NCBI GenBank assembly: GCA_036874045.1
Contig: CM072337.1
Span: 4,588,001-4,652,000, forward strand
Direction of reading: 5' to 3'
DNA length: 64,000 bases
From: Cymodocea nodosa
Lineage: Eukaryota > Streptophyta > Magnoliopsida > Alismatales > Cymodoceaceae
Under the pieces are notes generated by a model. That model was not told where the DNA came from. It made no database searches and saw only the letters and a program-made list of their open reading frames with translations. This document shows positions 1 to 64,000 of the stretch, in pieces (position 1 is the first letter of the stretch; each line of letters opens with the position of its first letter). The translations under genes and the position numbers were made by a program.

Positions 1-222
1 ATGCAGGAATCTCCAAAGCATTTTCAATCTATTCAAGTTCAGCACATGGAAGAGGAAGTTCAAGAACAAACTCCTCTAAAGCAACAAAATCAAATTCCTG
101 ACCCAACTGAAGCAATAGTTTTGAATGAAGTACACTTTTAGAGTCAGGAAACATATAATAAATACCAAGAGATTAGGGGTTATGATATCATATACAATAG
201 ACCAGTAAATTAGGATGGGATG
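1..222 (+). pseudogene. Downstream accessory ORF of element C, 5' piece ('putative plant transposon protein'-like)
   Basis: Frame 1 encodes a Gln/Glu-rich linker followed by a segment containing NEVHF and KYQEIRGYDIIY. This matches the ORF at 46598-48817 (element A) and its minus-strand copy at 31237-33477. Two in-frame TAG codons replace Trp codons: F*SQ here is FWSQ in element E, and VN*DGM here is VNWDGM in element A. The piece ends at the solo-LTR insertion, and 218-222 is the left copy of its target duplication. The function in these elements is unknown. The resemblance to the plant-transposon-protein domain comes from motif order, not a search. Confidence 0.7.
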
Positions 223-2406
223 TGTTTGGTTACCTAGCACGACACTAGAAAACTTGTTTGGATCTCCAGCAATGCACCAGAAAACTATGATTTGTTAACT
301 TCTGTTTTTACTTAGCTAATTTATCTTTATGCCTATTCCCTTTTTTTAGAAGTAAACAAACAACTTTTCACACAAATTAGATTTTAATTCCAATTTGTAT
401 TTTAACTGCAAGTGCACAGTGTCTACTGTATTAGTGTGTAAGTACAGATCGATCCCACAAGGAATTGCTTAAGAATTGAGAACTGTTCCATTTTGAACAA
501 TCAAATTTATATATTCAATAAGCTCTTCGTTGAATTACAGTTAACTCAACGGACAAAGTTCGTTGAATTATGGCTAACTCAACGGACTAACCTCGTGGAC
601 TTAATTAAGTTAACTCCACGAGCCTGTCGTTCCAATTTAATACTACTATTTATAGAGGAATTCGGCCAACCATTGGGCGGTTCCATAGATTGTAAATAAC
701 ATCAATTAAGATCTTTAATGTTAGTAAACACTGGATTTATCATTAAGCATACTAACATTCAGATAATTCAAATAGTAACCATTAAAATCTTTAAGTATTT
801 TGAACGAACCAATTTCAGTAAACTGTAAAACTAAAACAAACATAAAACAATCACAATACTAACAAAGATAACATTAATCATGATACAACACGAACAACAC
901 AACACTCAAATACAAAATACAAACACAAATAAATTGTTTTTGGTATTTTTGTTTTAATATGAACATGGAAATGGGCAAAAGGTGAAATGTAAAGTAATCT
1001 CAGTCGACAGTAAATACTTTCGTCACTACATGCGACGCGATTACACCACTAAAAATTAAACCACTTACAATTCTATCTCCTCTCCCTATAGAATCGTGAG
1101 TCCAGAATTGCAAAATGATCTCCTCTTCAGCATATAGGCATCAACCCGAAAACAAGGCTAGAAGCTTTACGATCTCCTAAGATATGAGTCGGTGCTTGGT
1201 GAAAATGGTTTACCTTCCTGCGATGCGATCACTCCTCACAGTGGTTGTCAAGCACTATGTTTGCCTCGAAATCGACCCAACATCAGGAAAGTATTCACAC
1301 AGACCTCTGATGGTTGGTGATTATGGTGGTGGTGATGATGGTTGGTGTGGTACTTCAGAGAATTACCAACGCTGATACTCTTTTGCACGCACTGGCCACA
1401 CCCATCGATCACACACTTTTACTTCTTTTTCTTCTTTTCTTTTATATTTCTTCAGTGGTAACTGCAGATGCTTGAATGGTCGGTTGAATTTCCTTCATTC
1501 ATATCAACGACGATGATTTCTTCTCTCTACGCGATACGTGCGATCGTGGTTTTTCCTTCCAACTGTCCTGTTTCTGCAACCGCTATAGTGGCATATTAGA
1601 AAATAAATAGTCCATGGAGATACAGATAACTCAACAGACTTACTTCGTTGATTTAACTATAAAACATGTGCATAAATTTAACTATCCGATGCTCAGGTGC
1701 ATTTCGGATACTTACAAACTTAACTATCCGATGCCTAGATGCATTTCGGATAGTTACAGATAACTCATTGATATATAACTTAAGTAAATCTACTAGATCT
1801 TGACACGTCTCAACAATAATTTAATAATAAAAGAAACATTTCGAAGAGTTACAGGTCTAACTATCCGATGCTCCGATGCTGGATAGTTATAGATAACTCA
1901 CCGCAAATCCACTTAAGTCACTTTCCCAGAACATGACACGTGTTCACAGCTATTTTATAAATAAAAGGAGATTTCGGAGAGTAACACATATAACTATCCA
2001 TGCCTAGCTGCAATTTTGGATAGTTATAGATAACTCACCGAAAGTTCACTTAAGTCATGCATTATGGTTTCAACACGTGTATTTCAGGAAATAATAAAAT
2101 ATTCTTTTAAAACATAACTGTTCGGTAATTTAAACATAACTATTCGATACATGTTCGGTATGTTAAACATAACTGTCCAAAATATTAGAAAATTCAAATA
2201 CTTAAGGATTTCACAGCCTGCAACTTACCGATAGTTCAAAAATGTACTAAATTAACATTAATTCCCCAAAATTAAGTAGATTCTTTAATTAAAGCTTATA
2301 ATAGTGCAATTATAACATAACGGTTTAATTCTCATATTATAAGCTAAATATTATGCAATTAACCATCATTTAACTATTAATATTATGCACTTTTTCATTC
2401 TAAACA
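223..2406 (-). repeat. Solo LTR (long LTR subtype of the A/B/C/E family)
   Basis: It begins TGTTTGG and ends CTAAACA, and is flanked by a perfect 5-bp duplication GGATG (218-222 and 2407-2411). The reverse strand starts TGTTTAGAATG like the LTRs of element A. At 2184 bp it is longer than A's 1797 bp because of extra palindromic U3 units (TAACTATCCGA...TCGGATAGTTA, about 1680-2170) and an extra segment near its U5 end (about 255-300) that it shares with element E. No internal region is present, so it probably arose by LTR-LTR recombination. The uninterrupted sequence in element A (about 48080-48110) shows the empty site. Confidence 0.93.
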
Positions 2407-2411
2407 GGATG

Positions 2412-3139
2412 CAAGATATCAAGGATTTATATGAGTTCCAAGGTCTACTGTAGTTTATTTCTCAACAGAGAGGGCATGCAGTATATAAGAATCTAGTGCC
2501 CTGCTTCTATGCAAATTTAAGAGAAGGAGAAAGTGGATTAATTTCCAACGTAGAGCAAGTTGATGTACAGATAATACTAGAGCTTCTACACAACATTTTA
2601 GGACTGAGAAATGAAGGAATTGAAATTCTGAAAGAAACAACTACAGTGGAATGGGCTGAACAGGAAATTAAACAGTGCTTAGCCATCGACCTTGGTGTGC
2701 CATTACTAAATAGAGTAAAGTACTAAATGGAAAGGCACACATGGTTACAATCATATTGGTAAAAACTGTTTATCAAGGACAAGGCCACGACATTGAACTT
2801 AATCAATTTGTCAAGTGGGCCACATATGCAGTTGTGAACAGAATTCAAATTAATTAGTCTACATTTTTTATCTCCAAGCTGAGAACAGTAAAGAAAAAAT
2901 TATTTTATGGAGATCTGATTCCACTACAGATGGTGGATAGTATTGATTTCACGAAATGGGCATCAAAAAGGATAAAATCAAGAACCATTTCAATGAAAGA
3001 ATATAGAAATTATGCTGCAACTGTTGAAGTATCTATACCTTCTAGAGGTATTACAAGAGTTGTAAAAAGGATAAACCACTTAGAGCAACAATTAGAAAAA
3101 CTCCAAAAGGAAGTAGATGAACTTAGGAAGAAAGATTAA
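2412..3139 (+). pseudogene. Downstream accessory ORF of element C, 3' piece ('putative plant transposon protein'-like)
   Basis: This continues the ORF across the solo LTR. It has a conserved block around ENLVPCFYANLREGE, then a block around GKAHMV and VKWATYAVVNRIQIN, and a C-terminal coiled coil (INHLEQQLEKLQKEVDELR, about 3068-3130) before TAA at 3137. Decay includes a TAG at about 2452 where element A has CAA, a frameshift near 2723 just before the NGKAH block, and a TAG replacing Trp near 2857. The family pattern (short aromatic-rich blocks, then a helical C-terminus) resembles the plant transposon protein domain found in Athila-like elements. Its biochemical role is not known. Confidence 0.72.
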
Positions 3140-3321
3140 ATTGTATTGTTCGTCTACTTGTACTTATATTTGTATGAAAAATATCTGATTGATTGTAATG
3201 TAAAATATTCATATAAATGAATGTATATTTTTCAGATGTATTTTCATTCGTGTTTAAGAATGATGAAATAGATCAACTATATTGAATATTATATAATTGT
3301 TTGAACAAGATGCAAGACTGT

Positions 3322-5165
3322 TGTTTGGGTTTTCCCAGCACTACACTAGAAAAACTTGGATTTGTTACTTCTATTTTTACTTAGTTAATTTATTTTTATG
3401 CCTATTCTTTCTTTTAGAAGTAAACAAACAACCTTTAATATAATTTAGATATTAATTCCAATTTGTACTTTAACTGCAAGTGCACAGTGTCTATTGTATC
3501 AGTGTGCAAGTACAGGTCGATCCCACAGGGAATTGCTGACGAATTTAAGAAATGTTGGATTATGAACAATTCAAATTTATATTCAATAAGCACTCCATTG
3601 AGTTACAGTTAACTCAATGGACTAAGTTCGTCGTGTTATGGCTAACTCAACGAACTATCCTCGTGGACTTAAGTTAACTCCACAAGCCTGTCTCTTCTTT
3701 ATAATACTGCTATTTACAGAGGAATTCGGCCAACCATTGGACAATTCCACAGAATGTAAATAACATTAATTAAGCTTTTTAATGCTAGTTAACATTGGAT
3801 TTATCATTAAGCAATACTAACATTCAGATGATTCAAACAGTAACCATTAAAATCTTTAAGTCTTTTTATACGAACCAATTTTAGTAAACTGTAAAATTAA
3901 AACTAACATAAAACAATCATAAAACTAATACAGATAACATTAATCACATTACAACACAAACAATACAACACTCAAATACAACATACAAACAAAGATAAAT
4001 TGTTTTTGGTATTTTTGTTTTTGATGTAATGGGCGAAAGGTGAAATGTAAAGTAATCTCACTTGAGAGTAAATACTTCCGACACTACTTGCAACGCGATT
4101 ACACCACTGAAAATTAAACCACTTACAATTATATCTCCTCTCCCTATAGAATCGTGAGTCCAGAATTGCAAGATGATCACTTCTTCAATATACAGGCATC
4201 AAATCGAAGCCAAGGCTAAAAGCTTTACGATCTCCTGAAATATGAGTCGGCGCTTGGTGAAAATGTCTTCCCTTCCCGCGACGTGATCACTCCTCACAGT
4301 GGTTGTCAGGCATTGTGTTTGTCTCGGAATCGACCCGACATCAGGTAAGTATCCTCACAGACCTCCGATGATTGGTGATTATGGTGGTGATACGATGGTT
4401 GGTGTGATACTTCGGAGAATTGCCGATACTGTCTATAGAAAGCTCGGTGCTCCTCCTCTGTATACACTGGCCGTCCATCGATCACACACACTTCTTCTTT
4501 TTTTCTTCTTTTATTTTATATTTCTTCTGTAGTAACTGCTTCTACTTGAATGGTCAGTTGGATTTCCTTCCTTTAGATCAACGGCGATGATTTCTTTCTC
4601 CCTACGTGATACATGCAAACGTGGTTTTTCCTTCCAACTATCTGTTCCTACAACTGCTACAGTGGCATTTTAGAAAATAAATAGTCCGTGGAGTTACAGA
4701 TAACTCAACGGACTTTCTTCGTTGATTTAACTATAAAACACGTGCAAAAAAATAACAACTTAAGTTTATAACGCTAACCTAACGCGTTGCCTTAATGTTC
4801 AATATAGCAACTCAACACGTATAGTTATGCTAACTTAACGAGTTATAACTTAAGTAAATCTACCAAATCTAGACACGTGTCAGCAGCAGTTTAAACATAA
4901 AATAACATTTCGGAGAGTTACAGGTATAACTATCCTATGCTCAGATGCATTTTCGGATACTTAAGAATTTCACAGCCTGCAATTTACCGACAGTTCATAA
5001 ATGTACTAAATTAACATTAATTCCCCAAAATTAAGCAGATTCTTCAATTAAAGCATATAACAGTGCAATTATAACATAATGGCTTAATTCTCATATGATA
5101 AGCTAAATATTATGCAATTAACCATCATTTAACCGTTAATAATATGCACTTTTTCATTCTAAACA
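3322..5165 (-). repeat. 3' LTR of element B
   Basis: 1844 bp, TGTTTGGG...CTAAACA on the plus strand. It is directly followed by CTTCCCTCATACC, the complement of the family PPT. It contains the G-box palindrome GACACGTGTC (4872-4881) and the CGTTGAGTTA palindromes (about 3595-3690). Paired with 10360-12219: the first 280 aligned bases show about eight mismatches, seven of them transitions. Confidence 0.92.
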
Positions 5166-6899
5166 CTTCCCTCATACCTAAATTTTGCTACTCCCTTAGC
5201 AAACTAAGATCTAATTAATTGGTCTTTCAAAAAGTGCTCGAATTAATTCTTCCCCCTTTGTTTTTTTTTTCTGTTCAGCATAAACATATATTCTGTATGT
5301 TTCAGTAATCAACCTGCAAAGATATTTAGAATATATGTAAATTACATACAAAGTATATCATCTTCATATAGGTGTTAATTATATTATCGTTTGTTCTTCT
5401 TTTCATCATTTGTAATCCTGAATTTTCCAATAAGTTTTCTAGAAGAAATTTCAACAACATACGAATCAAAGTACAATCCAATTCAATTTGATTAAGGCAA
5501 GTAGAATAAAGAATTGTATTTCCATTAAACAACTTCAAAAGTCAATTCCAGATTCATATTTCAGCAATTCTAGATAACAGAAAATATACTCGATTCATAA
5601 GATATCTGTATTTCACAAAACACTTGTATCTTTTCAGAATAGTATATGTCTTTTTCTTTTTCTTTTTTTTATGTACTTTAAAAGTTAATTTGACAAGCTT
5701 GAATCATACAAGAGATTTCTAATGTACCCATGTAACGAGCTTTCAGTCAACAATCTCAGATCTAATCAGGATCTTAGGTTGCCAGATTTTCAGGGTCCTT
5801 TTTCAGGTCAACAATCCTTACATACCTATCTACTCAAGTACAAAAGGCTTATGATCAAATAAGTCAATAAACTCTCAAAGTTTTTTTCTTTTTTTTCTCT
5901 TTTTTTTTTTCAAAAAATAAATGCACACACAAAACAAAGCATTAATCACATACTGTATATGCACGTATTTCATTAATACAGATGTAGTAAAACACCAATC
6001 TCATATAATCCTACTTCTATCATTTACTAAAAATATGAATCCATAACAACAAGCTCTTACTTTATCTGTAGTTTAATAAGATCTACACATAAATCATTCT
6101 ACAAGTTCAATCAATCAAAGTAAATGTATCTTTCATCATATGTGTTTCATTTAATCTAGAATTCACATCTCAGCTCCTTCAGGACTTCAGATAATTTTCT
6201 GATTAAGCATTAAATATTCTGATTTCATTTTAAAATCGTGAAACTGTTAAACTCATGAAATTCAGAAAAATCATAAGATACTATATCTAGATTTACATAA
6301 ATAATAAATTCTATAGCATCTTCTATAGCCTTCTAAATATAACATTCAAGTAGTTTATAAAAATTTTACAATCTCAATTATCGGATAGTTACAGGAAGTT
6401 CATAAAAATTTTCAATTTCCTCAAAACTTTGCAGTACCATTTTAATTCCTTTAATTAACAAACTTACATGGCTATTACTTTAATTACCTCCCCCCCATAC
6501 CTACATTTTGCATTGTCCTCAATGTAAAAGATTTGACAATAAGTACAATAATTGTAACAGGCATGAATAAAGTTTTGTTTGATTTAAAATTCAAGATAAG
6601 TAATTGGTTACATACCTTGTTCCATTTGTATCTCTTTCTGCATATTCTGATTTTTGATTCTGAAAAACTTTTCATTCCCAGATAAACACAGAATATAAAA
6701 CAAAATAACATTTAACAGATATTAATAAATCAGTGTCTTGTGTGGAACCTAGGCTTCTATGCCTTTGGTGGCTCACAAGCAAGCCAGTTGGTTTCCCAGA
6801 ACAGATACCAACAAACTGGATTGATATTTTGTTTCGTTTGTTTTTTTTTTTCTAAAAATAAATGCAAAATACACAACATTAGACACACAAAATCACAGC
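5166..6899 (-). other. 3' noncoding region of element B with two polypurine tracts
   Basis: No supportable ORF. The terminal PPT complement is at 5166-5178. A second pyrimidine run at 6486-6497 is followed by CATTGTCCTCAATG (6511-6524). On the element strand this is a CATTG-AGGA-CAATG hairpin upstream of a G-rich tract. The same hairpin/PPT block occurs in elements E, A (one mismatch) and D. Long pyrimidine tracts (about 5650-5670, 5880-5915) are poly-purine in the element sense. Confidence 0.75.
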
Positions 6900-8037
6900 T
6901 TAAGAACATGATTGAAAAGTAGAAACAAATGGAATAAATGTATCAGTCCAAGCAAACTTTTTAGGCATAGTTCTTGATGCTATTAATTCTGTTTTAATGC
7001 AGTTCTTGTTCCTTTTTAATTTGTAAACATGCAATATATTATAAATTCCAAATACGAGTGTATTACCATTAATGATATGTAATGCAGAAAGGGATCCTTT
7101 TTGGTTCCAAGGTAATGTAGCAGTTTCTATTTCTACATCTATTTCAATATACTCCTCTTCCCACTTCCATTCATTCATGTCTTCCATAATCCATATTGAA
7201 ATTTCATTAGTTCATCCCACCATCTTATCAGACATAAAGTAGGATCATCTTCTTCATTATACCACATTCCTATTTGAATTTCATTAAATTCTGCAGATGG
7301 TGGTTTAGCTATTTCACTCGGTACAGGTAAAATTTTTATATAATCATCATAACTGTCTATGCTCACAATGTATAAATCAGATCTATATGCTATTGATATC
7401 TCCGTGACTAAATAGATATAACCATCAAGTATGACATGTGTTTGGTTAATTAATGATTTCTGTCCTAGATATATTATAATGTTTTCATTCCAAGATCTGT
7501 TCAGAAAATTATACACATTTAAGCGTAAATCTTCACCCCAATTTCCTGTAGGTCTCCAATAATATAATTTTTCAAGAATTGTAGAATTTTTATCAAAAAA
7601 TATTAAAGTTGACCCACAATTTTCAGTTGGTGCTTCAAATATATTAGGTCTTCCTATATTACATTCTTCTCCTGTTATAGGATTTCTTATCAAAATATCA
7701 AGTAATGATAAACTTGCATACCTTGGTCTCGTCTTGTATATGATTAATCCTTCATCTATCCCCATAATATGACTCATTCCTTCTAATGCATTGGGTGGAA
7801 TTCCAGTAGTTTCTTCCATAGCCAGATATTCACGGGTATTTGAACTACGATTAAATGACCTCTATATGAATCCATCTCTAATCTTAGTCATTTTTGCAGC
7901 TTGTAGTCCCTGAAAATATTTTCTTCAATACAGTCTTTAATTTCCTTTGATACACAACACAACCTGCACAGATCTTTAGCTGACAAGTTACTTAGTACTT
8001 CCCTTAGTGCATCCAACAGTAATTTCATTAATTCCAT
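6900..8037 (-). pseudogene. F-box protein ORF carried by element B, decayed
   Basis: This is the counterpart of the A F-box ORF (51306-52445). The start is 8037 (ATG on minus) and the stop TAA is at 6902-6900. The N-terminal F-box region is recognisable, followed by the conserved middle with RNPITGEECNIGRP and the C-terminal block around EEDDPTLCLIRWWDELMKFQ. Breaks: a 1-base loss in the run encoding EEKYF (about 7922), a TAG for Trp in the DGFIW block (about 7863), and a frameshift near 7180. A conserved splice-acceptor-like CAG lies just upstream (about 8047-8060 on the minus strand). F-box proteins recruit substrates to SCF ubiquitin ligases; any such role here is inference. Confidence 0.8.
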
Positions 8038-8339
8038 TTGTCGATTCTGTAAAATAAAAACAAAAATTTAGTAGAGACAAAAATTAACATAACTACTGCA
8101 CACTCTCGTGGAGTTAAGGCATAACTCAATGGACTAAGTTCGTTGAGTTAAAAATTAACTCTATTATACTATTAACTTAAAATAAAACATATATACATAC
8201 AGATAGTTGCTTCAGATATGCTACTTCATTCAGCTGCCCTCCCAGAAGAGGTATCAATTTCATTAACCGTTCTATTGACAAGATTAGGTATAGCTTGTAT
8301 TGGAAATCCTTCAGTAGGTCTAACTTTCATTGGTTCCTT
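8038..8339 (-). other. Palindromic spacer between capsid and F-box ORFs of element B, with capsid tail
   Basis: Contains the CTCGTGGAGTTA / CGTTGAGTTA inverted-repeat block (about 8105-8165) seen at the same place in A (51175-51240) and E (about 28830-28885). About 8200-8339 is the in-frame remnant of the capsid ORF tail downstream of a TAG at 8340-8350. Confidence 0.65.
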
Positions 8340-9569
8340 CTATCTAAGTGAAATATTTCTATTCTGATTTTGATTTGCAGCATTTCCAAATATAAATTCT
8401 AGACGATTGTTTACTTGTTGGATTATCTTTTCTAATTTCTCTATTCTAGCTCCTTGTTCAATTAATACTTCATAACTTATGTTCTTCTCATTTATATTTT
8501 CTCCTCCCTGGAAATTGTTGTTTCTCCAAGATAAATTCGGGTGATTTCTCCAATTAGGATTATAAGAATTTCCCAAGTTATCTCTCTGGTTTCTAACATA
8601 AATAATATCTAAGTCATTTATGTTTGTATTCTTTTCTGCTAGCTTTTGATTTAATGATAACTCTTCTATTTTCTTTGTTAATTCATTTAATTTCACCTCA
8701 AGCATAGTATTGGAATCTATTCCATGCATTCCTCTTGGCAATAATCTTTTATCTGCAATAGCTTCAACCGAATTTTCCCACTATGCAGTTCTTTTTGCAA
8801 AATTTTCTAAATATGCCCATGCTTCTTCACTACATAATTTTAAAAATCCATTTTGACAAGTAGATTCTAGTAAAGATTTCATTGAAACATCTATGCCTTC
8901 ATAAATTATGCCTATTAATTGTGCTTTACTCATTGCATGATGTGGACATTGAGTTAGTAAATCTTTAAATCTTTCAAAATATTTCCAAAATGATTCACCC
9001 TGTTTTTGGCTACACATTAATATTTCTTTCTTCTTTTTAATCGTTTGATGTGTTGGATAGTATTTTTCCAAAAAAACAGAGCAAAATTCAATCTATGTAG
9101 AAATTGAATCAGGCGATAGAGTATATAACCATCTCTTAGCTGTATCTTTTAAAGCAAAAGGGATATATCTAAGTTTAATAGCATCTATACTCATGTTTGG
9201 CATTCTCATCATTTGACAAACTTCGTTAAATTCTCTAAGGAAATAATAGGCATCCTCTCTTTCTAATCCATGAAAAAGTGGCAATTGACTAATATAATTA
9301 GATTTCAGTTCAAACCTATCTCCCTCAAAGTTTGGCAATCGAATACATGAAGGTTCATCAATTAATTCAGGATACAGAATCTCTCCTAATGGTTTTTCTA
9401 CTAGAGCAGCCATCTCTACGTTCTCTTTTAAAGAAAGGTTAGCTACACCCCAAAGAATTTCGTTAAAGTTCAGTTTAGAAAATTTTTCAGTACTCCTCTA
9501 CAATGAAAATTCCTGAGCAGGTGTTCTTACTAATCGTTTAGTGCTTAGAGAACGAGTCCATGTGCTCAT
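8340..9569 (-). pseudogene. Capsid-like gag ORF of element B, located on the 3' side of the element
   Basis: It starts at 9569 (MSTWTRS-like in A) and contains the retrotransposon gag core: DEPSCIRLPNFEGDRFELKS, then a block with FHGLEREDAYYFLREFNEVC, KRWLYTLSPDS, and QKQGESFWKYFERFKDLL. A Lys/Glu coiled coil and the Athila-type NPNWRNHPNLSWR motif follow. No zinc knuckle lies in this ORF. In-frame TAGs occur at about 9093 (Trp in A), about 8780 (CAG in A) and at the 8340 end (CAG in A). With pol absent, this is the main structural ORF left, so B resembles gag-only non-autonomous elements. Confidence 0.85.
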
Positions 9570-9843
9570 AAATAAATAGCAGAAGATTAATTACATACCA
9601 TTCTGAAGCTTTCCAATCTATAAATATTTGTTGTCGGATGAAGGTTGAATCAGCCGCTTCTCCTTCCAGTTCCTCCAACACTTTCTCCTTTCTTTTAAAA
9701 GTACTGGTAACTCGTAAATAACATTCTGTTTCATATATATACTGTGCATCCATAAAGTGAATAAATCTCGTTGCAAGAACATGGCTTGCAACGTGCATCG
9801 TGGTTCCTATTTTAATGGGTACGTGTACCACTACTAATTTCAA
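9538..9843 (-). pseudogene. Small conserved ORF of the A/B/C/E family (copy in B)
   Basis: About 100 open codons here, sharing VVHVPIK, HVLATRFIHFMDA and a block with YLRVTSTFKRKE with copies at 49500-49766, 30310-30598 and a relic at 12743-12990. There is no ATG at the left end of the conserved region; the first ATG in A corresponds to the MHVA residue. In B the frame stays open through the spacer into the capsid start in another frame. I do not recognise a domain. The C-terminal half is charged and probably helical. Confidence 0.55.
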
Positions 9844-10333
9844 ATTTTGATAACCGCTAAACCGATGAAGTTTCGTTTGTGGTTAAAAGAATAACTGTTC
9901 TAATTAATCCACGAACTAACCTCGTTGAGTTACAGATTACTCAACAGAACACAGTCGGTTACTGTTGCTAACTCAACAGACTAACTTCGTTGAGTTAACA
10001 CTTGGCAACATCTAAGTTTCACTCTCGTAAGTTTTCTATTCTATTTTCTTTTTTTACAGGTTTAACCGATACTATGCTTCGGTCAGACCTAAATATTTTT
10101 TATTTTTTTTTACTTTTCTTTCGGTTGGACCGATACTATGTTTCGGTCAAACCAATATTTTTTTTTTTTTGAAAATTAATATACAATTTTTTTTAATGTT
10201 TCGGTCATACCGATGGATCTAGTCAGTTGAACCGCAACTATTTTTATGTTTTATATATATTTTTAATGTTTAACTCAATTCAATTCAATTCACTTCACTT
10301 CGACTCAATTCAATTCAATTCAGTTCAATTCAA
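9844..10333 (-). other. Leader spacer of element B: two palindrome families and (TTGAA)n
   Basis: Contains CGTTGAGTTA palindromes (about 9900-10000), then three or four TCGGTyrrACCGA palindromes (about 10060-10240) matching 46095-46260 of A and 33820-33970 of E, then a TTCAA microsatellite (10271-10335) touching the PBS. In A the TCGGT block lies after integrase. Here deletion has moved it into the leader. Confidence 0.75.
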
Positions 10334-10352
10334 TTCCCCGGCAACGGCACCA
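10334..10352 (-). promoter_or_regulatory. Primer-binding site of element B
   Basis: The minus strand reads TGGTGCCGTTGCCGGGGAA, close to the TGGCGCCGTTGCCGGGGA primer site typical of Athila-like elements (Asp-tRNA type). It lies seven bases inside the 5' LTR end at 10360. Confidence 0.9.
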
Positions 10353-10359
10353 TAAAACT

Positions 10360-12219
10360 TGTTTGGGTTTTCCCAGCACTACACTAGAAAAACTTGGATT
10401 TGTTACTTCTATTTTTACTTAGTTAATTTATCTTTATGCCTATTCTTTCTTTTAGAAGTAAACAAACAACCTTTAATACAATTTAGATATTAATTCCAAT
10501 TTGTACTTTAACTACAAGTGCACAGTGTCTATTGTATCAGTGCACAAGTACAAGTCGATCCCACAGGGAATTGCTGACGAATTTAAGAAATGTTTGATTG
10601 TGAACAATTCAAATTTATATTCAATAAGCACTCCGTTGAGTTACAGTTAACTCAACGAACTAAGTTCGTTGAGTTATGGCTAACTCAACGGACTATCCTC
10701 GTGGACTTAAGTTAACTCCACGAGCTTGTCTCTTCTTTATAATACTGCTATTTACAGAGGAATTCGGCCAACCATTGGGCGATTCCACAGATTGTAAATA
10801 ACATTAATTAAGCTTTTTAATGCTAGTTAACATTGGATTTATCATTAAGCAATACTAACATTCAGATGATTCGAACAGTAACCATTAAAATCTTTAAGTT
10901 TTTTTGTACGAACCAATTTCAGTAAACTGTAAAATTAAAACTAACATAAAACAATCATAAAACTGATACAGATAACATTAATCACGATACAACACAAACA
11001 ATACAACACTCAAATACAACATACAAACAAAGATAAATTGTTTTTGGTATTTTTGTTTTTGATGTAATGGGCGAAAGGTGAAATGTAAAGTAATCTCACT
11101 TGAGAGTAAATACTTCCAACACTACTTGCAACGCGATTACACCATTGAAAATTAAACTACTTACAATTCTGTCTCCTCTCCCTATAGAATCGCGAGTCCA
11201 GAATTGCAAGATGATCACCTCTTCACCATACAGGCATCAACCCGAAGCCAAGGCTAAAAGCTTTACGATCTCCTAAAATATGAGTCGGCGCTTGGTGAAA
11301 ATGTCTTCCCTTCCCGCGACGCGATCACTCCTCATAGTGGTTGTCAAGCACTATGTTTGGCTCGGAATCGACCCGACATCAGGTAAGTATCCTCACAGAC
11401 CTCCGATGATTGGTGATTATGGTGGTGATGCGATGGTTGGTGTGATACTTCGGAGAATTGCCGATATTGTCTGCAGAAAGCTCGGGGCTCCTCCTCTGTA
11501 TACACTGGCCGTCCAGCGATCACACACACTTCTTCTTTTTTTCTTCTTTTATTTTATATTTCTTCCGTAGTAACTGCTTCTGCTTGAATGGTCGGTTGGA
11601 TTTCCTTCCTTCAGATTAACGGCGATGATTTCTTTCTCCCTACGCGATTGAGTTCCTGCGTGATACATGCAAACGTGGTTTTTCCTTCCAACTATCTGTT
11701 CCTACAACCGCTACAGTGGCATTTTAGAAAATATATAGTTTGTGGGGTTACAGATAACTCAATGGACTTTCTTCGTTGATTTAACTATAAAACACGTGCA
11801 AAAAAATAACAACTTAAGTTTATAACGCTAACCTATCGCGTTGCCTTAATGTTCAATATAGCAACTCAACGCGTACAGTTATGCTAACTTAACGAGTTAT
11901 AACTTAAGTAAATCTACCAGATCTCGACACGTGTCAGCAACAGTTTAAACATAAAATAACATTTCGGAGAGTTACAGGTATAACTATCCGATGCTCAGAT
12001 GCATTTTCGGATACTTAAGAATTTCACAGCCTGCAATTTACCGACTGTTCATAAATATACTAAATTAACATTAATTCCCCAAAATTAAGCTGATTCTTCA
12101 ATTAAAGCATATAACAGTGCAATTATAACATAATGGCTTAATTCTCATATGATAAGCTAAATATTATGCAATTAACCATCATTTAACCGTTAATAATATA
12201 CACTTTTTCATTCTAAACA
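10360..12219 (-). repeat. 5' LTR of element B
   Basis: 1860 bp, TGTTTGGG...CTAAACA. Contains GACACGTGTC (11926-11935) and the CGTTGAGTTA palindromes (about 10630-10720). Open frames inside it (for example 11280-11570) recur in other LTR copies only because the LTRs are homologous. Confidence 0.92.
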
Positions 12220-12742
12220 ACTATTTAAAAGATTTACAAATTTGCTGAGTGACATGGTTAAATTCACAATAATTGGTTAATGCCTGAATATATCTGCATG
12301 CTGTAAAGTAAAATGTAAATTCTGCATAACAGGAAATGAACTGCAAGTTAAATATGCAGATAATGTTCAGATTTAAATGAGTTTTAATTAAAACACTACA
12401 TTCATGATATGTATTTAACTTCATTTAAGTTGAAAAAAATGCAGGAGAAAAAAAAATATAGAAGTTAATACGAGGAGTAAGTTTTAGAAAATTTGCTACG
12501 TATTAAGTCAATGAAGTAAGTCCGTTGAGTTAACCTTAACTCCACGAGGTCAATAATATAATATAAGCTCACTCCGTTGAGTTAACTATAACTCAACGAA
12601 GTTAGTCCGTGGAGTTAGCAATAGTAACCAAAGCTAGTCCGTTGAGTTAACTGTAACTCAACAAGGTTAGTTCGTGGATTAAGCTAAACAGTTATCTTTT
12701 TAGCCACGAACGAAACTTCATGGGTTTAGTGGTTACTGAAAT
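12220..12742 (+). other. Intergenic region of element C after the B insertion
   Basis: Aligns with about 48.99-49.50 kb of element A. Holds several CCGTTGAGTTA / TAACTCAACGA inverted repeats (12510-12690) and no supportable ORF. Confidence 0.7.
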
Positions 12743-12990
12743 TTGAAATTAGAAGTAGAACACGTACCCATAAAAAGAGGAACCACACTACACGTTACAA
12801 GACACGTTCTTGCAACGAGATTCATTTGCTTTATGCACGTGCATTATAAATATAGACTAGAACATTATTTATGAGTTACCAGCACTTGTGGAAGAAAAGG
12901 AAATTCATTGGGGAACTGGAAGAAGTAGCAGATTCAACTTCATCCGTCAATAACTATTTACTGAATATAAAGCTTCAACCTAGTATATAA
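12743..12990 (+). pseudogene. Small conserved ORF of element C, relic
   Basis: Homologous to 49500-49766 (VEHVPIK-, RFICFMH-, HYL.VTST-like codons). The ATG used in A is replaced (CAC TAC ACG here) and the frame is disrupted after the charged segment. Element D begins 31 bases later, at 13021. Confidence 0.5.
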
Positions 12991-13020
12991 TTAAACTTCT
13001 GCTATTTTACTTTATGATGA

Positions 13021-14372
13021 TGTAGAGTCATAATTTATGCAAATTTTATATAGTTAAGTGATGCATTTTAGATGTTTAAAGTCATATACTCATAAGTGTT
13101 TAATGAAGATTTAAATTATAATGCATCTTGGGCAAATAATGTAGTTATGGGCTTAAATGAAGAAAGTAATGCATAAATGAGACTCTATTTGTAATTTAGC
13201 ATTTCATGAAAACACATTTACATCTTGGTGGCAATGCAATTGCATTTTATTAAGTAGATTAAATTTACTTTAGCACTTAGGATCAATTATTTAAATAAGT
13301 ACATGGGTATTTCTAGAATTCAATGAAAAATGTGATTTTTGGTCCTTTTGAAGTATCCATGTTTAGGAATATATCTTATCTTATTTTTTTAGTGTTTTGA
13401 TGTATTTGTTTAAGTTTTAAAGGTTGAAGAATAAGAAAAATAAAGCAAATCAAGTTAGGAGGAATTTTGGCCCTTGGATTGAAGATCAAGGATGGAGATC
13501 AAGCTCCACCACTTGGAGCCTCTATAAAAGGAGGGGCAAGGCCAACATTCCAGCCCTCTCTCTCGTGGGGTTGCCCTCTCATTTCTGCAAGTCGTCAGCT
13601 ACAAACACTCCTTCAAGCCCTCATGGAAGGTGGTGCTCTCCCCCCTCTCGTGAAGCTCCAAGTGGTGGAAGCAAGGTTCGGCCAACCTCTTCTTCTCCTC
13701 TCTTGGTGGTTGCTGGTAGAAGGACGGCTAGGGCACTCTTTCCAGACCTTGTGGGTGATGTGTGGAGCACATTTCCAGCTGTGCAACTATCTCCCTTCTT
13801 CTGTGGATCACTCCTTGTAGAAGAAAGGCAAGGGTTGTGGACTTGAGGTGGATGACTCCTTGTTCTTGGTGTTTGGTGTTGGTTGAAGACCTCCTGCTTC
13901 TGGAAGAGAACTCGTGTGGTGATAGCCACGAATTTCTTGGCTAGGAGGACGGCTAGGAGCAAATCTCTTGCAGCATTCTTCTCCAAACAAGCTTGGACTT
14001 AAAGGTAAAAAGGATTGAAGTGGTTGAGCTCTCTAGGTTTTCATTTCTTTGTGAAGGTTGTGTTTGTTGTAATTTCAATAGGTTAATAATAATTTTTAGA
14101 TGTTGTAGTTGTAGTTTTAGATGTAGTTTTAATGTTACATTGTAGTTTAATCATAGAACTTTAATTTCAGTAGCTTATTATGTTTAGTTTCAATGAATGA
14201 AAGTAAATTTTGGTTGAATCTTGTGAATGTCTGAATGAATATACAAAGTTCTTTTTGTTTATATATGATATTACTAATCAGATGATTAACCCCATTTGTA
14301 TATTTGTAAATATTGTAAATACATGTGTGTTAGATGTGTCTATTCTTTACTTCAAGTTATTTTGAGGTGATT
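13021..14372 (+). repeat. 5' LTR of element D, left part
   Basis: Starts TGTAGAGTCATAAT, as does the 3' LTR at 59859, and stays closely similar to it to about 14303 (61141). A TATA box lies at 13523, followed by a GC-richer transcribed-looking stretch. The LTR is cut at 14372 by element E and resumes near 34466. The total is about 2.0 kb. Confidence 0.88.
13523..13530 (+). promoter_or_regulatory. TATA box in the D 5' LTR
   Basis: TATAAAAG in the context GCCTCTATAAAAGGAGGGG, conserved at 60361-60368 in the 3' LTR. A likely U3/R promoter. Confidence 0.7.
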
Positions 14373-14695
14373 TGTTCGGTTACCCAGCACAACACCAGAA
14401 AAATTGTTTGGATCTCCAGCAACGCACCAGAAAAACTATGATTTGTTAACTTCTGTTTTTACTTAGTTAATTTATCTTTATGCCTATTCTTTTTCTTTTA
14501 GAAGTAAATAAACAACCTTTAATACAATTTAGATATTAATTTCAATTTGTACTTTAATTGCAAGGGCACAATGTCTATTGTATCAGTATGCAAGTACAAG
14601 TCGATCCCACAAGGAATTGCTTAAGAGTTTAGAACTGTCCGTTTGTTAACAATCAAATTTATATATTCAATAAGTTCTCCGTTGATGTTAGGTAT
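14373..14695 (-). repeat. 3' LTR of element E, terminal piece
   Basis: Begins TGTTCGGTTACCC and carries the GGATCTCCAGCAACGCACC segment that defines the long LTR subtype (compare 223-300). It is cut after CTCCGTTGA by element F. The rest is at 24179-25866. Confidence 0.85.
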
Positions 14696-15890
14696 TTAAT
14701 TTTGATGATGTATGCTTTATTAACGTATTTAAATAAGTCTACATAATATTCTCTAAGTATAATAGTTAACAGATTATCAGAAAGTTTCATTTTTATGTCG
14801 GATAAATTAAAGATTTCCGAAGAGCTAGATTTGCAATAGTTAAACTTTTGGATAGTTAACGTTTCGTTTTTGTCAAATACTTTATGTTAAAAACTAGTAT
14901 AGTTAAGTTATCCGCATGTGTATTTTTAATGTTTTAAGTTGTCACGTGTTTTCCATGTGCGTTCGGTAATGAAAAATCGAATAGTTAGACAACTGTTTGA
15001 GTTTTTATACGCATGGATAGATAACTGTTCGAGTTTTGTAAAAGGACTAACAAACAAATAAGTTTCCTAGTTTAGTCACGTGTTTTGCAGGTGCAAGAAC
15101 TCAAAGAGTTAAAGGATAAGTGTTCGAGTTTTGACAGAAGTTAAGGGATAAATGTTCGACTAAATCGAAGACTTAGAAGTTATTCTACAAGACTCCAGGA
15201 AGATAAAATTTCAGTGAATCTACGAGTGGACATCGTGGAAACTCAGATTGTCAGTGAAGAAAGTGGAAATTTAAATAGAAAGTAATTTGGATTAAAGAGA
15301 AAATTAGTACGTGGATTATGGGTTATGGATTGTGGATCAAGTGGATGAACATGTTGAACGTGAAAGACAACAGAGTTCGACTACTAATAGAGAGTACGAG
15401 CTACATTACAATAGAGGATCCTAATCTCAAAAACCAAGTCTGAATATTCAATCTAGATCCCTAACTGAAAAGTTAAGTTTGAATATTCATATTCTAAAAA
15501 GTTCTCCAACATCAGAAGAAGTTCAAAATTCCAAGCAATTTTAGAAAAGAAGCTGCAAACGCAAGAAGTCTGGAAATTCGACAACTGGAGCAGAAGAGAT
15601 ACAGAAGCTGAGCAAAGAGAAAGAAAAGAGCTGTGTGCATAAAGATCAGGTTTTATAAAATTCAAAATTAGTTTTGAAAAAGAGCTTTGTTTTCCTATTT
15701 GAATTGTATATCAAAAATTATTGTATCAAAACCGTCAAGAAGGGAATTGAGCTAAAAAGATATTGTCAATTCTGTCTTGAAATAAAAGAATAGAATTTCA
15801 TTTACGAGTGTTTTGTGCTCTTGTTTTATCCGCTAGTTTAATTACTAAAGACACAATTCACCCCCCTCTTGTGATACAGACAATCCTACA
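14696..15890 (+). repeat. 5' LTR of element F
   Basis: 1195 bp, TGTTAGGTAT...AATCCTACA, two bases before the PBS. It carries four direct copies of a TGTTCGAGTTTT-like unit (about 14990-15165) and CACGTGTTTT elements (about 14940, 15070). Confidence 0.88.
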
Positions 15891-15892
15891 AC

Positions 15893-15904
15893 TGGTATCA
15901 GAGC
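15893..15904 (+). promoter_or_regulatory. Primer-binding site of element F
   Basis: TGGTATCAGAGC, the standard initiator-Met tRNA site of plant Ty1/copia elements, in the context CAACTGGTATCAGAGC. Confidence 0.95.
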
Positions 15905-15994
15905 AATTAAACTGTTTAAAGCGTCCGAAAAGCCTTCATTTCTCTATTTAGGAATTGGTTTTTCTTGTCATTTACTTCGAATCATCTGTTTAAA

Positions 15995-18007
15995 ATGGAT
16001 AATTCTGAAATCTTTGTTATGACTGAAGGACAGACCACTAATCGTCCTCCTATATTCAAAGGTAGCAATTATAGCTACTGGAAATATAGGATGAAAGTAT
16101 TCTTTCAGTCAATCGATTTCAAATTATGGCATATAATTAGCAATCCTATAGTGTTAGTTACGACTCCATATGATACTTGGACTTTTGATGAAAAGGAGCG
16201 AATGACACTAAATGCTAAAGGTTTAAACATCTTGTTTTGTGCTTTATCTCATGATCAATTTAATAAAGTTTCTGCATATCAAACTGCATATGAGATATGG
16301 CATGCATTAGACGTTGCCAACAAAGGTACTAATCAGGTCAAGGAATCTAAGATCAATATGTTAGTACATAAATATGAGCTTTTTAAAATGCACGAAAATG
16401 AATGTATCTCTGACATGTTTTCCTGTTTTCTTGAGATTGTAAATTCATTAAAATCTTTAGGCAAGAAATTCGAGGAAAAAGACTTGGTAAGAAAGATCCT
16501 TAGAGCTTTAACTAAAATTTGGGCTCAAAAGACAACATCTATTGAAGAGTCCAAAGACCTAAATACATATGCTCTCGATGATCTCATAGGAAATCTAACA
16601 GCCTATGAAGTATAACATTTAGATCCAAAAGGGAAAAATCCTAGAAGGGATCTAGCTTTTGAGGCTGATAAAGTCTCAGAAGTCACTAGTGATTCTAACG
16701 ATGATTTATTGTTGTTGACTAGAAAATTTAGAAATCTGTTAAAGAAACGCAAGAACTTCAAGTCAGCAAAGACATCTGGAGATATGGAGAAGAAGTCATT
16801 CACAAAAGACAAAAGTATATGCTACAAGTGCAACAGGCCAGATCACTTTCAAACTGATTGTCCACTCAACAAAGATAAGAAGAATTCGAGGAGGAATTTC
16901 AGGAATAAGAAATTCAAAAAGAGAAGGGTGCTTAAAGTGACATGAGATGACTCTTCAGCTTCACAAAGTGAAGAAACAAAGGATTCAACATCAGACAATG
17001 AATCCTCATCAACATCAGATTTAGAAGAAAATCTGGTAAATGTATGCTTTATGGCAAAATCCAATGAGGTATCCTCTGATCAAAATGCTAATTTTGATAG
17101 TTTTGATGGATTACTTGTTGAATACAATAGACTGACCAGAAAATATAAGAAAGTCAAAATAGAAAGAAAGGACACTAGGAAAATGCTAGATGAATCTGAA
17201 AATAAGATTGATTTTCTGAACTCTACGTTGAATAAATTTAAAGAAGAAAATCAAAGGCATGCACAGGAAATTTTAAAGTTCACTCCTATAGAAAGAAAAT
17301 TGCATGCTGATTGTGAAAATTTAATTGCTGATAAGAAGAAAATGATCTGTGAAATTGAAAAACTGGAACTGACTATTACTGATTTGAATTCAGAAATTGA
17401 TGTGTTAAAGATTAAAGTCTGCAATCAAAAGGCTATATTAAGTAAATGGAATAATAGTCAAACTTTAACAAATGAACTCAGTAGTAAAATATCAAATGTA
17501 GAAAAACATGGTATTGGTTTACACGATGCATCTTTTGAAAATTATATATTGCATGATGGTACTATTAAAAATATTGTTTTTATTTCCAGTACTAAGAATA
17601 GTAAGAGAAAAACTATTCCGTGTGTAATCAAAAAGGGAGAAAAGTATGTGCAAATTGATGAAATGCAGCATATAAATGATACCACATGATGCAAGAATTT
17701 CAAAAGAAATCTTCAAAAGAATCAAGCTAAGACATTTGAGAATTTTAATATTCTTGATCAATTTTCTTCATATTTAAAGAATATCGGATATTGGAAATCA
17801 AATAATGTCAAAAATGAAAATTTCAACTTTGGTTTACATGGAGATAAATGTTCTGATAATTATAACACTAAGAGAAAGAAACGCAAAAATAATTATCAGA
17901 AAATAGATAAGTTGAAGTCTAAAAATATGGATTATTTTGATATGACTTTCTCTAAAATTCATGGACCCACTCAAAAATGGGTTCCAAGAGATAAAATCTC
18001 TTTTTGA
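15995..18007 (+). pseudogene. gag: gag of element F (Sirevirus-like)
   Basis: ATG at 15995, about 90 bases after the PBS. About residues 10-200 form the copia gag core, with PPIFKGSNYSYWKYRMK near the start. The CCHC knuckle CYKCNRPDHFQTDC lies at about 16816-16860 and is followed by a basic stretch, then an acidic Ser-rich block. A long coiled coil (about 17100-17470) is typical of Sirevirus gag. The frame ends at TGA 18005-18007 after PTQKWVPRDK. In-frame stops: TAA 16613-16615, TGA 16943-16945 (probably ex-Trp, before DDSS), TGA 17687-17689. Gag would form the particle; this copy cannot make it intact. Confidence 0.88.
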
Positions 18008-18018
18008 CTGTTTTGTAG

Positions 18019-21000
18019 GTACACAAATCAAAATGGATAATGGATAGTGGAGCATCTAGCTACATGACTGGAGATATACGATTACTTACAGAAATAACAA
18101 AGACCAAGAACGGACAAGTTACTTTTGGAAATAAAAGCAAAACAAATATCCTTGGGTCTGGCAAGGTTTAGGTAACTGAGAAATGTTTTATAAATGATAT
18201 CTTATTAGTTGAAAACTTAGGTTTTAATTTATTGAGTGTTCCTATTTTAATGAAGATTTACAGAGTAATTTTTGAAAAAGATTCCTATAAAATTATGGAC
18301 ATGACTACAAACGAAATTTTATTCACTACATACAAGAAAGGATCTGTTTGTATTCTAACTTTGCCTTCTGATGTTATTAAAGACAATGCTTGCTTAATTG
18401 CAAAATCGAATGAAGTCATTTTATGGCATAGAAGGCTAGGACACTCAAACTTAAAATTATTACAAAAGCTGTCTAAAAAGAATCTAGTTAGAGGTTTACC
18501 TAGTATTAAGTACTCGAAAGAGTTTATGTGTGATGCGTGTCAACTAGGTAAATAACATAAAACATCCTTTAAAAGCTTAAATGAAATAACAAGCAAAAGA
18601 GTATTAGAACTAGTGCATATGGATTTATTTGGACCTACTAGAACAACTAGTCTAGGAGGTAAACATTATGCTTTTGTACTAGTTGATGACTATTCTAGAT
18701 TTACTTGGGTCTATTTTTTAGCTAATAAAACTAAAGTTTTTGAAATATTTAAGATATTTTGTAATAAAGTTCAGAATGAGCAAAATATTAAAATTCAAAA
18801 ACTTAGGAGTGATCATGGTACCGAATTTGATAATGATCAAATGAACACCTTTTGTGAAGAATTAGGCATAGATCATAGGTACTCATTTCCAAGAGCTCCT
18901 TCACAAAATGGGATAGTAGAACGTAAAAACAGATCACTTCAAGAAATGTCCAGAACCATGTTAAATAAGAATAAGTTACCCTTTTTTCTCTGGGCAGAAA
19001 CAGTTCATATAGCATGCTATGTTATAAATAGAGTACATCTAAGACCAATTTTAGATAAAACTCCTTATGAGACATGGTATAACAGGGTTTCCAAAATAAG
19101 TTATTTAAAACCATTTGGCTGTAAGTGTTTTATTTTAAATACTAAGGAACGAAGAGACAAATTTAAAGCCAAATCAGATGAAGGGATTTTTGTTGGTTAT
19201 TCCATTAGAAGTAAAGCATATAGAGTTTATAATAAATCAACAAAAACCATTGAGGAAACCCTGCATGTGAAATTTCATGAAAATTCTCATTTGGATTTGA
19301 GACATGCTGAAAACTTTGATTCAGAAATTCTCCCAGAAATAGTACCAAATGATGTTGACAGAGAAATTGAAAGATTATCTGACGGAATAAGAAATATAAA
19401 CTTAAATGATGAAAATTTAGAAGAAAATAATGTCATACCTATAGAAAATATGGAACAACATAGAAATTGGCGTTATGCTTCATCTCATCCTATTGATCAG
19501 ATAATAGGCGATCCTAATCAAGGAGTTAGGACTAGGTCATCAGTGGTCAACATTTGTGGTGCTTATTCATTTGTTTCTTTACTAGAACCTAAGAAATTGA
19601 AGATGCCTTAGAAGATGAATTTTGGTATTTAGCTATGCAAGATGAGCTAAATCAATTTATAAGAAATGAGGTATGGGATCTAGTTCCACCACCTGAAAAT
19701 CAATCCATAATAGGAACAAGGTGGGTATTTAGAAACAAAGTAGATCAAGATGGACATATAGTTAAAAATAAAGCTAGATTAGTTGCTCAAGGTTACAAGC
19801 AAGAGGAAGGAATTGATTATGATGAAACATTTGCTCCTATTGCTAGACTAGAATCAATACGAATTTTGTTAGCATATGCTTGTTATATGGATTTCAAATT
19901 ATATCAAATAGATGTTAAGACTGCTTTTTAAATGGATACATAAAAGAAGAAGTGTATGTAAAAACAACCTCTAGGTTTTGAAGATTCAAAACATCCTGAG
20001 TATGTTTACAAGCTTAAGAAGGCACTATATGGCCTTAAACAAGCTCCTAGGTCTTGGTATGAAAGATTATCTAAATTTCTTATAGAAAAAGGGTATTCTA
20101 TGGGAAAGGCAGATCACACTCTTTTTATCAAGAAGATTGAAAAAGATATATTAGTAGTTCAAATCTATGTAGATGACATCATATTTGGAGCAACAAATGA
20201 TAAATTAGTTGAGTCCTTTTCGAAAGACATGAATAATCATTTTGAAATGAGTATGATGGGAGAACTATCATTTTTCCTAGGCTTACAAATTAAGCAATTA
20301 GATTAGGGTACTTTTATTTCACAAGAAAAATATATTCAAGATTTATTAAAGAGGTTTGGTTCAGACAACACTAAAACAAAGAATACAACATTGAGTACTA
20401 TCACCAAGTGGATAAAGATGACTCTAGAAAAACTATAGATGTAAAACAATATATAATTATGATTGGTTCATTACTCTATTTAACAGCTAGCCGACTAGAT
20501 ATTATGTTTAGTGTGTGTACTTGTGCTAGATATCAATCTAATCCTAAAGAATCACACCTACTTGCTGTTAAACGAATTTTTAAATATCTATTAGGAACCA
20601 TCAATTTCGGACCGTTTTACTTTAAACACAGTTCTTTAAACTTAGTAGGTTATAGTGATGCTGATTTCGCAGGATATAAGTCTGAAAGAAAAAGCACTAG
20701 TGGCACTTGTCAATTGTTAGGTAATTCTTTAGTGTCATGGTTTAGCAAAAAGCAAAATTGTGTAGCATTATCTACAATTGAAGTTGAATATATAGCTACT
20801 GCACTTTGCTGTGCTCAAATCCTGTGGATCAGACAAACATTAAAAGATTTTAATTTAAACTATGAACCAACCAAGATTTTCTGTGATAGTAGTTCTGCAA
20901 TTAGTTTATCTAAAAATCCTGTCTTACATTCACGAGCAAAACATATAGAAGTTCGACATCATTTTCTAAGGGATAATGTTATAAAAGGAAAAATAGTATT

Positions 21001-21115
21001 AAATTTTGTTCCTACCACAGAACAATTAGCAGATCTATTTACAAAACCCTTAGATGAAAATACATTCTCAAAATTACGATTAGAACTTGGTATCTGTAGG
21101 TTATCTAATATTTAA
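18019..21115 (+). pseudogene. pol: pol of element F: PR-INT-RT-RNase H
   Basis: The pol frame differs from gag and follows a TAG at 18016-18018. Protease has WIMDSGASSYMTGD (about 18034). Integrase has the HHCC finger (HRRLGH ... CDACQLGK, about 18423-18553) and the DDE residues in MDLFGP, RSDHGTEF and GIVERKNRSL. RT has [30 protein letters not shown] and YVDDI (about 20170). RNase H has DADFAGYKSERKSTSG and ends with ADLFTKPL. The integrase-before-RT order is diagnostic of Ty1/copia. Breaks: TAG at about 18169, TAA at 18553, a frameshift near 19590, TAAs near 19929-19940, TAG 20304-20306, and a frameshift near 20408. Confidence 0.92.
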
Positions 21116-22269
21116 TGGTCCTGTTCATTGTATCTTGGTTTGTTATAAGGTAGTTTTAGAATTTAATGTCTTTATTATTAAAAAAAAAAAAAAAAATACA
21201 ACATATCTATTTTCGAATTACAATTTTCTAGTAGTTAAGAATTTATGAAATTCTGATTTTTATTGAAGTTAATTTATTTAAGAAAAATTCAGAAAAGATT
21301 ACTTAAGGAATAGTTAAATTGATTCAATGTGAGTGCCAACTATATTTTTGTTACTTATGTATATGCTATTACAAAGATTTTAACAGGAAAATACATAGAA
21401 AGTATGTACTTTTTATTAAAGGAAAGTTATTAACATTCTGTTAGAAAAATTAAGTCTTGCGGTTGCCTCTAATTTAATTTACTGTCTTGTTTTATTTTTG
21501 TCTGTAATTACTTTAGTAATTAAGTCCATTGGGGGATCTTAAACCCTAGTCACTTAAACCAACTGGTTTGGGATGTGTTGACTGAAAACTAATTTTGCAA
21601 GTAATTCAGATTATATTAAAAAAAAAAAAAAAATTTACCTGTTCTCACTTGTCATTGAGTAACTAGTTATCTTTCCCCTAAGCAAGGGATTATGATCACG
21701 TAAAAAGATGATATTGTGGGAGGTAATACATAAAATATATATATATGAATATAAAAAAAAAAAAAAAGGGGGGGCAATGTACTCAAGCTTAATTTATCTG
21801 TCAAGGTGTTATAACAATCCTGACATAATCTGTGCATATAATCCTTGTTATTTTTGTTATTATCTACTCTTTACACATAATGTACGATATTTATTTGTCT
21901 TAAGTTGTGTACTCATTATTGAAATCTTTTAAGTTTCTGTAGGTATATCTCTATGCATTATCTTTTGTAAACTGAATAAGATAAAAGCCAGACAGTCTAA
22001 ATTGTTAACTCTACTACTTATTTCTGTATTTCATTCAAATTAAAAAAAGAAGAAGAGAGACTCAAATCTATTTAAGGCTTAGCATCCTCTTTAAGTAAGC
22101 AATTTGACCTTTTTAAGCCAACTCTACTTAGGGCTTGGCAACCCAGATTAAGTACACCATAGATTCTTTGCACTACATTTATGTAGGGGGAACAATTTCT
22201 CGTATAATAATTCATATCTTTTGAACTATTATATGTTTTCATGAAAGAATCTACATAATTTCAGGAAAT
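21116..22269 (+). other. 3' noncoding region of element F with first PPT-like block
   Basis: No supportable ORF. Contains poly-A runs (about 21178-21195, 21618-21632), a polypurine tract (21753-21774) followed by CAATGTACTCAAGC, and about 240 bases (21771-22012) that are duplicated at 23642-23884. No LTR start follows this PPT. Confidence 0.7.
21771..22012 (+). repeat. Direct repeat copy 1 (post-PPT block) of element F
   Basis: GGGGCAATGTACTCAAGC... through ...AAATTGTTAACTCT, nearly identical to 23642-23884. Each copy is preceded by an A-rich/G-run polypurine tract. Confidence 0.85.
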
Positions 22270-22700
22270 ACACCTTAATTAAGTACATTTCTAAACTGTC
22301 GGTGACTTGTAGGTATTTTAATTCTTAAGTATTCGAATTTTCTATTGTTTCGGCAAGTTATATTACAAGTATCGGACAGTTGTGTTTTAAAACGTTCAAT
22401 AGACTATTTTATTATTTCCTGAAGTACACGTGTCGAAACCATAATGCATGACTTAAGTGGATTTCGGTAAGTTATCTGTAACTCTCCAAAATGCATCTAG
22501 GCATCAGAAAGTTAGATTTGTAACTGTCTGAAACATCTCTTTATTATAAAACTGCTTAAGTATACGTGTCGTGATCTAGACGATTGACTTAAGTTATCTT
22601 TCGGAAGGTTATCCGTAACTCTCCGAAATGCACTTAAGCATCGGATAGTTATGTTTATAAGTCTCCAAAACTTTCTGAACACCTTAAGTTCAAATTGTGC
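22270..22700 (+). repeat. Gypsy-LTR-like U3 segment inside element F
   Basis: The run from about 22270 aligns with the sense strand of the long LTR subtype (complement of about 1880-2240 and 25400-25690). The best stretch is about 22405-22460 (TTATTATTTCC, ACACGTGTCGAAACC, ATAATGCATGACTTAAGTG). Neither LTR terminus is present, so it is a partial segment, not a nested element. It lies upstream of the accessory ORF. About 22735-22830 adds TCGAACAGTTATG inverted units resembling F's own LTR. Confidence 0.7.
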
Positions 22701-23114
22701 ACATGTTGAATTTCACTGCTTTATAATGTCTCAGTCGAAACTCGAACAGTTATGTTTAAATCTTCGAGGTTTCACACCTATTCCTTCGAGAAACTCGAAC
22801 AGCTATCATAAGTCTTCGAGTTTTCTCACTTTTCACTTAGCCTGAAGTTATTTTCTTTATATGAACAATTACGCTAAGTATTCTGCAATTGTTGGTTGTA
22901 AAACTTGTATAGTTATTGCAAGCACTCGAGTTATTTATCGGTAACGGATCTTATATTTATGATTTCAATGATTGAATCCATTTATCCGTTTCTAAACCCG
23001 GAGAGTTATGAATGTTTTCCTAACAACCTTTCGTCTTTCTACCTTGGTAAAACCCTAGCTTCACAATCTTTCCTTCCACTAAGTTCTACAATGCAAAGCG
23101 AAGATTAATCAACA

Positions 23115-23686
23115 ATGTCAGGACGTGGAAGAGGACGTAGTAGAATGACCAAAGTGCAGAAAAGAGAGTTGGAACTTCAGAAAATGTTGAATGAAATCAA
23201 CGATATTTACTCCAGGTACACTTTTTCAAACAAAGTACTACACGAAATCAAAAAAGCTGTTCAAGATGAGAAAAATTTCTGTTGGAAATTTATTCGAAAT
23301 TATGCTGAAACACAGTTTAGACTAAAACAGACAGAACTTTCCGCATTGCATTTATGGAAAAGAAATTTACAACCTAACCCTACGGTTGTAAGTTCTGGAC
23401 ATGTACCAGAGACATTGGTACATTCTATCACTTATTATGGAAAGAAGTGGGGACCAATGATCGAAAAGGCAAACAAGGAATTACAATCCTTGTATTCCCA
23501 ACATTATTTTCCCCAGCTGTTTTAGATGATATTAAGCAGTATATCAATGAACAGAAAACTGCCATTAGAAAAATGGGCCTTCGCAGTGAAGGACAAAGAG
23601 TTTATCAACTCAAAATGGTAGAGGTGGAGAACTTAAAAAAAGGGGGCAATGTACTCAAGCTTTATTTATCTATCAAGGTGTTATAA
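23115..23686 (+). pseudogene. Accessory ORF of element F, downstream of pol
   Basis: ATG at 23115; 136 codons to a stop at 23525, then a frameshift (about 23500) into a frame that continues to 23686. The N-terminus is very basic (MSGRGRGRSRMTKVQKRE). The rest is charged and probably mostly helical (KMLNEINDIYSRY; RNYAETQFRLKQTEL). I see no membrane segment or signal peptide, so an envelope-like role is not supported. The distal coding part runs through the second PPT (AAAAAAAGGGGG at 23635-23646). Sirevirus elements often carry a third ORF here, but I do not recognise this protein. A lineage-specific ORF is my best guess. Confidence 0.55.
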
Positions 23687-23884
23687 CAATCCTGACATAA
23701 TCTATGCATATAATCCTTGTTATTTTTGTTATTATCTACTCTTTACACATAATGTACAATATTTATTTGTCTTAAGTTGTGTACTCATTATTGAAATCTT
23801 TTAAGTTTCTGTAGGTATATCTCTATGAATTATCTTTTGTAAACTGAATAAGATAAAAGCTAGAAAGTCTAAATTGTTAGCTCT
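23642..23884 (+). repeat. Direct repeat copy 2 (post-PPT block) of element F
   Basis: Second copy of 21771-22012. It ends at ATTGTTAGCTCTGATACC, where the inverted PBS/LTR fragment begins, with GTTA-CTCT microhomology to copy 1. Confidence 0.85.
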
Positions 23885-24178
23885 GATACCAGTTGTAGGA
23901 TCGTCTGTATCATAAGAGGAGGGGTGAATTGTGTTTTTAGTAATTAAACTAGCAGATAAAACAACAACACAAAACACTCGTAAATGAAATTCTATTCTTT
24001 TATTTCAAGACAAAATTTACAATATCTTTTCAGCTCAATTCCCTTATTGACGGTTTTGATACAGTAATTTTTGATATACAATTCAAATAGGAAAACAAAG
24101 CTCTTTTTCAAACTAATTTTGAATTGTATAAAACCTGATCTTTATGCACACAGCTCTTTTCTTTCTCTTTGCTCAGCT
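23880..24178 (-). repeat. Inverted U5+PBS fragment at the 3' end of element F
   Basis: GCTCTGATACCA (23880-23891) is the reverse complement of the PBS. 23894-24178 is the reverse complement of the last 285 bases of an F-type LTR (about 15606-15890). It stops at GCTCAGCT, where element E's LTR resumes without a target duplication. It replaces the expected forward 3' LTR. Confidence 0.85.
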
Positions 24179-25866
24179 TAACTCAATGGACAAAGTTCGT
24201 TGAGTTATAGCTAACTCAACGGACTAACCTCGTGGACTTAAGTTAACTCCACAAGCCTGTCTTTTCTTTTTAAATATTGCTATTTACAGAGGAATTCGGC
24301 CAACCATTGGGCGGTTCCATAGATTGTAAATAACATCAATTAAGCTCTTTAATGTTAGTAAACACTGGATTCATCATTAAGCAATACTAACATTCAGATA
24401 ATTCAAACAGTAACCATTAAAATCTTTAAGTCTTTTGAACGAACCAATTTCAGTAAACTGTAAAACTAAAACAAACATAAAACAATCACAACACTGATAA
24501 AGATAACATTAATCACGATACAACACAAACAATACAACACTCAAATACAACATACAATAGCAAATAAGTTGTTTTTGGTTTAATATGAACATGAAAATGG
24601 GCGAAAGGTGAAATGTAAAGTAATCTCAATCGACAGTAAATAGTTCCGTCACTACATACGACGCGATTACACCATTGAAAATTAAACCACTTACAATCAT
24701 GTCTCCTCTCCCTATAGAATCGCGAGTCTAGAATTGCAAGATAATCTCCTCTTGAACATACAGGCATCAACCCGAAGTCAAGGCTAGAAGCTTTACGATC
24801 ATGCAATCACTCCTCACAGTGGTTGTTAGGCACTGTGTTTGGCTCAAAATCGACCCGACATCTAGAAAGTATTCTCACAGATGTCCGATGGTTGCTGATT
24901 GTGGTGGTGATGGTGGTGATAACGATGGTTGGTGTGGTACTTTGGAGAATTACTGATACTGGTTGAAGAAAGCTCGGTGCTCCTCCTCTGTACACACTTG
25001 TCGTCCATCGATCACACACTTTTCTTCTTTTCTTTTATATTTCTTCATTAGTAACTACTTCTGCTTGAATGGTCAGTTGGATTTCCTTCATTCATATCAA
25101 TGGCGATGATTTCTTCTCCCTACGCAATACATGCAATTGTGGTTTTTCTTCCAACTGTCTTGTTTCTGCAACCGCTACAGTGGCATATTAGAAAATAAAT
25201 AGTTCATGGAGTTACAGATAACTCAACGGACTTACCTCATTGATTTAACTATAAAATACATGCATAAATTTAACTATCCGATGCTTAGGTGCATTTCAGA
25301 TACTTATAAATTTAACTATCCGATGCTTAGATGCATTTTGGATAGTTACAAATAACTCACCGATATATAACTTAAGTAAATCTACCAGATCTCGACACGT
25401 GTCAACAACAGTTTTATAAATAAAAAGAGATTTCGAAGAGTTACACATATAACTGTCCGATGCCCAATTGCAATTTCGGATCGTTATAGATAACTCACCG
25501 AAAGTTCACTTAAGTCATGTGTTATGGTTTCGACACATGTACTTCTAGAAATAATAAAATATTCTTTTAAAGCATAACTGTTCGGCAATATAATCATAAC
25601 TATCTGATACATGTTCGGTATGTTAAACATAACTGTCTGAAATATCAGAAAATTCGGATACTTAACAATTTCACAGCCTGCAACTTACCGACAGTTTAGA
25701 AATGTACTAAATTGACATTAATTCCCAAAAATTAAGTAGATTCTTTAATTAAAGCATATAACAATGCAATTATAACATAATGGCTTAATTCTCATATGAT
25801 AAGCTAAATATTATGTAATTAACCATCATTTAACCGTTAATAATATGCACTTTTTCATTCTAAACA
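24179..25866 (-). repeat. 3' LTR of element E, main piece
   Basis: Resumes E's LTR inside a TAACTCAATGG palindrome arm and ends CATTCTAAACA at 25866, followed by the PPT complement CTTCCCCCATACC. It includes TAACTATCCGA/TCGGATAGTTA palindromes (about 25270-25640). Confidence 0.88.
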
Positions 25867-27640
25867 CTTCCCCCATACCTAAATTTTGCTAGTCCCTTAG
25901 CAAACTAAGATCTAATTAATTGATCTTTCTAAAAGTGCTAGAATTAATTCTTCCTCTCTTTTTTTCTTCTGTTCAACATAAGAATTATAGATATTCTGTA
26001 TGTTTCAGTAATCAACCTGCAAATATACTTAGAATATATGTAAATTACATACAAAGTATATCATCATCACACTGGTGTTAATTATATTATCATTTGTTCT
26101 TCTTTTCATCATCTGTCATCCTAAATTTTCTAATAAGATTTCTAGAGGAAATTTCAACAGCATACAAATCCAAGTACAATCCAATTCAATATGATTAAGA
26201 CAAGTAGAATAAAGAATTGTATCTCCATTAAAACAACTTCAAAAGTCAATTCCAGATTCATATTTCAGCAATTCTAAAAAACAGAAAATATACTCGATTC
26301 ATAAGATATCTGTATTTCACAAAACACTTGTATCTTTTCAGAATAGTTTTTTTTTTTTTCTTTTCTTTTTTTTTTCTTTTTTTTTATACTTTAAAAGTTA
26401 ATTTGACAAGCTTGAATCATTTAGGAGCTTTCTAATGTACCTAGATAACGAGCTTTCAATCAACAATCCTAGATCTAATTAGGATCTTAGGTTGGTAGAT
26501 TTCAAGAGTCTTTTTTTTTTCAGGGCAACAATCCTTACATACCTATCTGCTCAAGTGCAAAAGGCTCGTGATCAAACAAGTCAATAAACTCTCAAATTTT
26601 TCTCTCTTTTTTTTCTTTTTCTTTTTTTTTCAATCAAAATACACACAAAACAAAGCATTAATCACATACTATATATGTATGTATTTCATTTATACAGATG
26701 CAATAAAACACCAATCTCATATAGTCATGCTTCTATCATTTACTGAAAATATGAATCCATAACAATGAGCTCATACTTTTTCTGTAGTTTAATAAGATCT
26801 ACACATAAATCATTCTACAAATTCAATCAGTCAAATTAAATGTATCTTTAATCATATGTGTTTCATTTAATCTAGAATTCACATCTCAACTCCTTCAGGA
26901 CTACAGATAATTTACTGATTTTTCATTAAGCATTCTGCTTTCATTTTAAAATCGTGAAACTGTTAAACTCATGAAATTCAGAAAAAACATAAGATACTAT
27001 ATCTAGATTTGCATAAATAGTAAATTCTATAGCATCATATATAGCCTTCTAAATATAACATTCAAGCAGTTACAGATTATAAATTTTACAGTCTCAATTA
27101 TCGGATAGTTACAGCAAGTTCATAAAAATTTTCAATTTCTACAAAACTTTGCAGTACCATTTTAATTTTTTTAATTAACAAACTTACATGGCTGTTACTT
27201 TAATTACCTCCCACTCATACCTACATTTTGCATCGTCCTCAATGTAAAAGATTTGGCAGTAAATACAGTAATTGTAGCAAGCATGAATACAGTTTTGTTG
27301 ATTTAAAATTTAGGATAAGTAATCAGTTACATACCTTGTTTTGTTTATATCTCCTTCTACATATTCCGATTTTTTGATTCTGAAAAGCTTTTCATTCACA
27401 GATAAAAGCAAAAAATATATAACAAAATAACATTTAACAGATATTGATAATTCAATGTCTTGTGTGGAACCTAGGCTCCTATGCCTTTGGTGGCTCACAA
27501 GCAAGCCAGTTGGTTTCCCCGAAAAGATACCAACAAACTAGATTGATATATATTTTTTTTTTATAAAATAAAATGAAAATTATATTTTTTCTAAAAATAA
27601 ACGTAGAATACACACAACATTAAACACACAAAATCACAGC
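25867..27640 (-). other. 3' noncoding region of element E
   Basis: Colinear with 5166-6899 and 52446-54210. Terminal PPT complement at 25867-25879; internal hairpin CATCGTCCTCAATG (27231-27244) next to a degenerate PPT; long pyrimidine tracts (26347-26385, 26598-26630). No ORF supported. Confidence 0.75.
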
Positions 27641-28761
27641 TTAAGAACATGATTGAAAAGTAGGAACAAATGGAATAAATTTATCAGTCCAAGCAAACTT
27701 TTTAGGCATAGTTCTTCTTGCTATTAATTCTGTTTTCATGTAGTTCTTGTTCCTTCTTAATTTGTATGCATGTAATATATTATAAATTCCAAATACAAGT
27801 GTATTACCATTAATGATATGAAATGCAGAAAGGGATACTTTTTGGTTCCAAGGTAATGTAGTAGTTTCTATTTCTACATCTATTTCAATATACTCCTCTT
27901 CCCACTTCCATTCATTAATGTCTTCCATAATCCATATTTGAAATTTCATCAATTCATCCCACCATCTTATCAGACATAAAGTAGGATCATCTTCTTCATT
28001 ATACCACATTCCTATTTGAATTTTATTAAATTTTGCAGATGGTGGTTTAGCTATATCACTCGGTATAGGTAAAATTTCTATATATTCATCATAACTGTCT
28101 ATACTCACTATGTATAAATAAGATCCAAATGCTATAGATATATCTGTGACAAGTATGACATGTGTTTGGTTCATTAATGATTTCTGTCCTAGATATATCA
28201 TAATATTTTCAGTCCAAGATCTATTCAGAAAATTATACACACTTAAGCGTAAATCTTCACCCCAATTTCCTGTAGGTCTCCAATAATATAATTCTTCAGG
28301 AATTGTAGAATTTTTATCAGAAAATATTAAAGCCGATCCACAATTTACAGTTGGTATTTCAAATCTATTAGGTTTTCCTATATTTCATTGTTCTCCTGTT
28401 ATAGGATTTCTTATCAAAAATCAGGTAATAATAAACTTACATACCTTGGTCTCGTCCTGTATATGATTAATCCTTCATCTATCCCCATAATATGATTTAT
28501 TCCTTTTAATGTATTAGGTGGAATTCCAATAGTTTCTTCTATAGCAAGATATTCATGATTAATTGAACTACGATTAAATGACCTCCATATGAATCCATCT
28601 CTAATCTTAGTCATTTTTGCAGCTTGTAGTCCCTGAAAATATTTTTCTTCAATACAGTCTTTAATTTCCTTTGATACACAACACAGCTTCCATAGATCTT
28701 CAGCTGATAAATTACTCAGTACTTCCCTTAGTGCATCCAACGGTAATTGCATCAATTTCAT
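27641..28761 (-). pseudogene. F-box protein ORF carried by element E
   Basis: Starts MKLMQLPLDALREVLSNL at 28761 and the stop TAA complement is at 27641-27643. The F-box region (about residues 4-45) contains LSAEDLWKLCCVSKEIKDC; a block around GLQAAKMTKIRDGFIW follows. The distal part (28240 to 27641) is open and ends in the same FQSCS tail as A. The middle is frameshifted near 28420 and loses codons near 28160, where A has the DGYIYLV segment. Flanked by the same palindromes as in A (about 28830-28885). The acceptor-like AG upstream is kept but its pyrimidine tract is eroded. Confidence 0.82.
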
Positions 28762-29064
28762 TTGTCGAGTCTATATAACACAAACAAAAATTTAGCAAAG
28801 ACAAAAATTAACATAACTACTGCACACCCTCGTGGAGTTAAGGCATAACTCAACGGAATAAGTTCATTGAGTTAAGGACTAACTCTACAATACTATTAAC
28901 TATAAATAAAAACATATATATATACAGATAGTTGCTTCAGATATTCTGCTTCAATCAACTATCCTCCTAGAAGAGGTATCAATTTCATTAACCGTTCTAT
29001 TAATAGGATTAGGTATTGCTTGTATTGGCAATCCTCCAGTAGGTCTAACTTCTATTGGTTCCTT
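28762..29064 (-). other. Spacer and capsid tail of element E
   Basis: Matches 8038-8339 of B. The CTCGTGGAGTTA palindrome block is at about 28830-28885; the remainder is the post-stop tail of the capsid frame. Confidence 0.6.
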
Positions 29065-30292
29065 CTATCTAAGTGGTATATTTCTATACTGATTTTGAAT
29101 TACAGCACTTCCAAATCCAAAATCTAGACGATTGTTTAATTGTTGGATTATCTTTTCTAATTTCTCTATTCTAGATCCTTGTTCTAGTAATGCTTCACAA
29201 CTTATATTCTTCTCATTTACATTTTCTCCTCCCTGGAAATTGTTGTTTCTCCAAGATAAATTCGGGTGATTTCTCCAATTAGGATTATAAGAATTTCCCA
29301 AGTTATCTCTTTGGTTTCTAGCATAAATAATATCTAAATCATTTATGTTTGCATTCTTTTCTGCTAGCTTTTGATTTAATGATAACTCTTCTATTTTCTT
29401 TGTTAATTCAGTTAATTTCACCTCAAGCATAGTACTTGAATCTATTCATGCATTCCTCTTGGCAATATTTTTTATCTACAATAGCTTCAACCGAGTTTTC
29501 CCACTATGCAATTCTTTTTGCAAAGTTTTCTAAATATGCCCATGCTTCTACACTACATAACTTTAAAAATCCATTTTGACAAGTAGATTCTAATAAAGAT
29601 TTTGTTGAAACATCTATGCCTTCATAAATTATACCTATTAATTGTGCTTTACTCATTGCATGATGTAGACATTGAGTTAGTAAATCTTTAAATCTTTCAA
29701 AATATTTCCAGAATGATTCACCCTATTTTTGGCTACACATTAATATTTCCTTCTTCTTTTTAATCGTTTGATGTGTTGGATAATATTTTTCCAGAAAAAT
29801 AGAGCAAAATTCAGTCCATGTAGAATTTGAATCAGGCGACAGAGTATATAACCATCTCTTAGCTGTGTCTTTTAAAGAAAAAGGGATATATCTAAGTTTA
29901 ATAGCATCTATACTCATGTTCGGCATTTTCATCATTAGACAAACTTCGTTAAATTCTCTAAGGAAATAATAGGCATCCTCTCTTTCTAATCCATGAAAAT
30001 GTGGTAATTGACTAATATAATTAGACTTCAGTTCAAACCTATCTCCCTCAAAGTTTGGCAATCGAATACATGACGGTTCATCCACTAATTCCAGATACAG
30101 AATTTCTCCTAATGGTTTTTCTACTGGAACAACCATCTCTACGTTCTCTTTTAAAGAAAGGTTAGCTACACCCCAAAGAATTTCGTTAAAGTTTAGTTCA
30201 GAAAATTTTTCAATACTCCTCTACGATGAAAATTCCTAGGTAGGTGTTCTTACTAATCGTTTAGTGCTTAGAGAACGAGTCCATGTGCTCAT
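29065..30292 (-). pseudogene. Capsid-like gag ORF of element E
   Basis: Same layout as in A and B: ATG at 30292, PSCIRLPNFEGDRFELKSNY, an REDAYYFLREF block, RWLYTLSPDS, a coiled coil (ELTKKIEELSLNQKLAEK), and NPNWRNHPNLSWR near the end. Breaks include TAG codons at about 29723 and about 29506 (the latter shared with B; CAG in A), a small deletion near 29446, and a TAG at the 29065 end shared with B. It lies downstream of integrase and the transposon-protein ORF in element order, supporting the relocated capsid arrangement. Confidence 0.83.
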
Positions 30293-30309
30293 AAATAAAT
30301 AGCAGAAGA

Positions 30310-30598
30310 TTAATTACATACCAGTCTAAAGCTTTCCATTCGATAAATATTTGTTGTCAGATGAAGTTGAATCAACTGCTTCTCCTTCCAATTCCTCCAG
30401 CGCATTCTCCTTTCTTTTAAAAGTGCTAGTAACTCGTAAATAACATTCTGATTTATGTATATAATGCACATCCATAAAGTGAATAAATCTCGTTGCAAGA
30501 ACGTGTCTTGCAACGTACATCGTGGTTCCTATTTTTATAGGTACGTGTACCACTATTAATTTCAAATTTTGGTAATCGCTAAGCCAACGAAGTTTCAT
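30310..30598 (-). pseudogene. Small conserved ORF of element E
   Basis: Here an ATG precedes KLRWLSDYQNLKLIVVHVP, a position that is ACG in A, B and C. Shared core: IGTTMYVARHVLATRFIH and a YLRVTSTFKRKE block. It frameshifts after GEAVDST relative to A and B. Function unknown. Confidence 0.5.
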
Positions 30599-31236
30599 TC
30601 GTGGTTAAAAGAATAACCATTCTGCTTAATCTACGAAATAACCTCGTTGAGATACAGATAACTCAACGGAACATAGTCGGTTACTATTGCTAACTCCACG
30701 GACTAACTTCGTTGAGTTACAGATAACTCAACGGAGTGACCTTATATTATATTATTGACATCGTGAAGTTAAGTTTAACTCAACGAACTTACTTCATTGA
30801 GTTAACACTAAGCAACTTCTAAGTTTACTCCTCGTAAGTACCTCTCTGTTTTTTTCTTTTTTATTCTGCTAACTGAAATAAAGTTAAATCTATGTCATTA
30901 ATGCATCATTCTAATCAAAATTTGTTTAAATATGAACATTATATAAAGATTTAACTTGCAGGTTATTTTATGTTATGCAAAATTTACATTTTACCTTACA
31001 ACATGTAGAAATTTTTAAGCATTTATCCTGTCATTTAGTAAATTGTAAATCTGTTAAACATTCATTCATAAAGTTCCACAAATTATATAATATTCAATAA
31101 ATTCCATTCATTTCACATTCAAAACACATATGAAAAGTACATCAAAAAAATTATATTCATTAATATGATTCAATTTACATTACAAATACATCATACATTT
31201 TCATACAATTTTATACAAGTAGATGAACAATACAAT
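30599..31236 (-). other. Intergenic region of element E with CGTTGAGTTA palindromes
   Basis: Equivalent to 48818-49499 of A. At least five TAACTCAACG / CGTTGAGTTA arms at about 30630-30815; the rest is AT-rich with no ORF supported. Confidence 0.7.
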
Positions 31237-33477
31237 TTAGTCTCTATTCCTAAGTTCATCTACTTCCTTCTAGAGTTTTTCTAATTGAAGTTCTAATTGA
31301 TTAATTCTTTCTACTACAGCTGTAATTCCTCCAGAAGGTACAACTATCTCTGTAGCTACAAAATTTCTGTATTCTTTCACTGAAATGGTTCTTGATCTGA
31401 TCCTTTTTTATGTCCATTTCGTGAAATCAATATAATCCACCATCAGTAGTGGAATCAAATCTCCATAAAACAATTTCTTCTTTACTGTTTTCAGTTTGGA
31501 GATAAAAACTACAGACCAATTTATTTGAATTCTATTTACTACTGCAAACGTGGCCCATTTGACAAATTGACTTAATTCTATGTCATGGCCTTGTTGTTGA
31601 TAGACATTCTTAATTAAAATGTTAGCTATCATGTGTGCTTTACCATTTAAATGCTTCAGTCTATTTAATAAAGGCACACCAAGATTGATAGCCAAACTAT
31701 CCTTGATTTCCTATTCAATCCATTCAACAACAGTTGTGTCTTCCAAAATTTTTAGCCCTTCATTCTTCAATCCAAAAATGTTGTGGAGAAGCTCTAGTGT
31801 TATCTGTACATCAGCTTCCTCCACGTTGGAAATTAATCCTCCTTCTCCTTCTCTTAAATTTGCACAGAAATAGGACACTAAATTCTCATAAACTACATGC
31901 CCTCTTTCTTGAGAAATAAACTTCAGTAGACCTTGGAACTCAAATAAATCTTTGATTTCTTACATTCCATCCCAATTTACTGGTCTACTGTAAATAATAT
32001 CATAACCCCTAATCTCTTGGTATTTGATATAAGCTTCTTGACTCCAAAAATGTAATTCATTCAGAACTGTTGTTTCAGTCGGGTCAGGAATGTGACTTTG
32101 CTTTTCTAGAGGGGTTTATTCTTGATATTCCTCTTCTATGGGCTACATTTGAACATTCTCTACAGATTCCTGAATTTCTGTTTCTATTTCTATCTGTGGT
32201 GGTGAGCCGGTAGAACTCTCCACTCTGTCTTGAATTCTTTCCATAAATTGCTGAAGAGTTTCTTACTCTTCGGTGGAATCTGTAAAGTTATTTTTATCTA
32301 AATGGCTTCTTTCAGCCTCTTCATTTTCTGCTCTTTCTTCTTCCTCCTAACTACCAATCTGCTCTATTACTATTCTTTCTAATTCTGTAAGAGATTGGGA
32401 TGGAGTCACAGGTAATTCAGTTTCAGCCCTAATTTCTGTTCTTTCTTCTTGTACAGGTTGCAGATTAATTTCAACCTGATTTTCTTCTTGTCTTTGCTCA
32501 TGCTGCTCCGGCTCCTTCTCCTCCTCAAAATCGGATAGCAGATTTATAAAAATTGGCTCCACAGGCCCTGTTGACATTGGTATCTCAGATTTAATCTCTT
32601 CTTAATAGTCAAGCACTATCTCTTTTCCTTTCCTTTTTCTGATTAATTGTGTCTGTTCTTCTTCTTCTTCTTCTGAGATTAAATCTACAAAAGTAGGCTC
32701 TGCAGGTCTTCGAGCCACAGGTACTGGCTCTTCCTGTTTAACTTTCTCTATAATTACTAGTCTCGAAGGACCAGCCTCAGCTTCTCTTGCAGCACTTGAT
32801 TTAGCTGTTGCCTGATGCTGCTCAACCTTTATTCTGTATTGGGCCCTCAACTTTTCTTTGGCCCTTCTTCTCTTAATGGCATCATATAAAATATGTGTCT
32901 TAGCTATAGCTATTTCTTGAGTACCACCTTGGTCTCTTGCTATTTTGACTAAGCTAGTAAATTCTTTCTCTTCTTCATCAATTCTCGGCCAAACAAATGC
33001 TAATCGTGGCAATGGCTTTGTTGGCTGAACTAGAGATCTTAACTGCTGTTCCTCAGGAACAGGTCTTTCAGTAGTTGGTTCCACCCGATCTTCAGTTGCC
33101 ACTTCTTCATTTTCTTTCCTTTCTTGCTCCCAGATCGCCCATCTAGCTCGTCTACAGATTCATCTTTTGAACCAGAGCGGGGACTTACGTTGGATTAATT
33201 CTAGGGCAACTTCGTTATTTGGCCTAATTTTTCTTTCTTTACTAACTAGAATTTCTGTTGCTACTCTGATTCATGTTTCCATTATTTGAGGTATTTGTAT
33301 ACCCAAATCAACTAGATTTCTTCTAAAATTGAAAAGTTCTTATTCTACCTTTTGTAGCTCTTTCTCTCTTATCGTATTTCTGATCTTCTACCACGTGTGC
33401 CATTCTTCTGATTCCTTTAGAAATTCTAATGTGTCAATAGCCTCTTCCTAGAATTCAAGTGTCATCTTCCTCATCAT
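31237..33477 (-). pseudogene. 'Putative plant transposon protein'-like ORF of element E
   Basis: Starts at 33477 (MMRKMT). The N-terminal third is highly charged and coiled-coil. The middle is acidic with repeated EEEE runs (LISEEEEEEQTQL and a similar unit), a low-complexity linker. The C-terminal third carries the conserved domain (NELHFW, KYQEIRGYDIIYSRPVNWDG, LNGKAHMIANILIKNV, VKWATFAVVNRIQINWS) and a terminal coiled coil ending at TAA 31239-31237. Several TAG/TAA codons interrupt it (for example 33451, 32604, 32349, 31710). It sits between integrase and capsid, as in A. Confidence 0.72.
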
Positions 33478-33971
33478 GGAGTTACACAATAACACGGAAT
33501 TGCTCTGATTTCTACTGTTCTAGATTCTAAATGATTTACCGGATAATGCCCCCAAAACCCTAGGTTTTAGATAAAATAAGCCTTAAGTTTAGGTGGGTAA
33601 TCAGGTCATTTCCTGAACCAACTATTACTATCTCATCCGCGGTCTTAGCTATAGTACTCTGTTGAGTTACAGATAACTCAACGGAATAAGCTCGTTGACT
33701 AACTCAAGACTCAACGGAGTAAGCTCGTTGAGTTAGGCATAACTCAACGGACTTCTCGTCCAAATAGATATAATAATAAAAATACTATAGATAATAGTTT
33801 TTTCTATTTTTTTATCGATTTAACCGATACTATATTTCGATCAGACCTAATTTTTTTTCCAGTTGAACCGATACTATGTTTTAGTAAAACCAACATTTTT
33901 TTCTAAAAATTAATATACATATTTTTTATGTTTCGGTCATACCAATGGATCTAGTCGGTTGAACCATAACG

Positions 33972-34005
<34 letters not shown>

Positions 34006-34026
34006 AACATAAAAACTGATTTCTTA
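33478..34026 (-). other. Post-integrase spacer of element E
   Basis: CCGTTGAGTTA palindromes (33657-33755), TCGGT-type palindromes (about 33820-33970) and an (AT)n run (about 33985-34003). Equivalent to 46007-46597 of A. No ORF. Confidence 0.7.
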
Positions 34027-34465
34027 CTAAGTAAAGCTCGAGTAGTTCTCTACTATGACTTCTTCTATAATTCCAAAGGAGCTTTTTGGTGTTTTCAGAA
34101 TAGGTCTAAGTCTTTGCCCATTTACTTTAAATATATTCTGATTTTTAGGATTTTCAATTTCAATAGCTCCATAAGGATAAATATTTCGAACTATGTAAGG
34201 TCCTGCCCATCTAGATCTTAATTTTCCAAGATGGTTATGGAGTCTAGCCATATAAAGATATACTTCTTGTCCTATTTCAAAGCTTTTTGGAATAATTTTC
34301 CTATCATGCTAGAATTTCATTTTCTCTTTTTCTCTTACAGTCTTCGCATAAGCTTCATTTCTAAATTCTTCTAATTTAATTAGTTGCATTTTTCTATTTT
34401 TAGTAGCTTGATGTAAATTAGTGTTCAGAGTTTTTAATGCCCAATAAGCTTTATGTTCTATTTCA
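34027..34465 (-). pseudogene. Integrase C-terminal fragment of element E
   Basis: Encodes the end of integrase ([15 protein letters not shown]-like, then [20 protein letters not shown] and a VNGQRLRP block), ending near 34027. One TAG interrupts at about 34310. Homology to A's integrase stops at about 34465 within the IEHKAYW block. Everything 5' of this in E is missing, so the fragment marks the truncation point. Confidence 0.8.
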
Positions 34466-35125
34466 GTTGGTTAAGAATTAAATAATTGAATTGCATTTGA
34501 AGGGGTTAAGAATTAAATAATTGCATGAATTTTCATGGGTTTTTAGGTCAAGAGGTTATCTGTAAAAGCCCTTTTATTTCGGGCAATTTCATCAAGTATT
34601 GAGAAAGTTATGGTAGTTTTAGTTACCATTTGCAATTCTGTATTGTTAAACTACTGAATGCACGTCTGTGTTAATATGGGTGTTTACAGAGCTAGAGTTG
34701 TACTTAATATTTTTGAATGAAATCAATTCAACTTTCTAGTTGATCCATAGATGTTTCGATCTATAATTGTTATGTGATTTTATAAATAATAGGATGAAGT
34801 GTAAGTTCGAAGGAAATGAAGTAAAATCCTGTGTTTTCAGCCAAAATTTATAGCATAATATTCTTATGTAAGGATGAATAAATCATGTGTAAAGAGTATT
34901 TTGAAACAAACTTTGATCATATTTTCTAATCCCTGTTTTGGACTCCTTGGAAATATTTTGTAAAAGCCAAATCCTTGTGGATTCGACCTGTACTCGCCGG
35001 AGTATATTACAATTGCACCGTGCGCTTGCGGTTATTTTAAAATGAGTTTTGAGTTTATTGTTTTATCATTTTGGTCCCTTTGTGAGTTTTAAGATCTTAT
35101 TTTGGGGACAACAAAAACCTCAACA
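34466..35125 (+). repeat. 5' LTR of element D, right part (R/U5)
   Basis: Ends ACCTCAACA six bases before D's PBS. Contains the U5 block GGATTCGACCTGTACTCGCC ... GCACCGTGCGCTTGCGG (about 34980-35030), related to the GATCGACCTGTACTTGCAC block of A's LTR. No TG terminus occurs near 34466, so this is the continuation of 13021-14372 after E. Confidence 0.8.
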
Positions 35126-35131
35126 AGTTTT

Positions 35132-35149
35132 TGGCGCCGTTGCTGGGGA
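35132..35149 (+). promoter_or_regulatory. Primer-binding site of element D
   Basis: TGGCGCCGTTGCTGGGGA, one base from the common Athila-type site TGGCGCCGTTGCCGGGGA. Confidence 0.92.
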
Positions 35150-35906
35150 TTTGGTTATGTTTTTACCGAATTTCTTTGGTGCTTTCAAAGGATTTTTGAG
35201 AAGTGATGATTGTTTGTTGTGTATATTCTTTTATGTTTTGCGTATTTACTTATTTTAATGTGTAGTTCAATTTGTTTTGTTTGTAATGTAAATTTTTGAT
35301 CTACCATACTATTACTTCATATTCAGATAGGTTTTGTCCATAATATGTGATGATTTAAGATCAGTAGTCAATAGGACATACCTTCTATACGAAAGTTTAA
35401 GTGTATAGTATTTGTAATTATTCTGAAATGCAAACTTGTAACCGGAAAATTAAATTCTGTTGTTTGCAAGACTTGCTACGAATTTTGTCTATATTTTTCC
35501 TGTAAATTTTAGTTTAAGATGTTTCTGTAGAGTATTTGTATGCTTAATTCGGAGTTGTATGCAAAAAGTTATGATTTTTCAAAGTCAAACTAGCATGTAG
35601 TTTCAATTTGAAAGTAGATTCATTAGTTAATCTAGAATGAATTGGGAAATTGTTGTATAGGTAATCTTGTAATTATATTGCATTATTCTTTAATTTTCTT
35701 CATTAAATTATTATTTATTCTTTCATTGTGTAGTCATTCTTTTATTTAAAATGGATTAAAGTTACTCACTTGGTTGCTACTTTATGCAAATCTGACTAAT
35801 AGTGAATCACTTGAAGAGTGAGAAAAATTAAAAACAAAGGCTGGTAAAGATTAACTTAGTCGTTGAATCTTTATTTTCTTTGTATCTGAATTAGAGCTTA
35901 TTTTCC
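35150..35906 (+). other. Leader of element D without a capsid ORF
   Basis: AT-rich, no gag-like frame on either strand. In canonical Athila-like elements the capsid coding region would begin here. Its absence here and its presence at 56746-58056 is the key oddity of D. Confidence 0.75.
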
Positions 35907-38900
35907 ATGGATGATTGGTCAAGCTAGGTTGATGAATATTATGGCTATGATGAAAATGATTTTATGCCATCATGCTTTTCTTGTTTTGCAAGTGATCATG
36001 TTACTAGTGAATGCCCAAATGATATGCTTCATGAACAAAATTCTAGCATGCCATGTAATGTATTAGAATATGAAAGTAATCATCTTCCATGCATGAAATA
36101 TGATTCATATATTCACCATGATTTACCTAATCATGCATATGCATCTACTAGTAAATCTGAAAATTCTTATCATGCATCTAGTATAGATCTAAGTGAAGGT
36201 ATAGATAAATTTAATGCAATTATGGACAGCATTGCTACAGAGAAATCTGTTAGTAGTTATAGTAAGAGTGTTTTTCATGCTGATCCAATTGATGTGGATG
36301 CAACATGTGATGACCTTGGAAAACAAATGGATGCATTTGTTACTTTAAGGTCAGGTAAGGAAGTGAGTAGGACTAGTGGTGAAATTCCTTTATCTATAAG
36401 TCCTCTAGAGCCTTGTTGCAATCCATCTGGAGTAGAAATTTCTGAAGATCCCATAGTTATCTCTAGAAGTGATAAGGGTAAGCAAGTAGCCGATGCTCCA
36501 TTAGAATCATCTACTAGTGCTCCTTACCCCACTAGACTTATAGTTGAATCAAGAGGAGACAAATTAGATAAGATTAGAGAAACCTTTGAGCAAGTGAGAG
36601 TGAACATACCTTTATTGGAATTAATTCAACAAGTTCCCTCACATGCTAAGTTCTTAAAAGATCTGTGTACTAAGAAGAGAGCTAGGAAGATACCTAAGAG
36701 TGTAAACTTAGCGGAAGCAAGTAGTTCTTATTTTTATGATTATATTCCTAGAAAGTATAGTGATCCTGGGACTCCTATATTTCATGTATTATAGGAAAAA
36801 CTACTTTCGAAGGAGCTTTATTAGACCTAGGAGCTGCAGTGAATGTTATGCCTTCTAGCATTTATGAAGAACTAGGGTAAAACTACTTGCAACCAACAAG
36901 AATAGTATTCCACCTAGCTAATAGATCTTTTAGGACACCTCTTGGAATAGTGGAAGACCTCCTGATTAAGGTTCAAGATTTTATATATCCTATAGACTTC
37001 ATAGTTATAGAAAACCGTCTCGTTATAGACCTTAAGAATAGTGCCTCATTAATTTTAAGTCGACCCTTTTTAGCAACAATTGATGCTTACATTGGTTGTA
37101 GGGAAGGTTTTATGCAGATCACCTGTAGAGATCAGAAGTCGCAATTAAATGTTTTTAATGTGGAAAGTGGCATGTAAGATCAATTAGAGGAAGAATTTGA
37201 AGTTAACCTGGTTGATGTGTTTGAAGAAGTTAGAGATTCTTTTGAAGAGGATGAAGCCAGCCTTAATGTTGAAAATGATGAAGACTATTTTTCGGTATCA
37301 AGTGATTTCAAAGATGACACTTTCATGGAGATCAAAGAAGCTAATCAAGTGGAAGTGGCTAAATCAAATGAAGTTGAGCTGGCAAAGCAAGCTCAACTAG
37401 AATTGAAACCGCTACCTGCAGATCTCAAGTATATATTTTTGGGAGAAAGTGAGAAGTGGCTTGTTATTATTTCTACCCATTTGACTAAGGATCAAGAAGC
37501 TCAATTAGTTGAAGTGCTTAAGGAAAATAGAAGAGCTAATGGAAGGACTATGGAGGATATTAAAGGAATAAGCCATTCTATTTGTACTCATAGAATTCAT
37601 TTGGATCCTAGTTATGCTCCATCTAGGCAACCTTAGAGAAGACTAAATGTAAATATTAAGGAGGTAGTAAGAAAAGAAATTTTAAAATGGCTAGATCATG
37701 ATATCATCTACCCTATTTCTAATAGTCCTTGGGTCAGCCCTATTCAGGTTGTTCCCAAGAAATCTGGTATTATAGTGGTTAGAAATGCTAATGATGAGTT
37801 GGTTCCCACTAGAATGCAAACCGGGTGGAGAGTATGCATTGATTATAGGAAATTAAACAATGCCACCCGTAAGGATCATTTTCCATTGCCCTTTATGGAT
37901 CAAATGTTGGAAAAATTAGCGAGGCAAGAATTTTATTGTTTTCTGGATGTTGCTTTAGAGGACCAAGAAAAGACAACATTTACTTGTCCTTTTGGAACTT
38001 TTACATTCCGGCGTATGCCTTTTGGATTGTGCAATGCGCCTACGACATTTCAATGCTGTATGATGGGTATTTTCTCAGATATGATTGAGAGATTCTTGGA
38101 AGTATTTATGGATGATTTCTCAGTATCAGGATCTTCCTTTGAATCATGCTTGGAAAATTTGAGAATGGTTTTGAAGAGATGTATAGAGAAAGATTTAGTG
38201 CTAAGCTGGGAAAAGTGCCACTTTATGGTAAAACGAGGAATTGTTTTAGGGCACACAGTTTCTAGTAAAGGATTAGAGGTGGATAAAGCAAAAGTGGATT
38301 TAATAGCAAACCTACCTCCACCTAAGACTGTTAGAGATGTAAGAGCATTTCTTGGCCATGCTGGATTTTATCGAAGATTTATTAAGGATTTCAGCAAGAT
38401 TGCTCAACCATTAAGTAGATTGTTAGCAAAGGACACCAAGTTTGATTTTTCTATAGATTGTGAAAAAGCATTTGTTAAGTTGAAAGAGGCTCTATCCTCA
38501 GCTCTTGTTGTTCATGTGCCTGATTGGTCCCATCCTTTTGAGCTGATGTGTGATGCTTCTGATTATGCTTTAGGTGCAGTTCTTAGGCAAAAGATTGATA
38601 AGCTTCCCAAAGTTATCTATTATGCAAGTAGAACATTGAATGATGCCTAGAAAAATTATACAGTAACAGAAAAGGAATTTTTAGCAATAGTGTTTGCCTT
38701 GGAGAAATTTAGACCTTATTTGGTTGGCTCACACACTATTGTTTATACTAATCATAGTGCCTTAAAATATTTGTTGGCAAAACAAGATGCAAAACCCCGA
38801 CTTGTGAGATGGATCTTATTGTTACAAGAATTTGATTTGGTAATTAAGGACAAAAGGGGTTGTGAAAATGTAGTTGCCGACCATCTATCAAGGCTATCTA

Positions 38901-39797
38901 TTGGAAATTCTTCTGAGATACCCATCAGTGATGTTTTTCCAGATGAGTAGGTATTATCTATTAGTGTTGAACCTTGGTATGCCAATATAGTAAATTATTT
39001 GGTTACAAAGAGAATACCACCCCATTGGTCTTCTATTGATAGGAAGAGATTTATATTGAAATGTAAAGATTATTATTGGGATGACTCGTACCTTTTTAAA
39101 GCATGATCGGATTTAATTGTGAGAAGGTGCATCCTAGATTCTGAAGTGCTTAGTGTTCTCTCTTTCTGTCATGATCAACCTGGGGGAGGGCATTTTGGTC
39201 CTGCAAAGATAGCTGCCAAGGTATTGCAGTGTGGTTTCTTTTGGCCAACTCTGCATAAGGATGCTTTTAAGTATTGTAAGCATTGCACAGCATGTCAAAA
39301 AGTTGGAAAAATGGGGAGAAGAGATTTGATGCCTTTGAACCTCGTGATTGCGATTGATACTTTTGATTTATGGGGTATCGATTTTATGGGTTCATTTCCA
39401 AACACTAGAGGCTATTTATATATTCAAGTAGTAGTGGATTACGTGACCAAATGGATAGAAGTAATCCCCACAAGATGTAACAGCAACAAGGAAGTATGTG
39501 CCTTTGTAAAATCAAATATATTTTCAAGATTTGGAGTGCCCAAAGATATAGTAAGTGATAATGGCACACACCTTTGCAATAGAAGTTTTGAGAACCTATT
39601 CAGAAAGAATGGAGTGACTCATAAACTTGCCACACCTTATCATCCTCAAACTAATGGGCAAGTTGAAAATACAAACAGGTTAATTAAGTAGATTCTAGAG
39701 AAATTGGTAAGTGCTACAAGAAAAGATTGGGTTGATAAAGTGGATGATGTTCTGTGGGCATACCGTACAGCATTTAAGACTAGTTTGGGTATGTCTC
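35907..39797 (+). pseudogene. pol: Zinc-knuckle/PR/RT/RNase H/integrase polyprotein of element D
   Basis: Opens at ATG 35907 (MDDWSS, TAG at 35925). A CCHC-like finger CFSCFASDHVTSEC follows at about 35973, then an acidic linker with FVTLRSGKEV. A frameshift near 36785 leads into protease (CIIGKTTFEGALLDLGAAVN, stop at 36878, then RPFLATIDAYIG). RT has WVSPIQVVPKK, VCIDYRKLN, FGLCNAPTTFQ and FMDDF (about 38105). The 27 bases encoding GYSGYNQIP after FCFLD are missing, so RT lacks a conserved loop. RNase H has CDASDYALGAVL. Integrase has CHDQPGGGHF, WGIDFMG, VSDNGTHL and GQVENTNRLIK. It is interrupted in the LGMS block by element A. Other stops: 37178, 37636, 38649, 38950, 39105, 39690. Confidence 0.92.
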
Positions 39798-41594
39798 TGT
39801 TTAGAATGAAAAAGTGCATATTATTAACGGTTAAATGATGGTTAATTGCATAATATTTAGCTTATCATATGAGAATTAAGCCATTATGTTATAATTGCAC
39901 TCTTATCTACTTTAATTGAAGAATCTGCTTAATTTTGGGGAATTAATGTTAATTTAGTACATTTATGAATTGTCGGTAAAATTGCAGGCTGTGAAATTCT
40001 TAAGTATCTGAAAATGCATCTGAGCATCGAATAGTTATACCTGTAACTCTCCAAAATGTTATTTTATGTTTAAATTGCTGCTGACACGTGTCGAGAGCTG
40101 GTAGATTTACTTAAGTTATAACTCGTTAAGTTAGCATAACTATACGCGTTGAGTTACATGAATATACACTAAGGTAACGCGTTAGGTTAGCGACTTATTT
40201 CTTTATTGCATGTATTTTATAGTTATTTTCCAAAATGCCACTGTAGCGGTTGTAGGAATAGACAGTTGGAAGGAAAAACCATGTTGGCACGTATAATGCA
40301 GGAATTCAATCGCACAGGGAGAAAGAAATCATCGCCGTTGATCTGAAGGAAGGAAATCCAACCGATCATTCAAGCAGAAGCAGTTACCACTAAAGAAATA
40401 CAAAAGAAAAGAAGAAAAAAAGAAGAAAGTGTGATCGATGGACGGTTAGTGTATACAAAGGAGGAGCACTGAGCTTTCTATAGACAGTATCGGCGATTCT
40501 CCGAAGTATCGCACCAACCATCGTATCACCACCATAATCACCAATCATCGGAGGTCTGTGAGGATACTTGCCTAATGTCGGGTCGATTCCAAGCCAAACA
40601 CAGTGCCTGACAACCATTGTGAGGAGTGATCGCGTCGCGGGAAGGGAAGACATTTACACCAAGCGCAGACTCATATTTCAGGAGATCGTAAAGCTTTTAG
40701 CCTTGGCTTCGGGTTGATGCCTGTATGCTGAAGAGGAGATCATCTTGCAATTTTGGACTCGCGATTCTATAGGGAGAGGAGACAAAATTGTAAGTGGTTC
40801 AATTTTCAGTGGTGTAATCACGTTGCAAGTAGTGTCGGAAGTATTTACTGTCAAGTGAAATTACTTTACATCTCACCTTTCGCCCATCACATAAAAAACA
40901 AAAATACCAAAAACAATTTATCTTTGTTTGTATGTTGTATTTGAGTGTTGTATTGTTGGTGTTGTATCGTGATTAATGTTATTTGTATCAGTTTTATGAT
41001 TGTCTTATGTTAGTTTTAATTTTATAGTTTACTGAAATTAGTTCGTACAAAACAACTTAAAGATTTTAATGGTTACTATTTGAATCATCTGAATGTTAGT
41101 ATTGTATAATGATAAATCCAATGTTAACTAGCATTAAAAAGCTTAATTGATGTTATTTACAATATGTGGAATCGCCTAATGGTTGGCTGAATTCCTATAT
41201 AATTAGCAGTATTATAAAGAAGAGACAGGCTCGTGGAGTTAACTTAAGTCCACGAGGATAGTCCGTTGAGTTATGCATAACTCAACGAACTTAGTCCGTT
41301 GAGTTAACTATAACTCAATAGAGTGCTTATTGAATATAAATTTGAATTGTTCACAATCAAACATTTCTTAAATTTGTCAGCAATTCCCTATGGGACCGAC
41401 CTATACTTGCACACTGATACAATAGACACTATGCACTTGTAGTTAAAGTACAAATTGGAATTAATATCTAAATTGTATTAAAGGTTGTTTGTTTACTTCT
41501 AAAAGAAAGAATAGGCATAAAGATAAATTAACTAAGTAAAAATAGAAGTAACAAATCCAAGTTTTTCTAGTGTAGTGCTGGAAAAACACGAACA
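39798..41594 (+). repeat. 5' LTR of element A
   Basis: TGTTTAGAATG...AACACGAACA, followed by the PBS after seven bases. Includes a G-box palindrome at 40083, the TAACTCAACG palindrome cluster (41230-41327), and the U5 block with GACCGACCTATACTTGCAC. It matches the 3' LTR at 54211 with scattered, mainly transition, differences. Confidence 0.95.
40083..40092 (+). promoter_or_regulatory. G-box/ABRE-type palindrome in A-family LTRs
   Basis: GACACGTGTC, a perfect 10-bp palindrome with an ACGT core of the kind bound by plant bZIP/bHLH factors. It is kept in the 3' LTR (54496-54505) and both LTRs of B (4872-4881, 11926-11935). Likely U3 enhancer; binding not shown. Confidence 0.55.
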
Positions 41595-41601
41595 AGTTTT
41601 A

Positions 41602-41619
41602 TGGTGCCGTTGCCGGGGA
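41602..41619 (+). promoter_or_regulatory. Primer-binding site of element A
   Basis: TGGTGCCGTTGCCGGGGA, one base from the common Athila-type site and identical to B's. Directly followed by the (TTGAA)n tract. Confidence 0.93.
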
Positions 41620-41620
41620 A

Positions 41621-41654
41621 TTGAATTGAATTGAATTGAACTGAATTGAATTGA
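41621..41654 (+). repeat. (TTGAA)n microsatellite abutting the PBS
   Basis: Six to seven TTGAA units with one substitution. B has a longer, imperfect version at 10271-10335. Confidence 0.85.
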
Positions 41655-41723
41655 TATAAGCAACTGTTAGAGCTATTTCATTTTAATAGTCAAAGTTGTG
41701 TGTTTTCTTCTGTAATTGAGAAT

Positions 41724-42690
41724 ATGACATATGCTTATGCTCAAAGATTTCTGAAACCTTTAATTAGCATATGTGAATTCTGCAATTCTGAAGGACACGA
41801 CATTTCTAATTGTTTGAAATTGAGACATTTACAGATTGTTAGATCTCATGAACAACAAATGAATTATCCTCAATATAATAGAGCCGAGTATGAGAATCCT
41901 ATAGTTTACCCAACTGATGGTCAGTATAGAATGTGTAATATGATGAGAGACACTGAAGTTTGGGATAGCTATGACAGACTAGAGCATAGTATAGAGCAAA
42001 ATCTGGACAAACTGGAATACTTTGTGTGTCAACAACAAGAAGTCAACCAAGTAAACTATACGGAGGCATATTCAGAACCTAAATAGGATATAATTTACGA
42101 AACTGAAAAAGTCATAAAGAAAATTAATCAAAAATTGAATACAATGAAATTAGATGATCTGGAAACAAAATTAAAAGCATTAGACAAAAATGCAATGAAA
42201 ATACAAGTTTTGCAACAGGACAATGAAAATTATAATGTTATAAACCTGCACAACTTCCAAAATATACAACAAATAGAAAACACAAATGTAAGAGAATTTA
42301 AAGAATGCACTTTAAAACTAAAAACAATTGAAGATCATAATCACGAAAATGATATACAAAAACATCATGAAAGTAACGAAAATCTGGAAGATGTATGTGT
42401 AACATTAAGATCTGGAACTGATATACCACCAAGAACTTAAAATGAAAATGATATGAAGGTGGACAAGAGTAAAAATCAAAATGATAATGAAAATGTAATA
42501 GCTGAAAATTTAGAAATCACTGAAGAACAATCTGAATCTGTAATTGAAGCTAAAAATGATCAAACAAATCAACTGAAAGAAAAAGAGTCTTTGGAATCAA
42601 AATCTTTAGCACCCTATCCTAAAAGATTACAACAAACAATTCCTGAAAAACAAAAAAAAATAAGAGAAATTTTTGAAAAGTACAAGTTAA
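41724..42690 (+). pseudogene. Zinc-knuckle ORF at the 5' end of element A (capsid-less gag remnant)
   Basis: First ATG at 41724, about 100 bases after the PBS. The finger CEFCNSEGHDISNC (C-x2-C-x4-H-x4-C) starts about 17 residues in. A Gln/Asn/Lys-rich coiled linker and VCVTLRSGTDIPP follow, the latter matching FVTLRSGKEV of D just upstream of protease. In-frame stops at 42084 and 42438, then a frameshift at about 42685 into the pol frame. There is no capsid homology here. The ORF starts almost directly with the nucleocapsid-like finger, as in D. Confidence 0.82.
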
Positions 42691-45600
42691 CATTCCTTTG
42701 TTAGATCTATTGCAGAATATGCCACCTTGTGCTGAATTTCTGAAGGATTGGTGTACTAAGAAAAGAGAGCGAAAAGTCCTTAGAAAGGTCTTTTTAGCAA
42801 CATCAGGGGCTGTTATAAATTGTAAAACTGGAGTAATGAAGTTAGCATATGGTAATGAGGATACTCAATTAAATATTTTCAAACCAGAAAGGTTTGAGGA
42901 GTTAGAAATGTCCTTACATAACATAAACTTTTTAGAGGATGAAGGAGATATGTTAGATGATGTGATTCAAGAAGAATTAAATAGGCAAATCAATTTTGAA
43001 ACTTTAGAAGAAAGTGAAAGCATAAATATAGAAGGAGATCAGGAAGAAATTAATTTAAAACATGATGATGTTCAATTAGGAGCTCTAGCTTCTGATGGGC
43101 AGCATTTAGAATTAAAACATTTACCTCCTGAATTAACCTATATATTTCTGGAAGACAAACGGACCTGTCCAATCATTATTGCTTCAGATTTGAAAGAGGA
43201 TCAAATTGCTAAATTAAAAGAGGTAATAAAAAGTTATAAATAAGCAATAGGATGGACTATGACTGATATAAAAGGGTTAAGTTCAACTTTATGCTGTCAC
43301 CACATATATTTAGAAGAGAATGCTAAACCTGTTAGAATTCCTGAGAGAAGATTAAATCCAAACCTTAAGGAAGTAGTCAAGAAGGAAATAGTTAAATGGT
43401 TAGATAATGATATAATATATCCGATTTCTGATAGCTCATGGGTTAGTCCAATCCATGTAGTTCCCAAGAAATTAGGATTAACAGTTATTACGAATGAAAG
43501 TCAAGACTTGATACCTACTAGAATTCAATCAGGCTAGAGAATATGTATAGACTATAGAAAACTGAATGCTGTGACTAGGAAAGATCATTTTCCCTTACCT
43601 TTTATGGATCAAATGCTGGAAAGATTAGCAGGTCAAGAATATTTTTGTTTCCTAGATGGGTATTCAGGGTATAATCAAATTCCAGTAGCATTAGAGGATC
43701 AAGAGAAAACAACTTTCACCTGTCCTAATGGAACTTATGCTTTTAAAAGAATGCCATTCGGATTATGCAATGCACCAGCTACCTTTCAAAGGTGTGTGCA
43801 GGGCATATTTACTGGAATGACTGATGAATTTTTAGAAATATTAATGGATGATTTTACTGTATATGGCAACTCACATGAAGTGTGTTTAAGCAATTTAGAC
43901 CAAATATTAAAACGTTGTGTGGAAAAAAATCTGGTTTTAAATTGGGAAAAATGTCACTTCATGGTTAAACAAGGAATAGTCTTAAGGCATGTTGTTTCTA
44001 AAAAAGGGTTGGAAGTAGATAAAGCTTAAATAGAAGTAATTTCTAATCTACCAGAACCTAAATCAGTAAAAGATATTAGATCATTTCTAGGACATGCTGG
44101 TTTTTATAGAAGATTTATTAAAGACATTAGCAAGATAGCTAGACCTTTAACTAATCTATTAAAAGATGTTCCATTTAACTTTGATAAAAATTACAAGGAA
44201 GCATTTTTTAGACTTAAGACTAGCTTAATTTCAACTCCTATAATTCAAGCACCTAATGGGAAACATCCATTTGAATTAATGTGCGATGCTTCTGATTTTG
44301 CTGTAGGAGCAATGTTAGGACAGAAAATAGAAAAATCTCCTAGAGTGATTCATTATGCAAGCAAAACCTTAAATGATGCTCAAGTTAATTACACAACTAC
44401 TGAAAAAGAATTATTAGCTGTTGTGTTTGCTTTAGAAAAGTTTAGATCATATTTGATTGGAGCTAAAGTAATAGTATACACGGATCATTCAACTCTAAAA
44501 CATCTAGTAAAAAAAAAAGAAACTAAACCTAGATTGATCTGATGGATATTATTATTGCAAGAATTCGATCTAGAAATTAAAGATAAAAAAGGTTGTGAGA
44601 ATGTAGTAGCAGATCATTTATCAAGATTACAAATAGAAAAATCAAATATTGAAATTAAGGATAATTTTCTTGATGAACAATTAATGACCATCAATACAAT
44701 GCCTTGGTATGCAGACATAGTTAATTACTTAGTTACTAGTTTAACACCTAAGGATTGGAATAGACAGGATAAGAAATTGTTTTTCTCAAGAGTAAAATAT
44801 TACTATTGGGAAGACCATTACTTATTTAAGAAATGTCCTGATCTGGTTTTAAGGAGGTGTGTTCTAGAAACTGAATATTCGAGCATATTGTCTTTCTGTC
44901 ATGACCAAGCTTGTGGAGGACATTTTGGTTCAGGGAAAACTGCTGCAAAAATTCTACAATGTGGGTTTTATTGGCCGACACTATTCAAATATGCTCATAA
45001 ATATTGCTTAAGTTGTTTAAGATGTCAACAAATAGGAAGAATATCAAAGAGGAATATGATGCCTTTAAATCCTATTGTTGAGGTTGAAATCTTTGATGTG
45101 TGGGGAATAGATTTTATGGGTCCATTTCCTATATCTAGTCAATTTAATTACATATTGTTGGGAGTGGATTATGTATCTAAATGGATAGAAGCTATTCCTA
45201 CAAAAACTAACAATAACAAAGTGGTAATACAATTTATAAGAACAAATATATTTGCCAAATTTGGAATACCTAAAGCTATTATCAGTGATAGAGGAACTCA
45301 TTTCTATAATAGAAGTTTTGAAGCCTTAATGAAGAAATATGGAGTAAACCACAAAATTGCAACATCATATCATCCGCAAACAAGTGGACAAGTAGAAAGT
45401 GCAAACAAACAAATTAAATTAATCTTGGAAAAAGTAGTAAATCCTACTAGAACAGATTGGGCTAATAGATTGATTGATGCACTTTGGGCTTATAGAACTA
45501 CTTATAAAACGAGCTTAGGTATGTCACCTTTTAGGCTAGTATATGGAAAAAGTTGTCATTTACCTATTGAAATAGAACATAAAGCTTATTGGGCATTAAA

Positions 45601-46006
45601 AACTCTAAACACTAATTTAAATCAAGTTGCTGAAAATAGGAAAATGCAACTAATTGAATTAGAAGAATTTAGAAATGAAGCTTATTCAAAGACTGTAAGA
45701 GAAAAAGAGAAAATTAAATTTTGGCATGATAGAAAAATTATTCCTAAAAACTTTGAAATAGGACAAGAAATATATCTTTATATGGCTAGACTCCATAACC
45801 ATCCAGGAAAATTAAGATCTAGATGGGCAGGACCTTACATAGTTTGAAATGTTTATCCTTATGGAGTTATTGAAATTGAAAATCCTAAAAATCAGAATAT
45901 ATTTAAAGTAAATGGACAAAGACTTAAACCTATTCTGAAAACACCAAAAAGCTCCTTTGGAATTATAGAAGAAGTCAAAGTAGAGGACTACTCGAGTTTT
46001 ACTTAG
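42691..46006 (+). pseudogene. pol: pol of element A: PR remnant, RT, RNase H, integrase
   Basis: Single frame with six in-frame stops (43241, 43535, 44027, 44540, 45845 and the final 46004). The protease core is deleted: NWCTKKRERK-like sequence joins directly to FLATSGAVINCKTG, the C-terminal end of the domain, so the catalytic D-[LS]-G segment seen in D is absent. RT has WVSPIHVVPKK, ICIDYRKLN, FLDGYSGYNQIP, FGLCNAPATFQ and LMDDF (about 43841). RNase H has [12 protein letters not shown] and DHSTLKHL. Integrase has [10 protein letters not shown]...[33 protein letters not shown], then a C-terminal domain with [13 protein letters not shown]. Stop 43535 is TAG for the Trp present in D. Confidence 0.93.
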
Positions 46007-46597
46007 TGAGAAATCAGTTTTTATGTTTAAATATATATATATAAAAAAATAAAAATAAAAAAAACATTAAAAATATATATAAAACATAAAAATAGTTGCG
46101 GTTCAACCGACAAGATCCATCGGTATGGCCGGAACATTAAAAAAAATATATTGGTTCTACCGAAGTATAGTATCGGTTAAACCGGAAAAAAAATTGTATA
46201 TTAATTTTCATAAAAAAATATTTAGGTCTGACCGAAGCATAGTATCGGTTAAATCTGTAAAAACAATAGAAAAACTATTCTCTATAATATTTTTATTATT
46301 ATATTTGCTTGTACAAGGAGTCCGTTGAGTTACACTTAACTCAACGAGCTTACTCCGTTGAGTCTTGAGTTAGTCAACGAGCTTATTCCGTTGAGTTACC
46401 TGTAACACAACGGAGTACTGTAGCTAAGACCGCAGATAAAATAGTAATAGTTGGTTCGGGAAATGACCCGATTACCTGCCTAAACTTAGTGCTTATTTAA
46501 ACTAAAACCTAGGGTTTTGGGGGCATTATCCGACAAATCATTTAGAATCTAGAATAGTAGAAATCAAAGCGATTACGTGTTGTTGTGTAACTCCACG
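46007..46597 (+). other. Post-integrase spacer of element A with two palindrome families
   Basis: TCGGTyrrACCGA-type palindromes at 46095-46260, then CCGTTGAGTTA/TAACTCAACGA arms at 46313-46423. No ORF supported before ATG 46598. Confidence 0.75.
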
Positions 46598-48817
46598 ATG
46601 ATGAAGATGACGCCTGAATTCTGGGAAGATGTTGTTGATACATCAGAATTTCTGAAGGAATCAGAAGAGTGGCACACGCGGCAGAAGATCAGAAATACGA
46701 CAAGAGAGAAAGAGCTACAAAAGGTAGAATCAGAACTTTTCAAGTTGAGAAGAGATTTAGTAGATATGGAGATACGAATACCTCAAATGATGGAAACACG
46801 AATCAGAGTGGCAACTGAAATTGCAGTAAGTAAAGAAAGACAAATAAGGCCAAGTAACGAAGTTGCCCTAGAATTAATCCAGCGTAAGTCCCAACTCTGG
46901 TTCAAAAGAAGAATCTGTAGACAAGCTAAACGGGTGATCTAGGAGCAAGAAAGGAAAGCAGAGGAAGAGGCAACTAAAGAATGGGAGGAACCAACTGCTG
47001 AAAGACCTATTTTTGAGGAGCAGCAGCCTAGACCTTCAGTTCCACCATTTAAGCCGTTGGCACGAGCAGAAATGATGGGGCCTACGACTGAAGAAGAAAT
47101 AAGAGAATTTGCAGAACTGGTTCAAGTTGAGAAGAACCAAGGAGAATCAGAAGATTTGGCAGTGGCTAAAGCACACCTAGTGTTTGATGCACTGTACAAA
47201 AAGAGGGCTGTAGAAAAGTTGAAAGCCCAATATAAAATTAAAGTGGAACAACATCAAGAAGCTACTACCAGAACTGCTGCCAAATCTACTGCAAAAGAAG
47301 CTAAAGCTGGTCCTTCGATACCAGTAGTTATAAAAAAAGTTAAACAGGAAGAGCCAGTACCTGTGGCTCGAAGGCTTGCAGAGCCTATTTTTATAGATTT
47401 AATTTCAGAAGATGAAGAGGAAGAACAGGCACAACTAATTAGAAAAAAGAAAGGAAAATAAAAAGTGCCTGAATTTGAGGAAATTAAATTTGAAGTACTA
47501 ATTTTTACAGGGCCTGTGGAGTAGATTTTTATTAACTTGCTATCCGATTCTGAGGAGGAGCAAAGAAAAGAAGAAAATCAGGCTGAAATTAGTCTACAGC
47601 CTGTACAAGAAGAAACAGAAATTAGGGCAGAAACTGAATTGCCCGTGACTCCATCCCAATCTGTTACAGAATCAGAAAGAACAGTAACAGAACAAATTGG
47701 TAGTCAAGAGGAAGAAGAAAAAGTAGAAAATGAAGAGGCTGAAAGAAGCCATTTGGACAAAAATAATTTCACAGATTCCATTGAAGAGCAAGAAACTCTT
47801 TAGCAAATTATGGAAAGAATTCAAGACAGAGTGGAGAGTTCTGCCGGCTCACCACCATAGACAGAAGCAAAAGCAAAAAGTCAGGAATCTGAAGAGAATG
47901 TCCAAATACAGCCTATGCTAGAGGAAGAGCAAGAGCAAACCCCTCTAGAGCAACAAAGTCACCTTCCTGACCCAACTGAAACAACAATTTTGAATGAAGT
48001 ACATTTTTGTAGTCAGGAAGCGTATATCAAATACCAAGAAATAAGAGGTTACGATATTATTTACAGTAGACCAGTAAATTGGGATGGAATGCAAGAAATC
48101 AAAGATCTATTTGAATTCCAAGGTCTACTACAATTTATATCTCAAGATAGAGGGCATGCAGTATATGAGAATTTAGTGCCCTATTTTTATGCAAATTTAA
48201 GAGAAGGAGAAGGAGAATTAATTTCAAATGTGGAGGAAGCTGATGTACAGATAACACTAGAGCTTCTCCACAACATATTTGGTTTAAAGAATGAAGGAAC
48301 AAAAATTTTGGAGGATACAACTGTAGTTGAATGGACTAAGCAGCAAATTAAGAATTGTTTAGCTATCAATCCTACTGTGCCATTATTAAACAGATTGAAG
48401 CATTTAAATGGTAAAGCACACATGGTAGCTAACATTCTAATTAAGAATGTCTATCAACGACAGGTCCATGACATAGAATTAAGTCAATTTGTCAAATGGG
48501 CCACGTATGCAGTTGTAAATAAGTTCCAAATAAATTGGTCTGCAGTTTTTATCTCCAAGCTGAAAATAGTAAAGAAGAAATTATTTTATGGAGATTTGAT
48601 TCCACTGCTGATGGTAGACTGTATCGATTTCACTAAATAGACATCAAAAAGGATAAGATCTAGAACCATTTCAGTGAAAGAATACAAAAATTTTGTAGCT
48701 GCAGAACTAGTAGTACCTTCTAGAGGAATTACAGGAGCTATAGAGAGGATTAATCAATTAGAGCAACAATTAGAAAAACTCCAGAAGGAAGTAGATGAAC
48801 TTAGGCATAGAGATTAA
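46598..48817 (+). pseudogene. 'Putative plant transposon protein'-like ORF of element A
   Basis: One frame from ATG 46598 to TAA 48815-48817, about 740 codons with in-frame stops (46940, 47459, 47522, 47801, 47858, 48638). The N-terminus is coiled-coil with Glu/Arg-rich helices. The middle is an acidic low-complexity linker with EDEEEEQAQL. The C-terminal domain runs from about 47990 (NEVHFCSQEAYIKYQEIRGY, YSRPVNWDGMQEI, ENLVPYFYANLREGEGE, LNGKAHMVANILIKNV, WATYAVVNKFQINWSAVFI). It ends in a coiled coil. This fits the domain found downstream of integrase in Athila-like elements, sometimes called env-like. I see no signal peptide or transmembrane segment, so envelope function is not supported. 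Confidence 0.75.
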
Positions 48818-49499
48818 ATTGAATTGTTCGTCTACTTTTGTAAAATTGTATGAAATTGTATGATGTACTTGTATTGTAATTGATTCATATTAATGAATGT
48901 AAATTTTTCAGATGCAATTTTCATACGTGTTTTGAATGTGAAATGAATGGAAATTATTGAATATTATGTTATTGTGAAACTTTATGAATGAATATGTAAC
49001 AGATTTACAATTTGCTGAATGACAAGATAACTGCTTAAAAATTTTTGCATGTTATAAGGTAAAATGTAAATTCTGCATAACATAAAATGACCTACAATTT
49101 AAATCTTTATATAATGTTCAGATTTAAATGTATTTTAATCAAAATGAGGCATTAATGACAAAGATTTAACTTTATTACAGATAGCAGAATGACAAAGAAA
49201 AAAAAAAAAAAAAATAGAATAGAAAACTTACGAGAGTGAAACCTAGAAGTTGCCAAGTGTTAACTCAACGAAGTAAGTCCGTTGAGTTAACCGTAACTCC
49301 ACGAGGTCAGTAATATAATATAAGGTCACTCCGTTAAGTTATCTGTAACTCAACGAAGTTAGTCCGTGGAGTTAGCAACAGTAACCGACTGTGTTCTATT
49401 GAGTAATCTGTAACTCAACGAGGTTAGTTCGTGGATTAAGTAGAACGGTTATTCTTTTAACCACAAACGAAACTTCGTCGGTTTAGCGGTTACCAAAAT
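48818..49499 (+). other. Intergenic palindromic region of element A
   Basis: AT-rich to about 49240 with a poly-A run (49199-49216), then TAACTCAACGA / CCGTTGAGTTA arms at 49258-49446. Nothing coding seen. Confidence 0.7.
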
Positions 49500-49766
49500 T
49501 TGAAATTAGTAGTGGTACACGTACCCATTAAAACTGGAACCACGATGCACGTTGCAAGACACGTTCTTGCAACGAGATTTATTCACTTTATGGACGCGCA
49601 TTATATATATGAAATAGAAGGTTATTTACGAGTTACCAGCACTTTTAAGAGAAAGGAGAAAGCGTTGGAGGAACTAGAAGGAGAAAGAGCTGATTCAACC
49701 TTCATTCGACAACAAATATTTATAAAATGGAAAGCTTCAGACTGGTATGTAATTAATCTTCTGTAA
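49500..49766 (+). CDS. Small conserved ORF of element A
   Basis: Open from upstream of 49500. The first in-frame ATG is 49545, giving about 73 residues from MHVARHVLATRFIHF to the stop at 49764. The C-terminal half is charged (FKRKEKALEELEGE). Three other copies (9538-9843, 30310-30598, 12743-12990) conserve the residues, including codons before the ATG. That suggests either a longer spliced product or a non-ATG start. A GTATGT donor-like site follows DW at 49745. It ends eight bases before the capsid ATG (49774). No domain recognised. Confidence 0.5.
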   Translation: MKLVVVHVPIKTGTTMHVARHVLATRFIHFMDAHYIYEIEGYLRVTSTFKRKEKALEELEGERADSTFIRQQIFIKWKASDWYVINLL

Positions 49767-49773
49767 TTTATTT

Positions 49774-51110
49774 ATGAGCACATGGACTCGTTCTCTAAGC
49801 ACTAAACGATTAGTAAGAACACCTATCCAGGAATTTTCATTGCAGAGAAGTACTGAAAAATTTTCTGAACTAAACTTTAACAAAATTCTTTGGGGTGTAG
49901 CTAACCTTTCTTTAAAAGAGAAAGTAGAGATGACTGCTCTAGTAGAAAAACCATTAGGAGAGATTCTGTATCCAGAATTAATTGATGAACCTTCATGTAT
50001 TCGATTGCCAAACTTTGAGGGAGATAGGTTTGAACTGAAATCTAATTATATTAGTCAATTTCCACATTTTCATGGATTAGAAAGAGAGGATGCCTATTAT
50101 TTCCTTAGAGAATTTAACGAAGTTTGTCAAATGATGAGAATGCCGAACATGAGTATAGATGCTATTAAACTTAGATATATCCCTTTTGCTTTAAAAGATA
50201 CACCTAAGAGATGGTTATATACTCTGTCGCCTGATTCAATTTCTACATGGACTGAATTTTACTCTGTTTTTCTGGAAAAATACTATCCAACACATCAAAC
50301 GATTAAAAAGAAGAAAGAAATATTAATGTGTAGCCAAAAACAGGGTGAATCATTTTGGAAATATTTTAAAAGATTTAAAGATTTACTGACTCAATGTCCA
50401 CATCATGCAATGAGTAAAGCACAATTAATAGGCATAATTTATGAAGGCATAGATGTTTCAACGAAATCTTTATTAGAATCTACTTGTCAAAATGGATTTT
50501 TAAAATTATGTAGTGAAGAAGCATGGGCATATTTAGAAAATTTTGCAAAAAGAACTACACAGTGGGAAAATTCGACTAAAGCTATTGCAGATAAAAGATT
50601 ATTGCCAAGAGGAATGCATGAAATAGACTCCAATACTATGCTTGAGGTGAAATTAAATGAATTAACAAAGAAAATAGAAGAGTTATCATTAAATCAAAAG
50701 CTAGCAGAAAAGAATACAAACATAAATGACTTAGATATTATTTATGCTAGAAACTAGAGAGATAACTTGGGAAATTCTTATAATCCTAATTGGAGAAATC
50801 ACCCGAATTTATCTTGGAGAAACAACAATTTCCAGGGAGGAGAAAATATAAATGAGAAGAACATAAGTTATGAAGTATTAATTGAACAAGGAGCTAGAAT
50901 AGAGAAATTATAATCCAACAAGTAAACAATCGTATAGAATTTATATTTGGAAATGCTGTAAATCAAAATCAGAATAGAAATATACCACTTAGACAGAAGG
51001 AACCAATGGAAGTTAGACCTACTAGAGGATTGCCAATACAACCTATACCTAATCCTGCCAATAGAACGGTTAATGAAATTGATACCTCTTCTGGGAGGGT
51101 AGCTGAATGA
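49774..51110 (+). pseudogene. gag: Capsid-like gag ORF of element A, downstream of integrase
   Basis: ATG 49774 to TGA 51108, interrupted by TAG at 50755 (CAG in B) and a short frameshift near 50910. About residues 60-250 form the retrotransposon gag core: PSCIRLPNFEGDRFELKSNY, FHGLEREDAYYFLREFNEVC, KLRYIPFALKDTPKRWLYTL, EKYYPTHQTIKKKKE, GESFWKYFKRFKDLLTQC, IIYEGIDVSTKSLLEST. A coiled coil (KLNELTKKIEELSLNQKLAEK region) and NPNWRNHPNLSWRN follow. It lacks a zinc knuckle, which instead lies alone at 41724. In canonical gypsy elements this region precedes protease; here it lies about 3.8 kb after integrase. Confidence 0.9.
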
Positions 51111-51174
51111 AGCAGCATATCTGAAGCAACTATCTGTATGTATATATGTTTTTATTTTTATTTTAAGTTAATAG

Positions 51175-51296
51175 TATCGTAGAGTTAATTTTTAACTCAA
51201 CGAACTTAGTCCGTTGAGTTATGTCTTAACTCCACGAGGGTGTGCAGTAGTTATGTTAATTTTTGTCTTTGCTAAATTTTTGTTTTTATTTTACAG
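51175..51296 (+). promoter_or_regulatory. Palindrome block and splice-acceptor-like site before the F-box ORF
   Basis: CGTTGAGTTA/TAACTCAACG arms at 51175-51240, then a U-rich tract ending TTTTATTTTACAG at 51296, nine bases before the F-box ATG. The acceptor-like sequence is identical in B (complement at about 8047-8062), which suggests a spliced subgenomic RNA. No transcript evidence. Confidence 0.5.
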
Positions 51297-51305
51297 AATC
51301 GACAA

Positions 51306-52445
51306 ATGGAATTAATGCAATTACCGTTGGATGCACAAAGGGAAATACTAAGTAACTTGTCAGCTAAAGATCTGTGCAGGATGTATTGTGTATCAAAGGA
51401 AATTAAAGACTGTATTGAAGAAGAATATTTTCAGGGACTACAAGCTGCAAAAATGACTAAGATTAGAGATGGATTCATATGGAGGTCATTTAATCGTAGT
51501 TCAAATACCCATGAATATCTGGCTATGGAAGAAACTACTGGAATTCCAACTAATGCATTAGAAGGAATGAGTCATATTATGGGGATAGATGAAGGATTAA
51601 TCATATACAAAATGAGACCAAGGTATGCAAGTTTATCATTACCTAAGATTTTGATAAGAAATCCTATAACAGGAGAAGAATGTAATATAGGAAGACCTAA
51701 TATATTTGAAGCACCAACTGAAAATTGTGGGTCAGCTTTAATATTTTCTGATAAAAATTCTGCAATTCCTGAAAAATTATATTATTGGAGACCTATAGGA
51801 AATTGGGGTGAAGATTTACGCTTAAGTGTGTATAATTTTCTGAACAAATCTTGGAATGAAAACATTATAATATATCTAGGACAAAAATCATTAATTAACC
51901 AAACACATGTCATACTTGATGGTTATATTTATTTAGTCACGGAGATATCAATAGCATATAGATCTGATTTATACATAGTTAGCATAGACAATTATGATGA
52001 TTATACAGAAATTTTACTTGTACCGAGTGAAATAGCTAAACCACCATCTGAAAAATTTAATAAAATTCAAATAGGAATGTGGTATAATGAAGAAGATGAT
52101 CCTACTTTATGTCTGATAAGATGGTGGGATGAACTGATGAAATTTCAAATATGGATTATGGAAGACATGAATGAATGGAAGTGGGAAGAGGAATATATTG
52201 AAATAGATGTAGAAATAGAAACTGCTACATTACCCTGGAACCAAAAAGGATCCCTTTCTACATTACATATCATTAATGGTAATACACTCGTATTTGGAAT
52301 TTATAATATAGTGCATGTTTACAAATTAAAAAGGACCAAGAACTACATTAAAACAGAATTAATAGCAAGAAGAACTATGCCTAAAAAGTTTGCTTAGACT
52401 AATACATTTATTCCATTTGTTTCTACTTTTCAATCATGTTCTTAA
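51306..52445 (+). CDS. F-box protein carried by element A (captured plant gene)
   Basis: 379 codons with one in-frame TAG at 52395 (TGG in B and E) near the end, so 363 codons are open. About residues 4-45 form an F-box: LPLDAQREILSNL, LSAKDLCRMYCVSKEIKDCI. About residues 90-200 resemble the plant F-box-associated type (a SHIMGIDEGLIIY block, RNPITGEECNIGRP, LYYWRPIGNWGEDLR). A C-terminal block has EEDDPTLCLIRWWDELMKFQ. In plants the F-box binds SKP1/ASK in SCF ubiquitin ligases and the C-terminus selects the target; this family-level role is inferred. It lies in sense between capsid and 3' LTR, with counterparts in B and E at the same place. Confidence 0.82.
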
Positions 52446-54210
52446 GCTGTGATTTTGTGTGTTTAATGTTGTGTATTTTGCATTTATTTTTAGAAAAAAA
52501 AAAGAATTTTGAAGTTTTTCATGTTCATTTTATAAAAAAAAAAAAACAAACAAACAAAGCAAAATATCAATCCAGTTTGTTGGTATCTGTTCTGGGAAAC
52601 CAACTGGCTTGCTTGTGAGCCACCAAAGGCATAGAAGCCTGGGTTCCACACAAGACACTGATTTATAAATACCTATTAAATGTTATTTTGTTTTATATTC
52701 TGTGTTTATCTGGGAATGAAAAGTTTTTCAGAATCAAAAATTGGAATATGTAGAAAGAGATACAAATGGAACAAGGTATGTAACCAATTACTTATCCTGA
52801 ATTTTAAATCAAACAAAACTTTATTCATGCCTGCTACAATTACTGTATTTATTGTCAAATCTTTTACATTGAGGACAAAGCAAAATGTAGGTATGAGGGG
52901 GAGGTAATTAAAGTAACAGCCATGTAAGTTTGTTAATTAAAGGAATTAAAATGGTACTGCAAAGTTTTGAGGAAAATGAAAATTTTTTATGAACTTGCTG
53001 TAACTATTCGATAATTGAGACTGTAAAATCTTTATAAACTGCTTGAATGTTATATTTAGAAGGCTATAGAAGATGCTATAGAATTTATTATTTATGTAAA
53101 TCTAGATATAGTATCTTATGATTTTTCTGAATTTCATGAGATTAACAGTTTCACGATTTTAAAATGAAATCAGAATATTTAATGCTTAATTAGAAAATTA
53201 TCTGAAATCCTGAAGGAGCTGAGATGTGAATTCTAGATTAAATGAAACACATATGATGAAAGATACATTTACTTTGACTGATTGAACTTGAAGAATGATT
53301 TATGTGTAGATCTTATTAAACTACAGATAAAGTATGAGCTTATTGTTATGGATTCATATCTTTAGTAAATGATAGAAGCAGGATTATAGGAGATTGGTGT
53401 TTTACTACATCTGTATTAATGAAATACATGCATATACAGCATGTGATTAATGCTTTGTTTTGTGTGCATTTATTTTTAGAAAAAAAAAAAAAAAACCTTG
53501 AGAGTTTATTAACTTGTTTGATCACAAGCCTTTTGTACTTGAGCAGATAGGTATGTAAGGATTGTTGACCTGAAAAAGGACTCTAAAAATCTGGCAACCT
53601 AAGATCTTGATTAGATCTGGGATTGTTGACTGAAAGCTCATTACATGGGTACATTAGAAAGCTCTTGCATGATTCAAGCTTGTCAAATTAACTTTTAAAG
53701 TACACAAAAAAAAGAAAAAAAAAAGCATATATTGTTTTGAAAAGATACAAGTGTTTTGTGAAATAAAGATATCTTATGAATCGACTATATTTTCTGTTAT
53801 CTAGAATTGCTGAAATATGAATCTGGAATTGACTTTTGAAGTTGTTTAATGGAAATACAATTCTTTATTCTACTTGTCTTAATCAGATTGAATTGGATTG
53901 TACTTTAATTTGTATGTTGTTGAAATTTCTTCTGGAAAATTTTATTGGAAAATTCAGGATTACAAATGATAAAAAGAAGAACAAACGATAATATAATTAA
54001 CACCTATATGAAGATGATATACTTTGTATGTAATTTACATATATTCTAAATATCTTTGCAGGTTGATTACTGAAACATATAGAATATATGTTTATGCTAA
54101 ATAGAAGAAAACAAACAAAAGGGGGAGAATTAATTCTAGCACTTTTTGAGAGACCAATTAATTAGATCTTAGTTTGCTAAGGGACTAGCAAAATTTAGGT
54201 ATGGGGGAAG
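52446..54210 (+). other. 3' noncoding region of element A with internal and terminal PPTs
   Basis: Internal block CATTGAGGACAAAG (52867-52880) followed by GTATGAGGGGGAGG (52891-52904); terminal PPT ATGGGGGAAG (54201-54210) touching the LTR. A-rich runs at 52495-52505, 53479-53495 and 53704-53724. Short open frames here (for example 52680-52907) coincide with homologous noncoding sequence in B and E and lack domain features. Confidence 0.8.
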
Positions 54211-56008
54211 TGTTTAGAATGAAAAAGTGCATATTATTAACGGTTAAATGATGGTTAATTGCATAATATTTAGCTTATCATATGAGAATTAAGCCATTAT
54301 GTTATAATTGCACTGTTATATGCTTTAATTGAAGAATCTGCTTAATTTTGGGGAATTAATGTTAATTTAGTACATTTATGAACTGTCAGTAAAATTGCAG
54401 GCTGTGAAATTCTTAAGTATCCGAAAATACATCTGAGCATCAGATAGTTACACCTGTAACTCTCCTAAATGTTATTTTATGTTTAAACTATTGCTGACAC
54501 GTGTCGAGAGCTGGTAGATTTACTTAAGTTATAACTCGTTAAGTTAGCATAACTATACGCATTGAGTTACATGATTATACACTAAGGTAACGCGTTAGGT
54601 TAGCGGTTTATTTCTTTATTGCATGTATTTTATAGTTATTTTCCAAAATGCCACTGTAGCGGTTGTAGGAACAGACAGTTGGAAGGAAAAACCACGTTTG
54701 CACGTATCATGCAGGAATTCAATCGCATAGGGAGAAAGAAATCATCGCCGTTGATCTGAAGGAAGGAAATCCAACCGATCATTTAAGCAGAAGCAGTTAC
54801 CACTAAAGAAATATAAAAGAAAAGAAGAAAAGAAGAAGAAAGTGTGATCGATGGACGGCAAGTGTATACAAAGGAGGAGCACCGAGCTTTCTGCAGACAG
54901 TATCGGCGATTCTCCGAAGTATCACACCAACCATCGTATCACCACCATAATCACCAATCATCGGAGGTCTGTGAGGATACTTGCCTGATGTCGAGTCGAT
55001 TCTAAGCCAAACACAGTGCTTGACAACCACTGCGAGGAGTGATCGCGTCGCGGGAAGGGAAGACATTTTCACTAAGTGTCGACTCATATTTCAAGAGATC
55101 GTAAAGCTTTTAGCCTTGGCTTCGGGTTGATGCCTGTATGCTGAAGAGGAGATCATCTTGCAATTTTGGACTCGCGATTCTATAGGTAGAGGAGACAGAA
55201 TTGTAAGTGGTTCAATTTTCAGTGGTGTAACCGCATTGCAAGTAGTGTCGGAAGTATTTACTGTCAAGTGAAATTACTTTACATCTCACCTTTCGCCCAT
55301 CACATAAAAAACAAAAATACCAAAAACAATTTATCTTTGTTTGTATGTTGTATTTGAGTGTTGTATTGTTGGTGTTGTATCGTGATTAATGTTATTTGTA
55401 TCAGTTTTATGATTGTCTTATGTTAGTTTTAATTTTACAGTTTACTGAAATTGGTTCGTACAAAACAACTTAAAGATTTTAATGGTTACTGTTTGAATCA
55501 TCTGAATGTTAGTATTGCATAATGATAAATCCAATGTTAACTAGCATTTAAAAGCTTAATTGATGTTATTTACAATCTGTGGAATCGCCCAATGGTTGGC
55601 CGAATTCCTCTGTAATTAGTAGTATTATAAAGAAGAGATAGGCTCGTCGAGTTAACTTAAGTCCACGAGGATAGTCCGTTGAGTTATCCATAACTCAACG
55701 AACTTAGTCCGTTGAGTTAACTGTAACTCAACAGAGTGCTTATTGAATATAAATTTGAATTGTTCACAATCAAACATTTCTTAAATTCGTCAGCAATTCC
55801 CTATGGGATCGACCTGTACTTACACACTGATACAATAGACACTATGCACTTGCAGTTAAAGTACAAATTGGAATTAATATCTAAATTGTATTAAAGGTTG
55901 TTTGTTTACTTCTAAAAGAAAGAATTGGCATAAAGATAAATTAACTAAGTAAAAAATAAAAGTAACAAATCCAAGTTTTTCTAGTGTAGTGCTGGGAAAA
56001 TGCGAACA
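54211..56008 (+). repeat. 3' LTR of element A
   Basis: 1798 bp, TGTTTAGAATG...AATGCGAACA, preceded by the PPT and followed by target duplication GTCTC. CGTTGAGTTA palindromes at 55643-55736; GACACGTGTC at 54496-54505. Confidence 0.95.
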
Positions 56009-56486
56009 GTCTCCTTATAGAGCTGTATATGGAAAAGCGTGTCACTTACCAGTAGAGTTGGAACATAGGGCCATGTGGGCCATTAAAAAGCTGAATTTAG
56101 ATTTTAAGGTAGTTGGAGATAAAAGGAAATTTGAATTGAATGAGCTAAAAGAGTTAAGGAATGAAGCATATGAAAACGCTAAGATTGCTAAGGAAAGAGC
56201 AAAAAAATTTCATGATAAAAGAATTTTAAGAAAAGAGTTTCAATAGGGCCAACGAGTTTTGCTATATAACTCTAGACTCCACCTTTTTCCAGGAAAGTTA
56301 AAATCTAGGTGGAATGGCCTATTTGTTGTAAAGAGAGTCTACCCTTATGGAGCAGTGGATATTGAACATCTTAAAGATAGGCAAGTGATGAAGGTTAATG
56401 GCCAACGTCTCAAACTATTTCTAAATAAGGCAAATTTGCGAAAAGCAGGTAGTGTAAATTTGTGTGAAGTAGAATATAGTAGTTAA
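56009..56486 (+). pseudogene. pol: Integrase C-terminal part of element D, after the A insertion
   Basis: Resumes the integrase frame after the duplicated [23 protein letters not shown] and a [20 protein letters not shown] block. A TAG at 56244 (Gln/Trp position before [12 protein letters not shown]) is followed by [23 protein letters not shown] and TAA at 56484. It is clearly the same reading unit as 35907-39797. The C-terminal domain parallels that of A. Confidence 0.9.
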
Positions 56487-56745
56487 TCATTCTTTTCTTC
56501 TTTGTAAGTGTCTATATTTTGTAATGTGTATTTATTTTTTCTTTCTTTTTCATCAGTTATTCTTTTATGCATGTTTGTTTATAGTTGTTATGATGTTATT
56601 GATTATAATTATTCTTCTTGTAATTTATCTTGTAAATACTTGGTATTTCAGGGTGGTACGACTGCTAGCAACTACGAGAACCTGGTAAAATCTAAACTAA
56701 GCTATTTTACTTGCTGTTCTTACTTGTAGTAGTTTTGCATTGTGC
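56487..56745 (+). other. Integrase-capsid intergenic region of element D
   Basis: T-rich. Contains a possible small exon: ATTTCAG at about 56645-56651, GGTGGTACGACTGC..., then CTGGTAAAATC at about 56682, then CTTACTTGTAG at 56719-56729 before the capsid ATG (56746). No CGTTGAGTTA palindromes here. Confidence 0.45.
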
Positions 56746-58056
56746 ATGCATCAAGGAGTGTGGAGGAGAACTGAAGCAAATAGGTTAGAGCATTGTCAAC
56801 CTCTTATAGAACCTGTTAACCCTCCACCACTACATCAAATGGAAGATCAAGGAAGAGTGCTAGCAGATGTGTGGTATCCTCCACAATTTGACCAACCATC
56901 TTGTTTTGTGCTTCCAAATGTGGAAGGACAAAAGTTTGAGTTACACTCAAACTACATCTATTAATTGCCAAAGTTTTTAGGGTTGGAGAGAGAAGATGTC
57001 TACCTGTTTCTACATGAATTTAATGAGATATGTAGGCTAATTCATTTGCCTGATGTACCTGTAGATGCAACAAAGCTAAGATTTATTCCCTTTGCACTTA
57101 AGGAGGATGCTAAGAGGTGGATGTATAGTTTACCTCCTAACTCAATCCGTTCTTGGGAAGAATTCTGCAAGGTCTTTCTGAAGAAATATCATCCTCTATA
57201 TCGCACCATCCAACTTAAAAACGCTATTTTAAGTATTCAACAAAAGCCGGATGAGTCTTTTTGGCGATATATGGAGCGCTTTATGAATTTATTAGCTAGA
57301 TGCCCAAACCATGGAGTTGACAGGGCAAGGCAGACCCAAACTATCTATGAAGGTTTGAACATGCAATCAAGAACCATGTTAGAGTCCATGACTCCTAGTG
57401 GTTTTTGTCGATTAAGAGAGAATGCTGCTTGGGAATTTCTACAAGAGCTTGCCGACCGCACAATGCAATGGGAGACATACTCAGACAAGACTTTTGATAG
57501 GTCTACACCTGCTCAAGGACTTCATGCAGTCGACAACATTATTAGCATGGAAGCGAGATTACAAGCTACTTTGAAAAAAATTGAAGAATTACAACCATAT
57601 GAGGATGTACAAGCTATGGGGTCTGGAATGAGGAACAACCAATATTATAACCCTAGATGGAGAAACCATCCTAATTTTAGTTGGAGTAACCAAGATTATT
57701 TGAGAGAAAATGCACTAGAGCAACATCATTTTGGAACCAGTTCGAGTCGGCAGCCCCAACTACAAGTTCCTGCCCTTCCTGCACCAAACACGTAGTCAAA
57801 CATTAATGCTGATATGGAATGTAGAATGGCGAAAATGGAGGAAGGGATTCAAACTTTATTAACTAAGATGGGACCAATGCTAGCGAAGCACTCTCAAGCA
57901 ATCAAAGGAATTGAGGCTTAGTTAGAACGTTTATCTGTTGGAAACCGGGAGCGTGGATCTTTGCCAAGTCAGACGGCACTGAACCCAAGAAATGCTAGTG
58001 GTAGTAACCAGTTTGGAGGACACACGAACGCAAGCTCGAGTGCCCCTCCATCTTGA
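56746..58056 (+). pseudogene. gag: Capsid-like gag ORF of element D, downstream of integrase
   Basis: ATG 56746, TGA 58054. Core motifs parallel A: QPSCFVLPNVEGQKFELHSNY, FLGLEREDVYLFLHEFNEIC, KLRFIPFALKEDAKRWMYSL, DESFWRYMERFMNLLARC, TIYEGLNMQSRTMLESMT, then coiled coil and NPRWRNHPNFSWSN. Stops at 56962 (TAA, CAA in A), 57793 and 57919. The last about 85 codons form another helical segment (MAKMEEGIQTLLTKMG). No zinc knuckle; that is at 35973. No F-box or transposon-protein ORF follows. This second family with capsid after integrase rules out a one-off rearrangement. Confidence 0.9.
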
Positions 58057-59858
58057 TTGTATATGTATTTTATTTCTATACATAATTATCTTATATATGT
58101 TTTTATTTGTTAAATTCCTATTTGATATGTGTGCTAGTTTTGTAGTGTTTATTTCTTTTCTATGAACAAGCCAAGTATGCACCCCTTATACTTATTCTTT
58201 TTCGTGCATGTATGCTTTTCATGTTATACTCTTGTTCCATTTGCATGTTTATCACTTCTTATATGAGTTTTGCAAATGGCATTCTATTATTTTGAATGTG
58301 CATATAAAGTTCATGATAGGCATGGGGGGGAAAATTTCTGACTTGTAAAATGTGTTTTATGTTTATCTTTATCGTCTACATGCTTTCAACTTAGCTTAGT
58401 TATCTCTTTACATTGAGGACAATGCATAAGCTAGGCATGGGGGGGAGGCATTTGACAATAATTTGTGATAGTATATTTATTTTGTTATCATTTTCACGTT
58501 ATTAGTATGTGTTTTGTTGTTTTTATGTGGTGTTTAAAATTTTTCTTTGTAATTTTCTGTTTTTGATTGGAACTCAAGTTTGATGAGGTTTCAAAAACTA
58601 AAGAGTTGCTATTAAGATTAATGGGATTATTCCCAATTTACTTTTGAGTGGTATCTCTAGAGCCATATGCGTGGACCTATTATGAGTTCTTTAAAGGAAG
58701 ATGAGTTTCATGCTGATGTGTTTTTAGTTAAGTCTTTCTAACTACTTGGATTAATGCCTTGTTTCTTTTGCACCCATTTTTGAGTGATCCTAAGTCGAGT
58801 GCCACCATAATAAAGGGTTATTCTATAACCTTAAGGTGAGATAATTTGGATCAACCCGAACTTTCATGAGAATTTGAAGATTGTGTTTATGACAGTTTTC
58901 AAGGTTATCACACTTGGTATGCTAAGAATGGTGTTGAGGTAAGTAGTTGGAGAAATAAGGTGTATACCATTATGAAATTAGTTAGTTTATGAAAAAAAAA
59001 AGTGTGATTTGAAAAAAAAAGAAAAGAAAACAAAAGAAAAGAAAAACAAAAAAATAGAAAAAAGAAGAAGAGAAAAATATGAAAAAAAGAAGAAGGAAAG
59101 AAAGCAATAAAGTAAATAGGTGGGTTTGTAGTCCAAAGGGGAGTGAATAAAGTTTTCCTTTTGTTATCAATTTTTCCTTTCTTGAGTGTTGGGGGTTTGG
59201 CATATCAAGTGTGGTATCTTGTCGACTTCGACTAGATATTTTCCAACAATTCTCATAGGAAGGAAGGAATCACTACCTACCATTGTGTGGCTATTGAACT
59301 TGTCCATTATCATGTGCTTTATATTCTCTTATGTGTAGTGAGGGTGAGAATCTTCTTGATGCAAGGCAAATGGTCCTAGTGGATAGGTGACTCCTTGAGC
59401 ATGTTAGTATTGACTTGTTGGAATTTAAAGAACTTGTGAGTTATCTTTTCTTTTTGAGCCACCACTAGTGCCTTTCACTTGAGCTTTAATCTCTCTCTTG
59501 TTTCACGTTTGTGTATTCTCTTTTTAGTGTTTTAATGTGTTATGTGTGGATTTTACATGGTTTTACTATGGTTTTGTTTTGTTTTGTTTTGTTTTCATTT
59601 GTTTTGATTTAGACTTTGTGGGTATGTCTTCTGCAAACCCTTCGGAGACAACACTCCGCCACTAGGGTGACCTAGGGGTTAAACGGCTTGTTGCATAAGC
59701 TAAATGCAGCTGCGATTCCTGCGAAAGTAAGTTAGGATTTCTATTGTTAGTAGTTAGTTTTTGTTTTTAAATAAGTATGCCACCATGTCAATTGTGTTTA
59801 TCTTTTAGACTTCTAGCTAGTTATGCTAGGGACTAGCATAATTTAGGCTTGGGGGTTT
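58057..59858 (+). other. 3' noncoding region of element D with PPTs and a polypurine stretch
   Basis: Two PPT-like G-runs (58324-58334; 58435-58449, the latter after the perfect hairpin CATTGAGGACAATG at 58411-58424). A long A/G tract (about 58988-59115), a (GTTTT)n run (about 59573-59600), and the terminal PPT CTTGGGGGTTT (59848-59858). No coding frame supported. Confidence 0.8.
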
Positions 59859-61141
59859 TGTAGAGTCATAATTTATGCATATTTTATATAGTTAAGTGAT
59901 GCATTTTAGATGTTTAAAGTCATATACTCATAAGTGTTTAATGAAGATTTAAGTTATAATGCATCTTGGGCAAATAATGTAGTTATAGGCTTAAATGAAG
60001 AAAGTATTGCATAAATGAGACTCTATTTGTTATTTAGCATTTCATGAAAACACATTTACATCTTGGTGGCAATGTAATTGCATTTTATTAAGTAGATTAA
60101 ATTTACTTTAGCACTTAGGATCAATTATTTAAATAAGTACACGAGTATTTCTGGAATTCAATGAAAAATGTGATTTTTGGCCCTTTTGAAGTATCCATGT
60201 CTAGGAATATATCTTATCTTATTTCTTTAGTATTTTGATGTATTTGTTTAAGTTTTAAAGGTTGAAGAATAAGAAAAATAAAGCAAATCAAGTTAGGAGG
60301 AATTTTGGCCCTTGGATTGAAGATCAAGGATGGAGATCAAGCTCCACCACTTGGAGCCTCTATAAAAGGAGGGGCAAGGCCAACATTCCAGCCCTCTCTC
60401 TCATGGGGCTGCCCTCTCATTCCTGCAAGTCGTCAGCTGCAAAAACTCCTTCAAGACCTTGTGGAAGGTGGTGCTCTCCCCCCTCTCATGAAGCTCCAAG
60501 TGGTGGAAGCAAGGTTCGGCCAACCTCTTCTTCTCCTCTCTTGGTGGTTGCTGGTAGGAGGACGGCTAGGGCACTCTTTCTAGACCTTGTGGGTGCTGTG
60601 TGGAACACATTTTCAGCTGTGCAACTGTCTCCCTTCTTCCATGGATCACTCCTTGTAGAAGAAAGGCAAGGGTTGTGGACTTGAGGTGGATGACTCATTG
60701 TTCTTGGTGTTTGGTGTTGCTTGAAGACCTCCTACTTTCAGAAGAGAACTCGTGTGGTGACAACCACGAATTTCTTGGCTAAGAGGACGGCTAGGAGCAA
60801 ATCTCTTGTAGCATTCTTCTCCAAAGCAAGCTTGGACTTAAAGGTAAAAAGGATTGAAGTGGTTGAGCTCTCTAGGTTTTCATTCCTTTGTGTAGGTTGT
60901 GTTTGTTGTAATTTCAGTAGGTTACTAATAATTTTTAGATGTTGTAGTTGTAGTTTTAGATGTAGTTTTAATGTTACATTGTAGTTTAATCATAGAACTT
61001 TAATTTCAGTAGCTTATTATGTTTAGTTTCAATGAATGAAAGCAAATTTTGGTTGAATCTTGTGAATGTGTGAATGAATGTACATAGTTCCTTTTGCTTA
61101 TGTATGATATTACTAATCTGATGATTAACCCCATTTGTATA
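59859..61141 (+). repeat. 3' LTR of element D, interrupted
   Basis: Starts TGTAGAGTCATAATT after the PPT and matches 13021-14303 closely. TATA box TATAAAAG at 60361-60368. Identity stops after CCATTTGTATAT at 61141-61142, where element H begins. The U5 part is not in the window. Confidence 0.88.
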
Positions 61142-61516
61142 TGTGATGCGTGTGTCTTCCATCAAGTATATGTATGTGTCATTGTATATGGTTGTATTTC
61201 TTTGATAATTTGTACAGGGGCAAACTTATCTTTTGGGTATCACCAACTATTGCCCCTATATATGTAAGGGGTCATCCACGTCCAAGGAATGTCATACCAA
61301 ACCATCCCATGATTTCGTTCTCCCCCATCTTTGTACCAACAACCATACAGCAAGGAATCACGATAGATTGATCACCTGTAGACGTACCTATGTTGGGGGA
61401 ACCACGTTAATTTGTTGTTGTTCCGAATTCTCCACTCGCAATCCTCTCTTCCACATAGATCTCTTCTCCACGCCACCCCTAGATGCTCCACGTTTGTTTG
61501 ATCTTTCCGCAAAACA
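61142..61516 (+). repeat. Putative 5' LTR of element H, with degenerate PBS
   Basis: Candidate TGTGATGCG...GCAAAACA, 375 bp. It has a TATA box (TATATATG, 61257-61264). Two bases after the end, TAGTATCAGCAC (61519-61530) resembles the copia site TGGTATCAGAGC with three changes. The second LTR is outside the window, so the borders are unproven. Confidence 0.4.
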
Positions 61517-61530
61517 ACTAGTATCAGCAC

Positions 61531-62081
61531 GAGGTTGGACATCTCCGACTTTGCATCTGAAGTTTCGAAGAGTTTCATCAAGGTTGAAGCCATTTCCGCA
61601 AGGGATCTCTCCATTGTTGTAACTACCATCGTCGCTGGCGCCAGTCTGCACACTCCGACGCCAAGTCGTGCGCCTTCCTTGTTCGTGCTCCGTTGCATCT
61701 CAAATTTTGAGGACGTGTAGTAAGCTTCCTGAACTTCCTTCCTTTAAAATTTAGTGGTCAGAAGTTTTGTATTCAGAGAGATACAACAGGAGGCGCCTGG
61801 CTAGGGCATAGTAGTTTTCTGGACAAGTGACTCGTTGATTGTCGGAATTTGGGCATTTTGTGATTGTGGTTTTGTGCTTGGCTTGTGCGAGTATTTGCTA
61901 TTGTTTTGTGCTAAGTAGTGTGCTTGGCTTGTGGCTGATTGCATTTCATTGAAATCAGTAGTTTCAGTAGCATATTGTCGTTGAGATATTGCTTGCTATT
62001 GTGTATCTTGCCGCAGAATTGTGTTTGTTGAAATCACATTGTATCTCGTGTGTATTGCTAGTTGTTTGTTGTTTTGAAAAC
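61531..62081 (+). other. Untranslated leader of element H
   Basis: About 550 bases, GC-richer than its surroundings near 61600-61700. Short open frames on both strands show no domain. The first convincing coding ATG is 62082. Confidence 0.5.
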
Positions 62082-64000
62082 ATGAATGCTTCGGGGTTGA
62101 AGATAGAAAAGTTTGATGAAAAGAATAACTTCAGCTTATGGCAAATTAAGATGGAAGCACTTTTAAAACAACAAGGTATTTGGGCTCCTTTAAATAAGGA
62201 AACTACTCTGAACAAAAATTCACCAGAGTTCGAATTGCAGGAGGAGAAAGCTCACTCCACCATCTTGTTGTGTTTATCTGATGAAGTTATAATAGAAGTT
62301 GCTGATGAATCTACCTCGTTAGGTCTTTGGCAGAAACTTGAGTCATTGTATATGACTAAGTCTTTAACAAACAAATTGTTGTTAAAGCAAAGACTATTCT
62401 CTTTAAAGATGATAGAAGGTGTACCTCTTAAGCAGCATTTAGATTAGCTAAATGCTATTCTGAAGGAACTCAAGAATATTGGAGTAATCATAGAAGATGA
62501 AGATGCAGCTCTTATCTTGCTTTGTTCACTCCCATTGAGTTATGAAAACTTTGTTCAGTCTTGCGTAGTTGGAAGAGATTCAATTACATTGGAAGAAGTG
62601 AGGTCCAACCTTCATTCCAGGGAGCTCAGGCACATGGTTCATGGTAGAAACGAGGCAAGTGGTGTTGGCCTCTCAGCTCAGCAGCAAGAGAATAGGGGAA
62701 GAAGCTAGAGACAAGGTGGAGGGAAGAATAGAAGCAAAAGCAAGTCGAAGGGCAAGTACTCTAGGGATACTTGCCATTACTGTAAGGAGAAATGACACTA
62801 GAAATCACATTGTCCCAAGCTTATGAACAAAGGAAAGGCTGTTGTGGCAGAAACCAGTTCTGCGTCAAGTGATGACTTTTCTCTTATAGTTTGTTACAGT
62901 GCCTATTCTGATGATCAATAGATTATAGACTTAGGAGCTTCACATCATATGACTCCTACTAGGGAGTATTTTGACACCTACAAGCAGGTGGAGGGTGGTC
63001 AAGTGACTTAGGCCAATGATGATGTGTGTTCTAGAGTTGGTGTGGGTACTATAAAATTTAAACTGCATGATGGCACAGTTAGAATTCTGGAGGACATTTG
63101 GCACATCCCAAAGCTTGGAAAAAGTCTGATCTCACTGATGGCCCTTGATGCTAAGGGTTATAGATATATAGGTGGTGAAGGGAAGATCAGCATACTGAAA
63201 GGCTCGTTAGTTGTTATGAAGGGAACCAAATTTGGTCCCTTATACATTTTGCAAGGCACTCCAATTGTTGGCGCAGCTACATCAACTATATCTGGTCAAC
63301 AGGATTTTTCTATCATGTGGCACTCAAGGATGGGTCATTTGGGGAAGAAAGGAATGTAGAAACTGAGTAGTCTGGGCAAGTTTGATGGGCGTAAGGTTGC
63401 TTGTATTGACATGTGCAAGCATTGTGTCTTTGGTAAATAGAAAAGAGTGTCATTTGCACGCAGTCAGCATAGCTCCAAGGGAGTTCTTTAATATATTCAT
63501 GTTGATTGTTGGGGGCCTTCACGTCAACCTTCTATTGCAGGTTCTAGATATTTTCTTTCTATCATTGACTGTCATTCAAGGATGAACTGGGTTTTCTTTT
63601 TGACTCACAAAAGTGAAGCTTTTTCTTGCTTCAAGCATTGGAAGAACCAGGTAGAAAACCAAACAGACAGAAAGGTAAAATATCTTAGAACTGATAATGG
63701 TCTTGAGTTTTGTTCTCAAGAATTTGATAACTTTTGTAAAGATGAATGCATTACACGGCATAACACTGTCAGGTATACCCCTCAACAAAACAGAGTGGCT
63801 AAAAGATTGAACAGAACACTCCTAGAAAAGGCACGTTGTATGCTGTCTCATGTAGGTTTGAGCAAGAAGTTTTGGGCAGAGGTTGTTAACACAGCTTCCT
63901 ATCTGGTGAACAGGTCCCCTTCTAATGCCTTAGATGGGAAGATACCTCTTGAGGTATGGTTGAAAAGATCTGCTAGTTATTCAAAGCTTAGAATTTTCGG
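62082..64000 (+). pseudogene. gag-pol of element H (5' two-thirds: gag, PR, integrase core)
   Basis: One frame with many stops. Gag starts MNASGLKIEKFDEKNNFSLW and includes the LLCSLPLSYENF block. The CCHC finger at about 62775 is CHYCKEK*H*KSHC, with stops at 62794 and 62800. The protease site reads DLGASHHM where DSGAS is usual (TCA to TTA fits). Integrase has WHSRMGHLG...CKHCVFGK, HVDCWGPS, RTDNGLEF and PQQNRVAKRLNRT; the third catalytic residue, normally Glu in GVAERMNRT, is Lys here. Further stops: 62445, 62706, 62922, 63009, 63357, 63438, 63489. The frame is still open into the window edge at the KLRIFG block. Confidence 0.88.

Follow-up and report, generated by a model that had tools for sequence, protein, structure and literature searches.

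The window, i.e. the complete stretch of 64,000 nucleotides from Cymodocea nodosa that was analysed (contig C5, 4588001-4652000; the genome surveyed comprises 374.6 Mb in 28 contigs), is heavily filled with nested LTR elements, as revealed by self-comparison (Table 1). Element A is inserted inside the integrase (INT) of element D, whose coding region picks up again at 56009. The LTRs of element A have TG...CA termini and are bordered by a perfect 5-bp duplication, and between them are found a zinc knuckle, a protease (PR) remnant, reverse transcriptase (RT), RNase H (RH), INT, an extra ORF, gag and an F-box ORF. The active-site part of the protease appears to be missing from this copy. The gag frame is broken into 49753-50757, with the match to Pfam PF03732 (Retrotrans_gag), and 50898-51110, with the gag-end motif; unbroken A-family gag frames are present in other copies. 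Element D displays the order PBS, knuckle, PR, RT, RH, INT, gag, purine tract and 3' LTR. Its PR-RT-RH-INT part covers 36881-39691 and is then broken by the insertion of A, its gag ATG lies 260 nt past the pol stop, and the capsid frame extends over 56965-57795. The first part of its 5' LTR agrees at about 86% with that of a complete D copy elsewhere in the genome. The PBS of these elements is of a type that we take to be tRNA-Asp.

Table 1. Features of the retroelements in the window (L numbers, other loci in the genome)
Feature	Position	Strand	Basis
A-family copy: LTRs, gag (8589-9590), F-box, no pol match	3322..12219	-	self-comparison, homology
Element D 5' LTR, first part (interrupted)	13021..14306	+	95.8% identity to 59859-61145
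Truncated A-family copy: integrase C-terminus, extra ORF, gag, F-box, 3' LTR	24178..34474	-	self-comparison, homology
Element D 5' LTR, last part	34934..35125	+	94.8% match to LTR end in L031
Element D primer-binding site	35132..35149	+	PBS match
Element D pol start: zinc knuckle (35973) and LRSG junction	35928..36794	+	motif pattern; no Pfam match in profile search of the frame
Element D protease region	36881..37177	+	weak Asp_protease_2 match in the homologous frames of L017 and L010
Element D reverse transcriptase and RNase H	37637..38950	+	RVT_1 E 4.7e-21
Element D integrase, first part	39107..39797	+	rve E 5.4e-18
Target-site duplication of A, left, GTCTC	39793..39797	.	sequence read; inside D integrase
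Element A 5' LTR	39798..41594	+	95.8% identity to 54211-56008; TG...CA
Element A primer-binding site	41602..41619	+	three PBS matches in window; shuffles 0/100
Element A pol start with zinc knuckle CX2CX4HX4C at 41772	41724..42086	+	motif pattern, ORF; no Pfam zinc-knuckle match in profile search
Element A protease-linker region	42677..43243	+	43 residues match family F query (42671-42799)
Element A reverse transcriptase and RNase H	43385..44677	+	homology to family queries
Element A integrase frame	44543..45847	+	rve E 1.7e-13, H2C2 E 1.1e-11
Element A extra ORF	47861..48640	+	weak PF20167 (Transposase_32), E 1e-4, below cut-off
Element A gag, 3' of integrase	49774..51110	+	PF03732 E 4.7e-19; gag-end motif
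Element A F-box ORF, 3' of gag	51276..52397	+	PF00646 E 1.4e-7
Element A 3' LTR	54211..56008	+	95.8% identity to 5' LTR; purine tract just before
Target-site duplication of A, right, GTCTC	56009..56013	.	sequence read
Element D integrase, C-terminal part, past the A insertion	56009..56486	+	homology, frame
Element D gag, without knuckle	56746..57795	+	ATG at 56746; PF03732 E 3.3e-22
Element D 3' LTR (partial)	59859..61145	+	purine tract before; 95.8% identity to 13021-14306

An earlier note on this DNA had placed a capsid downstream of integrase in both elements, and had proposed a search with gag profiles as a check. Both frames are matched by PF03732; the interval given for A fits, apart from the break in this copy, and for D the knuckle as well as the gag are confirmed at the positions listed. 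The further statement that two other elements of the window, B and E, agree can be upheld in part. The reverse-strand copy at 24178-34474, taken as E, contains the integrase C-terminus, gag and the F-box ORF, whereas the copy at 3322-12219, taken as B, is a gag-only derivative of family A that has no match to pol and cannot testify.

The extra ORF of family A is located between integrase and gag, where the env-like ORFs of Athila sit, and displays a dN/dS of 0.13-0.15 in the most diverged pairs. The F-box ORF, a captured gene of host type, is found between gag and the 3' LTR in 8 of the 9 A-family copies examined and, with a dN/dS of 0.37-0.47 in the most diverged pairs and 0.55 pooled, looks mildly constrained. 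Stretches of the A spacer (45848-49774) repeat a motif located near the 3' end of the element's own LTR.

Order of integrase and gag across the genome

A genome-wide search with PF03732 yielded 4640 candidates, of which the best 150 were scored. For 20 of the 22 top rows (omitted were the window's own match and one row on C1 tied in score with an included row) the surrounding 10 kb was read and domains were mapped by tblastn, the protease region of element D serving as one of the queries. The integrase was found upstream of the capsid and on the same strand in 19 of these 20 loci, which belong to families A (6), D (9) and F (5), and neither PR nor RT was found in the 3-4 kb past the capsid. 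In the remaining locus, L023, no integrase lies within the stretch; the extra ORF is located upstream and the F-box ORF downstream of the capsid. Four further loci, picked as divergent or long-framed (L036 and L042, family G; L043, family H; L044, family I), all have integrase followed by gag, L042-L044 being read about 1-1.5 kb past the capsid. Taken over the loci read beyond the window, the integrase precedes the capsid on the same strand in 23 of 24, and none has PR or RT past the capsid within the sequence read. At least six families (A, D, F, G, H and I) show the gag-last order, G and H being close sisters. In L036 a deletion joins integrase to gag in one frame of 917 codons.

The coordinates of integrase matches (best 92 of 14606 candidates) were also compared with those of capsid matches on the same strand within 9 kb, the latter being taken from two listings (137 matches, and the first 64 of the PF03732 list). 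The nearest listed capsid lies downstream for 55 of the 56 integrase matches that have a partner, at a distance of 402-660 nt in 52 of the 55 pairs, and upstream for one. The other 36 of the 92 have no partner among the matches listed and are uninformative; for 3 of the 92 a capsid is found on the opposite strand. In the lone upstream pair (L045) gag reaches its own end and is followed by a D/G-like 3' region, and no PR or RT match is found in the stretch before the next integrase, which indicates that this gag belongs to a neighbouring element. For family A the best 97 integrase matches gave 9 pairs with capsids of the PF03732 list, all of them downstream (1756-4737 nt), and 88 matches without a partner among those listed.

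The nearest relative with a canonical gag-protease frame is the database protein P0005 (ENA), together with its kin. It is 38% identical to the A gag query across 85% of the latter's length and has the same type of N-terminus and the gag-end motif (residues 423-432); for its near-twin fragment P0003 the identity is 48% over the capsid part. Unlike in the families studied here, the gag of P0005 runs into LRSG (starting at residue 454) and protease in one frame. When P0005 was compared with the genome, 67 of 67 matches (best 67 of 12198 candidates) ended at residues 417-443, i.e. all scored matches stop at the gag/pol junction. A fused canonical copy with comparable identity should outscore them, and none is present among the best 67; rare canonical copies may exist beyond the best 67 to 150 of the 4640 to 14606 candidates in these searches. 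As a control, database relatives of canonical order (P0005, P0069, P0074 and P0081) were indeed read as canonical. Four loci with a chromovirus-type protease (RVP_2) were also read, and in one of these a capsid-looking piece without a Pfam match lies upstream of the protease; none of the four gave a convincing example of canonical order in this genome.

Complete copies of families A, D and F have matching LTRs, a PBS after the 5' LTR, a purine tract before the 3' LTR, perfect 5-bp target-site duplications (TSDs), and gag last. On C1, the LTRs of the D copy measure about 1.9 kb (95-99% identical in pieces) and the duplication is ATAGG; for the F copy, which lies on C9, the LTRs measure about 2.6 kb (95-96% in pieces) and the duplication is CTACA. 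Since these copies are bounded by LTRs and TSDs, the three families must have moved as units with gag last. The D copy (L031/L017/L032) sits inside an A-family gag gene. On C17, the 3' end of one F element lies ahead of the 5' LTR of a second, in a head-to-tail-like arrangement (L029 1-756 with L010).

Because the survey of the same genome shows the same order, chance or assembly error is very unlikely. The earlier note had held that relatives with capsid upstream of PR, or a recombinant origin of these copies, would speak against its reading, and had called for full-length relatives between matching LTRs. The latter have gag last in A, D and F, with 5-bp TSDs; the former are absent from the best 67 of 12198 P0005 candidates; and the presence of the order in at least six families argues against a recombinant one-off.

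The downstream gag and the head of pol

The E-values for PF03732 in the frames tested (7e-19 to 2e-22) rule out that the capsid is a chance match or a misannotation. A structure model of an A-family gag reached a mean pLDDT of 59.5, highest in the helical capsid part. With this model Foldseek ranked Arc and PNMA2 capsids, which are Ty3-derived, at 1-10 (best E 4.5e-3), followed by HIV and Ty3 capsids from rank 11, no E-value being below 0.001. A sequence scan of the F gag against viral contigs gave no match.

In families F, G, H and I the downstream gag consists of the capsid, a CX2CX4HX4C knuckle, a block resembling NPxWRNHPNFSW, the gag-end motif and a stop. The knuckle is recognised by pattern in 4 of the 5 F copies and is degenerate in L014, and the gag-end motif is worn in family I. 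In the gags of families A and D the block after the knuckle is kept and the knuckle itself is absent (it was not found by pattern in 6 A and 9 D loci), so that only pol carries the finger there. Intact or worn, the gag-end motif closes the downstream gag wherever the end was read (A, F, G, H and I). At the other side D, G, H and I have in common a conserved N-terminal stretch that includes an ATG in frame, and the N-terminus resembles that of the canonical-type proteins P0001, P0003 and P0005; the three F copies in the alignment are without the conserved ATG. The gene that is placed downstream is, as read from these motifs, the entire gag and not the capsid alone. In this respect the proposal of the earlier note, that gag had been split into a downstream capsid and a nucleocapsid fused to pol, has to be abandoned: F, G, H and I keep a knuckle in gag, and the one in pol is additional.

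In the families whose pol start was read (A, D and F), pol opens with this additional knuckle and a linker before LRSG, and in D and F the frames begin close to the knuckle and are not preceded by a capsid. In a small pairwise test the pol starts of D and F resembled each other at an E of about 1e-5, and the D pol start gave collinear matches, short and weak, to the nucleocapsid-linker-LRSG region of P0005 (E 0.039 and 0.004). We read the pol-head knuckle as a possible remnant of the old nucleocapsid.

Database proteins related to these elements were compared in two trees; their label as Athila-type is assigned from sequence motifs. In the capsid tree (32 rows, with 25 of 62 database gag matches chosen by length) the seven rows of the present families form one clade (100/99), one of them, I_L044a, covering just 28% of the capsid columns. 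In the RT tree (28 rows, with 23 of 80 usable database rows picked by hand) the five own rows, from families A, D, F (twice) and G, likewise form one clade (97/91); families H and I were left out. Since a single clade is found in the trees, the gag-last order probably dates back to the time when the families diverged.

For the most diverged pairs the dN/dS of gag was 0.23-0.29 in family A, 0.10 between G and H, and 0.04-0.05 in family D, where dS is saturated. In family D the corresponding values were 0.10-0.14 for RT and 0.15-0.18 for INT. The substitution pattern of diverged pairs thus shows gag evolving as expected under purifying selection, in the range of the D RT and INT, and gag has probably been constrained ever since the families split. 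Pooled values were higher (family A: gag 0.45, INT 0.47; family F: gag 0.55, INT 0.46, RT 0.60). Recent copies show little constraint, in gag as in the INT and RT of the same families, which is expected if most copies are dead.

Origin of the gag-last order

The families very likely represent one Athila-related lineage of the Ty3 type, in which a single ancient relocation took the whole gag gene from ahead of the protease to behind the integrase; we infer both the singularity and the age of this event. The layout of the lineage would be LTR-PBS-pol (PR-RT-RH-INT, with an N-terminal knuckle in A, D and F), an extra ORF in A, gag, an F-box ORF in A, purine tract and LTR.

How the relocation came about is an evenly balanced matter with respect to duplication, whereby a second gag would have been gained in the env position, the upstream copy would have lost its capsid, and the pol knuckle would be what is left of the old nucleocapsid. 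The presence of knuckles in both the pol head and the downstream gag of family F fits this course of events, as do the ordered matches between the D pol start and P0005. These matches are weak, however, an intermediate with two capsids was not seen, and the same layout could result from tandem copies in which the position of the LTR had changed. Such a shift of the LTR predicts a remnant of LTR or PBS between integrase and gag; the spacers of D, F, G, H and I showed no recognisable one, giving only short T-rich matches and PBS scores that were equalled in 64 to 298 of 300 shuffles.

That the downstream gag is merely an accessory gag-derived ORF (a decoy, or a replacement of env), with particles being formed from a canonical Gag supplied in trans, seems improbable to us. 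The A and D gags do lack a knuckle, and Arabidopsis retains Athila elements with gag only or with gag+env, as excerpted from PMC2410132. However, the canonical gag-PR fusion that would have to provide the particles is absent from the best 67 of 12198 candidates matching P0005, the gags of F, G, H and I do have a knuckle, and the selection on gag in diverged pairs is like that on RT. Finally, recombination, nested insertion or misassembly could place a foreign gag behind an integrase, and the window is heavily nested and the neighbour effect real in 1 of the 56 coordinate pairs, but the order in 23 of 24 other loci, the near-constant distance between integrase and gag, the LTR- and TSD-bounded copies of three families and the concordant gag and RT clades make this extremely improbable, and for the lineage as a whole the coordinate pairs, with the neighbour explanation of the single exception, rule it out.

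Production of Gag and relation to known systems

As the earlier note had foreseen for the downstream capsid, Gag needs a translation route of its own: gag and pol are in separate frames, and the gags of D, G, H and I have their own conserved ATG. The spacers between integrase and gag span about 200-330 nt in D, F, G, H and I and contain about 4 to 7 ATGs ahead of the gag start. Splice acceptors were scored within 300 nt of that start with a weight matrix. The best acceptor is located at -94 in two D copies and at -84 in G, positions that align within one column, whereas that of F (-76) lies about 16 alignment columns away from the D/G site; in H it is found at -4, and families I and A have none within the 300 nt. 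For acceptors at most 30 nt from the start, shuffles as good were obtained in 0 of 500 cases for H and in 98 to 500 of 500 for the others. The splice donors in the leader are weak. Translation of Gag from a spliced mRNA is, on these predictions, no more than a best guess, with odds clearly below even.

We give a somewhat better chance, a little short of even, to an internal promoter transcript, or to re-initiation or an IRES on the genomic RNA. The splice evidence is weak, with acceptors that align in D and G alone and that near the start are mostly no better than shuffles, and the spacers are T-rich, which speaks for the non-splicing routes. Against this stand the ATGs in the spacers and the kilobases of spacer in family A, and on account of these re-initiation or leaky scanning is unlikely.

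With the relocated gag, we infer that Pol is made without any part of Gag, that a separate RNA, perhaps spliced like that of retroviral env, serves for Gag and provides its AUG, and that Pol enters the particles without a Gag-Pol fusion, perhaps via RNA bound by its own knuckle. A more far-reaching reading, which we hold to be rather unlikely in its full form, is that this pol-first lineage has given up the Gag-Pol fusion as a strategy: the genomic RNA would be translated into Pol, Gag would come from its own RNA, and the RNA-binding knuckle by which Pol is packaged would have allowed the A and D Gags to lose theirs. This would be convergent with the strategy of the foamy viruses, in which, following the excerpted text of PMC3705302, Pol is made without a Gag-Pol fusion and its packaging requires genomic RNA. 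Similar to those viruses, Pol is encoded here without Gag in frame (D and F pol frames); in contrast, gag lies upstream in the foamy viruses and Pol comes from a spliced RNA, whereas here gag is last and splicing is hypothetical. We claim no homology past the common retroelement core.

In a database search both gag and pol match plant retrotransposon proteins, in line with a relation to Athila-type elements. With Athila, Calypso and Diaspora the present families share long LTRs, the PBS type, the CX2CX4HX4C finger, homologous RT and gag, a 3' extra ORF (family A) and a long leader (D and F). They differ in that gag is a separate gene past the integrase and pol starts without a capsid. The published comparisons that follow refer to excerpts of the papers cited. 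Diaspora, Athila and Calypso are described as having a single gag-pol ORF, Diaspora with the same finger (PMC1142308), and REXdb gives GAG-PROT-RT-RH-INT for Ty3/gypsy (PMC6317226); of this order, as it applies to the Athila lineage, the PR-RT-RH-INT part is retained, but GAG comes last. In the ICTV profile of the Metaviridae (gag, pol and env) gag is first and env is located past the integrase (PMC7879559), and Gymny of pine is canonical, with gag (603-1114) before int (4811-5893; PMC2633040). A Ty3/gypsy precedent for an altered domain order is Gmr1, where it is the integrase, not gag, that has been displaced, to a Ty1/copia-like place (PMC2774666); in the families studied here the integrase follows RT and RH. 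The gag-only copy at 3322-12219 resembles the gag-only Athila elements of Arabidopsis in having gag without pol, although, unlike those non-autonomous elements, the present families retain pol, upstream of gag (PMC2410132). The excerpted part of PMC8556966 contains nothing on domain order. In the open-licence papers searched, no description was found of a Ty3 element with gag after the integrase, and the remark of the earlier note that it knew of no such lineage holds to that extent. The lineage is Athila-related, yet outside the Athila domain order, and its layout is without a recognised description in that literature.

Among the pol relatives in the databases (best 120 of 3707), 46 have a gag tail before LRSG, 54 have none by pattern and 20 lack an LRSG match; on visual inspection, the majority of the 54 either carry a gag tail missed by the pattern or begin too near LRSG for a verdict. 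One protein, P0082 (759 aa, JGI), has LRSG without a recognisable gag tail before it, its placement in the RT tree being supported at 51/36, and may be another gag-last relative elsewhere. Since the REXdb survey of plant LTR elements discarded those of unexpected order 'in every case' as likely mispredictions, according to the excerpt (PMC6317226), gag-last lineages may be under-reported.

A successful gag-last lineage implies that the gag-first order is not required, and that the ratio of Gag to Pol can be set by means other than one frame, frameshift or readthrough. It also provides a natural test case for the packaging of Pol without Gag.
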